A stretch of DNA of 42,829 bases from a virus, in IMG/VR virus record IMGVR_UViG_3300044733_005595, positions 1 to 42,829 of that record. One strand, written 5' to 3'. Shown piece by piece: positions 1 through 42,829 of the stretch. Position 1 is the stretch's first letter. Every line of letters starts with the position of its first letter. Made by a program: the position numbers and the translations under genes. The notes beneath the pieces are model-generated. The model was not told the DNA's origin, made no database searches, and saw only the letters and a list, made by a program, of their open reading frames with translations.

Positions 1-35
1 TTAGTCTCATGGTCAAGGGAGACGGACTTCTCCGG

Positions 36-49
36 CCCCCCCCCCCCCC
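36..49. repeat. C14 homopolymer tract
   Basis: Fourteen consecutive C residues lie 34 bases upstream of the first tRNA, after a small GTCTC/GAGAC hairpin (4-8 with 19-23). No gene is seen in bases 1-83. The tract could be real or an assembly or sequencing artefact. Confidence 0.8.
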
Positions 50-83
50 ACGACCCCCGAACCTTGACAATCTAAACTTTTAC

Positions 84-155
84 GGGTCTGTAGCTCAATG
101 GTAGAGTAACGGGCTTTTAACCTGGAAGTTGTGGGTTCGAGCCCCACCAGACCCA
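84..155 (+). tRNA. tRNA-Lys(TTT)
   Basis: Acceptor GGGTCTG pairs with CAGACCC, discriminator A. The anticodon loop CTTTTAA gives TTT and the T-loop is TTCGAGC. The anticodon stem has one G-T and one A-G mismatch. CCA is not encoded. Confidence 0.93.
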
Positions 156-194
156 TTGACCGTTTCAGCTCGGTCGGTAAACATAAACTGTTTT

Positions 195-276
195 GGGTAG
201 GTGTCCGAGTGGTTTAAGGAACCTGACTGTAAATCAGGCGGCTCTGCCATCGGTGGTTCAAATCCACCCCTACCCA
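195..276 (+). tRNA. tRNA-Tyr(GTA)
   Basis: Acceptor GGGTAGG/CCTACCC, discriminator A, anticodon loop CTGTAAA (GTA) on a CTGA/TCAG stem. It has the long variable arm of a bacterial tRNA-Tyr. CCA is not encoded. Confidence 0.93.
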
Positions 277-280
277 CCTT

Positions 281-354
281 GACCCATTAGTGTAGCGGTC
301 TATCACGCCACCCTGTCACGGTGGAGATCACGGGTTCAAATCCCGTATGGGTCG
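281..354 (+). tRNA. tRNA-Asp(GTC)
   Basis: Acceptor GACCCAT/ATGGGTC, anticodon loop CTGTCAC (GTC) on a perfect CCACC/GGTGG stem, discriminator G as expected for Asp. It starts four bases after tRNA-Tyr. Confidence 0.93.
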
Positions 355-406
355 TCGCCACTTCGCGCCGGAGCTGATAATCCGGAATGCCGGTGGCAAA
401 CCTCAC

Positions 407-489
407 GGAGAGGGTCCGGTTGGTCGAGGGCGCAGTCTTGAAAACTGTTGGGTGTAAAAGCCTCGGGGGTTCGAGTCCCTTCTTCTCCG
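407..489 (+). tRNA. tRNA-Ser(TGA)
   Basis: Acceptor GGAGAGG/CTTCTCC with one G-T pair, anticodon loop CTTGAAA (TGA), long class II variable arm, discriminator G. Confidence 0.9.
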
Positions 490-494
490 CTCAA

Positions 495-566
495 TGGCCT
501 GTAGTTCAGCGGTAGAACGCTTGACTGTTAATCAAGTTGTCGCAGGTTCGATCCCTGCCGGGCCAG
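495..566 (+). tRNA. tRNA-Asn(GTT)
   Basis: Acceptor TGGCCTG/CGGGCCA, anticodon loop CTGTTAA (GTT) on CTTGA/TCAAG, discriminator G. It is the last tRNA before the 950-base structured block. Confidence 0.93.
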
Positions 567-933
567 TTCCCTCGTCCATGCGACGCCTACTAGACGAGGG
601 GGAAGTAGGCTTGTGCCCGGATGCCATTTGGCAGTTTGCGTAGTCTGGGAGCGAGAAAAATGCCAAACTGCCTGTAAGAGTCATAGTTCAGGCTCCCAAA
701 TAGGTTATGAATGGGTGAACTCCCATTCCATGCTCAAGCGTTAACGACACTCACGACTTGATGCGGGTACAGTAAGCAGTATCCTGGGTCTAGTAACGTA
801 CCCAGATAAACGAAACGGACAAACACGCCGCAAAAAAAGGGAGGTAGCGGCACCCTGCCGAGGTAAGGAAAGCAAAAGGAGCATGGGCACCGGCGTACAC
901 CGGCACGTGTCATCGACGTCTCGGGTACTTGCT

Positions 934-1283
934 AGCAGTCTCTAACTGTGGCCGGGGATACCGCACCTGCCTCGTTCCCGCTCTGCGTAAGCATCGGGCT
1001 TGCCTAGTGACAGGCGGCTCCGGGGTCACTACCGGAGCCCACACGGGAGTAAAGGTAGGTAGACGGTTCGATTCCGTTGTTCGACTGGTGTGCCCGTGGG
1101 TTCGATTCCCACAACTCCCATTGTCACGCTGCCGGTTGAGTAACCCTCGCTGGCGGTTGTGACTTGATCCCTGGATGCCGTTTTCTGGTTTCCATAGTTC
1201 AGGGTGATAAAAATTGAAACCTGGCATATTGTGGGAGACCCTTGGCTTTAATTGAGTCAAGGCTGTCAGCAGTCTCTAACTGT
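934..1283 (+). repeat. 16-nt exact direct repeat within the candidate RNA
   Basis: AGCAGTCTCTAACTGT occurs at 934-949 and again at 1268-1283. Each copy follows one of two pseudoknots that share GGATGCC (619-625 and 1173-1179) and an A-rich loop (653-662 and 1206-1216). The layout suggests a duplicated structural module. Confidence 0.75.
1045..1120 (+). other. tRNA-like element with two T-arm hairpins
   Basis: The 76-base element starts GGGAGT and ends ACTCCC plus A, giving a 6-bp acceptor. It carries a good T-arm, GTGGG-TTCGATT-CCCAC (1096-1112), and a second hairpin GACGG-TTCGATT-CCGTT (1062-1078) with the same loop. If that second hairpin is the anticodon arm, the anticodon reads CGA, but only ten bases are left for a D-arm. 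It could be a degenerate or chimeric tRNA, or a tRNA mimic built into the large RNA. I do not call it a working tRNA. Confidence 0.5.
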
Positions 1284-1519
1284 CGCCTCTCACAAATCTC
1301 CGTTCTAGACACCGGAGTCGTATGGAATACGTCGTTAAGTTCCCGACACGGCCACTCATACAGTCGTTAATGTGTGGTGCTTCCTTGAGGGCTGTCTTGC
1401 CATTGGTGCTGCTGGATGAAACACTCTTACCGGCCAATATGCGAGCCCTGCTGGAAGCCACGAGCCCCCACCTCTGGCCGGTCTTGAGCCGTGTTCTAAC
1501 GTGTTAAATGGGGCCATCA

Positions 1520-1591
1520 CGGGGTGTAGCGCAGCGGTAGCGCGCCTGCTTTGGGAGCAGGATGTCGGAGGTTCGATCCCTCTCACCCCGA
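1520..1591 (+). tRNA. tRNA-Pro(TGG)
   Basis: Acceptor CGGGGTG/CACCCCG, anticodon loop TTTGGGA (TGG) on CCTGC/GCAGG, T-loop TTCGATC, discriminator A. It resumes the array after the structured block. Confidence 0.93.
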
Positions 1592-1594
1592 CTC

Positions 1595-1615
1595 GAGAAC
1601 GGTCCAAACGTTCTC
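1595..1615 (+). other. Spacer hairpin
   Basis: A perfect 7-bp hairpin, GAGAACG (1595-1601) with CGTTCTC (1609-1615), lies four bases after tRNA-Pro. It could guide processing; it has no T-run. Confidence 0.5.
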
Positions 1616-1660
1616 CATTGATGCGGTTCGGCTCTACCGCTTTAACAAAAGGGCCGCCAG

Positions 1661-1733
1661 GGGGAGTTAGCTCAGCTGGTAGAGCACCTGCTTTGCAAGC
1701 AGGCTGTCAGGAGTTCGAGCCTCCTACTCTCCA
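1661..1733 (+). tRNA. tRNA-Ala(TGC)
   Basis: Acceptor GGGGAGT/ACTCTCC with one G-T pair, anticodon loop TTTGCAA (TGC) on CCTGC/GCAGG, T-loop TTCGAGC, discriminator A. Confidence 0.93.
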
Positions 1734-1858
1734 TGCCCCCTCGCGGGGTTCGGGGCCTCCAAGGAACGGAGGCTTAAACGAAGGGTCCCCTAAGCCACAT
1801 CGTAGAGAAACGGTTCCCGTTTCCGTAGGTGGATACCCTCGCCCACGCCGGCGTATAT
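1734..1858 (+). other. Structured spacer between tRNA-Ala and tRNA-Arg
   Basis: This 125-base spacer has no gene but holds three perfect hairpins in series: CCCC/GGGG (1737-1740/1745-1748), GCCTCC/GGAGGC (1755-1760/1768-1773) and GAAACG/CGTTTC (1807-1812/1818-1823). It may be a small stable RNA or a set of processing signals. Confidence 0.4.
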
Positions 1859-1932
1859 GCCCCGATAGCTCAGTTGTATAGAGCAGCCGCCTTCTAAGCG
1901 GTCGGTCGTTGGTTAGAGTCCAACTCGGGGTG
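1859..1932 (+). tRNA. tRNA-Arg(TCT) with altered 19-56 pair
   Basis: Acceptor GCCCCGA/TCGGGGT with a terminal G-T pair, anticodon loop CTTCTAA (TCT) on GCCGC/GCGGT. The D-loop reads AGTTGTATA, so G19 is T; the T-loop reads TTAGAGT, so C56 is A. The two changes together restore a Watson-Crick tertiary pair. It would read AGA and AGG, codons common in the phage core genes. Confidence 0.88.
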
Positions 1933-1935
1933 CCA

Positions 1936-2010
1936 GGGAACGTAGCTCCAATTGCGTAGAGCACATGTTTGAAAAGCATGGTGTTGCGGGTTCGAGTCCC
2001 GCCGTTCCCA
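1936..2010 (+). tRNA. tRNA-Phe(GAA)
   Basis: Acceptor GGGAACG/CGTTCCC, discriminator A, anticodon loop TTGAAAA (GAA) on CATGT/GCATG. T-arm GCGGG-TTCGAGT-CCCGC. The D-loop (CAATTGCGTA) departs from the usual GG pattern. Confidence 0.9.
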
Positions 2011-2018
2011 CTTTGCTT

Positions 2019-2040
2019 ACCTATTTTATAATAGGTTTTT
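2019..2040 (+). terminator. Possible intrinsic terminator after tRNA-Phe
   Basis: ACCTATT (2019-2025) pairs with AATAGGT (2030-2036), followed by a run of T. The stem is AT-rich. An alternative longer helix pairs TGCTTACC (2014-2021) with GGTAAGCA (2043-2050), so the site could be an attenuator-like switch. Confidence 0.4.
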
Positions 2041-2071
2041 AGGGTAAGCATAAGAAAACCTGTTTGAAAAA

Positions 2072-2125
2072 GTGAAAAGCACGAAGTTCGCAGATTTTAA
2101 ATCTGCATTTGCATCTGCTTTTCAC
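2072..2125 (+). other. Two-tier hairpin between tRNA-Phe and tRNA-Ile
   Basis: A perfect 10-bp outer helix, GTGAAAAGCA (2072-2081) with TGCTTTTCAC (2116-2125), encloses a second hairpin GCAGAT (2090-2095) with ATCTGC (2101-2106). It lacks a T-loop, so it is not a tRNA. It could be a small stable RNA or a processing signal. Confidence 0.5.
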
Positions 2126-2129
2126 ACAA

Positions 2130-2202
2130 TGGAACGTAGCTCAGCTGGTAGAGCACACGACCGATAATCGTGAGGTCACGAGTTCAAACCTCGTCGTTCC
2201 AA
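2130..2202 (+). tRNA. tRNA-Ile(GAT)
   Basis: Acceptor TGGAACG/CGTTCCA, discriminator A, anticodon stem CACGA/TCGTG, loop CCGATAA (GAT). Position 33 is C in place of the nearly invariant U. The T-loop is TTCAAAC. Confidence 0.87.
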
Positions 2203-2219
2203 TCGCCTTCGGGCAACAT

Positions 2220-2290
2220 ACCGAAATAGTGTAGTGGTAACACGACAGTCTCCAAAACTGTTATCCAAGGTTCAAGTCCTTGTTTCGGTG
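2220..2290 (+). tRNA. tRNA-Trp(CCA)
   Basis: Acceptor ACCGAAA/TTTCGGT, discriminator G, anticodon loop CTCCAAA (CCA) on ACAGT/ACTGT, T-loop TTCAAGT. Confidence 0.93.
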
Positions 2291-2294
2291 CCAT

Positions 2295-2368
2295 GCTCTC
2301 TTAGCTCAGCGGACCAGAGCACCTGGCTACGGACCAGGGTGTCGGGAGTTCAAATCTCTCAGAGAGCG
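2295..2368 (+). tRNA. tRNA-Arg(ACG)
   Basis: Acceptor GCTCTCT/AGAGAGC, discriminator G, anticodon loop CTACGGA (ACG) on CCTGG/CCAGG. A wobble A would need deamination to inosine, presumably by host TadA. A GNRA-type hairpin TTGCC-GAAA-GGCAA follows in the spacer. Confidence 0.92.
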
Positions 2369-2386
2369 CTTGCCGAAAGGCAAAAT

Positions 2387-2476
2387 GGAAGATTGGCTGA
2401 GCGGCTTAAAGCAGCGGTTTGCTAAACCGCCGAGTCGGTACACCCGGCTCCGTTGGTTCAAATCCAACATCTTCCG
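2387..2476 (+). tRNA. tRNA-Ser(GCT)
   Basis: Acceptor GGAAGAT/ATCTTCC, discriminator G, anticodon loop TTGCTAA (GCT) on GCGGT/ACCGC, long class II variable arm. Confidence 0.93.
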
Positions 2477-2479
2477 CCA

Positions 2480-2551
2480 GGCAGTATAGCTTAACGGTAA
2501 AGCCCGTCATTCATAACGACGGAATTATGGGTTCAAATCCCATTACTGCCA
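2480..2551 (+). tRNA. tRNA-Met(CAT) or tRNA-Ile2(CAT)
   Basis: Acceptor GGCAGTA/TACTGCC, discriminator A, anticodon loop TTCATAA (CAT). The pair closing the loop is an A-C mismatch. It lacks the three G-C pairs of initiators. CAT could also be a lysidine-modified Ile tRNA; the sequence does not decide. Confidence 0.88.
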
Positions 2552-2552
2552 T

Positions 2553-2626
2553 GTGTAGGTAGCATAATTGGCTAATGCACTAGATTGTGATTCTAGTTTA
2601 TGCGGGTTCAAGTCCCGTCCTACACC
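2553..2626 (+). tRNA. tRNA-His(GTG)
   Basis: Acceptor GTGTAGG/CCTACAC, anticodon loop TTGTGAT (GTG) on CTAGA/TCTAG, discriminator C as expected for His. The base before the acceptor (2552) is T, so a genomic G-1 is not apparent. Confidence 0.92.
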
Positions 2627-2628
2627 CC

Positions 2629-2702
2629 GCCTCCTTAGCTCAGCTGGATAGAGTACCGGTTTTGTAAACCGTAGGTCGTCGGTTCGAGTCCGACAGGGGG
2701 CT
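2629..2702 (+). tRNA. tRNA-Thr(TGT)
   Basis: Acceptor GCCTCCT/AGGGGGC, discriminator T, anticodon loop TTTGTAA (TGT), T-arm TCGG-TTCGAGT-CCGA. It closes the first tRNA block. Confidence 0.92.
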
Positions 2703-2704
2703 TT

Positions 2705-2712
2705 GTTTAAAG
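2705..2712 (+). promoter_or_regulatory. GTTTAAAG phage promoter-like motif
   Basis: GTTTAAAG directly after tRNA-Thr and 42 bases before the ATG at 2755. It is one of about 13 like-oriented copies at gene starts in the window. Confidence 0.5.
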
Positions 2713-2754
2713 TAATAACTGGTAGTACGATTCGTTACGCATATCCGATCCCGT

Positions 2755-3207
2755 ATGGCTAACTTATTTGGCTCCTCAAACGTAAGACTCGCCGTTCTAG
2801 AGGAAAAACTAAACGTCTACGAAGATCTCTCCAGAGAGATGCTTTCCAAACTCGAGACGGCCGTAGACAAGATCTCAGAAGCCAATCAGAACGTGGCGAA
2901 GATCCTCGTAAGACACGAGGAACGCCTGGACCAGAGCATACAGTCAGACACAGCGATAATAAAGCTCCTAGATGAGCTAAAGTCCAATTACGCCCGGGAG
3001 ATAAAGTCCACCACTGACGAGATAAGTGACCTCGATACGAAGGTGGATAAGGAGGTGAAGGTACTGGGCTCTCGCATAGACGACTTATCGAGATTCAAGT
3101 GGTTGTTAGGTGGGGCTTTGCTAGTTGTGGGGGTGCTGGTGGGCCAGGTTAACGTCCTAGAGTCCGTGTTCCCCAACCTACCATCCGTCCACTCCGGCGG
3201 CAAATGA
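2755..3207 (+). CDS. Coiled-coil protein with C-terminal membrane anchor (XhlA-like?)
   Basis: The 150-residue product is mostly charged helix with heptad character (about residues 10-112), followed by one hydrophobic segment (about 115-131, WLLGGALLVVGVLVG) and a short polar tail. This is the layout of XhlA-type haemolysin/holin-accessory proteins, which are usually shorter. A lysis or membrane-tether role is therefore possible but not shown. The start at 2755 follows the GTTTAAAG motif. The stop overlaps the next start (ATGA), so the following small gene is translationally coupled. It interrupts the tRNA array together with two more small genes. Confidence 0.75.
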   Translation: MANLFGSSNVRLAVLEEKLNVYEDLSREMLSKLETAVDKISEANQNVAKILVRHEERLDQSIQSDTAIIKLLDELKSNYAREIKSTTDEISDLDTKVDKEVKVLGSRIDDLSRFKWLLGGALLVVGVLVGQVNVLESVFPNLPSVHSGGK

Positions 3208-3365
3208 GAGGGAGACGCGTAGGCTTTACCTACCACAAACTCTGGAGAACGGGTATAATACAAGGGGTATCGGCGGACTTTCCGGGGTACTACGCCGTAT
3301 TTATTGTCAGAACCACCGATGGATCATTTATTCCTGTCGATTCGCGAGACATTGCGTACCTATGA
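3204..3365 (+). CDS. Small basic protein, 53 residues
   Basis: ATG at 3204 overlaps the stop of the upstream membrane-protein gene by four bases. The frame is open for 53 codons and begins MRGRRVGFTYHKLW. The product is basic at its start and rich in aromatic and aliphatic residues (YYAVFIV near the middle), and it has no clear membrane helix. I do not recognise a family. The ATGA coupling argues for real translation. Confidence 0.6.
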   Translation: MRGRRVGFTYHKLWRTGIIQGVSADFPGYYAVFIVRTTDGSFIPVDSRDIAYL

Positions 3366-3453
3366 CCTTCAGATAGCCGGTACGCTAAGCCTCCTATTGA
3401 TTGTTGTCCCAACATATGGTATAATGTACATACACCAGAGACACGGTCGGTGA
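3319..3453 (+). CDS. Small membrane protein, 44 residues (holin-like size)
   Basis: The ORF overlaps the end of the previous small gene by 47 bases in another frame. The product has one strong hydrophobic stretch (about residues 19-38, with LSLLLIVV) and a basic C-terminus ending RHGR, the layout of a small single-span membrane protein. Together with the anchored coiled-coil protein upstream it could form a lysis module, but no enzyme is adjacent and this is inference. Its 3' end contains the promoter for the second tRNA group. Confidence 0.5.
   Translation: MDHLFLSIRETLRTYDLQIAGTLSLLLIVVPTYGIMYIHQRHGR
3397..3425 (+). promoter_or_regulatory. sigma70-like promoter before second tRNA group
   Basis: TTGATT (3397-3402), 17-base spacer, TATAAT (3420-3425) preceded by TG at 3417-3418 (extended -10). 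The expected start near 3432 is about 27 bases before tRNA-Ile(TAT). Confidence 0.7.
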
Positions 3454-3458
3454 GTTTT

Positions 3459-3530
3459 GGGACCGTCGCCTATGGGTTAAGGCCCTCTGCTTATAACGGA
3501 GTGAACGGAGTCCGAGTCTCCGCGGTCCTA
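3459..3530 (+). tRNA. tRNA-Ile(TAT)
   Basis: Acceptor GGGACCG/CGGTCCT with a terminal G-T pair, discriminator A, anticodon loop CTTATAA (TAT), which reads ATA. The T-loop is TCCGAGT, so position 55 is C in place of the usual U. Confidence 0.88.
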
Positions 3531-3533
3531 CTC

Positions 3534-3606
3534 GCTCGATTAGCTATCTGGTGAAAGCACCCGACTCATAATCGGATATAGGCGAGTTCGATCCTCGCAT
3601 CGAGCA
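3534..3606 (+). tRNA. tRNA-Met(CAT) or tRNA-Ile2(CAT), second copy
   Basis: Acceptor GCTCGAT/ATCGAGC, discriminator A, anticodon loop CTCATAA (CAT) on CCGA/TCGG, T-arm GCGAG-TTCGATC-CTCGC. It differs clearly from the CAT tRNA at 2480, so the two probably serve different codons. Confidence 0.88.
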
Positions 3607-3610
3607 CCTC

Positions 3611-3694
3611 GCGCAAGTGGCGGAATTGGTAGACGCCCGGGTTTTAGGTACCCGTGGGGGCAACCCCGTGGAGGTTCAAGTCCTCTCTCGCGCA
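3611..3694 (+). tRNA. tRNA-Leu(TAG)
   Basis: Class II tRNA with a Leu-type D-arm and a GGGG/CCCC variable arm. Anticodon loop TTTAGGT (TAG) on CGGGT/ACCCG. Acceptor GCGCAAG/CTCGCGC has one A-C mismatch. It reads CTA. Confidence 0.88.
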
Positions 3695-3701
3695 TAAAAC
3701 A

Positions 3702-3709
3702 GTTTAAAG
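3702..3709 (+). promoter_or_regulatory. GTTTAAAG phage promoter-like motif
   Basis: GTTTAAAG seven bases before the ATG at 3717, the same spacing as at 26195-26202. If it is a -10-like element, the transcript would start at or near the ATG. Confidence 0.45.
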
Positions 3710-3716
3710 CTTTCCG

Positions 3717-3832
3717 ATGGCTGAACAACTAACCAAGGAAGAGGATTTCTCGCAGTTACTAGAACTGGCTAACAGACTCAAGTTGCGCGAGCTCTTCGAG
3801 GAACCTAGTAGCTACGAGGACGAGCCCGAAGA

Positions 3833-3842
<10 letters not shown>
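3717..3842 (+). CDS. Small acidic protein, 41 residues, overlapping tRNA-Val
   Basis: An ATG seven bases after a GTTTAAAG motif opens 41 codons (MAEQLTKEEDF...) ending in a Glu/Asp-rich stretch and GG. The TAG stop is formed by bases 8-10 of tRNA-Val, so the last ten bases of the gene lie inside the tRNA. The product is predicted helical and very acidic. I recognise no family. The motif and coherent amphipathic composition support it. Confidence 0.55.
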
Positions 3843-3904
<62 letters not shown>

Positions 3905-3919
3905 TATCACACCACAGCA

Positions 3920-4069
3920 ATGGAACACGTAACCTTCTCCGACAACGTAAAGTCCTCCGAGGACTTCACTCTACCCATCGATCAGAGCACCGGGGCTCCT
4001 ATCCTCTCGCTAGAGGAGTACTGCAGGAAGAACCCCAGCGCTCTTGAGTGCCGGGAGTACGACGTCTAA
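3920..4069 (+). CDS. Mini-CP12: GAPDH-binding C-terminal motif protein
   Basis: The 49-residue product ends in EEYCRKNPSALECREYDV, which matches the C-terminal Cys loop of CP12 (two Cys eight residues apart, here C35 and C44, around the N-P and E-C-R-x-Y-D pattern). In CP12 this loop binds GAPDH and, with phosphoribulokinase, forms an inactive complex that switches off the Calvin cycle. The N-terminal Cys pair and the central AWD-VEEL region of full CP12 are missing, so only GAPDH binding could be kept. Cyanophages are known to carry CP12. The frame is open further upstream into tRNA-Val, but the ATG at 3920 is the sensible start. Confidence 0.65.
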   Translation: MEHVTFSDNVKSSEDFTLPIDQSTGAPILSLEEYCRKNPSALECREYDV

Positions 4070-4104
4070 CCGTCCACTACCACCCCGCTCCCTCCCCTTC
4101 TCTG

Positions 4105-4113
4105 TGATAGAAT
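4105..4113 (+). promoter_or_regulatory. Extended -10 candidate (TGATAGAAT)
   Basis: TGATAGAAT lies 24 bases before the ATG at 4138. The same nonamer occurs at 26689-26697 before the dCMP deaminase gene, so it may be an early promoter class. No clear -35. Confidence 0.4.
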
Positions 4114-4137
4114 CAGACTATCCAGGGAGGTTTTTTT

Positions 4138-4704
4138 ATGAACATCTTTTTCCTTTCCGCCAACACGAGGGAATGCGCAGCGGCTCACTGCGATAAGCAC
4201 GTCAACAAGATGATTATCGAGCATCTTCAGATGATGAGTGTTGCCGCGGTGCATTACGGCTACCTCCCAGCGAAGAAAAAGGACGGCAATTACTACTCCA
4301 CCAGGGCGTATAAGAACCACCCGTGCACGAAGTGGGTCAAGGAGTCCAAGGGTAATTTTTTGTGGTTGTTTGAAGTGACATACCACCTATGCGCTGAGTT
4401 TCGCAAAAGATTTGGCAAGGAGCACGCCGGACTCACAAGTCTTCTGTCTTTTTACTACGGCCCAGAAGGTAACACGATAAATGGCACTGTGTCAAAGCTG
4501 ATGGTCGAGAACGTCTATCCCCACCGAGGTCTTACTGACCCCGTGCAAGCGATGCCCTCCTTCTGCAGAGTCTACGAGGATCCCATCCAAGCCTACCGCA
4601 ATTACTACAACTGGACGAAGTGGAGATTTGCCAAGTGGGCAAAAGTCCCCGCCCCGGACTGGTGGGCACCTGGCTGCTGCCTGGAGGCCAGAGGTGAGTA
4701 CTGA
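4138..4704 (+). CDS. Conserved phage protein of unknown function (HCDKHV family)
   Basis: The 188-residue protein begins MNIFFLSAN and carries motifs I recall from a widespread family of phage proteins: AAHCDKHVNKMI (about residues 19-30), YKNHPCTKWVKES (about 58-70), QAMP (about 138-141) and AYRNYYNWTKWRFAKW (about 152-167). The conserved His, Cys, Asp and Lys could form an enzyme or metal site, but I know no proven activity. A strong ribosome site (GGGAGG, about eight bases before ATG) fixes the start. The downstream phosphoesterase gene overlaps it by 11 bases. Confidence 0.8.
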   Translation: MNIFFLSANTRECAAAHCDKHVNKMIIEHLQMMSVAAVHYGYLPAKKKDGNYYSTRAYKNHPCTKWVKESKGNFLWLFEVTYHLCAEFRKRFGKEHAGLTSLLSFYYGPEGNTINGTVSKLMVENVYPHRGLTDPVQAMPSFCRVYEDPIQAYRNYYNWTKWRFAKWAKVPAPDWWAPGCCLEARGEY

Positions 4705-5341
4705 GAGATACTGCTTGATCGGTGATCTGCATGGCCGTATTGACACCCTCGACCGCATCTTGCAGAAATCCCCGGACTACCACTACGTGTTCCTAGGCGA
4801 CGTCATCCACCACAAGTCATTCTTCCGGAGGTCTAAGCGTACGTCCCCTGTGAAGATGTTGCTGAAGGTCAAAAACCTCGTGGACCAGGGCAAGGCAACG
4901 CTGATAATCGGGAACAACGAGAACTACATCCTGAAAAACCTCGCGTTACCCAAGCCCCAGATCAAGCAGAGGGAGGTCAGGTACACCCTCGAGTTGGTGA
5001 AAAGCCTACCTCTAAAGACCCAGCTTGAGCTCCTCCACTGGCTCCTCGTAACGCCCCTCACCCTGGAATTCGAGGCGGAGGGCCAGATCTACCGCTGCGC
5101 TCACGCTTACTACGATCCTGATTACGACGACTCCACCAGGAACAGCGTACTCACGGGCATCGGCTACCCCTGGTTCAGAAACGACCCGCTCGAGGACCAC
5201 ATCCGCGATGACGCTAAGTACTTCTTCGGGCACTACGGGTACCCCTACTTCAGGAAGAATCTCCGCATCATAGACGCCACAAACTTCGAGGGGGTTGGGG
5301 TGTACTACACCGACCGGGACGAGTTTCTCATCTACTACTGA
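4694..5341 (+). CDS. Calcineurin-like metallophosphoesterase
   Basis: From a GTG start at 4694, chosen because GGAGG lies about six bases upstream and the gene then overlaps its neighbour by 11 bases, the product has 215 residues. It shows the phosphoesterase blocks GDLHG (D11, H13), GDVIHH (D36), GNNEN (73-77), CAHAYY (H137) and GHYG (179-182). The usual GNH(E/D) block reads GNNE, so the His there is missing. The family uses two metals to cleave phosphoesters (Ser/Thr phosphatases, Ap4A hydrolases, phage lambda phosphatase). The substrate is unknown. Confidence 0.82.
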   Translation: MSTERYCLIGDLHGRIDTLDRILQKSPDYHYVFLGDVIHHKSFFRRSKRTSPVKMLLKVKNLVDQGKATLIIGNNENYILKNLALPKPQIKQREVRYTLELVKSLPLKTQLELLHWLLVTPLTLEFEAEGQIYRCAHAYYDPDYDDSTRNSVLTGIGYPWFRNDPLEDHIRDDAKYFFGHYGYPYFRKNLRIIDATNFEGVGVYYTDRDEFLIYY

Positions 5342-5373
5342 GTCGGTGGACGGACGACTAGGTGGCTAAGGCC

Positions 5374-5403
5374 TTGACCCAAGGCCCGTTTCCATGATAA
5401 GAT
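5374..5403 (+). promoter_or_regulatory. Promoter candidate before DNA polymerase
   Basis: TTGACC (5374-5379), 18-base spacer, TAAGAT (5398-5403) with TG at 5395-5396. It overlaps an inverted repeat GGCCTT-GACCC-AAGGCC that could be an operator or a weak terminator of the upstream gene. Confidence 0.5.
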
Positions 5404-5425
5404 AGCAGTATCTACTCGGTGGTAT

Positions 5426-8113
5426 ATGTCCAAGCTCAATTCCCTCGGTTACGCCGTCCTCTCCGACTCGATGAACTCCAGGGTGTTTGGCGAAGGCATC
5501 AAAGCTAAGCGCCCCGAGACCAGAAAGATCTCCGAAGTGAAGGAGGAGATGGAGCGGTTCGGTGTGGACTTTCCTGTCAAGAACCCCTCTAGTTTCTTCA
5601 TCGACGACTTCAAACTGCCCGAGTTGCGCGACTCCACCATCCACGGGCATTTCGACCGTATCTCCAAGGAGGTGACTTCGGACCGCGTGAGATTGATGAA
5701 GGACTTCGCCTACACCGACATCCCCGATTACCCGGACCGGACAAAGTTCTTCCTGGCGAGTGGATGGGTTAAGTACCCGTTCGATGGTCCCGCCCGGCGT
5801 GTCTCCGGAATCGAAGAGAGGATCGGCGTATTCGACTGCGAGACCTTCGTCAAAGGCAGCGACTTCTCCCACCCAATCCTCGCCACCGCCGTTACCGATA
5901 AAGCCTACTACGTCTGGATGCACGAAAGCTTTGTGGATTCCAGAGTGCCGTACGAGCCGAAGCTTGTGCCGCTGGGCCGCAAGGACGGAGTGTTCATCGC
6001 TCACAACGTAGCCTACGATCGCCCTCGGACGCAGGAATCCTACGTTCTCGGAAAGACCAACTCGTGGTTTGACACGATGTCCGCCCACATCAACGTTTCC
6101 GGCCTCGCCTCGGGCCAACGATGGTGGTATGTTCAGAAGCAGGCAAAGAAGGTGATGTACAAAGCCGATCCGGTATGGGCGGATAAGGGCTCGATGAATA
6201 ACCTCGTCGACTGCTACAACTTCCACTGCCGGCCAGCCATCCCTCTTGAGCACGAGGACAAGGAGATCAGGAATGTGTTTGTGGACTCCTCATCCATGGA
6301 CGACTTTGTGCCCCTGCGCGACGAGCTTATCGAGTACGCCCTGAAGGACGTAAAGATCACCTTCGAGTTGTACTCGATTGTCGTGCTCAAGTACCTCCAG
6401 AATAACCCGTCCCCTACCACCCTGGCCGCTCACTTCGGCATCGCCTCCGCCAAACTTCCCGTTGTCTCCGACTGGGACGAGTGGTTCTCCAACTGCGAGA
6501 AGCAGTGGAGGGGGTCCATCGACCGGCAGGAGGAGATCCTGAGTAAGATGGCCGTGGAGGTCTACGAGGCCTGGAATGAGGGCGAACTGACCGACGAGGA
6601 TATACAGGGGGATCCGTGGCTCTCTCAACTCGACTGGGGCGCCAACTTCAAACTCACCAAGGCTGGAAAACCCAGCTCGAAGTGGTACGGAGTGCCCAAG
6701 TGGGTGAGGGGCGTATCTTCCAAGGACCTGGTGGATGGCAAACCCCACATCGAGGGCATCTCCACCAAAAACCGCATCTCCCACCTCCTGCTCCGCCTGA
6801 AGTGGGATAATCAGCCGATCGTGTTCCTCAAGGACAAGGGTTGGTGTTTCAAAGACCCGGACAGTGGTAATTACGAGCGGCTCCCGCACACGGACGGTGA
6901 GGGGGTGAATGTTGGTGGTGTTCTGACGAAGGACTACGTTGAGGACTTCGAGTCGGGAATGCTAAGTTCCGACCTCGCGCAGGCTCGCGAGCTCATCAAG
7001 CTTGCGATCAATGTTGCCTACTGGACGAGTGTCCGCTCGAGGGTGAGGGAGCAGAACGTGGAGGTGGTGAAGACCCCTAAGGGTGAGGAGTTCTCCCTCA
7101 TCATCCCCGCCACCGTCCCGCATAACACCTCTACCAATCGAGCCGGTGAGAATCTGTGGCTTACCGTCCCCGACCCCAAGTACGACAAGATCGGTAGCGA
7201 GATCAAGACCCGCGTTCAGGCGCCTAAGGGCTACGTGTTTGTGGAATCGGACTTTGACGCTCAGGAAGCGGTCGTTGCCTCGATCTTCGCCGACTCCTTC
7301 CACAAGATCGCTGGGAGTACTCAGTTCTCCCACTCGATTCTTGCGGGGTCGAAAGACGACGGTACCGACATGCACTCGATGACCGCCAAGGCCATCAGCA
7401 TTACCAGGGCCATTGCCAAAGGTTGTAATTACGGTATGTTGTACGGGTGCGGGGCGAAGACTCTGGCCAATACCATCCGCAAGGGCAATAAGAGCATCCC
7501 GATGAAGGAGGCCATGGAGATGGGACGAAAGCTCATCAAGATCAAGAAGGGTAAGAAAGCCTCCAGGCTCTCCCAGACCCTCATCGGCGGATCCGACTCC
7601 TACGCCTACAACGAGATGGCTCGGATCGCTAACATGCCCTGCCCTATCAACCCACTCAGCGGCACCAAGATGTCCACGGCTTTCCGCCCCTCGAGTGTCG
7701 GAACCGACTTCTGGACGATGCGTAACAACTGGTGCATCCAGTCCACCGGGAGCGCGATGCTCCACGCCTTCATGACAGCGATGGAGTGGCTCATCGACAA
7801 ATACGAGCTGGAGGCGGAGTTCTGCATGTCGGTCCACGACAGCATCCTCTACCTCTGCCCGGAAGACCAGGCCGAGAAAGTCGCTACGCTCTTCCAGGTG
7901 GCTCATGCTTGGTGTTGGGCCTGGATGCGGTATAATTACGACATCTACGAGCTTCCGGTGGCCAATGCCTGGCTCTCCTCTATCGAGATTGACAGCGTCT
8001 TCAGAAAGTCCGCCGACTCGAGTACCAAGACGGTCTCGCAGCAGAAGGACGAGGAGGACGGTCGGTCTGTCACCATCCAGGACCTAGTTCCGGTATTCAA
8101 CTCGATGTTTTAG
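5426..8113 (+). CDS. DNA polymerase, family A, mitochondrial Pol gamma-like, with 3'-5' exonuclease
   Basis: The 895-residue protein is a replicative family A polymerase. Exonuclease motifs: D137-C-E139, H193-N...D197 and Y304...D308. Polymerase motif A is ESDFDAQE (D609), motif B R661...K665...N668-Y-G and motif C H804-D805. Beyond these it runs collinear with animal Pol gamma as I recall it: DTMSAHINVSGLASGQR after Exo II, LPHTDGEGVNVGG and KDYVEDFESG before the palm, RVQAPKGYVFVESDFDAQE, GTDMHS, NNWCIQSTG and the C-terminal ELPVANAWLSSIEIDSVFRK. Pol gamma is absent from bacteria, and full-length phage homologues were reported from Acaryochloris cyanophages. The product likely replicates the phage genome. 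Confidence 0.92.
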   Translation: MSKLNSLGYAVLSDSMNSRVFGEGIKAKRPETRKISEVKEEMERFGVDFPVKNPSSFFIDDFKLPELRDSTIHGHFDRISKEVTSDRVRLMKDFAYTDIPDYPDRTKFFLASGWVKYPFDGPARRVSGIEERIGVFDCETFVKGSDFSHPILATAVTDKAYYVWMHESFVDSRVPYEPKLVPLGRKDGVFIAHNVAYDRPRTQESYVLGKTNSWFDTMSAHINVSGLASGQRWWYVQKQAKKVMYKADPVWADKGSMNNLVDCYNFHCRPAIPLEHEDKEIRNVFVDSSSMDDFVPLRDELIEYALKDVKITFELYSIVVLKYLQNNPSPTTLAAHFGIASAKLPVVSDWDEWFSNCEKQWRGSIDRQEEILSKMAVEVYEAWNEGELTDEDIQGDPWLSQLDWGANFKLTKAGKPSSKWYGVPKWVRGVSSKDLVDGKPHIEGISTKNRISHLLLRLKWDNQPIVFLKDKGWCFKDPDSGNYERLPHTDGEGVNVGGVLTKDYVEDFESGMLSSDLAQARELIKLAINVAYWTSVRSRVREQNVEVVKTPKGEEFSLIIPATVPHNTSTNRAGENLWLTVPDPKYDKIGSEIKTRVQAPKGYVFVESDFDAQEAVVASIFADSFHKIAGSTQFSHSILAGSKDDGTDMHSMTAKAISITRAIAKGCNYGMLYGCGAKTLANTIRKGNKSIPMKEAMEMGRKLIKIKKGKKASRLSQTLIGGSDSYAYNEMARIANMPCPINPLSGTKMSTAFRPSSVGTDFWTMRNNWCIQSTGSAMLHAFMTAMEWLIDKYELEAEFCMSVHDSILYLCPEDQAEKVATLFQVAHAWCWAWMRYNYDIYELPVANAWLSSIEIDSVFRKSADSSTKTVSQQKDEEDGRSVTIQDLVPVFNSMF

Positions 8114-8121
8114 ACAAGATC

Positions 8122-8400
8122 ATGAAACCAAGCGAAGTGGGATTTGATGGGGTCAAAGGGTTAAATGTAGGGGAAGGTTATCATCGGTCTATTTTCAAGT
8201 TGAAGAGGGGCAAAACCGTTCCCGACCCGCGCAAGGCGGATCTTAAGAACCAGTTGCTATGGTTCTATCCCGACGGCCAAGACCCCAAACTGATCTACTG
8301 TAACCACCTCAGTTCTTTACTCTTTATCTTCTTCTATGAAACGTGCTTCTCTTGCTGCAATAGGTGTCGTAATGAGTTTTGGACTTGTTGCATATGGTAG
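8122..8400 (+). pseudogene. 5' part of a gene broken by a 48-bp repeat-flanked insertion
   Basis: The ORF reads MKPSEVGFDGVKG... and up to about codon 61 (YPDGQDPKLIYCN) appears normal. It then enters inserted DNA and ends after 31 unrelated, Cys-rich residues. The lost continuation is found at 8601-8717, where an exact copy of the 48-bp repeat (8259-8306) leads into QDNQLFELNFVPTEDW.... Joining the parts restores a protein of about 99 residues. I do not recognise its family. The hybrid 92-residue product might still be made. Confidence 0.6.
8259..8306 (+). repeat. 48-bp direct repeat, copy 1
   Basis: Identical over 48 bases to 8600-8647, a 341-base offset. It encodes part of the disrupted gene in both copies and flanks inserted sequence. 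Confidence 0.95.
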
Positions 8401-8505
8401 TGGAACTAGGCAATGGACTTTATGTTCAATAGGAGTTCTAGCAGGTCTAGCCTCTATTATCAGTCTCGATAGAAAAAAATAGGGACTTCGGGCCTCAGTT
8501 CTTTA
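8307..8505 (+). repeat. 13-bp leader repeat before two small genes
   Basis: CCTCAGTTCTTTA occurs at 8307-8319 and 8493-8505. Each copy is followed by a pyrimidine-rich stretch and an ATG (8336 and 8516), so it looks like a shared 5' leader of two small genes. Confidence 0.7.
8336..8482 (+). CDS. Small two-span membrane protein within the insertion
   Basis: The 48-residue ORF MKRASLAAIGVVMSFGLVAY... has a hydrophobic segment at about residues 4-20 and another at about 28-42, with a basic tail (DRKK). It lies wholly inside the DNA between the 48-bp repeats, is AT-richer than its neighbours and overlaps the hybrid ORF that starts at 8122. It may be cargo of the inserted segment. Function unknown. 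Confidence 0.5.
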   Translation: MKRASLAAIGVVMSFGLVAYGSGTRQWTLCSIGVLAGLASIISLDRKK

Positions 8506-8515
8506 TTTTCTTATT

Positions 8516-8644
8516 ATGAACATCAACGGATACGAAATCAAACCGGGTGCTAACCTTGTGGGTGCTGACCTTGAGGGCGCGGCTGCTGCAGCGGGCCGGA
8601 TGGTTCTATCCCGACGGCCAAGACCCCAAACTGATCTACTGTAA
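8516..8644 (+). pseudogene. Truncated pentapeptide-repeat gene start
   Basis: The ORF begins MNINGYEIKPGANLVGADLE, the usual opening of pentapeptide-repeat proteins (ANLxGADLxGA), but after one or two units becomes GAAAAAGRM and runs into repeat copy 2 out of frame, stopping after 42 codons. It is best read as the cut 5' end of a longer gene carried in by the rearrangement. Confidence 0.5.
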
Positions 8645-8647
8645 CCA
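8600..8647 (+). repeat. 48-bp direct repeat, copy 2
   Basis: Exact copy of 8259-8306. The downstream flank continues the interrupted reading frame. Confidence 0.95.
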
Positions 8648-8717
8648 GGACAATCAGTTATTTGAGTTGAACTTTGTTCCCACCGAAGACTGGATTCTAT
8701 CTTTAGAAACTGAGTAA
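8601..8717 (+). pseudogene. 3' part of the interrupted gene
   Basis: Reading TGG at 8601 gives WFYPDGQDPKLIYCN, the same residues as in the upstream part, then 23 new residues ending LSLETE and TAA at 8715-8717. There is no start codon of its own in a sensible position. This is probably the original C-terminus. Confidence 0.55.
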
Positions 8718-8728
8718 AAACCATCTCC

Positions 8729-9016
8729 ATGACACCACAAACATTTGAGGATCTTAACGACCATTTCAGAGCGACCTACGGCTTCTCCCTCTTCCTCAAG
8801 GAGGAGCCCACGCTCATGAGCAAAGCCAAAAAACCCACTCGATGGGTCGGGGCCAACTCCCCCGATGTTGTGCTACTTCGCCGAACTGGCTACCCCACCA
8901 CCAAGTACCCCAAGTCCCATGGTATAATTAGTAATGGGGGACACAGACCTGTATCCCTCTCCACTCTCCTCTCCAATATCAAGGAGGGAAGAGAATTGTT
9001 CGTACGGTTACAATAA
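8729..9016 (+). CDS. Hypothetical protein, 95 residues
   Basis: The product begins MTPQTFEDLNDHFRATYGF, has a basic central part (KAKKPTRW) and ends NIKEGRELFVRLQ. It is soluble with no membrane segment. I recognise no family. It follows the rearranged locus closely on the same strand. A TATAAT-like sequence inside it (8929-8934) is probably fortuitous or belongs to the RlpA-like gene. Confidence 0.6.
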   Translation: MTPQTFEDLNDHFRATYGFSLFLKEEPTLMSKAKKPTRWVGANSPDVVLLRRTGYPTTKYPKSHGIISNGGHRPVSLSTLLSNIKEGRELFVRLQ

Positions 9017-9029
9017 CCCTACCGAACTA

Positions 9030-9037
9030 GTTTAAAG
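9030..9037 (+). promoter_or_regulatory. GTTTAAAG phage promoter-like motif
   Basis: GTTTAAAG directly after the preceding gene, leaving a 137-base leader before the RlpA-like gene. Confidence 0.5.
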
Positions 9038-9044
9038 TAAAATT

Positions 9045-9092
9045 CAGACGTTTTTCGATCTGGTGCTATCACCACGTATTGCCGGGCGTCTG
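9045..9092 (+). other. Structured 5' leader of RlpA-like gene
   Basis: CAGACG (9045-9050) pairs with CGTCTG (9087-9092) around an inner hairpin GGTG-CTAT-CACC (9062-9073). It lies between the promoter motif and the gene and may act on translation or mRNA stability. No known riboswitch is recognised. Confidence 0.35.
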
Positions 9093-9174
9093 TCATAGCA
9101 TCTCTAACTCATCTATAAACAATTGCAGATTGCAAAGATGACCCTGGAATGTTATGTTCCTTATCTCGGAGCTC

Positions 9175-9528
9175 ATGAAGAAAACGATTGTTACCCTGGC
9201 CATTGCCACTCTTTCAGCTTTCCCTCTTTCTGCAAAAGCAGGACAACAATGCGGAGGAGCAAGCTACTACGGTCTAGGGGACGGATACCAGGGAGGAATT
9301 ACTGCATCTGGTCGGAGATTCGACACCTGGTCGAATCAAGCAGCGCACAAGTGGCTACCTTTTGGAACAGTTGTCACAGTGACTGCTAATGGCCGTAGCA
9401 CGAAAGCGGTGATCACAGACCGCGGACCATTCGTCCACGGAAGAGTCATCGATTTGTCGGCGAAATCCTTTAGCGCCCTTGGCCCCATCTCCCGCGGTGT
9501 ACACAACGTGTGTATTAGCTGGAACTGA
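9175..9528 (+). CDS. Secreted RlpA-like double-psi beta-barrel protein
   Basis: The start is set at 9175 because CGGAG lies a few bases upstream and the product then begins with a classic signal peptide (MKKTIVTLAIATLSAFPLSAKA, cleavage after about residue 22). The mature part is a small double-psi beta-barrel: ASYYG, ASGRRFD, AAHKWLPFGT (H58) and TDRGPFVHGRVIDLS (D82). RlpA proteins cleave peptidoglycan glycan strands lacking peptide stems. The Glu usual in the ASGE-x-FD motif is Arg here (R47), so activity may differ. No SPOR domain is present. The export signal suggests a role in lysis or envelope remodelling. Confidence 0.85.
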   Translation: MKKTIVTLAIATLSAFPLSAKAGQQCGGASYYGLGDGYQGGITASGRRFDTWSNQAAHKWLPFGTVVTVTANGRSTKAVITDRGPFVHGRVIDLSAKSFSALGPISRGVHNVCISWN

Positions 9529-9547
9529 GAACATAGACAACTGAATA

Positions 9548-9580
9548 GAAAGTGGCCCCAAGCAAATGCTGGGGCTTTCT
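9548..9580. terminator. Bidirectional terminator between convergent genes
   Basis: GAAAG...GCCCCA (9555-9560) pairs with TGGGGC (9570-9575)...TTTC. It lies between the RlpA-like gene (plus) and the Dps-like gene (minus) and would serve both. Confidence 0.65.
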
Positions 9581-9586
9581 AGTATG

Positions 9587-9997
9587 TCAGACTTCCAGCG
9601 TGGATTTGAGCAGGTAGCAGATGGTGTTACTGTCCGTAAGGAATCCCTCGACCACGTTCACGAACCCGTACTGCTTCTCGTCCTCCAGTACGTTCCTGAG
9701 AAGCTCCAGGTCGGATCGGTAGCGCACGCACAGTGTCAGTAACCACTCCACAAGCTCTATATTCATACTCCACTCGATATCTGGGACCTGGTTAAATGCC
9801 CTCGCGGGGATCTCTACACCCAGTCCGCGGGCCTGCTCAGCGAACGTATCTGTCTGGCCTTCCAGTATCTCGTAGATCTTTCCGAAGAGGAGGTGCATCT
9901 GGTAGAAGTCCTTGCCCACCACGTTCCAGTGCGCGAGTTGGGAAGCCCCCTTGAACGCTAGGTGCGAGGCAAAAACCGAGTGGAATAGGGAGTTCAT
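9587..9997 (-). CDS. Dps/ferritin-like protein
   Basis: The 136-residue product matches the Dps four-helix fold: AHWNVVGKDFYQMHLLFGKIYE followed by GQTDTFAEQARGLG. The Dps ferroxidase ligands fall at the correct spacing: H23, H35 (12 later), D50 (15 later) and E54 (4 later). The Asp normally four residues after the second His is Gly (G39). Dps forms a 12-mer cage that oxidises and stores iron and protects DNA. The gene is last in the minus-strand virion operon and overlaps the connector gene by four bases, so it is probably made late. It could be packaged, protect DNA, or be a structural reuse of the fold. Confidence 0.75.
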   Translation of the reverse strand: MNSLFHSVFASHLAFKGASQLAHWNVVGKDFYQMHLLFGKIYEILEGQTDTFAEQARGLGVEIPARAFNQVPDIEWSMNIELVEWLLTLCVRYRSDLELLRNVLEDEKQYGFVNVVEGFLTDSNTICYLLKSTLEV

Positions 9998-10929
9998 GTA
10001 AGTGTGTCGTAAGCTGGATTGAGTTTGATATTGAGATCCTGTCTTGCTGAGGTGCCAGGTTTGGTGTTAGGAACCGTGTCCACACTATTCCTCCACAGCG
10101 AGGAGTCTATATTTAACTTAAACCAGGGTGGGTAGGGTTGGGTGCGGTCTCTGTAGCATTTCCACACCTTGCTCAGGGTGCCGGTGACGATTCTGTCCTC
10201 GTCGATAACCCTATCGCCATTCTCGTCGAAGGAGAGAGCGGCTCTGGGTGTGAAGACGTAAGTAGCGCTGCCGTCGAAGGCCTCATTGCAGGTGATCTCA
10301 AGGTTGTCGGAGATCTCCCTTTCGCATCTGGGGTCCTCGACAACGTACTCCTCTGTGGTGTCGGAGTTGATCACTCTCCTCCAGACGGCCAGGCCGGTGC
10401 CCTTCTGATCGGGGGTGAATAGGCACTTTCTCTTGGGTAGGAAGTCCTCTACAGAGATGGGGTCGAAGGCCGCGCAGGGCTGACTGTAGAACCTGCCGTC
10501 AGGTATGAGAACCTCTATGCTGTAGGTCTGCTCGTAGATGAATTGGGAGGCCTCGGTTACCTGGACGAACCTCTCCGGCCCCAACTCAAACCCCGTCTGG
10601 AACTCCAACCCCGGCACCTCCGGCACCCACCCCGTCACGGAGTCGGCTATGAGGTCGAGGATGGGCAGGGAGAAGCTATGCCCCTCCCTCTGGGTCTGCT
10701 TCTGCACCAGAGTTATGGTGTAATTTAGCTTTCTGTTCCTGACGGTGGGGATGTAGGCTCCCTTGTTGGGATTGGTGGTGCTTCCGGCCGCCCAACTCAC
10801 AATAATCATCGCCTGCTCGGCGACTCGGCCGGACTCGTCGATCTCCTCGGCCAGTCTTATCACCACAGCGCTCTGACCTAGGGCGTTATGCACCCTCCTG
10901 TGGAGTTGATTCTCTATCTCTAGGAGCAT
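9994..10929 (-). CDS. Probable neck/tail-terminator protein (Mu gp37-like)
   Basis: The 311-residue product starts MLLEIENQLHRRVHNALGQ, then a strand-rich region (AMIIVSWAAGS, LNYTITLVQK, LPILDLIADSVTGWVPEV). This resembles the opening of Mu gp37-type proteins, which sit at the head-tail junction. The second half, with several Cys and YVFTPRA, is not recognised. It follows the gp36-like gene by one small ORF, the expected order. It overlaps the Dps-like gene by four bases. The assignment rests on order and a weak motif match. Confidence 0.5.
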   Translation of the reverse strand: MLLEIENQLHRRVHNALGQSAVVIRLAEEIDESGRVAEQAMIIVSWAAGSTTNPNKGAYIPTVRNRKLNYTITLVQKQTQREGHSFSLPILDLIADSVTGWVPEVPGLEFQTGFELGPERFVQVTEASQFIYEQTYSIEVLIPDGRFYSQPCAAFDPISVEDFLPKRKCLFTPDQKGTGLAVWRRVINSDTTEEYVVEDPRCEREISDNLEITCNEAFDGSATYVFTPRAALSFDENGDRVIDEDRIVTGTLSKVWKCYRDRTQPYPPWFKLNIDSSLWRNSVDTVPNTKPGTSARQDLNIKLNPAYDTLT

Positions 10930-10932
10930 CGG

Positions 10933-11268
10933 TCAGAATCCCCCGCCACTGATAAAGCTCTGAAGCTCCCAGTTGCCGGTCATGTGGTTGTAGAGAAGAG
11001 CGTCCCCCGGCCTCACGTTCCTGGTGAAGCTGACGTCCGCTAGATCTTGGAGCTTCCTAGTGGCCTCCAGTCCCATAATGTACTGGCGGAGTTCGGCGGC
11101 ACTCAACTTATACACCGTGCCATCCGGGAACACCCCGATCCTACCACCCAACCCACCGTAGTTGGATCCGTAGTAGCAGTCATTGCCGGCTCCTTCCAGG
11201 AGCATGAAAGCGTTTCCGTCCGCAGGACCGGGGTTAAAGGGGTTGTATCCGTAGGGTTGGTTGCTCAT
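10933..11268 (-). CDS. Small virion-associated protein with GGxF C-terminus
   Basis: The 111-residue product has a Gly/Asn/Tyr-rich N-terminal half and then LQDLADVSFTRNVRPGDALLYNHMTGNWEL, the pattern (L-x-DL-x-DV ... GD-x-L-x-Y ... G-x-W) frequent in phage fibre proteins. It ends SFISGGGF, close to the ends of the plus-strand proteins at 20842 and 21093. It lies between two connector-type genes with 1-3 base gaps. A virion role is likely; the exact function is unknown. Confidence 0.6.
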   Translation of the reverse strand: MSNQPYGYNPFNPGPADGNAFMLLEGAGNDCYYGSNYGGLGGRIGVFPDGTVYKLSAAELRQYIMGLEATRKLQDLADVSFTRNVRPGDALLYNHMTGNWELQSFISGGGF

Positions 11269-11270
11269 GG

Positions 11271-12065
11271 TTAGAATGTATTGCCTTCCTGAAGGCCGCT
11301 GTAGTTGTCGAAGTTGCCGTCGGCGCTCTCTGTGGAGTTGGTGGCGATGATGGTGTCTCCGCCTTCCGGATCAACGGCGTCCGGAGTGTTTGTGAAGGAC
11401 GCCAGACCTCTCGTCGTCTCGAGCGCGTCGAATAGCTCGTTGACCTCCAGAGTGGACTCTGGGAGGAGCGACGATACCTGCATGGAACTGTCGGAGAGGT
11501 GCTCGGAACTGACCCGGTTGGCGGACATCGCCTCCTTGCGCGGGAAGGGCCACCAGCGGTTATTGCCTCCCTCGCGGAGCACCCACCTGTTGAGAGAAGG
11601 CTCGGTGAAGCTCCTGCCTCTTCTGTAGGAGCTCTTGGTCATCGTGCATCCACTACCCCAGTAGCGATAGGCCTCCTGCCACTTGAGTCCGGTGGATGGG
11701 GAGGATTTGGACGCCCAGAGCTCGAGTTGCTCCATCGCCTTCTCCGCGGCGTCTATGACCTGCTGTCGAGGTCTCAGAACGTCGAGGTACCATCTGGCAA
11801 GGATCGCCTGCGTGCGGCGGTACGAACCCGCGATGAGGATCTTGCCCTGAGGCGGTGCCGTGACGATGTAGTTGTTTATCAGTACGGCGGCGTCATTCAG
11901 AGCCACCTGGATCTTATCGCCGTTTATGCTATTTCCGGTAGGATTGTCTATGTTGGAGAGTTCTATGGCCTCCTGGTAGCCAAAAGCCTCTACAAAATAA
12001 TCCACCGTGGCTGGATTGCAGTTATCGGCTATTCCGAACTTATCCGGATATGGAGAATTTGGCAC
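11271..12065 (-). CDS. Head-tail connector, Mu gp36-like (DUF1320)
   Basis: In the N-terminal half of the 264-residue product, EAFGYQEAIELSNID, then IQVALNDAAVLINNYI and a helical stretch ILARWYLDVLRPRQQVIDAAEKAMEQLELWA follow the DUF1320 plan (EAIELTN; L-x-DA-x-x-x-I; ARY-x-L). These proteins form the ring under the portal. The C-terminal ~120 residues, rich in Ser, Asn and Glu and ending GLQEGNTF, are an unusual extension. A GTTTAAGG motif lies 28 bases upstream. Confidence 0.62.
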   Translation of the reverse strand: MPNSPYPDKFGIADNCNPATVDYFVEAFGYQEAIELSNIDNPTGNSINGDKIQVALNDAAVLINNYIVTAPPQGKILIAGSYRRTQAILARWYLDVLRPRQQVIDAAEKAMEQLELWASKSSPSTGLKWQEAYRYWGSGCTMTKSSYRRGRSFTEPSLNRWVLREGGNNRWWPFPRKEAMSANRVSSEHLSDSSMQVSSLLPESTLEVNELFDALETTRGLASFTNTPDAVDPEGGDTIIATNSTESADGNFDNYSGLQEGNTF

Positions 12066-12093
12066 GATCCAGATCCCATTGCTTCTGTACTAA

Positions 12094-12101
12094 CCTTAAA
12101 C
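12094..12101 (-). promoter_or_regulatory. GTTTAAGG phage promoter-like motif
   Basis: Minus-strand GTTTAAGG 28 bases before the gp36-like start at 12065. It would restart transcription after the capsid terminator. Confidence 0.5.
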
Positions 12102-12125
12102 TATGGTATGATAGGAACAAAATCC

Positions 12126-12722
12126 ATGGGAAAAAGCGTCAAGACTCTGATGAACGCGTATCTGACCTCGTTCAGACTGGCCCTCAAGCGAGATCCCACC
12201 TCGGACACCTTCGTGCTGAAGAAGAGCATATCGTACTTGAAAAAAGCCATAGTGGCGATCGGGGGCATCGAGCCCGGGATCCTAGAGACAATGCTCGAGG
12301 AGCTGGACGCCTTCCTCTCGTCCGAACACCACCTGGCGCTACAGTTAGAGATGCTGTTTGTGGATAGCGAGCAGAGTAGCATCTATAACTCCAATATCAG
12401 AGCACTCTCGGAGTTTAGGAAGGAACTCGCGGAGTTGGTAGGCACAAAAAAAGGAGGCCCGGAGGCCTCCAAGGAGTCGGAGCCAGATGGCTCAAGCGAC
12501 GGGGTTCTGGAAGATGAAACCAGCGCCACACTTTCCGTTCTCACCCATGCCGACGAGCTCGAAGCTACGCTCGACAAGGATGTCGCCGGTGAACACTCTG
12601 CGCTCGATGTTGAAGCGCTCAGGAGTGGAGATGGGATAACCACTCAGAGTGTAGGTGTAGGCGAAGGCGGGGTTGCCGTAGTTGGCGTCCAGGGCGGGCA
12701 TGAAGCCGTCGGTGGAGGATGA
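12126..12722 (+). CDS. Plus-strand hypothetical gene antisense to the capsid 3' end
   Basis: The first ~106 residues (MGKSVKTLMNAYLTSFRLALK...FRKELAELVG) form a helical, plausible protein with AGGA about ten bases before ATG. The frame then continues for ~90 low-complexity residues (Gly, Glu, Ser and Val rich) read antisense through the capsid terminator and the last 230 bases of the capsid gene. The N-terminal part is probably real. The tail may be tolerated read-through. No family recognised. It is an isolated plus-strand gene within a minus-strand operon. Confidence 0.5.
   Translation: MGKSVKTLMNAYLTSFRLALKRDPTSDTFVLKKSISYLKKAIVAIGGIEPGILETMLEELDAFLSSEHHLALQLEMLFVDSEQSSIYNSNIRALSEFRKELAELVGTKKGGPEASKESEPDGSSDGVLEDETSATLSVLTHADELEATLDKDVAGEHSALDVEALRSGDGITTQSVGVGEGGVAVVGVQGGHEAVGGG
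12446..12470 (-). terminator. Intrinsic terminator after major capsid gene
   Basis: On the minus strand a 7-bp stem (plus coordinates GGAGGCC 12453-12459 with GGCCTCC 12464-12470), tetraloop, then seven T (12446-12452). It is a canonical rho-independent terminator 22 bases beyond the capsid stop. Confidence 0.85.
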
Positions 12723-13475
12723 AGGATGGTAGAAGAGGATCGCGGTGTTGTTGTAGATGTTCTCCAGCGCACCGGTGGCCTGATTCAGCTTCAGTCTGCG
12801 AGCCACGCGAAGCTCGTCCAGACCAAAGATCTGGGCCAGAGTCTTCTCGTCGACAAGCACACCGCGCTGCATGAAGTCACGGATTCTCTTGTTACGCTTC
12901 AGGGCGTTGAAGGCGTCAGGTGAAAGCACCAGTTTGTTCGGATATACACCGATCTGGCTACGCACCTGCTCCTTGGCGTCGTCCATCAGCACTTCCACGT
13001 CAGCGGTAGGGCTGTTGAATTGGTCGGCACCGCCGTTGTAGGTGGCGAGGTTCAGCACGTTGTTGGTCTCGTACTGAGCGGCGTCGGTCACCTGGTCAGC
13101 GACTTGAACTTCCCAGGACTGCATCAGACGGTTGGCGGCGTCCTTAGCAGCGAACTGGCGAAGATCGATCTGAGCGGCGCCGTTCTTGGCCTCAGCAGCG
13201 ACCTCTTCGGCGATCTCCCAGCTGATCGCTTCCTGACGGAGGGCGAACGAGCGAGTTCCGAATTGGTTCTGGATCTTCTGGATGTTGGTTCCAGGAGCGC
13301 GGAGGAACGACTGAGCCGCAAAAGCCTCCTTGCCGAATACCAGGGTACGTCCAGCGCGAGTATTCATAGATACCGCGGGAGCGAAGAAGGTAGCCACACC
13401 CTCAGCGTTCTTGTACCCTTGAGCTAGTTGCGTAAGAATGGGGTCAATTACGCGTACCTGATCAAGATTCATCAT
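12492..13475 (-). CDS. Major capsid protein (HK97 fold)
   Basis: The 327-residue product shows typical capsid features: an N-terminal arm (DPILTQLAQGYKN), FAPAVSMNTRAGRTLVFGKEAF, then ISWEIAEEVAAEA, a spine-helix region (DAANRLMQSWEVQVADQV), the P-domain stretch VYPNKLVLSPDAFNALKRN and the C-terminal ERRVFTGDILVERSFELVG. It matches capsids of Mu-like and large phages that lack an N-terminal delta domain, with scaffolding supplied by the protease gene. Its neighbours (decoration, protease/scaffold) confirm it. The start has tandem ATGs with AGGAGA about 11 bases upstream, and it ends at a strong terminator. Confidence 0.9.
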   Translation of the reverse strand: MMNLDQVRVIDPILTQLAQGYKNAEGVATFFAPAVSMNTRAGRTLVFGKEAFAAQSFLRAPGTNIQKIQNQFGTRSFALRQEAISWEIAEEVAAEAKNGAAQIDLRQFAAKDAANRLMQSWEVQVADQVTDAAQYETNNVLNLATYNGGADQFNSPTADVEVLMDDAKEQVRSQIGVYPNKLVLSPDAFNALKRNKRIRDFMQRGVLVDEKTLAQIFGLDELRVARRLKLNQATGALENIYNNTAILFYHPSSSTDGFMPALDANYGNPAFAYTYTLSGYPISTPERFNIERRVFTGDILVERSFELVGMGENGKCGAGFIFQNPVA

Positions 13476-13501
13476 AGTTGGTTACTCTCCTTTAGTATCT
13501 A

Positions 13502-14011
13502 TCAAGCGCCGGCTTCGTTACCGAGCTTAACGCGGATGTACTGACCAGCGGTTGTGGCAGCAGAAGCGTCAAGAGCACGGCCAAGAACGACACCAGCACC
13601 GGCGGTTTTGGTGGCCCTTCCAGCGGTAGTGGCGTAGACAGCGTCATCTACACCGAAAGCGGCAGCGGCCGCGTCCACCTCGACAATGACGATACCAGAG
13701 GTAACGACGGTGGCGAGTCCCTGATAGGGGAATACGCCGGGCTTGTACGGAGTGGTGGAGGGGTTCAGTTGTCCCTCGTAGACCAGAGTCGAACCGTCAT
13801 CCACCTGGTAGCCGTTGGCGTTCAGTTCGCCTTGGCCGTAGATGCGGTAGACATTCACGCCAGCGGCGTAGCCACCAGCGACGGGGTAAGCGCCAGTGCG
13901 CTTGATGAAGCGATGTGCGTCGACACCTGATGTGAGAGCGGTGCTGTCGGTGACAGTCACAGTCTCCACATACTGGTGATCGAAGGACATGTAACGTGGG
14001 TCATTAGCCAT
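13502..14011 (-). CDS. Capsid decoration protein (DUF2190-like)
   Basis: The 169-residue, Ala/Gly/Val-rich, strand-rich product ends with IVEVDAAAAAFGVDDAVYAT, then GAGVVLGRALDASAATTAGQYIRVKLG, the pattern of DUF2190 capsid cement proteins (GDxVYxxxxG...VGxAl...G.xVRVxL). It lies between the protease/scaffold and the capsid gene, the usual place. AAGGAG lies upstream of the ATG. Such proteins bind the expanded capsid surface. Confidence 0.82.
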   Translation of the reverse strand: MANDPRYMSFDHQYVETVTVTDSTALTSGVDAHRFIKRTGAYPVAGGYAAGVNVYRIYGQGELNANGYQVDDGSTLVYEGQLNPSTTPYKPGVFPYQGLATVVTSGIVIVEVDAAAAAFGVDDAVYATTAGRATKTAGAGVVLGRALDASAATTAGQYIRVKLGNEAGA

Positions 14012-14024
14012 GTTTTGGATCTCC

Positions 14025-15446
14025 TTAAGAGTTAGATAGAACAGCCTTCAGAGCGATGGTGTACTCGACACCCTTCGCTTCGGAGTACTCCAGAGCTTGC
14101 GCGTGAAGGTCCGCTGTGGCGGGATCGTAGACGTACCCATCAGCCGAAGGCGTGACTTGCTTCTTGGCTGGTGGAGCCGAAGCTGGGGTCGCGAATTCCT
14201 CGAAGCTGACCATGGAGGGTAGGTTCTCCAGGACACCTTTGAAGAAGTCAAATTGAGAGGCTTTGCCTGTCTCAGAGAAGTTCACCGAGTTCTTGTTATT
14301 GAGGGTCTCCATGAACCGGACGAGATCCGTCTTAGAGACGATCTGCTGGGTCAGTTTACCACCATCGTATAGAGTCTCGCAGAAATCAGAGATTTCCTTC
14401 TCTCTCATGAGTTTTTTCTGTCTGGCAAGTTCCTCTTCCAATTCGGCTACCCGGGCCTGAAGGTCATTCTGTCCCCGAACTCCCATAGCGGTTTCGCTAT
14501 GATCCAGAGTTCCTGTAGCCTCTTTTGAAACGGTCTCTTCCGACATGTCTCCCTTCATCATCTCCTTTTTCTTCTTCTCTTCCTCATCCTCCTCGTAGTC
14601 CTTGCAGCCTTCACCGTGCTCGGAAACTTCCTCGTCTTCCTCGGTAGCTTCCTCCTCGGAGTAAACCTGCTCTCCCTTGGGTTCGTCAGCGCCTTTCACG
14701 TCCTCGGAGGGCGGTTGGCCAGCGTCGGAGGGCTTCTCACCTTCCTTCACAGCTTCTCCCATGTCCTTGCTGTCCTCTTCCTCCTCGTCGTCCTTCTCAC
14801 TCTCACCACCCTTCTTAGCTTCCATAGCCTTCTTGAGTCCCTCTGGCATCTCGCCATAAGACATTCCCTCACCCTCCATCATGGAGGCAGCATCAGTTTT
14901 AAGAGCCAGGGCCTTAATCAGCTCGTCTATCTCGTAATTAGACGCGAGTTGGGCGATCTTCTGATCATCTCCTTGCATATCTCCCGAGATATCCTCGGTT
15001 TCCATGCCGGAACCCGTGTCGCCATCAGTAGAAGGCCCGGCGGATCCGTCATCGGTCCCGCCATCGGTAGCATCATCACCGGAATCCATGCCGGCTTCCG
15101 CGTCGGGTGCCTCACCATCCTGAGAAGGCATGTCACCGTCAGCGGTGGGGTCGGCATCAGCACCTTCGTCGGCGCCATCTTCCAGCCCTAGGCTGTCGGA
15201 TGCTCCGTCGCCCGGATCCATAGCCGAGGCGTCGTCCTCGGAGTCGGACTCCATACCGTAGTCCATGTCGTACTCCGCAGGAGCACCGGTCTCGGAAATC
15301 CTATTGCCGCTATCATCGTACACATTGGCTTTGGGCTTATCACCACCACCAATGTTGATATTCACGGTCATTCCCCCACCCTCGTTGTGCTCGACAACCG
15401 AAGCAACCGAAGTGGGAGTTTCTGGTTTGGTTTTCTTCCTAGCCAT
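14025..15446 (-). CDS. Nested scaffold protein (internal start)
   Basis: An in-frame ATG at codon 179 of the protease gene (MARKKTKPETP...) would make the scaffold alone, 473 residues. It is preceded by TTAGGA and, 23 bases upstream, by a minus-strand GTTTAAAG copy at the same spacing seen before independent genes. Separately made scaffold is known in Mu and lambda. The internal promoter is inference. Confidence 0.5.
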   Translation of the reverse strand: MARKKTKPETPTSVASVVEHNEGGGMTVNINIGGGDKPKANVYDDSGNRISETGAPAEYDMDYGMESDSEDDASAMDPGDGASDSLGLEDGADEGADADPTADGDMPSQDGEAPDAEAGMDSGDDATDGGTDDGSAGPSTDGDTGSGMETEDISGDMQGDDQKIAQLASNYEIDELIKALALKTDAASMMEGEGMSYGEMPEGLKKAMEAKKGGESEKDDEEEEDSKDMGEAVKEGEKPSDAGQPPSEDVKGADEPKGEQVYSEEEATEEDEEVSEHGEGCKDYEEDEEEKKKKEMMKGDMSEETVSKEATGTLDHSETAMGVRGQNDLQARVAELEEELARQKKLMREKEISDFCETLYDGGKLTQQIVSKTDLVRFMETLNNKNSVNFSETGKASQFDFFKGVLENLPSMVSFEEFATPASAPPAKKQVTPSADGYVYDPATADLHAQALEYSEAKGVEYTIALKAVLSNS

Positions 15447-15980
15447 AGTTTGATTTTTTCCTAAGTGTTCTTTAAACGAAATAGAAGACTCCCCTTCGGA
15501 GGGGGTAATTGTGATCGTTTCTTGTTCGGATAACTCCGAAAAAGCAGTTAGTCCTTTGACTGCCGGAATAGAAACTAAACCAAGATGGCGTAGGGAGAGT
15601 TTCCCAGGTGTAGGATTCGTTTCAGCTTCAGGCAGGTAAAATGAGCTACTTACTTTCTTAAACACCCCATCTTTGATGAGTTGTTCGGCTTTAGGGGTAA
15701 GCTCCACCTTACCCCAAAGTTCTTGACCTTTCTTCCAGATCTTACGTACCCAACCTAGAGCCGGAGTATCGTCCTGCTGGTCGTGACCGATTATCAGAGG
15801 AGCCTCGTGAGTATCGGGGTTGTAAGACCCCACCACCTGATCGAGGTCACTCTCCGTAAAGACTAACTTCTGACCGGTGGAGGAGATCTGGGGACCTGCT
15901 CTGAACATCTCTATGAATACAACCTTTTTAGGCTGCTGGGAAGAGAGCGGTTCTTTGTGGTTGAGTACGTGCTCTTTCAT
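14025..15980 (-). CDS. Prohead protease fused to scaffold (Mu gpI-like)
   Basis: Residues ~25-155 (MFRAGPQISSTGQKLVFTES, YNPDTHEAPLIIGHDQQD, LGWVRKIW, FKKVSSSFYLP, LSLRHLGLVSIPAVKGL) match the Mu gpI protease family that processes proheads. The C-terminal two thirds is a very acidic low-complexity region (Asp/Glu/Gly/Ser, about 230-480) and a coiled coil (about 515-550, AELEEELARQKKLMREKE), as expected of a scaffold. The fusion and a nested scaffold start parallel Mu I/Z and lambda C/Nu3. Both acidic length and position next to decoration and capsid genes fit. Confidence 0.85.
   Translation of the reverse strand: MKEHVLNHKEPLSSQQPKKVVFIEMFRAGPQISSTGQKLVFTESDLDQVVGSYNPDTHEAPLIIGHDQQDDTPALGWVRKIWKKGQELWGKVELTPKAEQLIKDGVFKKVSSSFYLPEAETNPTPGKLSLRHLGLVSIPAVKGLTAFSELSEQETITITPSEGESSISFKEHLGKNQTMARKKTKPETPTSVASVVEHNEGGGMTVNINIGGGDKPKANVYDDSGNRISETGAPAEYDMDYGMESDSEDDASAMDPGDGASDSLGLEDGADEGADADPTADGDMPSQDGEAPDAEAGMDSGDDATDGGTDDGSAGPSTDGDTGSGMETEDISGDMQGDDQKIAQLASNYEIDELIKALALKTDAASMMEGEGMSYGEMPEGLKKAMEAKKGGESEKDDEEEEDSKDMGEAVKEGEKPSDAGQPPSEDVKGADEPKGEQVYSEEEATEEDEEVSEHGEGCKDYEEDEEEKKKKEMMKGDMSEETVSKEATGTLDHSETAMGVRGQNDLQARVAELEEELARQKKLMREKEISDFCETLYDGGKLTQQIVSKTDLVRFMETLNNKNSVNFSETGKASQFDFFKGVLENLPSMVSFEEFATPASAPPAKKQVTPSADGYVYDPATADLHAQALEYSEAKGVEYTIALKAVLSNS
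15470..15477 (-). promoter_or_regulatory. GTTTAAAG motif inside the protease gene
   Basis: Minus-strand GTTTAAAG 23 bases before the nested scaffold ATG. This is the only intragenic copy I noticed next to a start codon well inside a longer gene. Confidence 0.4.
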
Positions 15981-15983
15981 CTA

Positions 15984-18900
15984 TCAGAATACGTTTGTGG
16001 AGTTAAGCAGAGAACTGAATCTTGCCTCGTTTCTGGAGAAGCTATCGCTCAGTTGAGCAACTTGGCCAGCCGGAGTTCTGACGATGGTCAGAAGCAGACG
16101 CTCGAGTGTTGGACTTGTAGCCACGTAAACGTCCAATCTCACCGTGCCATTTTCCAGGTCGGTGGTGTTGTTATTCGCTGACGAGCACACGACCAGGTAG
16201 GCTTGCTCGGGTCTCGATCCGAATAGCGCTCCCTGACGGAAGAACTGACCCAGAATCTGAGAGGCGATAGACTTCACTCTCGCGTACACGGTACCCGCTG
16301 AGTCGATCTGCTCGAAGAGGATGTCGTCGAAGCTACGACCCATAACATCGATGAGGACGTTAAGGATGGCACGTGTGTTGATGAATCTGAAGAGCGGGTT
16401 GGGGGAGAGGGTTCTGGCACCCCAGGCCACGATTCCACGGTTGGGAAGCGAGCGGATAGGGTTGAGTCCCAGGGCGTAGGTCACTTCCTGTTGCTGGGCG
16501 GAGATGTCGAACTTGAGTCCGATGGCTCCTCTCAGTGGGTAGCGAGCGCCGGCGGGAGGCTGCTGGAAGCCCTCGTTGGTGTATCTCGAGCAGGCAATGC
16601 CCACCATGTAGCTGGAAGGGGCAATGTAGCGATCGTCGAGATTCTTTACGTAGGGAGCGTAGAAGGCCGCGTGGCCGAAAGGCACTCCCACGGCGGCTTT
16701 GATGCCGTAGAGTTCGTCCTGGGCCTCGTTGAGAGACATCTCGTCCGCACCGCAGTCGATGTAGGCGATATGCTGGGTGCCCACGATACCCTCAGTGGTG
16801 CCAAGTTTACCCTCGGCGGCTTTGGTAAGCGTCTGGGTGATCTTGAGGCGCTCCTGGCGAGCTTCGTTCTTGCTGGCAAAATCACCCGCCCCTACCTCGT
16901 AGGAAAGCACGGTGTAAGCCTCGGGAGCGAATAGGAAGCCAGGTGAGAGGACTCTAGATCCCATGCCCTGCTCGATGGCGTACATGAAGTCGTTGGACTT
17001 AGCCGTCACCGTGAGCTTGTAGGACTCGTAGCCAGCGTTCTGGTCGATGGAGTTGAGTTTGACAACATTACCATCCAGCACACCGAATCTATTACGGCCA
17101 GGGTAGATCGGGGAGGATACCCCGTTCTTGGAGGTAATCTTCACTCTCAGAACGTAGTCGTGAGAGTAGAAACCGTTGGGTATGGACTTGTCCAGGGTGG
17201 CTGGGGTACCGGCCGGAATGCCTGTCCCGGTAGGAGTTACGGTAGCCTCGTCGTCCGAAGTCACCGAACCAACCACGAATCTGATGCCATTAGCCACGAT
17301 GGTGTCGCCGATCGCCAACTCTGTGAGGAACTCGGTTCCTACACCTGTGACCACTCCACCCACGCTGATACCCAAGAGGCCGGAGAGAGCGATATCCTCC
17401 AGCTCTGGACGGATGTAAGGGGTTCCAGCACCCGAGACCAGTTTGGTGCTTAGTTGGTGGCCGTTATTGGGGGCGTACTCGTCGGTCGATCCGATCTGCG
17501 AGCCGGAGTTTACAGCTTCGACGGAGTAGTAGCCATCTAGCTCCTTCTCCTGCAGGATGCTGTTGATCTCGGCGACCAGGTTGGTCGTCAGTTCGTCAGG
17601 GGTAGCTCCGTTCACGATGATGGCACGGTTCTCACCGGCAACCTCAACGTAGAAGACCTGGACGGAATCAGGAAGGTATCCGGAGCGAGTTGTAACTCCT
17701 CCAGAGGTAACCACCATCCCCAAGGGGACTTCTGTGCCCGCAACCTCGACGGTGTTCTGGAACAGCGAGAATGCTAGGGAATCGTACTTCCAGTAGTTGG
17801 CGTCAGCGTCTGCCCACCGCACGTACGAAGCGGAAGCGGAGGTGAGGTCCTTCGACACGCCCACAATCTTGCCCGAGGGGATCGCGGATTCGGAGGCGTA
17901 GATGTTCTGATTGATCAGGAAGTTCTTGACGATGTCCGACTGATCGGCCGAAACGTCATAGGCGAGCTTTCTCACCGTGACGTTGGCGCCCGGGGTGCCA
18001 GAGAAGTTGATAACCGCTCCACCCAAGGAGCCGGAGAGCTGGATATCGTCGCCTGACTTATTGACCACGAAGTATACCGTGCCAAAACCGATGGAAGCCA
18101 GACCTCCGTCGTCGGTACCCTCCAGTACCACACGGTCATCGTCGGCAAGTCCTGCCGAGGAGTTTAGCGTGATGGTATTGGCCGTGGGATTGAAATTGGC
18201 CGGGGTGGCGGTGTACTCCGTAGAACTCTGCAGCACGAAAGCACTCAGAGCGCTACCTGATAGGTGGAGGATGGGTTCACCGGTGGTGATGTCTCTCGCC
18301 ACGCAGCGGAAATCCAGCTCTTTCACCGATGTGTAGAACTTGACCACGAACTGGTTGTTGAGGTCGAGCGGAGTAGCGTAGCTTGTATCGTTGAACTGGT
18401 AAGCCACGAATCTCTCGACTTCAGGTAGATTTCTGGTGTCCCTTGAGAAGATTCTGAACTTACCGGCAATGGCTTCGGTCGCGTTCTGCTCGATGCGATA
18501 GAAGTCGGAGAAATTATCACCGTTGTCAGCGAGGAACGAGTAGATGTCCCTTGAATTATCTACTTGGTCGAGGGCGGTGGTGGTGATAACGCGGATCTCG
18601 TCGCCATCAGCATCATTCACTCCGATAGGAGTTCCGAAGTAACGACCATTGATCTTGAGGGCGAAGGCATTGTACCCAGCACCCGCCGCGGAGGCTCCCA
18701 AATCAACCACTGTCTCCGGAGTCGGGGAAACGCGGGTGAAGTAGAGGATGCCATTTACCCCGACGTTGTCGAAGAAGGCTTTAACGGCGTCGTAGGAAGC
18801 CAGGGCACCCTTATTAGAGGTCGGTGGTTTGCCCCCGATCTTCTCGACAAAGTCGTCCACCGAGCCTATCTGTGTGGGTTTGTAAGGCTCGAGTACGGAG

Positions 18901-19070
18901 TACTTGTTGAGAGCATTGCCCTCGTAGTAGTCCTCGGTGGGCGTGCTGCCGAAAAGGTAGCCTACCGCGTGAGTAGCGATGGGTTGGGGTAGGCCACCTG
19001 TCGAGGCTTGTGTTACGAACACGCCGGGCCGATTCAATGTCGCAGCATTGATTCTAATTGGATTGGCCAT
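15984..19070 (-). CDS. Contractile tail sheath protein
   Basis: The 1028-residue product begins NRPGVFVTQASTGG, the sheath N-terminus that embraces its neighbour, followed by GSVDDFVEKIGG...YDAVKAFFDNVGVNGILYFTRV, typical of sheaths. The C-terminal domain has YMVGIACSRYTNEGFQQPPAGARYPLRGAIGLKF, LNPIRSLPNRGIVAWGARTLS...FRFINTRAILNVLIDVMGRSFDDILFEQ and a final strand region, the conserved sheath handshake. At twice the length of minimal sheaths it carries several inserted beta domains (about 200-780), probably surface decorations. It shows the phage is a myovirus. A GTTTAAGG motif lies 34 bases upstream. Confidence 0.92.
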   Translation of the reverse strand: MANPIRINAATLNRPGVFVTQASTGGLPQPIATHAVGYLFGSTPTEDYYEGNALNKYSVLEPYKPTQIGSVDDFVEKIGGKPPTSNKGALASYDAVKAFFDNVGVNGILYFTRVSPTPETVVDLGASAAGAGYNAFALKINGRYFGTPIGVNDADGDEIRVITTTALDQVDNSRDIYSFLADNGDNFSDFYRIEQNATEAIAGKFRIFSRDTRNLPEVERFVAYQFNDTSYATPLDLNNQFVVKFYTSVKELDFRCVARDITTGEPILHLSGSALSAFVLQSSTEYTATPANFNPTANTITLNSSAGLADDDRVVLEGTDDGGLASIGFGTVYFVVNKSGDDIQLSGSLGGAVINFSGTPGANVTVRKLAYDVSADQSDIVKNFLINQNIYASESAIPSGKIVGVSKDLTSASASYVRWADADANYWKYDSLAFSLFQNTVEVAGTEVPLGMVVTSGGVTTRSGYLPDSVQVFYVEVAGENRAIIVNGATPDELTTNLVAEINSILQEKELDGYYSVEAVNSGSQIGSTDEYAPNNGHQLSTKLVSGAGTPYIRPELEDIALSGLLGISVGGVVTGVGTEFLTELAIGDTIVANGIRFVVGSVTSDDEATVTPTGTGIPAGTPATLDKSIPNGFYSHDYVLRVKITSKNGVSSPIYPGRNRFGVLDGNVVKLNSIDQNAGYESYKLTVTAKSNDFMYAIEQGMGSRVLSPGFLFAPEAYTVLSYEVGAGDFASKNEARQERLKITQTLTKAAEGKLGTTEGIVGTQHIAYIDCGADEMSLNEAQDELYGIKAAVGVPFGHAAFYAPYVKNLDDRYIAPSSYMVGIACSRYTNEGFQQPPAGARYPLRGAIGLKFDISAQQQEVTYALGLNPIRSLPNRGIVAWGARTLSPNPLFRFINTRAILNVLIDVMGRSFDDILFEQIDSAGTVYARVKSIASQILGQFFRQGALFGSRPEQAYLVVCSSANNNTTDLENGTVRLDVYVATSPTLERLLLTIVRTPAGQVAQLSDSFSRNEARFSSLLNSTNVF

Positions 19071-19104
19071 AGAGATTTGAAGACACTATATCTTTCACTA
19101 TTAT

Positions 19105-19112
19105 CCTTAAAC
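19105..19112 (-). promoter_or_regulatory. GTTTAAGG motif before tail sheath
   Basis: Minus-strand GTTTAAGG 34 bases before the sheath ATG at 19070, in the gap after the preceding minus-strand gene. Confidence 0.5.
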
Positions 19113-19133
19113 AAATGGCTGATTTTGACCTGT

Positions 19134-19376
19134 TTAGTCGGTCGAGTCCACCTTGTAGAGTTGGAAGAGCTCGTTCATCAGCCAGTCGGGGCAGGAGATC
19201 GCTCCGCACCTCTTAAACTCCAGTATCTTCATCGACTTCCTCAGGATCTTGTTGAAGTCGTTGGTGGTGACGTACCTCGAGTTTACGCTGACAAACGACT
19301 TCAGTTCGGGTACGTCGCTCCTGAGGCATATCGAGCACAGGATAAGGATCAGTTTCAGTCGTTCCGTATCTGTCAT
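19134..19376 (-). CDS. Small protein, 80 residues, in tail-chaperone cluster
   Basis: The product begins MTDTERLKLILILCSICLRSD, is Leu/Ile/Lys-rich and probably helical, and contains three Cys in its first 60 residues. It overlaps the upstream gene by four bases, so it is translationally coupled. No family recognised. Its position just before the sheath fits a tail assembly role. Confidence 0.6.
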   Translation of the reverse strand: MTDTERLKLILILCSICLRSDVPELKSFVSVNSRYVTTNDFNKILRKSMKILEFKRCGAISCPDWLMNELFQLYKVDSTD

Positions 19377-19792
19377 GTAGGAGTCTTTATGTTCTCTATT
19401 GCCTCCAGGTGGATCTGGGACATCACGGTGAATTTGCTAAGCGGAATCTGCTCCATATCCGAGACTCCAGCAAACGAACCATTCTGCACTCCGTAACACC
19501 GTCTCAGCCAGTCAATCTTAGTCATGTAGTTGCAGAGTATGTGCTCCTTGACAATATCAAAAATCTGCATGATGGTTCTCTGGGTCAGGGACCTAAAATC
19601 CAGGTCTCTCGTGCAGAGAGTGGAGAGAAGTTCGACAACCTGATCGAAGGAGAGTTCGCTATTCTCCTCCGCGAACATGGAGTCCAGGTACTCCAGATCG
19701 GAACCTTTTATGTCCCGAAAGCGGATCTCTCGGGATCTGGAGTCAAACACCGACACGGTGTAGTTGCTGTTCTTTCGCGCCGAGAGCGACAC
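19373..19792 (-). CDS. Possible tail assembly protein, 139 residues
   Basis: It starts with GTG at 19792, two bases after the stop of the chaperone-like gene. The product (MSLSARKNSNYTVSVFDSRSREIRFRDIKGSDLEYLD...) has an N-terminal strand region like tail-chaperone proteins and then helices. I checked for a programmed frameshift from the upstream gene: the -1 frame hits TGA before the start, so the genes are separate. Function inferred from position only. Confidence 0.55.
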   Translation of the reverse strand: MSLSARKNSNYTVSVFDSRSREIRFRDIKGSDLEYLDSMFAEENSELSFDQVVELLSTLCTRDLDFRSLTQRTIMQIFDIVKEHILCNYMTKIDWLRRCYGVQNGSFAGVSDMEQIPLSKFTVMSQIHLEAIENIKTPT

Positions 19793-19794
19793 CG

Positions 19795-20169
19795 TTACTC
19801 ACCTTCTTCCCCACTCCCTTCCCCCTTTCCGCCAAGGCCCAGAAGACTGTTGATGGCTCCTCCAAGAGCCTTCAGCTGACGAGCGGTGAGTCTCTTAGCG
19901 TCCTTGAGGGACAGTCTTCTCCGGCCCTGCTCGGGAGCGTGGAGGATGCAGATCGTCTGAAGAGTGGCTTCCACATCCGAGATGTTCTTATTATCCGAGA
20001 TCTTGGAGATCTCTATAAGATCGCTCGCGGAGGGTTCCCGGAGTGTCAGAAACCTTCCCTCGGAGATCTCTACAATCACGATCTCCGGATCGCCAAAATC
20101 AAAGTAGTCGTCCTCCGCCTCAACGGCGGCTCCCGAGGCCGCATCTCGCGCCATCTTGCTTACAGCCAT
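19795..20169 (-). CDS. Tail assembly chaperone-like protein
   Basis: The 124-residue product has the layout of myovirus tail assembly chaperones: strands EIVIVEISEGRFLTLREPSASDLIEI, then a helix with charged turns (LSLKDAKRLTARQLKALGGAINSLLGL) and a Gly/Glu tail. Such proteins coat the tape measure during tail building and lie between tube/sheath and tape genes. It is first in the minus-strand operon, 22 bases after a GTTTAAAG motif. Family is inferred. Confidence 0.6.
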   Translation of the reverse strand: MAVSKMARDAASGAAVEAEDDYFDFGDPEIVIVEISEGRFLTLREPSASDLIEISKISDNKNISDVEATLQTICILHAPEQGRRRLSLKDAKRLTARQLKALGGAINSLLGLGGKGEGSGEEGE

Positions 20170-20191
20170 AGTGTTTGTCTGATGTCAAATC

Positions 20192-20199
20192 CTTTAAAC
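20192..20199 (-). promoter_or_regulatory. GTTTAAAG motif, minus copy of divergent pair
   Basis: Minus-strand GTTTAAAG 22 bases before the chaperone-like start at 20169. It is back to back with the plus copy at 20206-20213. Confidence 0.55.
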
Positions 20200-20205
20200 C
20201 CCTTT

Positions 20206-20213
20206 GTTTAAAA
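20206..20213 (+). promoter_or_regulatory. GTTTAAAA motif, plus copy of divergent pair
   Basis: Plus-strand GTTTAAAA 23 bases before the GTG at 20237, six bases from the minus-strand copy. This compact divergent arrangement also occurs at 33090-33110. Confidence 0.55.
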
Positions 20214-20236
20214 TTAGTATAGAGGAGGGGGAGGTT

Positions 20237-20842
20237 GTGGCCGTAGCGAAGAACCCATTCGAGGAGTGGGAGAGGCTCAGGGCCTCCAGCGACTACAGGA
20301 GCACCGACACGCAGGCGACATCGCTAGTCCGCCAGCAACTCTCCCAGCCTGAGTACCTCTCAAACTCCAACCGCGTGAATCCCGGCCCCCTGCGTAACTT
20401 TCGTGCCGGGCAGGCCGACTCGAAGGATCAGTTGGCACATAATACGTATAATGAGGAGATGTGGGGTTGGCAGGCATGGGCCGAGGCGAGTAATCAGCTC
20501 TCCGAATCCACAGTGGCGGACATCCTTCTGGAGCAGAATACTGTTCTAGATCCCAACCAACCCACCAACTACGTTCCTCCGGTGATCACACCACCCGAGC
20601 CCGTGGTTCCTGAGTCGCCGGCCAGCGTCCTGACCACACGAACCAACCTAAAATCCGTCCAGTACGACCAGATCGAGCCCCGCGCAACCTGGACCATCAC
20701 TCACAATCTGGGCTACTATCCTTCCGTAGAACTGTTTAATAATGAGTGGGATGAGATCGACGGGTACGTAAACCACCTGACTAAAAACACCGTCCGGGTG
20801 GAGCTTACTCTGCCGCTTAGTGGCCATGCTAGGCTAATATAA
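20237..20842 (+). CDS. Virion protein with fibre-type C-terminal domain
   Basis: A GTG start at 20237 is chosen because GAGGAGGGGGAGG lies just upstream; the frame is open from 20204, but that would start inside the promoter motif. The ~201-residue product begins VAVAKNPFEEWERLRASSDYR, has a Pro-rich linker (VPPVITPPEPVVP), and ends with WTITHNLGYYPSVELFNNEWDEIDGYV...VRVELTLPLSGHARLI, a common C-terminal domain of phage fibre/receptor proteins. It opens the plus-strand fibre operon. Stop and next start overlap by one base (TAATG). Confidence 0.7.
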   Translation: MAVAKNPFEEWERLRASSDYRSTDTQATSLVRQQLSQPEYLSNSNRVNPGPLRNFRAGQADSKDQLAHNTYNEEMWGWQAWAEASNQLSESTVADILLEQNTVLDPNQPTNYVPPVITPPEPVVPESPASVLTTRTNLKSVQYDQIEPRATWTITHNLGYYPSVELFNNEWDEIDGYVNHLTKNTVRVELTLPLSGHARLI

Positions 20843-21090
20843 TGAGCAAAGAAGTCTACGTAAACATGGATTTTAAGGGTGCTAGTAGGGTTCTCAACCT
20901 ACCCACACCCGTGGAGGACTCGGAGCCGGTAACTTTCGCAATGTTGAAAGCTTTAGAGGATAGAGTAGAAATTTTTGACACCGCTGCGGCGGTGGAAGGA
21001 AGTATTCCGGTCTATAACGCTGGACAGGGCAAGTTCGTATCCGACTCTACTAATACCAAATTTACCATCACTGACGGGGGCAATTTCTAG
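20842..21090 (+). CDS. Short fibre-associated protein, 82 residues
   Basis: The product contains MDFKGASRVLNLPTPVEDSEPVTFAML, the collar-like repeat of phage fibres (x-F-x-G-x-x-I-x-N-L-x-x-P...D-A), and ends FTITDGGNF, like the fibre that follows (FDLDGGTF). It overlaps the upstream gene by one base and precedes the fibre by two. It could be a connector or trimerisation piece between fibre segments. Confidence 0.65.
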   Translation: MSKEVYVNMDFKGASRVLNLPTPVEDSEPVTFAMLKALEDRVEIFDTAAAVEGSIPVYNAGQGKFVSDSTNTKFTITDGGNF

Positions 21091-21092
21091 TT

Positions 21093-22628
21093 ATGGCTAA
21101 CGTTCTGCGCATCAAGCGCCGGGTCAGTGGTAACGCTGGCGCACCGGCCAGCTTAGCCAACGCGGAGTTGGCTTTTAACGAAGTAGACGATATTCTTTAC
21201 TACGGTAAGGGTACGGGCGGTGCGGGCGGCACGGCCACTACGATTCCGGCGATTGGCGGCACCGGCGCGTTTCTCAGCCTTAGTGGCGCGCAAACCGTTT
21301 CGGGCAACAAGACGTTCACCGGCGACGTAATCGTCACCACACAAACTCTGTCCGACAACAGCACGAAAGCGGCGAGCACGGCTTTTGTCAAAGGGCAGGG
21401 GTATCTGACAAGCGCGAACGCGGTGACCAGCGTTGCGCTGTCACTGCCAAGCTTTATCACGGTCAGCGGTTCGCCGGTCACCACGACGGGTACGCTTACG
21501 GGTACTCTGGCTAATCAGACCGCAAATACCGTATTCATCGCGCCGGACGGTTCGGCCGGAGCTCCGACTTTCCGCTCCCTCGTCGCCGCTGATATTCCCA
21601 CTCTGACCGCTGCGAAAATCAGCGACTTCGATACGCAAGTACGGACGTCGCGGCTCGATCAGATGGCCGCGCCTACGGCTTCGGTGGCTTTGAACAGTCA
21701 GCGGATTACCGGCCTGGCCGATCCGTCGGGAGCCCAAGACGCAGCGACGAAAGCATATGTCGATGCGCTTAAGACCGGTCTGGATGTCAAGGACAGCGTA
21801 AGAGCTGCGACGACCGCCGACATCACGCTGAGCGGCACTCAGACCGTTGACGGTGTGGTCCTGGTGGCCAATGACCGCGTACTGGTAAAGGATCAGACCA
21901 CCGCGTCGGGTAACGGTATCTACGTCGTTGCTGCTGGGGCCTGGACCCGCGCACTCGACGCGGACAACACGCCGGGCTCCGAAGTGACCGGCGGTATGTT
22001 CACTTTTGTGACAGAAGGTACGGTTAATGCGGACAGCGGCTGGGTACTGACGACCAACGACACCATCGTTCTCGGTACTACGGCGCTGACATTCGCCCAG
22101 TTCTCCGGGGCTGGCCAGATCACGGCAGGGGCCGGTCTGACCAAGACCGGTAACACTCTCGACGTCGGCGGGACATCGAACCGCATCACCGTTGGCGCTG
22201 ACGCAGTTGACATTGCGTCGACTTACGTCGGCCAGACGTCGATCACCACGCTCGGCACGATCACGTCAGGCACATGGACCGGCACAAGCATCGCCGTGGC
22301 CAACGGCGGCACGGGTGCGACTGACGCAGCCGGTGCCCGCACAAACCTGGGCCTGGCGATCGGCACCAACGTTCAGGCATACGACGCGGAGCTTGCCACC
22401 CTGGCCGGCATGGCGTCTGGCACAGCGACCTCCCTGGCGGCGCTGACCTCGACTGAGGCGGCGGTGATCGACGGCTCGACCACCGCGACTGCGACCACTC
22501 TCGTCCTGGCCGACCGCGTGGTTATCAACAACGCGGGGACGATGGTCCAGGTCGCCCTCAGCGACCTCGTCACCTTCCTCGAAGACGGCACGGCTTCCGG
22601 CTTCGATCTGGATGGCGGAACTTTCTAA
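21093..22628 (+). CDS. Tail fibre protein
   Basis: The 511-residue product starts RIKRRVSGNAGAPASLANAELAFNEVDD, the usual fibre N-terminus that packs on the baseplate, then repeated strand motifs (LSLSGAQTVSGNKTFTGDVIV, TTGTLTGTLANQTANTVF). A collar block reads NSQRITGLADPSGAQDAATKAYVDA, followed by the VKDSVRAATTADITLSGTQTVDGV domain and ANGGTGATDAAGARTNLGLAIGTNVQAYDAELATLA near the end. All are widespread in fibres of proteobacterial phages. Codon use is rich in GCG/GGC and poorer in AGG/AGA than in the core genes, suggesting acquisition. It ends DLDGGTF. Confidence 0.85.
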   Translation: MANVLRIKRRVSGNAGAPASLANAELAFNEVDDILYYGKGTGGAGGTATTIPAIGGTGAFLSLSGAQTVSGNKTFTGDVIVTTQTLSDNSTKAASTAFVKGQGYLTSANAVTSVALSLPSFITVSGSPVTTTGTLTGTLANQTANTVFIAPDGSAGAPTFRSLVAADIPTLTAAKISDFDTQVRTSRLDQMAAPTASVALNSQRITGLADPSGAQDAATKAYVDALKTGLDVKDSVRAATTADITLSGTQTVDGVVLVANDRVLVKDQTTASGNGIYVVAAGAWTRALDADNTPGSEVTGGMFTFVTEGTVNADSGWVLTTNDTIVLGTTALTFAQFSGAGQITAGAGLTKTGNTLDVGGTSNRITVGADAVDIASTYVGQTSITTLGTITSGTWTGTSIAVANGGTGATDAAGARTNLGLAIGTNVQAYDAELATLAGMASGTATSLAALTSTEAAVIDGSTTATATTLVLADRVVINNAGTMVQVALSDLVTFLEDGTASGFDLDGGTF

Positions 22629-22637
22629 GACTAAATC

Positions 22638-22655
22638 GCCCCGTACATACGGGGC
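22638..22655 (+). terminator. Hairpin after tail fibre gene
   Basis: GCCCCGT-ACAT-ACGGGGC, a perfect 7-bp stem with tetraloop, ten bases after the fibre stop. The following T-run is short, so termination may be partial. Confidence 0.45.
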
Positions 22656-22690
22656 TTAACCCTTCTACATAGAAATCAACGGGGAGCCAA

Positions 22691-23200
22691 ATGGCAAATA
22701 CGATACGAATACGGCGCAGCTCAGTTGCATCAGCAGTTCCGACAACAAGCCAACTCGCTCTGGGCGAGCTGGCCATTAACACGAACGATGGCAAACTGTT
22801 CCTCAAGAGGGACAATGGTACGGAGTCAATTGTTGAAGTCGGAGCTGGGGGAGGAGCCGGGGCTACCGGTGCAGCACCCAAGGCGCTGACAATCATTAAC
22901 CCAACCAGTTCCGAAAATGCAGTACTGTTTTTTACAACAACTAGCGTTACACTATCTCAGATACGTTCAACGGTAAAAGGCACCAGCCCGTCAATTACGT
23001 TTTCAATTCGCTATGGTACAGACATCTCTGCCACTGGAACGGAAGTGGTCACAGGCGGCATCACTTGCACGAACACTACAACGGGTGTAAGTACCACGAC
23101 TTTTAATAACGCTACAGTACCTTCAAATAATTTCGTGTGGTTGACTACCAGCGCAAGCAGCGGTACGGTTACTCAACTTGCAGTGTCTCTCCTGTTCTAA
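22691..23200 (+). CDS. Fibre/adhesin protein, 169 residues
   Basis: The N-terminus (TIRIRRSSVASAVPTTSQLALGELAINTNDGKLFLKRD) is the same baseplate-attachment module as in the preceding fibre. A Gly-rich hinge (VGAGGGAGATGAAP) leads to a Thr/Ser-rich strand domain ending VTQLAVSLLF. Start supported by GGGGAG upstream. It probably forms a short fibre or presents the spike encoded next. Confidence 0.75.
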   Translation: MANTIRIRRSSVASAVPTTSQLALGELAINTNDGKLFLKRDNGTESIVEVGAGGGAGATGAAPKALTIINPTSSENAVLFFTTTSVTLSQIRSTVKGTSPSITFSIRYGTDISATGTEVVTGGITCTNTTTGVSTTTFNNATVPSNNFVWLTTSASSGTVTQLAVSLLF

Positions 23201-23203
23201 GCC

Positions 23204-25660
23204 ATGGCCACCCTTTTTATCGACTTTGAAAACGGCAACGACAACCACGGTGGCACTAGCTTCAGCCCACTGGCATCTGGCACTAACGGCCGCATTACCA
23301 GCACAACATTCAGCAGCGCAACAGCATCGTTCCCGAACGACGGCTCGCTGATTGGTCAATACCTGAGCATTTTCAACGGCACCATCTATGCGGTCTACAA
23401 CATCACCGCATGGGTGTCGTCTACGTCGCTGACGATTGCCGCACTTTCCGGTGGTACGGCTCTAGCCAACCAGGCAGTTGACCGGCAATTTTTCATCGGC
23501 GGTCGCTGGAGAAATATCACCACTGGTGCCACGGCAGTACGCACCATCCCCGGCGATACCATCCGCATGATGGGTAGCCCGGAACCTACTAGCCTGGGGC
23601 AAAACGGCGTGTGGACCTCGCAGGCAATGCAGGCAACTAAGGCTATCACTGGCGCTACTAATACCACCCCGATCAGCATTACTTGCACGGCTCACGGCTA
23701 CAGCACTGGTGACACAGTTGTGGTTGCGGGCGTCGGCGTAAACATTGCGCCTTCCGTGGGCACATGGGAAATAACTGTTACCGGGGTCAACACATTTACG
23801 CTTAACGGTACTACAGCCCCAGGTATTTCTTTTAACGGTTCTGGACCAACTGCCCGACTCCGCAACAACACCCGCGTGATGCTGACCAGCGCCGTCACGC
23901 AAAACATCGCCAGCACCGGACCAGGACGGGCGGCTTGGGTTGCTAGCGCCAACTGCATTCATCTATTTAACACAAGTTTCTTCAAAGAACACGCAAACTC
24001 AGACGCCATAACAGTCAACACGGCGTTCACAACAGGCAAAGCTGCCTATTACACACTTCCGTCCACTCTAAACTTATCGAGTTATCAGCAGATTTCGTTC
24101 TGGATTTATGTATCTGGCAAAGACTTGCTAGTTAATGAAGCAGAACTAAGACTGTGCTCGGACACCACCGGAAATACCGTTGTTGACACCGCGCCGATCC
24201 CCTACACGCCAGGCGGTCGATTGAGAGCCGTTACTTGGGACAAAGGATCCGCTTTAGGCAGTTCAATTTCAAGCATAAGTCTCAATATAAATAGTGATCT
24301 ATCACCTAACGCAAACGTTGGATTGATGTTCTCCAACATCATCGCCTGCAAAGCCAGTAGCGCCGCCGACAGTCTCACGCTCACCAGCCTTATCGGCAAA
24401 AACACCACTGGCGAAACCTTCTGGGGCATCCAAAGCATTAACGGCACCCGCGTCATGCTCGACGCGGACACCAACGCCACACCCATCAGCACCGCTGTAC
24501 GCGGATACTACGGCACCAGCGAAACCGTAACCACTTGGAAGCGCGAAACCATCAAGCTGGGGCCAGCAGCAACAACCGGCACAGCACTGCAAACCATCCA
24601 AGAATCCGGCACTGATGGCAGCCCCATCACCTACAGCGGCGGCTGGGATCGCACCGCCATGAGCACGCAAAACCTGGAGACGTGGCTGGATGGGGTGAAT
24701 GGGTTTGGGTATGGAATAGCATATGCGTCGCTTACGAGCTTTACTCAATTAGACAAACTTGCCGCAGTACGATTTAACTTTGGAGCATTTAATAACCAAA
24801 ATGGGTCTGCCGTGAAAGCTAACAACTTTGATCTTGTTGCAGTAAACAATAATTCCACCGGGTTGTCCATCGCTTGCAATGGGACGGTTGGCAAAATAGT
24901 GCATTGTGTTGCCAACTCAGGCGACGGATCTGTAGTTGGTAATTCTACTACTGTTAGATCTATTGTTATCGACAATGCGTTCTCAAATGGAAACACCGGC
25001 TTGTTTTGCAATGGAGGTGGGAACGCAAAGGTAGCCTCCAAAAATAATGGCCTTTACGGTATCGGATTGATTAGGTCTGGAGTGTTGGTATATGACTCCG
25101 AGGCAGCCCTTAATGGTAGCGGCGGCGTTTACGTCAATACCTCACTTGTCAACGTGTCGAATATTTTAATAGATGAAGCCAATGAGTTTATTTTGCAGAA
25201 CGTGGACAGTACAGTGTATTCTCAAAAACACGATCAAACCGCTAACAATCATAAAGTGTTTACAGTGGGCGGTTTGATTAGCACCGCTACTGACCAACGC
25301 AAAACTGCTAGTGGCGTCAGTTGGAAAATGCAGCCGACCTCATCTATCCGTGATAGTTTCTGGCCACTTACACTCTCCCTCGCCAAAGTCGCCTGCGCCG
25401 CCAACAGCCTTGTCACCATCAAAGCCTGGATGCGCCGCACCAACACCGGCCTCACGATGCACCTGGTATGCAAGGGCGGCCAAATCGCTGGCGTCGCCTC
25501 TGACGTGGTGAGCGCCATGACCGCCGCCGCCGACACCTGGGCAGAGCAGACCATCACCTTCACCCCCACCGAAATTGGCGTCGTGGAAATCACCGCCGAA
25601 GCCTGGGGCGGCACCACCTTCTCCGGGTGGGTTGACGACATGACCATCTCACAATCCTAA
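23204..25660 (+). CDS. Large tailspike/adhesin with beta-helix-like middle
   Basis: The 818-residue product opens MATLFIDFENGNDNHGGTSF, a segment seen at the start of phage beta-helix spike proteins. Its middle (about 500-700) is rich in short Asn/Gly/Val strands typical of right-handed parallel beta-helices (FDLVAVNNNSTGLSIACNGTVGKIVHCVANSGDG, IDNAFSNGNTGLF). The C-terminal ~150 residues (WKMQPTSSIRDSFWPLTLSLAKV...TFTPTEIGVVEITAEAWGGTTFSGWVDDMTISQS) resemble a carbohydrate-binding jelly roll. Role: receptor binding and perhaps surface polysaccharide cleavage; no catalytic residues can be assigned. Base use resembles the neighbouring acquired fibre genes. Confidence 0.7.
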   Translation: MATLFIDFENGNDNHGGTSFSPLASGTNGRITSTTFSSATASFPNDGSLIGQYLSIFNGTIYAVYNITAWVSSTSLTIAALSGGTALANQAVDRQFFIGGRWRNITTGATAVRTIPGDTIRMMGSPEPTSLGQNGVWTSQAMQATKAITGATNTTPISITCTAHGYSTGDTVVVAGVGVNIAPSVGTWEITVTGVNTFTLNGTTAPGISFNGSGPTARLRNNTRVMLTSAVTQNIASTGPGRAAWVASANCIHLFNTSFFKEHANSDAITVNTAFTTGKAAYYTLPSTLNLSSYQQISFWIYVSGKDLLVNEAELRLCSDTTGNTVVDTAPIPYTPGGRLRAVTWDKGSALGSSISSISLNINSDLSPNANVGLMFSNIIACKASSAADSLTLTSLIGKNTTGETFWGIQSINGTRVMLDADTNATPISTAVRGYYGTSETVTTWKRETIKLGPAATTGTALQTIQESGTDGSPITYSGGWDRTAMSTQNLETWLDGVNGFGYGIAYASLTSFTQLDKLAAVRFNFGAFNNQNGSAVKANNFDLVAVNNNSTGLSIACNGTVGKIVHCVANSGDGSVVGNSTTVRSIVIDNAFSNGNTGLFCNGGGNAKVASKNNGLYGIGLIRSGVLVYDSEAALNGSGGVYVNTSLVNVSNILIDEANEFILQNVDSTVYSQKHDQTANNHKVFTVGGLISTATDQRKTASGVSWKMQPTSSIRDSFWPLTLSLAKVACAANSLVTIKAWMRRTNTGLTMHLVCKGGQIAGVASDVVSAMTAAADTWAEQTITFTPTEIGVVEITAEAWGGTTFSGWVDDMTISQS

Positions 25661-25665
25661 TTCCC

Positions 25666-25851
25666 ATGACCTATCACGTCCACGCAGTAGAACAAGACAT
25701 GGCGGGCAAATGGTACGCCCGTGTTGTCCTCACCGAAGAAGAGGCGGTCTTCCTGAGGTTCCAGGACTACCCCACCATGGATGCCATCCAAGCGGCTACG
25801 GTCGAGTACGTCGCCCAACGGGAGGCTATGAACAATGCCCCTACCGAGTAA
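25666..25851 (+). CDS. Small hypothetical protein, 61 residues
   Basis: The product (MTYHVHAVEQDMAGKWYARVVLTEEEAVFLRF...) looks like a compact alpha/beta domain with a helical tail (EYVAQREAMNN). It starts five bases after the spike gene and overlaps the next ORF by 17 bases. Small proteins after adhesin genes are often fibre-assembly chaperones; that role is only suggested by position. Confidence 0.6.
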   Translation: MTYHVHAVEQDMAGKWYARVVLTEEEAVFLRFQDYPTMDAIQAATVEYVAQREAMNNAPTE

Positions 25852-26023
25852 TACTGACCTTGCCACAATGGATATTGCCTACCTCGGCCAGCCTTTTGTG
25901 CAGGTCGAGGCCGTGGCTCTCAATAGTGTCAGTCTTGATATTGCTTACTTAGGCCAGCCGTTTGTTGCAGTAAGCCCCTCAGTTGCGCCTCCTGCCGGAA
26001 CACGGTATATCCTTATTACATAA
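25835..26023 (+). CDS. Protein with DIAYLGQPFV repeats
   Basis: In 62 residues the motif DIAYLGQPFV occurs twice (about residues 13-22 and 35-44), separated by VQVEAVALNSVSL. This repeat is one I associate with tail or fibre-linked proteins of phages; the function is unknown. It overlaps the preceding ORF by 17 bases and ends the fibre operon. Confidence 0.6.
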   Translation: MPLPSNTDLATMDIAYLGQPFVQVEAVALNSVSLDIAYLGQPFVAVSPSVAPPAGTRYILIT

Positions 26024-26037
26024 GCAAATCACACCAA

Positions 26038-26223
26038 GTGAACAAGCCACGTCTTCATCTGGTTGGCATTTTCCATACTCAACACACCCAAGCTTATAGC
26101 CACTGCGCCTTCACCGGTAAGGCCTTGCGTTTCCCACAGATGATGCAGTGGTGCGGGCGGCTCCGGCTTGGTCCTGATCTACTCCTGGTAATAGGTTTAA
26201 AGTCACTATATGGCGAACAATAA
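26038..26223 (+). pseudogene. Remnant of a glycosyltransferase-like N-terminus
   Basis: From a GTG at 26038 the frame gives LHLVGIFHTQHTQAYSHCAFTGKALRFPQMMQWCG, close to the opening of phage/cyanobacterial glycosyltransferases as I recall it (HLVGxPHTQTTxxYSxCAFTxKVxKFxxMM). After about 40 codons similarity stops and the frame ends inside the next gene. It is probably a decayed 5' fragment left by recombination downstream of the adhesin block. Whether it is translated is unknown. Confidence 0.45.
26195..26202 (+). promoter_or_regulatory. GTTTAAAG phage promoter-like motif
   Basis: GTTTAAAG seven bases before the ATG at 26210, the same close spacing as at 3702-3709. Confidence 0.45.
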
Positions 26224-26422
26224 CCGGCCCAGCTCCTCACAGATCTCCTCATCGGAACTCGAAAGCCTGAGAAGATGGGCGAGTATGAGTGGTAGAGCCA
26301 AGGATCCGTCGAGACTAGCACCGGGCCTGACAGAGGGCCCAGCGTACCCGACGATTCCCACCCCACCAAATCCCAGCCCCTACAAGCGCTGGGGCTGTTC
26401 CTCCTGCAGGAGATCAAGATGA
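26210..26422 (+). CDS. Small Ser/Pro-rich protein, 70 residues
   Basis: The product MANNNRPSSSQISSSELESLRRWASMSG... is Ser/Arg-rich at first, then Pro-rich (PTIPTPPNPSPYKRW), ending CSSCRRSR. It looks disordered with a short helix. The start follows the promoter motif, and the stop overlaps the next start (ATGA). No family recognised. Confidence 0.55.
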   Translation: MANNNRPSSSQISSSELESLRRWASMSGRAKDPSRLAPGLTEGPAYPTIPTPPNPSPYKRWGCSSCRRSR

Positions 26423-26691
26423 CAACCAGAAAGACAAAAGCGGAACTCGAGAAGGAGAGGGAGGAAGTGTACGAACCCGTACTTGTTGTGGAGGTGGAGC
26501 CTCAACCGGTGGAGCCTCCTGCGGAGCTCCCCACGGAGCCTGTTACTGAACTCCCTGCGGAACCCCCCGCTCCCCTCCCCGAAGTCACCGGCATCTTCCT
26601 TGGAGAAGAGGACCGCCGGCTCCTGAAGAAGTTCAACAAGCACATTGTGAATAAATTAGGGCTAACAACCACCAGGTCCTTCAGGGTCTGA
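26419..26691 (+). CDS. Small Pro/Glu-rich protein, 90 residues
   Basis: The product has a charged helix (KTKAELEKEREEVYEP), a linker of imperfect repeats (VEPPAELPTEPVTELPAEPPAP) and a basic helical end (EEDRRLLKKFNKHIVNKLGL). AGGAG precedes the ATG, which overlaps the previous stop by four bases. It may be a spacer or tether protein of the virion. Not recognised. Confidence 0.6.
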   Translation: MTTRKTKAELEKEREEVYEPVLVVEVEPQPVEPPAELPTEPVTELPAEPPAPLPEVTGIFLGEEDRRLLKKFNKHIVNKLGLTTTRSFRV

Positions 26692-26697
26692 TAGAAT
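26689..26697 (+). promoter_or_regulatory. Extended -10 candidate (TGATAGAAT)
   Basis: Same nonamer as at 4105-4113, 33 bases before the dCMP deaminase ATG. It overlaps the preceding stop codon. No clear -35. Confidence 0.4.
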
Positions 26698-26730
26698 AGA
26701 ACCGGCCACCTCCGCCCCACCCACAGACTT

Positions 26731-27138
26731 ATGAAACCCGAGCTCGTTAACGCGTACATGGACATCGCGGAAAGATTCGCTCTGGTATCCAAGTGCAATA
26801 GGCTAAAAGTGGGCGCCATAATTGTCAAGAACGGAAGCATCCTGGCCCACGGGTGGAACGGCACCCCCACCGGCTACAGAACCAACTGCTGCGAGGACGA
26901 GGCAGGCGCTACGTCGCCATTCGTCCTTCACGCCGAGCAGAACGTCCTCGTTAAGATGGCCAAATCCACCGAGTCGATTGACGGCGCGGAACTGTTCTGC
27001 ACGCACTCCCCGTGCCCGGAATGCTCCAAGCTCCTGGCCCAGAGCGGAGTGAGGAAGGTGTACTACAGACACAGTTACCGCATCTCCGAAGGGCTGAGGG
27101 TACTCACGGACCTCGGTGTCGAAGTGGAGCAGGTCTGA
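26731..27138 (+). CDS. dCMP deaminase (zinc-dependent)
   Basis: The 135-residue product has the full cytidine/deoxycytidylate deaminase signature: H67-A-E69 (the Glu is the proton shuttle) and C95-P-E-C98 (with H67 the zinc ligands), plus NGTPTGYRTNCC in the substrate region. It converts dCMP to dUMP to feed dTMP synthesis. Length is close to phage enzymes. Stop and next start overlap (TGATG), giving a two-gene operon from the TGATAGAAT promoter candidate. Confidence 0.92.
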   Translation: MKPELVNAYMDIAERFALVSKCNRLKVGAIIVKNGSILAHGWNGTPTGYRTNCCEDEAGATSPFVLHAEQNVLVKMAKSTESIDGAELFCTHSPCPECSKLLAQSGVRKVYYRHSYRISEGLRVLTDLGVEVEQV

Positions 27139-27500
27139 TGAGCCTGAACTCGGAGGAAGAGAAGGAGTCCCTAAGACGATCCCTCAAGAACACGGAGAAT
27201 CTGAACGATACGATACTCTGCCTGGAGCGGGTGCTGGCGCAGAGGACCCCCTTCGCTCTCTACATCGCCACGGAGGACAGAACCGACTGCGCCTGGATAT
27301 TCGACCCGCAGACGGTGTACCAGATGGTGGGCGGGGAGGATAAGTACGACCGCATCCTTGACTCCCTCTTCCCATCAGAGGAGGAGAAGTCGTGCGGTGT
27401 GGTGTTCTTCATATTCAGGAAGGTGGGCCCGATCTACTCTATCCGCGTGGATCTGGAGCTCATAGACGGTATAATCAACGACCTATACGATGAACTTTAG
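27138..27500 (+). CDS. Hypothetical protein coupled to dCMP deaminase, 120 residues
   Basis: The ATG at 27138 overlaps the deaminase stop by one base and gives MSLNSEEEKESLRRSLK.... The frame is open further upstream, but that is deaminase-coding shadow. The product has an N-terminal charged helix and an alpha/beta middle (APFALYIATEDRTDCAWIF-like spacing), ending in IDGIINDLYDEL. No family recognised. It overlaps the convergent minus-strand gene by 18 bases. Confidence 0.6.
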   Translation: MSLNSEEEKESLRRSLKNTENLNDTILCLERVLAQRTPFALYIATEDRTDCAWIFDPQTVYQMVGGEDKYDRILDSLFPSEEEKSCGVVFFIFRKVGPIYSIRVDLELIDGIINDLYDEL

Positions 27501-28355
27501 GGCCTTGAGAGCCGTGATTATCTCGTTCACTTTGCTCTTCAGCTCGAGGTTCTGATCGGCCATAAACCTGGACCCCGCCGTCACCGTCTTGTTTGTGGGG
27601 ATCACGGTCATCGCGGTTTGGGGCGTAGTGGTGTTGAAGCTAGTAACAGTGAACTCGACCTCCTCCCCCGTGGTCGTAGTGGCGATGAAGACATCACCAA
27701 CATCCAGCTCGGAGTCGAATATCGTGGAGGTTCCCGTAACGTTAGCGCCGGTGATCTGGATAGTGCCGGTGTAGTAGAATAGGTTGAGGGCGGTACTCAG
27801 CTCCGCTATCTGCTTCGGTGACGTTGTTGGGGTCTCCAGCACCTGCACCCTGTTGGCGAGGTTTTGGGTCTCGATTACCGCCCCGTTCACCTTCTCCTCG
27901 AGTGATCGTTGCGTTAGGCTCAGGGTCTGCAGCTGATCCTGTCCCTCCGTCAGATTCTTCTGGAAGTTCTGCTCGATGGTCTTAACGTCATCCTCAAGGA
28001 GTTGCAGAGTCGTCTCTATATTGGAGATGGACGTTGCCGTGGCCTCCGACAGCGCGGCCTGGGATGAGGCTATGGCCGTCGAGAAGATCTTGAGGTCGCG
28101 GATCTTGGCGTAGGTTCTGTCCGCGAACCTCACATTCACAATACCCATCTCTGTGGTGGGGTCGATGGCCTCGGCCAGACTCACCCCGAGCTTCAGGCCA
28201 CTCTTGGTGCCACTTCCGTCCTCTACGAAGAGAGCTCCCTCGGATGTAAGTCCGTCCTGTGAGAGCACCTCGCCAGTGGTCGAGAGTTCCTGCCTCGCTA
28301 TGTTAAGCAGGCCACCCGCGTAGTCTTCTATAAATCGGCTTCGTAGATCGGCCAT
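27483..28355 (-). CDS. Coiled-coil virion protein, 290 residues
   Basis: The N-terminal ~115 residues are mixed (LSQDGLTSEGALFVEDGSGTKSGLKLGVSLAE). A long heptad-rich segment (about 110-190, SNIETTLQLLEDDVKTIEQNFQKNLTEGQ) follows, then a compact strand domain (about 205-275) with TGTIQITGANVTGTSTIFDSELDVGDVFI, and a final helix. The mix suits a trimeric structural protein, perhaps of the baseplate or a whisker. It follows the LRR gene by 13 bases on the same strand. Not assigned to a family. Confidence 0.6.
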   Translation of the reverse strand: MADLRSRFIEDYAGGLLNIARQELSTTGEVLSQDGLTSEGALFVEDGSGTKSGLKLGVSLAEAIDPTTEMGIVNVRFADRTYAKIRDLKIFSTAIASSQAALSEATATSISNIETTLQLLEDDVKTIEQNFQKNLTEGQDQLQTLSLTQRSLEEKVNGAVIETQNLANRVQVLETPTTSPKQIAELSTALNLFYYTGTIQITGANVTGTSTIFDSELDVGDVFIATTTTGEEVEFTVTSFNTTTPQTAMTVIPTNKTVTAGSRFMADQNLELKSKVNEIITALKALKFIV

Positions 28356-28368
28356 ACTCCCCTATCGG

Positions 28369-29196
28369 TCAGCAACTATAGTAGTCTTTAATCAGAGAAT
28401 CCTCAAGGCTACTCGTGAAGAAGGCGTACATATGAGGAGGTACGATCGACGTCGGCGGAGGATTGTCCCAGAGCACGAGCCAATTATTACACAGTAGCAT
28501 CCTGATCTTGGACGCCACGCGCCTATTCGACCAGTCGATCTCCGACCCTCTCATATCAAGCAGGGTCTCGTAGGTTTTTCTGAACATCGCCAGTCGGCTA
28601 TTCGCCGACGCCGTGTGCACCGGCCTGAAGTCCCTGAGCAGTCTCTCCTGGGCGATGGGGGTAAGAGCGCAGTTTCTCGCCAGGAGCGCCTTAATAGACC
28701 GATTGTTGCCCAGGTTTATCACCCCCAGCGCCGGGCAGTTGGAAACGTTGAGCACCTCTAGGTTGGGACTGTCGGTGACGAAGACGGCTCTCATGTTGGA
28801 GTTGCCCTCCAGGTTGAGGTTCTTAAGCCTCGATCTCGGAACGTTGAAATTAGCGTGGACGAGGCGATTCTTCTGCAGGTTTATGCTAACGATCCGCGGA
28901 TCCACCACCTGCCCCGAACGCGGGTCTATCCAGTGATCCTCCCACGTGAGTATGTCCTGGTTGGTTAGTTTGAGTTCGACTATGTCTCCGGAGGCGTTCC
29001 TCTCGCTCCTCTCCACCTCCACAAGGTAGGAGTCGTTCATCTGCTTAAACAGCGAGGCACGATTACCACCGAGAAGAAAATCCTCCCCCTCTTCCTCGAA
29101 GGCAACGTAGTTGAAGTGGTTGGGGGTTCGGAGCCCGAAGGGTAGGGTCTTGGAATCCTTTAGGGTCTTGAAGAACGTTTGCATCTTCTGGGTCAC
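28369..29196 (-). CDS. Leucine-rich-repeat protein
   Basis: The centre of the 275-residue product is a run of LRR-like units: VSINLQKNRLVHANF, LKNLNLEGNSNMRAVFV, LEVLNVSNCPALGVINLGNNRSIKALLARN, each with the L-x-x-L-x-L-x-x-N-x-x-L pattern. The flanks are unrelated; the C-terminal part is aromatic. LRRs usually mediate protein binding, so it may be an assembly partner or a host-contact protein. It overlaps the 1293-residue gene by four bases (coupled translation), so the two products may work together. Confidence 0.6.
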   Translation of the reverse strand: MTQKMQTFFKTLKDSKTLPFGLRTPNHFNYVAFEEEGEDFLLGGNRASLFKQMNDSYLVEVERSERNASGDIVELKLTNQDILTWEDHWIDPRSGQVVDPRIVSINLQKNRLVHANFNVPRSRLKNLNLEGNSNMRAVFVTDSPNLEVLNVSNCPALGVINLGNNRSIKALLARNCALTPIAQERLLRDFRPVHTASANSRLAMFRKTYETLLDMRGSEIDWSNRRVASKIRMLLCNNWLVLWDNPPPTSIVPPHMYAFFTSSLEDSLIKDYYSC

Positions 29197-32100
29197 TTTA
29201 ACTTACCTCCGGACAGGGTCTTAGGGCAGAACGCCAGGTAATACTTCCCTTCGTAGGGAGGCGAGAACCTCTTGCATTTCATAACATTCATGCAGATCTG
29301 GTAGTGGAATGGGGAGTCAAAGCCCGCGCAGTTGAATTCCGAACCCTTCTCCATCTTGGCCTTTAAGAACTCCACGACTCCGAACTCGGTGTTCCCGTAC
29401 TCGCTCAACTCAGCCCCGCCCGACTCGTACACGAGGTGATCGGAGAGTATTGTTGTGAGTAATGGCTCCCCCCTCTCCCCGACCAACGTATCCGGAGGTA
29501 GTAGGCTCATGAACGAGGCGGGCTGGTCGAACGCCGACGTGGGAACCACCGTGGTGGTGGGTACGTACTCCGCGAAAGTTCCCAGTGGCCTATCTACCGC
29601 CACCTTGGATGGGGGGACCCCGGGGATGTCGGAGTAGGTCTCAGGGAAGAGCGACTTATTAAACCTACCAACGCATCGCTGCTGGGATAAGGAGTACAGA
29701 TCCTCGCAGTTAGAACCACCGAACCTCCTACACGACGCCACCGGATCGAAGCCCTTGGAGCCGGGAGGGTCGGAACTTGACGTGGAGATGTAGTTGGAGC
29801 CGAGGGCTTGGGATCTGACGTCCGGCCCTCCGTCCAGGCTGGTGTACACAGGGGGGATGAAGCGGGGCTTTGAAGGCACCCGTTGCACGGGTGTATCCAA
29901 CTCGTACCTAGTGGCAGGGGAGAAGGGCTTAGCTGTCGCCCCGGCGACTTGTAACTCCACCGTCTCGTCGGGCAATAGCACCGTATTGGCCAGAAGGTTG
30001 GCCTCGGAGAACTTGATGAACTTGCAGACAAGGTTGATGGGAAGACCGTCTACCATCTCGGTGCTGAGGGCCTCCGACATCGCGCCGGCGATGGCCGTAG
30101 CCTGCTCCGAAGTAACCGAGTTTTTTGCGGGGACGCGATTGGGAAGTCTGGAATTCCCGACTCCAGGCGACTCGGAGATGGGCGCGGTGCTCGCTACGCT
30201 AGTCATTCCCGCCATGCTACTCCCCCCGGCCATAGACGACACGAGCTGCGGCAGGGTGCCGTAGGTTTTGTTCTGCGATAGGACGAGTGGCCCCAGTACC
30301 TTCGAGAAGTCCGAAGTATACGAGAAGTTGTAATCCAGTTCGGAGCTGAAGATGTTTTTGACGATCGACAGGTACTTGGAAAACTCCTCAAGATTATCCA
30401 CGATCCTGAGGAGGGCGTTGGTCTTGTTCTCCGTATCCACCTGAAAGTTGTTTACCTGGTAGGAGTTTTTGTAGTTGCTAAGTTTGACTCCAAGACCGGC
30501 CAGGCTGGCGTACCTCAGAAAAGAGGTGAACACTCCGCCGGAGAACCCGTCCAGTACGTGACCTAGCTCTGTAGGCGAGGACGGGCCATTGAGCACGGAG
30601 AACAGTTCCTTCGGCGTAAGCCCTCTCGCCTTATCGTACAGAGAGTCGATAATGTCCAGGGACCCCACATTACCAAGGTTGTCTCCGATTATCTTAGTCC
30701 ACTGCTTCAGCGCGATGGGCACCACTGAGTTCGCCTGCTCGTAGGTCATGGTGGGAGCGGCAAACGCGTCGTCTTTGTACACTCCTGTTATCATCTGCTC
30801 GACAAGAGGCTGGAGGATCTGCACATCCTGCTTATTTTTTATGATGGTAGACTCGCCATTCTGGTAGATGAAGGATATGGATTCCAGCAGCGTGAGGTTA
30901 TTTTTTCCAAGTATCTTATTGAACTTCACAAGCTGTCCCGGATCTACAGCGTAGGTCAGGCCGATAAGTAACCCTATGAGTTTAGGATAGCGATTTATAT
31001 TGATCGAAGTTAGTCTGGACTTATCCTTCTCCGAAAGCTTCAGTATGTTGAGAAGCGAATCCACCGAACCACTGGTATAGAGGAAGGAGAGGTACGCGTC
31101 TACGGCCTCCTGCCCACCAAACTCGTAGACGAGCTGGGCCAGCTCGTAGGCTTTGAAGAATGACTTGAGGTCCGACGAGTCGGAGATGGGAGCAAAATTA
31201 CTCACCAACTGCGAGAAAGACTCCACCTGTAGCAGTTTATCCACCTCCGAATCCCTGAACCCGAGGGATCTCAGAAACTCCACCAGTTTCCTATCACTGG
31301 CCTCGTAGGCTTTGAAGGAGATGTTGGGTATGAACCCGGAGGTGGAGATCCCGACCCCCCTCATCACATCCAGTATCTCTCCCACCTTCCCCGAGATGCT
31401 CTCTACCCACGTTCCGAAAAACTCCAGGGACTTTCCTGGTAGTACGGGTTTGACAGTCGCGGCGGAGAACCTGGAGTAGTTATCCAGGAGGTACTTGATG
31501 GAGCCCGTAAGCCCTCCTCTGATGGAGTCGTAACCGTAGTCTAGAAAGTACATTCCAGGGGGAAACACTCTCTGAAACTCCTCCATCTGAACCCGCACCG
31601 AACCCAGTCCCTCGTATCCGGGTATGCGGCCCCTCTCGTCCAGCGAATTCACCACCGCTTTTACGGTGTCCCCGACGATAAGGCTTCTCCGGTAGATGCT
31701 CTCCAGCGAGTAGAGCAGGATGTCCACGCTTGGAGGCTCCGAGTAGGATCCGGCTTCCTCCAGGGAGTCAAATCGGTCCTCTAGACCGTCGTAGAACTGG
31801 GAGTAGACGGGGTTGTAGATGAGTTTCCCGCCCGCCTCCACGGTGCCCTCGGGAACCTTCTGGGAGTGCACGAACGACCTTAGGGAGCCGAAAGGATCCA
31901 GGAACTTCAGCCCTGGCATCTTATTGGGGCTCGGAGACGCTTTGTAGAGAACGTCGAACCTGCCAAAAGCTGAGTCTCCGCCGGAGAGGCTGAAGATCTC
32001 CGGAATGCTCCTTCCAAAACAGGATGCGAATAGGTACTCCGAGACTCTGGTGATGTAATCCACGCCTCCCACCGGGGAGCCCTCGTAGGACCCAAAGGAG

Positions 32101-33074
32101 TCGGATAGGTTCTTAAGGTCTTTTATGGAATCCAGCAGTTGCTTCCCGACGCCCCCGAACGTTGAGGGTAGTAGGTTCTCGTCTACGTTCTGAGTCTTAG
32201 AGTACTCAGCTACTTTCGAGTCGGAGATTATCTCGTTGGAGTCAAATCCGGCCTCGGTGAATTTGCCAAAGGCGTCCCGAACGTTGGACTTCAGAACATT
32301 CCTAAAGGACTTTGCGTTGTTAAATAGTCTGGAGGAGTACTTTACCCACTCGGTGTTGTCGAAGTAATCGCGACGGGGCGAAGTCACCTCAGGTCGTAGT
32401 TTGTACAACTCTCCCTCAAACACCACGAGTGGGGAGTAGGATACTGGAATGCGGTACTGAGACAGACCCAATTGCGTAGCGAACCTATTATACCCTAGAG
32501 GAGAGTAGGAGGTGGTGTCGGTCTGCGACGAGAAAACCTCCCAGTACCGCTCCTCGGTAAACAGAGTGTACACCTTGCCACTACTGTTGTTGTACTCGAG
32601 TGGGGCCACGGAGTACAGTGCTTCCGAGTACTGGTACTCGGGCTGCGCTCTAAGTATATCAGTGGCTTCCGACGACGAGTAGAACGTAAAATCCCCGGCA
32701 CTCTCACCTATGAGTGCAAAGTAGGTCTTGAGCGATCCGGCTATGTTGGCGTCGTAGGTGGGTTTGGACCTGAGAAAAGACAGTACCTCCTCAAGGACGA
32801 AGGGCAGAAGATTCTGCACCGTCTCGATGTCAAAGTCCAGGTCGGATAGCACGTTGATCAGCACCGACTTGAGCGGGAAGATGGACACCTGCTCATTTGC
32901 CCCCACTCTGTCCAATAGGACGTTGAGGAGCCTCAATCCGGAGCTGAGGAATCTCTGCCTTGAGAGATCCACCTTCAGTTTTCCAAACGCCACCTCGTAG
33001 GCCAGAAGACCCTTGGATACTAGGCTTTGAGCGTTTATACGGACACTCTCTAGAAGCTCTGAGGTCATCGACAC
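29193..33074 (-). CDS. Giant virion-associated protein, 1293 residues
   Basis: No domain recognised. The first ~900 residues are mostly helical with repeated F-L-x-S and VDSLLN-type segments and no long coiled coil. Residues ~950-1050 are Ser/Gly/Ala-rich (SSMAGGSSMAGMTSVAS), a likely flexible hinge. The C-terminal ~150 contain most of the Cys (SCRRFGGSNCEDLYSLSQQRC, ICMNVMKCKRF). Size, position at the head of a minus-strand operon and a GTTTAAAG motif 15 bases upstream suggest a late structural or ejected protein. A tape-measure role is not supported because heptads are sparse. Confidence 0.6.
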   Translation of the reverse strand: MSMTSELLESVRINAQSLVSKGLLAYEVAFGKLKVDLSRQRFLSSGLRLLNVLLDRVGANEQVSIFPLKSVLINVLSDLDFDIETVQNLLPFVLEEVLSFLRSKPTYDANIAGSLKTYFALIGESAGDFTFYSSSEATDILRAQPEYQYSEALYSVAPLEYNNSSGKVYTLFTEERYWEVFSSQTDTTSYSPLGYNRFATQLGLSQYRIPVSYSPLVVFEGELYKLRPEVTSPRRDYFDNTEWVKYSSRLFNNAKSFRNVLKSNVRDAFGKFTEAGFDSNEIISDSKVAEYSKTQNVDENLLPSTFGGVGKQLLDSIKDLKNLSDSFGSYEGSPVGGVDYITRVSEYLFASCFGRSIPEIFSLSGGDSAFGRFDVLYKASPSPNKMPGLKFLDPFGSLRSFVHSQKVPEGTVEAGGKLIYNPVYSQFYDGLEDRFDSLEEAGSYSEPPSVDILLYSLESIYRRSLIVGDTVKAVVNSLDERGRIPGYEGLGSVRVQMEEFQRVFPPGMYFLDYGYDSIRGGLTGSIKYLLDNYSRFSAATVKPVLPGKSLEFFGTWVESISGKVGEILDVMRGVGISTSGFIPNISFKAYEASDRKLVEFLRSLGFRDSEVDKLLQVESFSQLVSNFAPISDSSDLKSFFKAYELAQLVYEFGGQEAVDAYLSFLYTSGSVDSLLNILKLSEKDKSRLTSININRYPKLIGLLIGLTYAVDPGQLVKFNKILGKNNLTLLESISFIYQNGESTIIKNKQDVQILQPLVEQMITGVYKDDAFAAPTMTYEQANSVVPIALKQWTKIIGDNLGNVGSLDIIDSLYDKARGLTPKELFSVLNGPSSPTELGHVLDGFSGGVFTSFLRYASLAGLGVKLSNYKNSYQVNNFQVDTENKTNALLRIVDNLEEFSKYLSIVKNIFSSELDYNFSYTSDFSKVLGPLVLSQNKTYGTLPQLVSSMAGGSSMAGMTSVASTAPISESPGVGNSRLPNRVPAKNSVTSEQATAIAGAMSEALSTEMVDGLPINLVCKFIKFSEANLLANTVLLPDETVELQVAGATAKPFSPATRYELDTPVQRVPSKPRFIPPVYTSLDGGPDVRSQALGSNYISTSSSDPPGSKGFDPVASCRRFGGSNCEDLYSLSQQRCVGRFNKSLFPETYSDIPGVPPSKVAVDRPLGTFAEYVPTTTVVPTSAFDQPASFMSLLPPDTLVGERGEPLLTTILSDHLVYESGGAELSEYGNTEFGVVEFLKAKMEKGSEFNCAGFDSPFHYQICMNVMKCKRFSPPYEGKYYLAFCPKTLSGGKLK

Positions 33075-33089
33075 GACAAATCTGTTAAA

Positions 33090-33097
33090 CTTTAAAC
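33090..33097 (-). promoter_or_regulatory. GTTTAAAG motif, minus copy of divergent pair
   Basis: Minus-strand GTTTAAAG 15 bases before the giant gene start at 33074, back to back with the plus copy at 33103-33110. Confidence 0.55.
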
Positions 33098-33102
33098 TTG
33101 AG

Positions 33103-33110
33103 GTTTAAAG
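33103..33110 (+). promoter_or_regulatory. GTTTAAAG motif, plus copy of divergent pair
   Basis: Plus-strand GTTTAAAG 22 bases before the ATG at 33133. A 13-codon ORF begins two bases after the motif (33113) and overlaps the gene start; it could be a leader peptide. Confidence 0.55.
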
Positions 33111-33132
33111 CTATGAGAACGTACAAGAAGTT

Positions 33133-33594
33133 ATGCAGTCCAAAGTCTCGGTGACCCTGATCAAGAGTCGAGCGGTGAACAATTCCTCCGACCTGAATAA
33201 GATGGCTGTTCATCTCGAGCAGATACTAGCCGAGAAGGATGGAGTTGAACTGAAGGTCCGCCAGGGACTCACCGACGCTCTCATCAAGACCACCTCGTTT
33301 GTGGTGTTCTGTGGCTACGACTGCGCTACGCTATCCGAACTTTTCAAGGTGCTTTCCTTCTCCGAGAGCGCTGACGGTCCAGTTGTCTTCCTCTACGAGG
33401 AGCCGGGTCAGTCCGTCTGGGAGAGACTAAACTACATCCTAAGGGATGGCGTGGATCTGCGACGTATGGATCCTAAGATTTTTCACAAGATCGTTGACAC
33501 GTGGTCCTATCGTGATATAATTGCTACTATAGACGTCGAACTACGTAAGCTTGGAACTGGATCGACTACTGGCTCTGACTCCCCAGCTAAGTGA
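33133..33594 (+). CDS. Hypothetical protein with Rossmann-like pattern (LOG-like?)
   Basis: In the 153-residue product, TSFVVFCGYDCATLSELFKVLSFSESADGPVVFLYEEPGQSVWERLNYIL resembles the second half of LOG/nucleotide-hydrolase folds (GG-x-GTLEELFEVLTWAQ...KPVVLL). The first half lacks the usual nucleotide loop, so catalysis is doubtful. It is first in the portal operon and overlaps the next gene by 44 bases. Treat as unknown with a possible Rossmann-like fold. Confidence 0.55.
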   Translation: MQSKVSVTLIKSRAVNNSSDLNKMAVHLEQILAEKDGVELKVRQGLTDALIKTTSFVVFCGYDCATLSELFKVLSFSESADGPVVFLYEEPGQSVWERLNYILRDGVDLRRMDPKIFHKIVDTWSYRDIIATIDVELRKLGTGSTTGSDSPAK

Positions 33595-34528
33595 GGAGCA
33601 GTTTCGCCTGCTACTAGAGCACGATCGCTGGAAGACGGAGGCCACCTTCTCCCACGAGGTAAGACTCGAGGAGTTGCGGATCGCCTCCAGACGCGGAGGA
33701 GGCGGAGGAGGGGGCTCCAAGGCCCCTGAGTCCGGTACGGGAGGTCCTTCTATGGAGGACCGCAGATTCAACGAGCTGACCTCGTACGGAGCCTGCGGGG
33801 ACAAGCACATCGGCCTGATCTCCAAGACCAAGGTGTGGGAGGGAGCTAGCGACCGCTCCTCTAAGCTCTTCGAGCAGTGGTACTCCCACCTCCAGGAGAA
33901 GGACGTGGTTCCTCTTAAGGACCTGAAGGAGGGGAGGATCAAGACTCTGCTCCTGGCATTCCTCTGGGCTAGCGGATGCGCCCATCGCATCGCCAAGTGG
34001 CCCGAAGCACAGGACTCCCACCTCGTCGAGACGCTGCGCAAGGATCTCAGGGATAGGTTCTCCAAGTTCTCTAAGCACTCCATCACCGCGGCCTACGAAT
34101 CGCTCAAGGTCTTCTGGAAGGAGATCAACGACTACGAATCGTGCCCCTTCAACTCCAGCCTCATCTCCGATGTTCTGGACGAGTCCTACCAGTACGTCTC
34201 GCAAAAGGCCGAGGAGGAGTCTAAAGTTGATGTGAAGAACTCGCCTCTTTTCTCCGAGTTTGAGAGGAACTTCCCGTACGTCTCCCTAGACGTTCTGGAG
34301 AAGTACTACCTGAAAAACAGATTCAACTTTGTGGCGGCTGGAGTCTGCTCCCTGCGCAAGACCTTCACAACCGTGCGCCCTCAGGAACTGGAGCATAAAT
34401 TCTCCGAGAGTGAGTGGCCTAAGAAGTGGCACATCTACCTTAGCTCATACGAACCAAAATGGCAAGCACAGCTCGAGAAGATACAGCAAGAGACCCGGGA
34501 AGCCCAGAGGGAGTGGAAAGAGGGGTAA
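33551..34528 (+). CDS. Hypothetical protein upstream of portal, 325 residues
   Basis: The longest credible start is TTG at 33551 (LELDRLLALTPQLSEEQFRLLLEHDRWKTEATFSHEVRLEEL...), overlapping the previous gene by 44 bases. ATG at 33752 has a better ribosome site (GGGAGG about six bases away) but would drop a convincing helical domain and a Gly7 linker (about residues 50-56). The rest is helical with many aromatic and charged residues and ends in a Lys/Glu-rich helix. A packaging or head-assembly role is suggested only by its place before the portal; no terminase motif is visible. Confidence 0.6.
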   Translation: MELDRLLALTPQLSEEQFRLLLEHDRWKTEATFSHEVRLEELRIASRRGGGGGGGSKAPESGTGGPSMEDRRFNELTSYGACGDKHIGLISKTKVWEGASDRSSKLFEQWYSHLQEKDVVPLKDLKEGRIKTLLLAFLWASGCAHRIAKWPEAQDSHLVETLRKDLRDRFSKFSKHSITAAYESLKVFWKEINDYESCPFNSSLISDVLDESYQYVSQKAEEESKVDVKNSPLFSEFERNFPYVSLDVLEKYYLKNRFNFVAAGVCSLRKTFTTVRPQELEHKFSESEWPKKWHIYLSSYEPKWQAQLEKIQQETREAQREWKEG

Positions 34529-34710
34529 ACATCCTCACGAACTCCCAGCCGGTCATCGTAGACGGGGCGGACGAGTACATCGAGAAGTACGAGAAAGGCG
34601 AGATATCCGTCGACGAACTGTACGACTTCATCCTGAACGCGGAGGTTGTCTACGTGGATCGTTCTAAACATTCGGAGTTTAAAGAATCAGATAAGAACCA
34701 GACAGAGTAG
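34459..34710 (+). CDS. Small acidic protein before portal, 83 residues
   Basis: The frame from ATG 34459 overlaps the previous gene by 70 bases; a GTG at 34513 is an alternative start. The clear part is VNILTNSQPVIVDGADEYIEKYEKGEISVDELYDFILNAEVVYVDRSK, a small acidic alpha/beta domain. A GTTTAAAG motif lies near its 3' end, serving the portal gene. No family recognised. Confidence 0.55.
   Translation: MASTAREDTARDPGSPEGVERGVNILTNSQPVIVDGADEYIEKYEKGEISVDELYDFILNAEVVYVDRSKHSEFKESDKNQTE
34677..34684 (+). promoter_or_regulatory. GTTTAAAG motif before portal gene
   Basis: GTTTAAAG 34 bases before the portal ATG at 34719, inside the end of the preceding small gene. Confidence 0.45.
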
Positions 34711-34718
34711 GGACGTGC

Positions 34719-36659
34719 ATGACTGAGAATCGTCAGGCGGCGAAGCAGATTAAAACTGGCTACTACGACCGATACTTCAGTCTAGGCATAGCTCAGGGCA
34801 GCTTAGCGGGTTACAAGGCCGATCCTTACGCTTTCACAGCGACCCCCTACCTCAACTCGGGTACTATCCTCCCGCGTCGCGACGACATCCTCATCGAGGA
34901 GGGTGGTGGTGGCCCGCGAGCGATCGAGAAGTACATGCGACTGTTCAATGACAGTCACATCATCGCCGCCTGGGAAAAGATCATCGGGGAGATCGTCCAG
35001 CGCAAGTGGGAGATCGATCCCGCCAGCCCCTCCGATCGCGACGAGGAGGTCGCTGAGTTCGTCCGTCAGGTGCTGAAGCGCATGGGCACGAATACTCGGC
35101 AGGCCTACGGCAAGGAGATGCTGGTAACGTCCAACTCCGCGTTCGATACGTTTATCCGCGGGATGTGCGAGTCGATGATCCTCGGCATCTCGGTAGGAGA
35201 GATCTGCTGGATGAGGCAGGGCAATTACATCGTCCCGTCGGAGATCAAGATACGCGACCCACGCAGGTTCCAGTTTGTCCTGAACGAGGACGGGACTATG
35301 TCCCCGCGTCTGATGACGGTGGATTCGCCGGTGGAGGGCATACCATTGCCCCTGCGTTCGATGGTCATACACAGGCACTGGTCCTATAGCAACTTCATGG
35401 ACCCGTATGGCACAGGTCTGGGGCGTCAGCTCTACAGCCTTGTTGAGTTCAGACGTACGCTGATGTCGTTCTGGCTCCAGTACGCGGACAAGCACACCAC
35501 CCCCACAGCGGTGGGCAAATTCTCCCTGGGCACTCCCGACGAGGAGGTGGCATCGCTATTCACGGCGCTTCAGCGCCTGGGTCAGGAGACCGCGATCGTG
35601 ATCCCTGACGAGATGGAGGTGGATTGGTTGGAGAGTCAGGGCCGCTCGGAGGTGTACGAGAAGCTCATCGAGTACGTCGATCAGCAGATATCCTTTGTCC
35701 TCAACGGCGAGAATACGGTGGGGCAGGAGACCGGTAATGTGGGTTCGTACGCCCGGGACCAGGTATCCGACTCGTTGAGGATGCGTAAAGCAAAAACCTT
35801 CTCAGAGGAATTAGATGAGACAATTAACGCCACGCTTATACGTTGGATTGTTGAGCTTAACTATCCGGGTGTCTCCGTTCCTAGACTTCGTAGAAACTTT
35901 GATGATCTAGAGCAGCGTGAGGATCCCGTCAAGATCGTCCAGATGCTGACGCAGCTTCAGGCCGTGGGTTACGAGGTCAAGGACCTTGACTGGATGAGGG
36001 ACAAGCTGGAGATCCCGTCCCTGGGCAAAGTCGACCAGGCCGGGATGATGGGCATGGGTGGAGCCCCACCGGCCGCGGGTGCAGCGCCCATGTCCGAACC
36101 GAAGACCCCGGAACAGATGAACGATTCGGCGAACGGAGCCATGGGGGCGTTCGGAGCCGACCAGTCGGACATGCTCAGCCTCTTCGACTTCTCCGAGGGA
36201 GACTACGATGAGGACGGGGATACGTCCGACAAGACCAAGAAGGATAAGATCGCCAAGCTCATAGCGTCCAAGTTCGACGGAGCTCTGGACGATGTCGGGT
36301 TCCAGCGCATCGTCTCGGATAGTGGGGATTCGGAGGCTTCTGCGTCCAGGATCCACATCGACGAGTACACCTCGCCTGGCGAGATCGCCCACGGTTCCAG
36401 AAGGCTCGTCGAGGAAGTCAAGAAGGTGCCGTACCTGCGACCCGACCAGTCCATAGCGCTCAGCGCTCTGAGCATGGAACTGTACAGCGTGGAGAACCAG
36501 ATCAGAGTGGATGATATAGACGTACTCGAGACCACAAAACTTCTCGACCTCTACCAGAGAATCTACAGACTCAACCGTTCTGTGGTGCATAAGGAGTGCG
36601 TGGTGATCGACTGCAGGAAGGCGGGTTACTGGAAGTACTTTGCGCCGTACCTGATGTGA
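34719..36659 (+). CDS. Portal protein (Mu gp29-like, DUF935)
   Basis: The 646-residue product follows the DUF935 portal plan: AIEKYMRLFNDSHIIAAWEKIIGEIVQRKWEI near the start, MCESMILGISVGEICWM (wing), IKIRDPRRFQFV, then SMVIHRHWSYSNFMDPYGTGLGRQLYSLVEFRR, QYADKHTTPTAVGKF and the stem/crown region LQRLGQETAIVIPDEMEVDWLESQGRS...QISFVLNGENTVGQETGNVGSYARDQV. Portals form the 12-mer DNA gate at one capsid vertex. Residues after ~430 add a Met/Gly/Ala-rich, then Asp/Glu-rich linker and a ~110-residue helical domain ending WKYFAPYLM that is not part of the usual family. Confidence 0.88.
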   Translation: MTENRQAAKQIKTGYYDRYFSLGIAQGSLAGYKADPYAFTATPYLNSGTILPRRDDILIEEGGGGPRAIEKYMRLFNDSHIIAAWEKIIGEIVQRKWEIDPASPSDRDEEVAEFVRQVLKRMGTNTRQAYGKEMLVTSNSAFDTFIRGMCESMILGISVGEICWMRQGNYIVPSEIKIRDPRRFQFVLNEDGTMSPRLMTVDSPVEGIPLPLRSMVIHRHWSYSNFMDPYGTGLGRQLYSLVEFRRTLMSFWLQYADKHTTPTAVGKFSLGTPDEEVASLFTALQRLGQETAIVIPDEMEVDWLESQGRSEVYEKLIEYVDQQISFVLNGENTVGQETGNVGSYARDQVSDSLRMRKAKTFSEELDETINATLIRWIVELNYPGVSVPRLRRNFDDLEQREDPVKIVQMLTQLQAVGYEVKDLDWMRDKLEIPSLGKVDQAGMMGMGGAPPAAGAAPMSEPKTPEQMNDSANGAMGAFGADQSDMLSLFDFSEGDYDEDGDTSDKTKKDKIAKLIASKFDGALDDVGFQRIVSDSGDSEASASRIHIDEYTSPGEIAHGSRRLVEEVKKVPYLRPDQSIALSALSMELYSVENQIRVDDIDVLETTKLLDLYQRIYRLNRSVVHKECVVIDCRKAGYWKYFAPYLM

Positions 36660-36677
36660 TTCAGGGGGGTGGGCTTA

Positions 36678-36685
36678 GTTTAAAT
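36678..36685 (+). promoter_or_regulatory. GTTTAAAT motif before tail tube gene
   Basis: GTTTAAAT in the 58-base gap after the portal gene, 32 bases before the ATG at 36718. Confidence 0.5.
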
Positions 36686-36717
36686 ATCGATAGATACTTG
36701 TGTAAGTTTATCCCGCC

Positions 36718-37146
36718 ATGCTATCATACAAGCCGGTAACACAGTCGCAGTTCTGGATCCAGGCTTCCCCCTTCCAGCACTACTTCACTAACTTCAGCGG
36801 AATTCGCGACACCGCTGGCACCTCTCAGTACGCGGACGGGGTTCGTGGTCGCATCTTCAACCTCAAGGGACCCCGCACCCTGACAGAAGTGACCGTCTCG
36901 GTGCCTTTTGACCCCGAGCAGCACGCCGACGTTGTGGACTTCTGGAAGGCCTACGGTTGCGAGTTTGTGACCCTGACCATCACTCCCGTGTCCTGTGGTG
37001 AGGACCCGCAGCCTATCGGCCAGCGCACCATCACCATTCCTGACGCGCAGATGACAAGCCTGAACTTCGGCGCAGCCGACCGCGCTTCCTCCAACGTCTC
37101 TACTCTCGAACTAACGTTCGTGATGGATACATTTACCTACAATTGA
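36718..37146 (+). CDS. Tail tube-like protein
   Basis: The 142-residue, strand-rich product (FWIQASPFQHYFTNFSGIRDTAG, RGRIFNLKGPRTLTEVTVSVPFDPEQHADVVDFWKAYGCEFVTLTITPV, and a final STLELTFVMDTFTYN) has the size and pattern of contractile-phage tube proteins: a long beta hairpin, D-P at the loop and a last strand ending in aromatic residues. Tube monomers stack as hexamers inside the sheath. The unusual feature is that the sheath gene is on the other strand 17 kb away. A small baseplate hub protein is the alternative. Confidence 0.65.
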   Translation: MLSYKPVTQSQFWIQASPFQHYFTNFSGIRDTAGTSQYADGVRGRIFNLKGPRTLTEVTVSVPFDPEQHADVVDFWKAYGCEFVTLTITPVSCGEDPQPIGQRTITIPDAQMTSLNFGAADRASSNVSTLELTFVMDTFTYN

Positions 37147-37167
37147 TCGCTAGTTGTAAGGATAAAT

Positions 37168-38232
37168 ATGTCCCTCTCCAACCTCTATTTCAGAGGATGC
37201 TTCGAGCGGCTCTCTGAGGATCAGAAAACCGCCGTCGAGGAGGCCGGTGGGGAGGGCACCGTGGTGGACGCGGGTTGTTCCAGGGAGGTCAATACCTGCG
37301 GGATGAGCATTGACGACCTCCTGAACGACTACTCCTTCTACAGCTCGCAGAAAGGGCTTTATAAGTCCTGGGGTGACATAGAATTCCCCTGGCAGATCAG
37401 CGAACTAACTCCGAACCTCCTGTTCTCGGAGACAAACGATAAGTGGGGCGTGGCCACCTACAGGGCCGTAGTGGCCTACGCTGAGGGGAGCAGGGTGCTC
37501 CTCGTCGAGGAGGACGGGCACAGGATCAGTCTCTACGAGGCCAACGAGGACATCGAGGCCGTGAGCAGAGCTTTCGACCGCTCGAAGTGGACCCGGATCT
37601 GCTACATAGACACAACGATCCCGGCGGGCATCCCTACCATCGAGGAGCTGAGGGAGAGGTACAAGCGCTACAGCCTCAAGCTCATGGACCAGGAGTGGGG
37701 AAGTTACGACGCTGAGTGGGACTCAGGACTCTTCCAGCAGAGCTTCAGCGTATGCTACTCTCCAGAGCTGACAACCACGGAGCTGGAGAAGTGCCTCAGG
37801 GACAACTCGTCCGATAAGTGGAAAGAGGCCCGGGTGAGAAGACAGTTCTTCTACCGCGAGGGGGACGAGGTCCTGGTGGACGGGGAGTGTGGCGATGCGG
37901 TCTGCTTGTACATAGCCAAGCAGGACATCCCCGCCACCCAGGAAACCCTGGAATCCGATTCCAACTTCGACCACAACGACCCGGCCTGGCAACGTGTATA
38001 CTGCGTACCCACCGGAGTGAATAGATGCCTGGAGTACCAGAGGGAGAAGGATCCGGCGCTAGGCTACGATGTTGTACAGATCGGCTCGAAGGGGCACTTT
38101 GTCGAGGTCCCGGCACCCTACAGACTGAAGCCTCCAACGCCCTCGCTGGACGAGAGAGCGGAACTCGGACTTCCCCCGCGTGTTCTCACTCAAGCCGAGA
38201 TCAACGCCCTCCCGCAACCCCCCACGGAGTAA
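37168..38232 (+). CDS. Virion protein with duplicated carbohydrate-binding-like module
   Basis: The 354-residue product contains two similar ~50-residue segments: YAEGSRVLLVEEDGHRISLYEANEDIEAV...FDRSKWTRICYI (about 104-149) and YREGDEVLVDGECGDAVCLYIAKQDIP...FDHNDPAWQRVYCV (about 230-282). The pattern Y-x-x-G-x-x-V...LY-x-A...W-x-R-x-C resembles small chitin/cellulose-binding modules on phage tails. Paired Cys occur near the start (GCSREVNTCG). It follows the tube gene by 21 bases. Likely a baseplate or tail-surface protein. Confidence 0.6.
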   Translation: MSLSNLYFRGCFERLSEDQKTAVEEAGGEGTVVDAGCSREVNTCGMSIDDLLNDYSFYSSQKGLYKSWGDIEFPWQISELTPNLLFSETNDKWGVATYRAVVAYAEGSRVLLVEEDGHRISLYEANEDIEAVSRAFDRSKWTRICYIDTTIPAGIPTIEELRERYKRYSLKLMDQEWGSYDAEWDSGLFQQSFSVCYSPELTTTELEKCLRDNSSDKWKEARVRRQFFYREGDEVLVDGECGDAVCLYIAKQDIPATQETLESDSNFDHNDPAWQRVYCVPTGVNRCLEYQREKDPALGYDVVQIGSKGHFVEVPAPYRLKPPTPSLDERAELGLPPRVLTQAEINALPQPPTE

Positions 38233-38235
38233 CCT

Positions 38236-40116
38236 ATGCCAAACTCATGCAATGACAGTGGGGTGAGCAGGATCCTCCCCACGTCCTCCCAGGCGCTAAA
38301 CCAGAACCCCTTCCAGCAACCGTTCCAGCTAAACCCTAACGTGTACCAGGGGTCGGTGTCGGGGTCGCTGGTCGCGGAGTACGGTTTTCAGGATTTCTAC
38401 ACCAAGTCAGAGATACTGACCCTGCTGAGTGTTAAGGCGGACAAGAATACCGTATACACACGGAACGAGATCGATGACCTACTCGATAGTATAAATCTGA
38501 GCCTTGAAGGCTTCGTACTTAGAGTACCGAGCGTAGCAAAACCCAATATCATAAACCCGGGCACCAACGACACCGTCGCTCTTACGCTGCGTGGCTCGAG
38601 TACTAACGCCGTAATAACCGAGTGGATTAGTAGCATCGGAGAGCAGGTAGGAAGGGTTAATAACGACGGAACGTCCGTATTCGCGAACAAAGTGACCATA
38701 GGTGGTCTGGTTGGCGGCGGTCTTCCGGCTCTGGATACTCAGAACAGACGGATCACCGGAGTCGCAAACCCCACCGCTCCCTCCGACGCCGTACCCCTCT
38801 CATTCATGGAGGAGTATGTCAGCGATGCCATCAGCGAAGGAGGTGGTGGACCTGTTCTGAGCGTAACCGATGCCGGTGGCGATGGGTCGTTGGCTTACGA
38901 CTCGGAGACGGGAGTTCTCACGTACACGGGCCCAAGCGCGGCGGAAGTCCGGGCCCATCTCAGTGGCGGAACCGGCGTAACGTTCTCAAACGGTCAGATC
39001 TCCATCGGCCAGGGTGTGGCGACAAACGCGAACGTCGAGTTCGCCAACCTCACTCTCGCCCAACTGCTGACCGTGCAGGGTCAGGCCAGAGTCTCCGACG
39101 GTGCGATTACTACACCGTCCTTCTCATTCACCTCGGAGCCGGGAAGCGGCCTGTACCGGTCGGGTCCGGGTAACATCTCCGTCGGGATCGGTGGGGTCAA
39201 GAAGGCCACAGTGAGCGGGTCGGGCCTCGATGTATTCGGTGAGCTGAATCTACCCGGCGCCTTATTCACCACTACGCTCCAGGCCGTACCGCCGAGCGAG
39301 GATCGGCTGATCAGCCTTCCCGACCGTAGCGGTACGTTGCTTGTGACCGACGAGGCCGGGGCGTTTAGGCTCGATGACCTTAGCGATGTTGATCTTAGCG
39401 CAGGATTATACGAAAAAGCCACGATCTGCTGGAATGGCTCGACTCAGTCCTGGGTAGTCGGTCCGGATTACTGGTCTAATCCGGAACCCGGAGTTCTAAC
39501 AACCGATTATTCAAAAGTAGGAATAGGAAAAACCCCGGTCGCCGGTCCTTTTACCGGTATTGACGTAGAGGGGTCTATACAAACCACAAACAGCGTAACT
39601 CTGGGCGGTGCGGTTCGTATGGGGGGCGGGGTTATTGCTGGTGGAGATCCCACAGTCGTTCACGGGTCTTTCAGACACGAAGTCACTTACGCGCCCGGCT
39701 TACTGAGCCCGGACACCAATATCGAGGTTTTTCAGTTAATAGGAGAAGGAGACTCGGCTAGGTCGGTGGATTTGACTATCCAAGTCGAGTCGTCTGATTT
39801 CAAGTACCAAGTGATTAAACTCTCCGGCATACTGTTCTGGAACGGTACGACGTACGAGATGAGTCAGACTCAGTACGGAAACATTAGTAATGTTGGGCCA
39901 CCTGGCGATAAACTTTATAGTTTTGGCCTGGACGAATTCTGGCAACTAACGGGCTATGCGACCGATGCGGTTAGTTCGATAGGGTCTTATGTGATCTGCG
40001 GATCTTATTCATATATACGGTCTAATGACGTCACGCCACCACCCCCGTACAACTTCGAAGCTACTTGGCGAAACTGCAGTAGCCTGACATCTTTCACCGT
40101 TGATACCCCCGAATAG
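38236..40116 (+). CDS. Tail fibre ending in one BspA-like repeat unit
   Basis: The 626-residue product has fibre hallmarks: TKSEILTLLSVKADKNTVYTRNEIDDLL (trimeric helical repeats), NRRITGVANPTAPSDAVPLSFMEEYV (collar block), the SGTGVTF...ISIGQGVATNANVEFANLTL domain, SGLYRSGPGNISVGIGGVKKATV, LPDRSGTLLV and RLDDLSDVDLSAG. After a Pro-rich spacer (TPPPPYN) it ends FEATWRNCSSLTSFTVDTPE, one copy of the repeat that fills the next protein. The two genes are two bases apart, so they probably form a fibre plus its distal receptor-binding partner. Confidence 0.82.
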   Translation: MPNSCNDSGVSRILPTSSQALNQNPFQQPFQLNPNVYQGSVSGSLVAEYGFQDFYTKSEILTLLSVKADKNTVYTRNEIDDLLDSINLSLEGFVLRVPSVAKPNIINPGTNDTVALTLRGSSTNAVITEWISSIGEQVGRVNNDGTSVFANKVTIGGLVGGGLPALDTQNRRITGVANPTAPSDAVPLSFMEEYVSDAISEGGGGPVLSVTDAGGDGSLAYDSETGVLTYTGPSAAEVRAHLSGGTGVTFSNGQISIGQGVATNANVEFANLTLAQLLTVQGQARVSDGAITTPSFSFTSEPGSGLYRSGPGNISVGIGGVKKATVSGSGLDVFGELNLPGALFTTTLQAVPPSEDRLISLPDRSGTLLVTDEAGAFRLDDLSDVDLSAGLYEKATICWNGSTQSWVVGPDYWSNPEPGVLTTDYSKVGIGKTPVAGPFTGIDVEGSIQTTNSVTLGGAVRMGGGVIAGGDPTVVHGSFRHEVTYAPGLLSPDTNIEVFQLIGEGDSARSVDLTIQVESSDFKYQVIKLSGILFWNGTTYEMSQTQYGNISNVGPPGDKLYSFGLDEFWQLTGYATDAVSSIGSYVICGSYSYIRSNDVTPPPPYNFEATWRNCSSLTSFTVDTPE

Positions 40117-40118
40117 CC

Positions 40119-42191
40119 ATGCCATCCTTCAACTGCGACCCCAATGTAAATACGACCGGAGTGGTAGATTTCTCCGATGGTTGGCGTAATTGCACGTCTA
40201 TAGTCAATTTTCCGTCCAAAGATTTGAGTTCGGGGTTTAACTTCTACCGAACCTGGGACGGCTGCTCTGCGATGCAAAGTATTGCAACACTAGACCTGTA
40301 CTATAAGTTAGCCTACGCAACCGAGTTCGTACAGACGTGGGAGGGTTGTTCGAGTCTTACGAGTTTTGGAGCTTTGGATCTAAGCTCGGCCACTGTTTTT
40401 GATCGAACCTGGAAAGACTGTAGCAGTTTGACAAGTTTTCCGTTCATTTTTATTGATTCGGGCACCACTTTTACTAGCACCTGGCAAAACTGCAGCAGCC
40501 TAACCTCCTTCCCCGAACTAGACGTTAGCAGCGGAACTACTTTCTCCTTTGCTTGGTACGACTGCAGCAGCCTAACCTCCTTCCCCCTACTGAACGTTAG
40601 CAACGGAACTAATTTCAGCTATGCTTGGTACGACTGCAGCAGTTTAACCTCCTTCCCCTTACTGAACGTTAGCAACGGAACTAATTTCAGCTATGCTTGG
40701 TCCAACTGCACCAGCCTAACCTCCTTCCCCGAACTAGACGTTAGCAACGGAACTAATTTCTGGAGTGCTTGGGCAGGCTGCAACGGCCTAACCTCCTTCC
40801 CCGAACTAGACGTTAGCAGCGGAACTAATTTCAGCGGTGCTTGGTCCAACTGCAACAACCTAACCCCCTTCCCCGAACTAGACGTTAGCAGCGGAACTAC
40901 TTTCGCCTTTGCTTGGGCCAACTGCTACAACCTAACCTCCTTCCCCCTACTGAACGTTAGCAACGGAACTAATTTCGGTGGTGCTTGGTCCTACTGCAAC
41001 AACCTAACCTCCTTCCCCGAACTAGACGTTAGCAACGGAACTAATTTCAGCTATGCTTGGGACGGCTGCAGCAGTTTAACCTCCTTCCCAGAACTAGACG
41101 TTAGCAACGGAATTGATTTCACCGGTGCTTGGCAAGCCTGCGAAAGTCTCACGACTTTCCCCGAACTAGACGTTAGCAGCGGAACTACTTTCTCCTTTGC
41201 TTGGTCCAACTGCAACAACCTAACCCCCTTCCCCGAACTAGACGTTAGCAGCGGAACTACTTTCGCCTTTGCTTGGGCCAACTGCTACAACCTAACCTCC
41301 TTCCCCCTACTGAACGTTAGCAACGGAACTAATTTCGGTGGTGCTTGGTCCTACTGCAACAACCTAACCTCCTTCCCCGAACTAGACGTTAGCAACGGAA
41401 CTAATTTCAACGGTGCTTGGGACGGCTGCAGCAGTTTAACCTCCTTCCCAGAACTAGACGTTAGCAACGGAATTGATTTCACCGGTGCTTGGAACTTCTG
41501 CAGCAGTTTAACCTCCTTCCCCGAACTAGACGTTAGCAGCGGAACTACTTTCTCCTTTGCTTGGTACGACTGCAGCAGCCTAACCTCCTTCCCCCTACTG
41601 AACGTTAGCAACGGAACTAATTTCAACAGTGCTTGGTCCGACTGCAGCAGCCTAACCTCCTTCCCTGAACTAGACGTTAGCAACGGAACTAATTTCGGCG
41701 GTGCTTGGTCCAACTGCACCAGCCTAACCTCCTTCCCCGAACTAGACGTTAGCAACGGAACTAATTTCGGGAGTGCTTGGCAAAACTGCAGCAGCCTCAC
41801 TTCCTTCCCGTCACTTGACTTCAGTTCAGCATTCACTCTGCAATGGGCCTGGTATGGTTGCTCAAACCTCGCCTCTTTCCCAGCAAATGTATTCGATGAT
41901 TGCCCGTGTGTGAATTTTGCTGAGTCCTGGACTAATTGTGCCCTCGACCAAACCAGCGTGGATAACATTCTTGTTTCCCTTGACACAGCGGGGCAAAACA
42001 ATGGTACCGTAAACATCGATGGGGGAACCTCGGCTGCGCCTGGTGCCGCAGGTTTAGCCGCAAAAGCTTCGCTAGAAAGTAAAGGCTGGACCGTGAATAC
42101 CGTGCCCGCACCTCCGTCTTCATCCTGGTTCGAGTCGTTCGAGGATTGGCGATACAACCACGACTCAGCCGGTTTCTGGCCACTAACCTAA
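40119..42191 (+). CDS. BspA-like repeat protein, probable variable receptor-binding tip
   Basis: The 690-residue product consists of about 25 units of 24 residues with the plan xxAW-xx-C-xx-LTSFP-x-LDVS-x-GTNF. This is a BspA-type (DUF285-like) leucine-rich repeat in which the usual Met-Phe is A-W. Framework residues are nearly fixed; variation sits in the pairs before A-W, between W and C and after C. The C-terminus (TAGQNNGTVNIDGGTSAAPGAAGLAAKASLESKGWTVNT) is the cap typical of phage BspA-like proteins. BspA repeats bind proteins on cell surfaces. Gene order and the stray unit in the preceding fibre suggest it is the host-contacting tip. Confidence 0.78.
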   Translation: MPSFNCDPNVNTTGVVDFSDGWRNCTSIVNFPSKDLSSGFNFYRTWDGCSAMQSIATLDLYYKLAYATEFVQTWEGCSSLTSFGALDLSSATVFDRTWKDCSSLTSFPFIFIDSGTTFTSTWQNCSSLTSFPELDVSSGTTFSFAWYDCSSLTSFPLLNVSNGTNFSYAWYDCSSLTSFPLLNVSNGTNFSYAWSNCTSLTSFPELDVSNGTNFWSAWAGCNGLTSFPELDVSSGTNFSGAWSNCNNLTPFPELDVSSGTTFAFAWANCYNLTSFPLLNVSNGTNFGGAWSYCNNLTSFPELDVSNGTNFSYAWDGCSSLTSFPELDVSNGIDFTGAWQACESLTTFPELDVSSGTTFSFAWSNCNNLTPFPELDVSSGTTFAFAWANCYNLTSFPLLNVSNGTNFGGAWSYCNNLTSFPELDVSNGTNFNGAWDGCSSLTSFPELDVSNGIDFTGAWNFCSSLTSFPELDVSSGTTFSFAWYDCSSLTSFPLLNVSNGTNFNSAWSDCSSLTSFPELDVSNGTNFGGAWSNCTSLTSFPELDVSNGTNFGSAWQNCSSLTSFPSLDFSSAFTLQWAWYGCSNLASFPANVFDDCPCVNFAESWTNCALDQTSVDNILVSLDTAGQNNGTVNIDGGTSAAPGAAGLAAKASLESKGWTVNTVPAPPSSSWFESFEDWRYNHDSAGFWPLT
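40480..41815 (+). repeat. 72-bp tandem repeat array coding BspA-like units
   Basis: About 18 near-identical 72-base units share CTAACCTCCTTCCCC, GAACTAGACGTTAGCA and GGAACTAATTTC, with short variable triplet pairs between. Units upstream of about 40480 encode the same protein motif but have diverged in DNA, so the array has been expanded or homogenised recently. Confidence 0.9.
40838..41492 (+). repeat. 360-base higher-order duplication within the array
   Basis: Bases 40838-41132 recur at 41198-41492, a shift of exactly five units (360 bases). They differ at three of 295 positions (41050, 41052, 41053), all in one variable codon pair (Ser-Tyr to Asn-Gly). Confidence 0.9.
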
Positions 42192-42201
42192 TTAACTAAC
42201 C

Positions 42202-42829
42202 ATGTCTGAACAGTTTTATAGAATAGAAAACGGCCTGGTTGTCAACGGATCCATCACGGCCGATAACGTACCCGGAGCGCTGAGCGATCTGACCGACGTA
42301 GATCTGTCGGGAGAGCAGCAGGATGGTGATTCATTAGTCTGGGATGAATCGGCGAATAAGTGGATGCCGGGCGCTGTGGATGCTGGGGCCAGTGCGTGGA
42401 TTTACGTTGAGGAAACAGGTCCCTCTGATCAGATGCCTTCGCTTGTCTATACCCAGTCCAGAGTTGGCATCGGAACTAACGGTGACCAAAGTTCTGACTA
42501 CTATTTTGTCGTCAACGGGGACACCCTGCTCAGCGATGTAAAGATCAGCGGGACTTCGCTGATCGGTAATGGAACCTACTCCGATCTAGGCGAGATCAAA
42601 CTCGTACCCAATGAGTCGCTTGTCGCACAGGGTCAGTACGTATACATCAGGCCGACCGCGAACCTGGATCAGACTCACATACACATCGAGGCCGGTAATG
42701 TCGACCTGGCCGACCTGTACCTGGGCGACGACGACCGTTACGTGAAGATCGATCATACCGGCCCGGTGAAGATCGGTGTGCCCGGAGCATCGACTACGTC
42801 GAATTGGACCGCGGACTCAGATGCCACCG
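42202..42829 (+). CDS. Fibre-type protein, N-terminal part (cut by window end)
   Basis: The ATG at 42202, ten bases after the BspA-like gene, opens a frame with no stop to the window edge (209 codons). The product starts MSEQFYRIENGLVVNGSITADNV and contains PGALSDLTDVDLSGEQQDGDSLVWDESANKWMPG, the L-x-DL-x-DV...G-x-x-L-x-W-x-x...W motif of phage fibres, then SRVGIGTNGDQSSDYYFVVNGDTLLSDVKISG, also fibre-like. It continues the plus-strand fibre operon. Confidence 0.75.
   Translation, partial: MSEQFYRIENGLVVNGSITADNVPGALSDLTDVDLSGEQQDGDSLVWDESANKWMPGAVDAGASAWIYVEETGPSDQMPSLVYTQSRVGIGTNGDQSSDYYFVVNGDTLLSDVKISGTSLIGNGTYSDLGEIKLVPNESLVAQGQYVYIRPTANLDQTHIHIEAGNVDLADLYLGDDDRYVKIDHTGPVKIGVPGASTTSNWTADSDAT

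Follow-up and report, generated by a model that had tools for sequence, protein, structure and literature searches.

The polymerase gene and its surroundings

The stretch analysed here, referred to as the window, comprises the 42,829 nucleotides of IMG/VR virus record IMGVR_UViG_3300044733_005595. At positions 5426..8113 of its plus strand it carries an open reading frame (ORF), confirmed with its ATG start, that encodes a Pol gamma-type family A DNA polymerase of 895 amino acids. The assignment draws on the PHROGs family phrog_22619, which matches the protein at 1177 bits, on matches in the PDB, on phylogeny and on Foldseek comparison of the predicted fold. Two antisense ORFs inside the gene (minus strand, 5366-6253 and 6962-7906) had no supporting evidence and were dismissed; they appear to be a side effect of the G+C-rich coding frame.

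A pyrimidine-dimer glycosylase-like gene (4138..4704, plus strand; PF03013) lies upstream of the polymerase. The virion genes include, on the minus strand, those for the major capsid protein (12492..13475; phrog_1005, E=2e-69), a Mu-like head protease (14025..15980; PF10123, E=6e-10; phrog_976) and a contractile tail sheath of 1028 amino acids (15984..19070; phrog_17610, E=8e-298), and on the plus strand that for a Mu-type portal protein (34719..36659; PF06074, E=3e-76). An earlier sequence-only reading of this DNA had assigned the polymerase to a phage with a contractile tail and a Mu-like head, and the sheath, portal and protease genes bear this out. Since it sits among phage sheath, portal and capsid genes, the polymerase is distinct from mitochondrial POLG/MIP1 proper, which is eukaryote-encoded, imported and copies mtDNA.

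The same organization is found in phage S-TIM5, where a PF03013 gene (the neighbour AEZ65652 belongs to the same Pfam family) also precedes the polymerase, followed by minus-strand structural genes including capsid and sheath and later by the portal gene. The window shares both this gene order and the homologous capsid, sheath and portal genes of the S-TIM5 type. At the DNA level its capsid gene shares 79% identity with the S-TIM5 gene, and its polymerase shows 71-72% identity, over 100% of the length, to the enzymes of S-TIM5, S-TIM54, S-TIM61 and S-TIM66. Judging from these genes, the window is a fragment of the genome of an uncultured marine S-TIM5 relative, a predicted Aurunvirus-like Synechococcus myovirus. 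Near-identical contigs, with 99-100% polymerase identity, exist in IMG/VR.

An ORF at 4628-5341 (plus strand), located between the genes for the glycosylase-like protein and the polymerase, shows similarity to a NinI-like phosphatase (phrog_246, E=1e-4), and S-TIM54 carries a gene labelled PhoS at the matching place. Positions 84-3904 hold an array of 19 tRNA genes, parts of which share 86-94% DNA identity with other Synechococcus phages. This identity suggests exchange between different cyanophage lineages and, together with the affiliation of the relatives, makes Synechococcus the probable host.

Domains and active-site motifs

The N-terminal part of the enzyme contains a 3'-5' exonuclease domain of the mitochondrial polymerase type (PF18136, residues 61-321, 5606..6388, plus strand; E=2.9e-50), recognized at 171 bits against a cut-off of 26.7 and present in 43/43 members of alignment A4. 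The family A palm and fingers (PF00476, DNA_pol_A) occupy residues 587-824 (7184..7897, plus strand; E=7.7e-15). When the polymerase was compared with the PDB by phmmer, the best match was yeast Mip1 (9c51, E=2e-121), which aligned collinearly from residue 3 to residue 892; mouse and human POLG came next with E values from 2.1e-95, whereas true Pol I enzymes gave E = 7e-4 or worse. Ordinary Pol I-type and T7-type phage proteins matched in the region of the palm motifs only, at E ~1e-6 or weaker. By these comparisons, the Pol gamma resemblance of the predicted protein is far beyond chance.

All exonuclease and polymerase active-site residues are intact, and their invariance was judged over 43 full-length relatives (17 S-TIM5-type and 26 S-CBWM1-type). 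On the plus strand, exonuclease motif I reads VFDCET (5828..5845; D137 and E139 invariant in 43/43), motif II HNVAYDR (6002..6022; D198 invariant) and motif III YALKDV (6335..6352; Y304 and D308 invariant). They are followed by polymerase motif A, ESDFDAQE, from residue 607 (7244..7267; D609 and E614 invariant), by motif B, TRAIAKGCNYGMLYG (7403..7447; R661, K665, Y669 and Y673, the first two and Y673 being invariant), and by motif C, SVHDS, from residue 802 (7829..7843; H804 and D805 invariant). Similarity to Pol gamma extends to blocks outside the catalytic motifs, as had been noticed from the sequence, with QAPKGY at residue 598 directly ahead of motif A and ELPVANAWLSSIEID at residue 842, C-terminal to motif C. 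Residue 669, the motif B position governing dideoxynucleotide discrimination in family A enzymes, is tyrosine in 17/17 S-TIM5-type and phenylalanine in 26/26 S-CBWM1-type enzymes. The tyrosine would predict a ddNTP sensitivity like that of T7 and POLG, and the phenylalanine resistance. A Y/F split at this position has also been noted for the isolates (PMC7156551).

Predicted fold

An AlphaFold2 model of the window polymerase, built from a 43-row alignment, reached a pLDDT of 85.6 and a pTM of 0.84. In Foldseek, Mip1 and POLG chains took all of the first 36 places among the PDB matches to this model (query TM 0.75-0.88), whereas T7 polymerase aligned with a TM of about 0.40. The structural comparison proposed in the sequence-only reading thus came out in favour of a POLG/Mip1 fold, with a shorter spacer: exonuclease motif III and polymerase motif A are 301 residues apart in the window enzyme, whereas the distance is 346 in yeast and 487 in mouse. 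The long spacer with a POLG2-binding part that characterizes animal POLG is missing from it. Because this stretch is so short, the enzyme may act without a POLG2-like partner. Yeast is not known to have POLG2 either.

Phylogenetic position

Maximum likelihood trees were rooted on an outgroup comprising the T7 enzyme and E. coli Pol I along with further family A polymerases from phages. The Pol gamma clade separated from this outgroup with full support (100/100), and the window polymerase fell inside it, within an S-TIM5 clade that was itself supported at 100/100; the phylogenetic test suggested beforehand, placement relative to T7 and Pol I, therefore agreed with the initial identification of a full-length Pol gamma-like polymerase.

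In the trees, the phage line nearest to mitochondria is that of Mic1, not that of S-TIM5. The mitochondrial pair (yeast and mouse, sequences taken from PDB alignments) grouped with Mic1 at 100/100 and was joined next by A-HIS1/2 (96/90), the S-TIM5 and S-CBWM1 types falling outside this group. The association of Mic1 with mitochondria recurred when the outgroup was omitted and when the exonuclease and polymerase parts were analysed apart. Consistently, Mic1 scores 585/573 summed BLAST bits to yeast/mouse, against 430/389 for the window enzyme. Monophyly of the phage enzymes to the exclusion of mitochondria was weakly rejected (AU test, p=0.045) in a data set whose mitochondrial sequences were only two in number and both from opisthokonts, and whose outgroup branches were long. 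A pattern search based on Mic1 plus yeast returned near-copies of Mic1 only, and no phage between Mic1 and mitochondria. The best explanation of these relationships is that the window polymerase and mitochondrial Pol gamma share a common phage ancestor. The abstract of the S-TIM5 paper reportedly presented its mitochondrial-like polymerase as evidence of phage origin.

Related polymerases in phages and mitochondria

According to PMC7156551, which itself adds Mic1, Pol gamma was found in the siphophages A-HIS1/A-HIS2 in 2011 and also in two cyanomyophages, S-TIM5 (Sabehi et al. 2012) and S-CBWM1 (Xu et al. 2018). The sequence-only reading had named Acaryochloris phages as the known cases and expected a myovirus copy to widen the distribution; both points are contradicted by S-TIM5 and S-CBWM1. 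The window supplies another example of a gene known in such cyanobacterial viruses since 2012.

The window enzyme resembles those of the Aurunviruses S-TIM5, S-TIM54, S-TIM61 and S-TIM66 in being a full-length Pol gamma of near-equal length, in gene order, in virion genes and in the motif B tyrosine, but the level of protein identity between them indicates a different species or genus. The dense tRNA array upstream also differs from S-TIM5, where metabolic genes lie among scattered tRNAs. With the myovirus S-CBWM1 (Aokuangvirus) it shares the domain order, the PF18136 exonuclease and a DUF5906 primase elsewhere in the genome, but the two polymerases are 34% identical and differ in the motif B residue. 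The siphophages A-HIS1/A-HIS2 (Acaryochloris) and Mic1 (Microcystis, from freshwater) have enzymes of the same family, 30-32% identical, accompanied in A-HIS1 and Mic1 by the same primase and flap endonuclease, but the virions differ; in Mic1, whose protein is the closest to the mitochondrial enzymes, the gene is moreover split in motif A by a group I intron. Mip1, which is collinear with the window enzyme over residues 3-892, and POLG superimpose on that enzyme with a TM of up to 0.88 and share its active-site residues, but they are ~24-29% identical in structural alignments and have a longer spacer, and the phage has neither a mitochondrion nor POLG2. The T7 gene 5 polymerase is likewise a family A replicase with a 3'-5' exonuclease, but it belongs to a separate clade, and nothing corresponding to its partners, the gp4 helicase-primase and T7 RNA polymerase, was found in the Pol gamma phages.

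IMG/VR contains many relatives, with 65 loci retrieved by an S-TIM5-centred query and 201 confirmed stretches by an S-CBWM1-centred one; a viral scan based on A-HIS found nothing. A bacterial or plasmid source of the polymerase was also considered and set aside: two scans of bacterial contigs, which depend on short peptide patterns, gave no Pol gamma relative, and a plasmid search gave a single weak match of the Pol I type.

Replication partners

The protein annotated as DNA primase in S-TIM5 and A-HIS1 belongs to PF19263/DUF5906 (phrog_25243). Among 18 records of Pol gamma phages, 15 contain this family, one of them being a 118.5-kb contig with a polymerase 99% identical to that of the window; the family was not found in the window itself, which is a fragment. 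The S-TIM5 primase and the S-TIM5 flap endonuclease each match the identical 9 of 50,697 phage records, all of them Pol gamma phages. The polymerase further co-occurs with ribonucleotide reductase and ThyA genes. A tree of the primase gave no firm branching sequence for the four phage lines. In all four isolate lineages (S-TIM5, S-CBWM1, Mic1 and A-HIS1), the DUF5906 primase-like protein and the flap endonuclease accompany Pol gamma.

Three other replication proteins were sought in the same 18 records, some of which, from IMG/VR, are incomplete so that absences there are weak. DnaB_C, the helicase family of Twinkle and gp4, was found in 0/18, with controls positive in 4/4 (T7, P-SSP7, RIO-1 and all-k141_1748665). 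T7-type single-subunit RNA polymerase was likewise found in 0/18, with positive controls in T7 and P-SSP7, and the same count was obtained for family B polymerase (DNA_pol_B). No second polymerase was seen among the annotated S-TIM5 genes examined. A polymerase, flap endonuclease, helicase and primase common to Mic1, A-HIS1/2 and S-CBWM1 had already been described (PMC7156551). New here are the exclusivity of the partner set and the lack of partners of the Twinkle and T7 RNA polymerase types.

Function and origin of the window polymerase

The window gene very likely encodes a Pol gamma-type replicase. A divergent phage polymerase of the T7 or Pol I type, POLG-like in its catalytic core alone, could account for the weak palm-region matches of PF00476 and of Pol I-type NCBIfam models. 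It would have to be reconciled with summed BLAST scores of 33 bits for T7 and 37 bits for E. coli Pol I, figures dwarfed by those for yeast Mip1 and mouse POLG, with the specific exonuclease domain PF18136, with the contrast in TM scores and with the full support for the branch that separates the Pol gamma clade from the outgroup of T7 and Pol I enzymes; BLAST bits, tree and fold together rule this identity out for all practical purposes. It is also very unlikely that the enzyme is an accessory or repair polymerase in a virus copied mainly by host replicases. Cyanobacterial hosts do have replicases of their own and accessory family A enzymes do occur in phages, but Pol gamma is the sole DNA polymerase type found in these genomes, its exonuclease is intact and the genes for primase, flap endonuclease and nucleotide supply noted above accompany it. 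A main-replicase role is probable because no family B polymerase was found in the related genomes. The window enzyme would act as the proofreading, replicative polymerase of a Synechococcus myovirus of the S-TIM5 type (Aurunvirus-like) whose genome may be copied by this Pol gamma-type enzyme with a phage-encoded DUF5906 primase-like protein, with which it would physically cooperate, and a flap endonuclease.

The direction of transfer between phages and eukaryotes bears on the common phage ancestor proposed above. Capture of the phage genes from eukaryotic mitochondrial genes appears improbable, the closeness of the mitochondrial enzymes to Mic1 leaving room for a single capture by the Mic1 line alone. 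Against such a capture, the phage diversity is much deeper, with four lineages of which the S-TIM5 and S-CBWM1 types branch outside the group formed by mitochondria, Mic1 and A-HIS; a phage clade without the mitochondrial sequences is weakly rejected; and the pattern-based scans yielded no bacterial relative.

Implications for the mitochondrial replisome

Phage Pol gamma is paired with a DUF5906 primase-like protein, whereas mitochondrial Pol gamma works with Twinkle and POLRMT. The lack of a Twinkle/gp4 helicase and of a T7-type RNA polymerase in Pol gamma phages implies that mitochondrial Pol gamma on the one hand and Twinkle/POLRMT on the other may stem from different phages. We see an even chance that Pol gamma, DUF5906 and the flap endonuclease form a separate coherent module across cyanobacterial myo- and siphoviruses that does not coincide with Twinkle/gp4-type helicases or T7-type RNA polymerases, mitochondrial Pol gamma having its source in a relative of the Mic1 line, and Twinkle/POLRMT theirs in different phages that are T7-like. 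If true, this would contradict a single T7-like source of the mitochondrial replisome. By itself the window adds little, since cyanomyoviruses with Pol gamma were already known from S-TIM5 and S-CBWM1. More weight attaches to the wider survey, with its abundance of relatives in IMG/VR, its placement of mitochondrial Pol gamma beside one phage line and its different partners, and whether one phage or several stand behind the mitochondrial replisome is now a testable question.

Introns in related polymerase genes

In Mic1 (L004:4825-5122), a 298-bp group I intron lies between S and Q of DVDS|QELW (RF00028, 45.5 bits, below the Rfam cut-off of 50). An IMG/VR contig has a group I intron at nearly the same motif A codon (L095:9795-10016; RF00028, 37.7 bits, below the same cut-off), which seems, by eye, to contain an ORF resembling a GIY-YIG homing endonuclease. 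In another contig (L098:990-4094) the Pol gamma frame is broken between motifs A and B, where an intron, a frameshift or an assembly error is possible. A further group I intron, scoring 72 bits, is located on the minus strand at L095:17700-18013.
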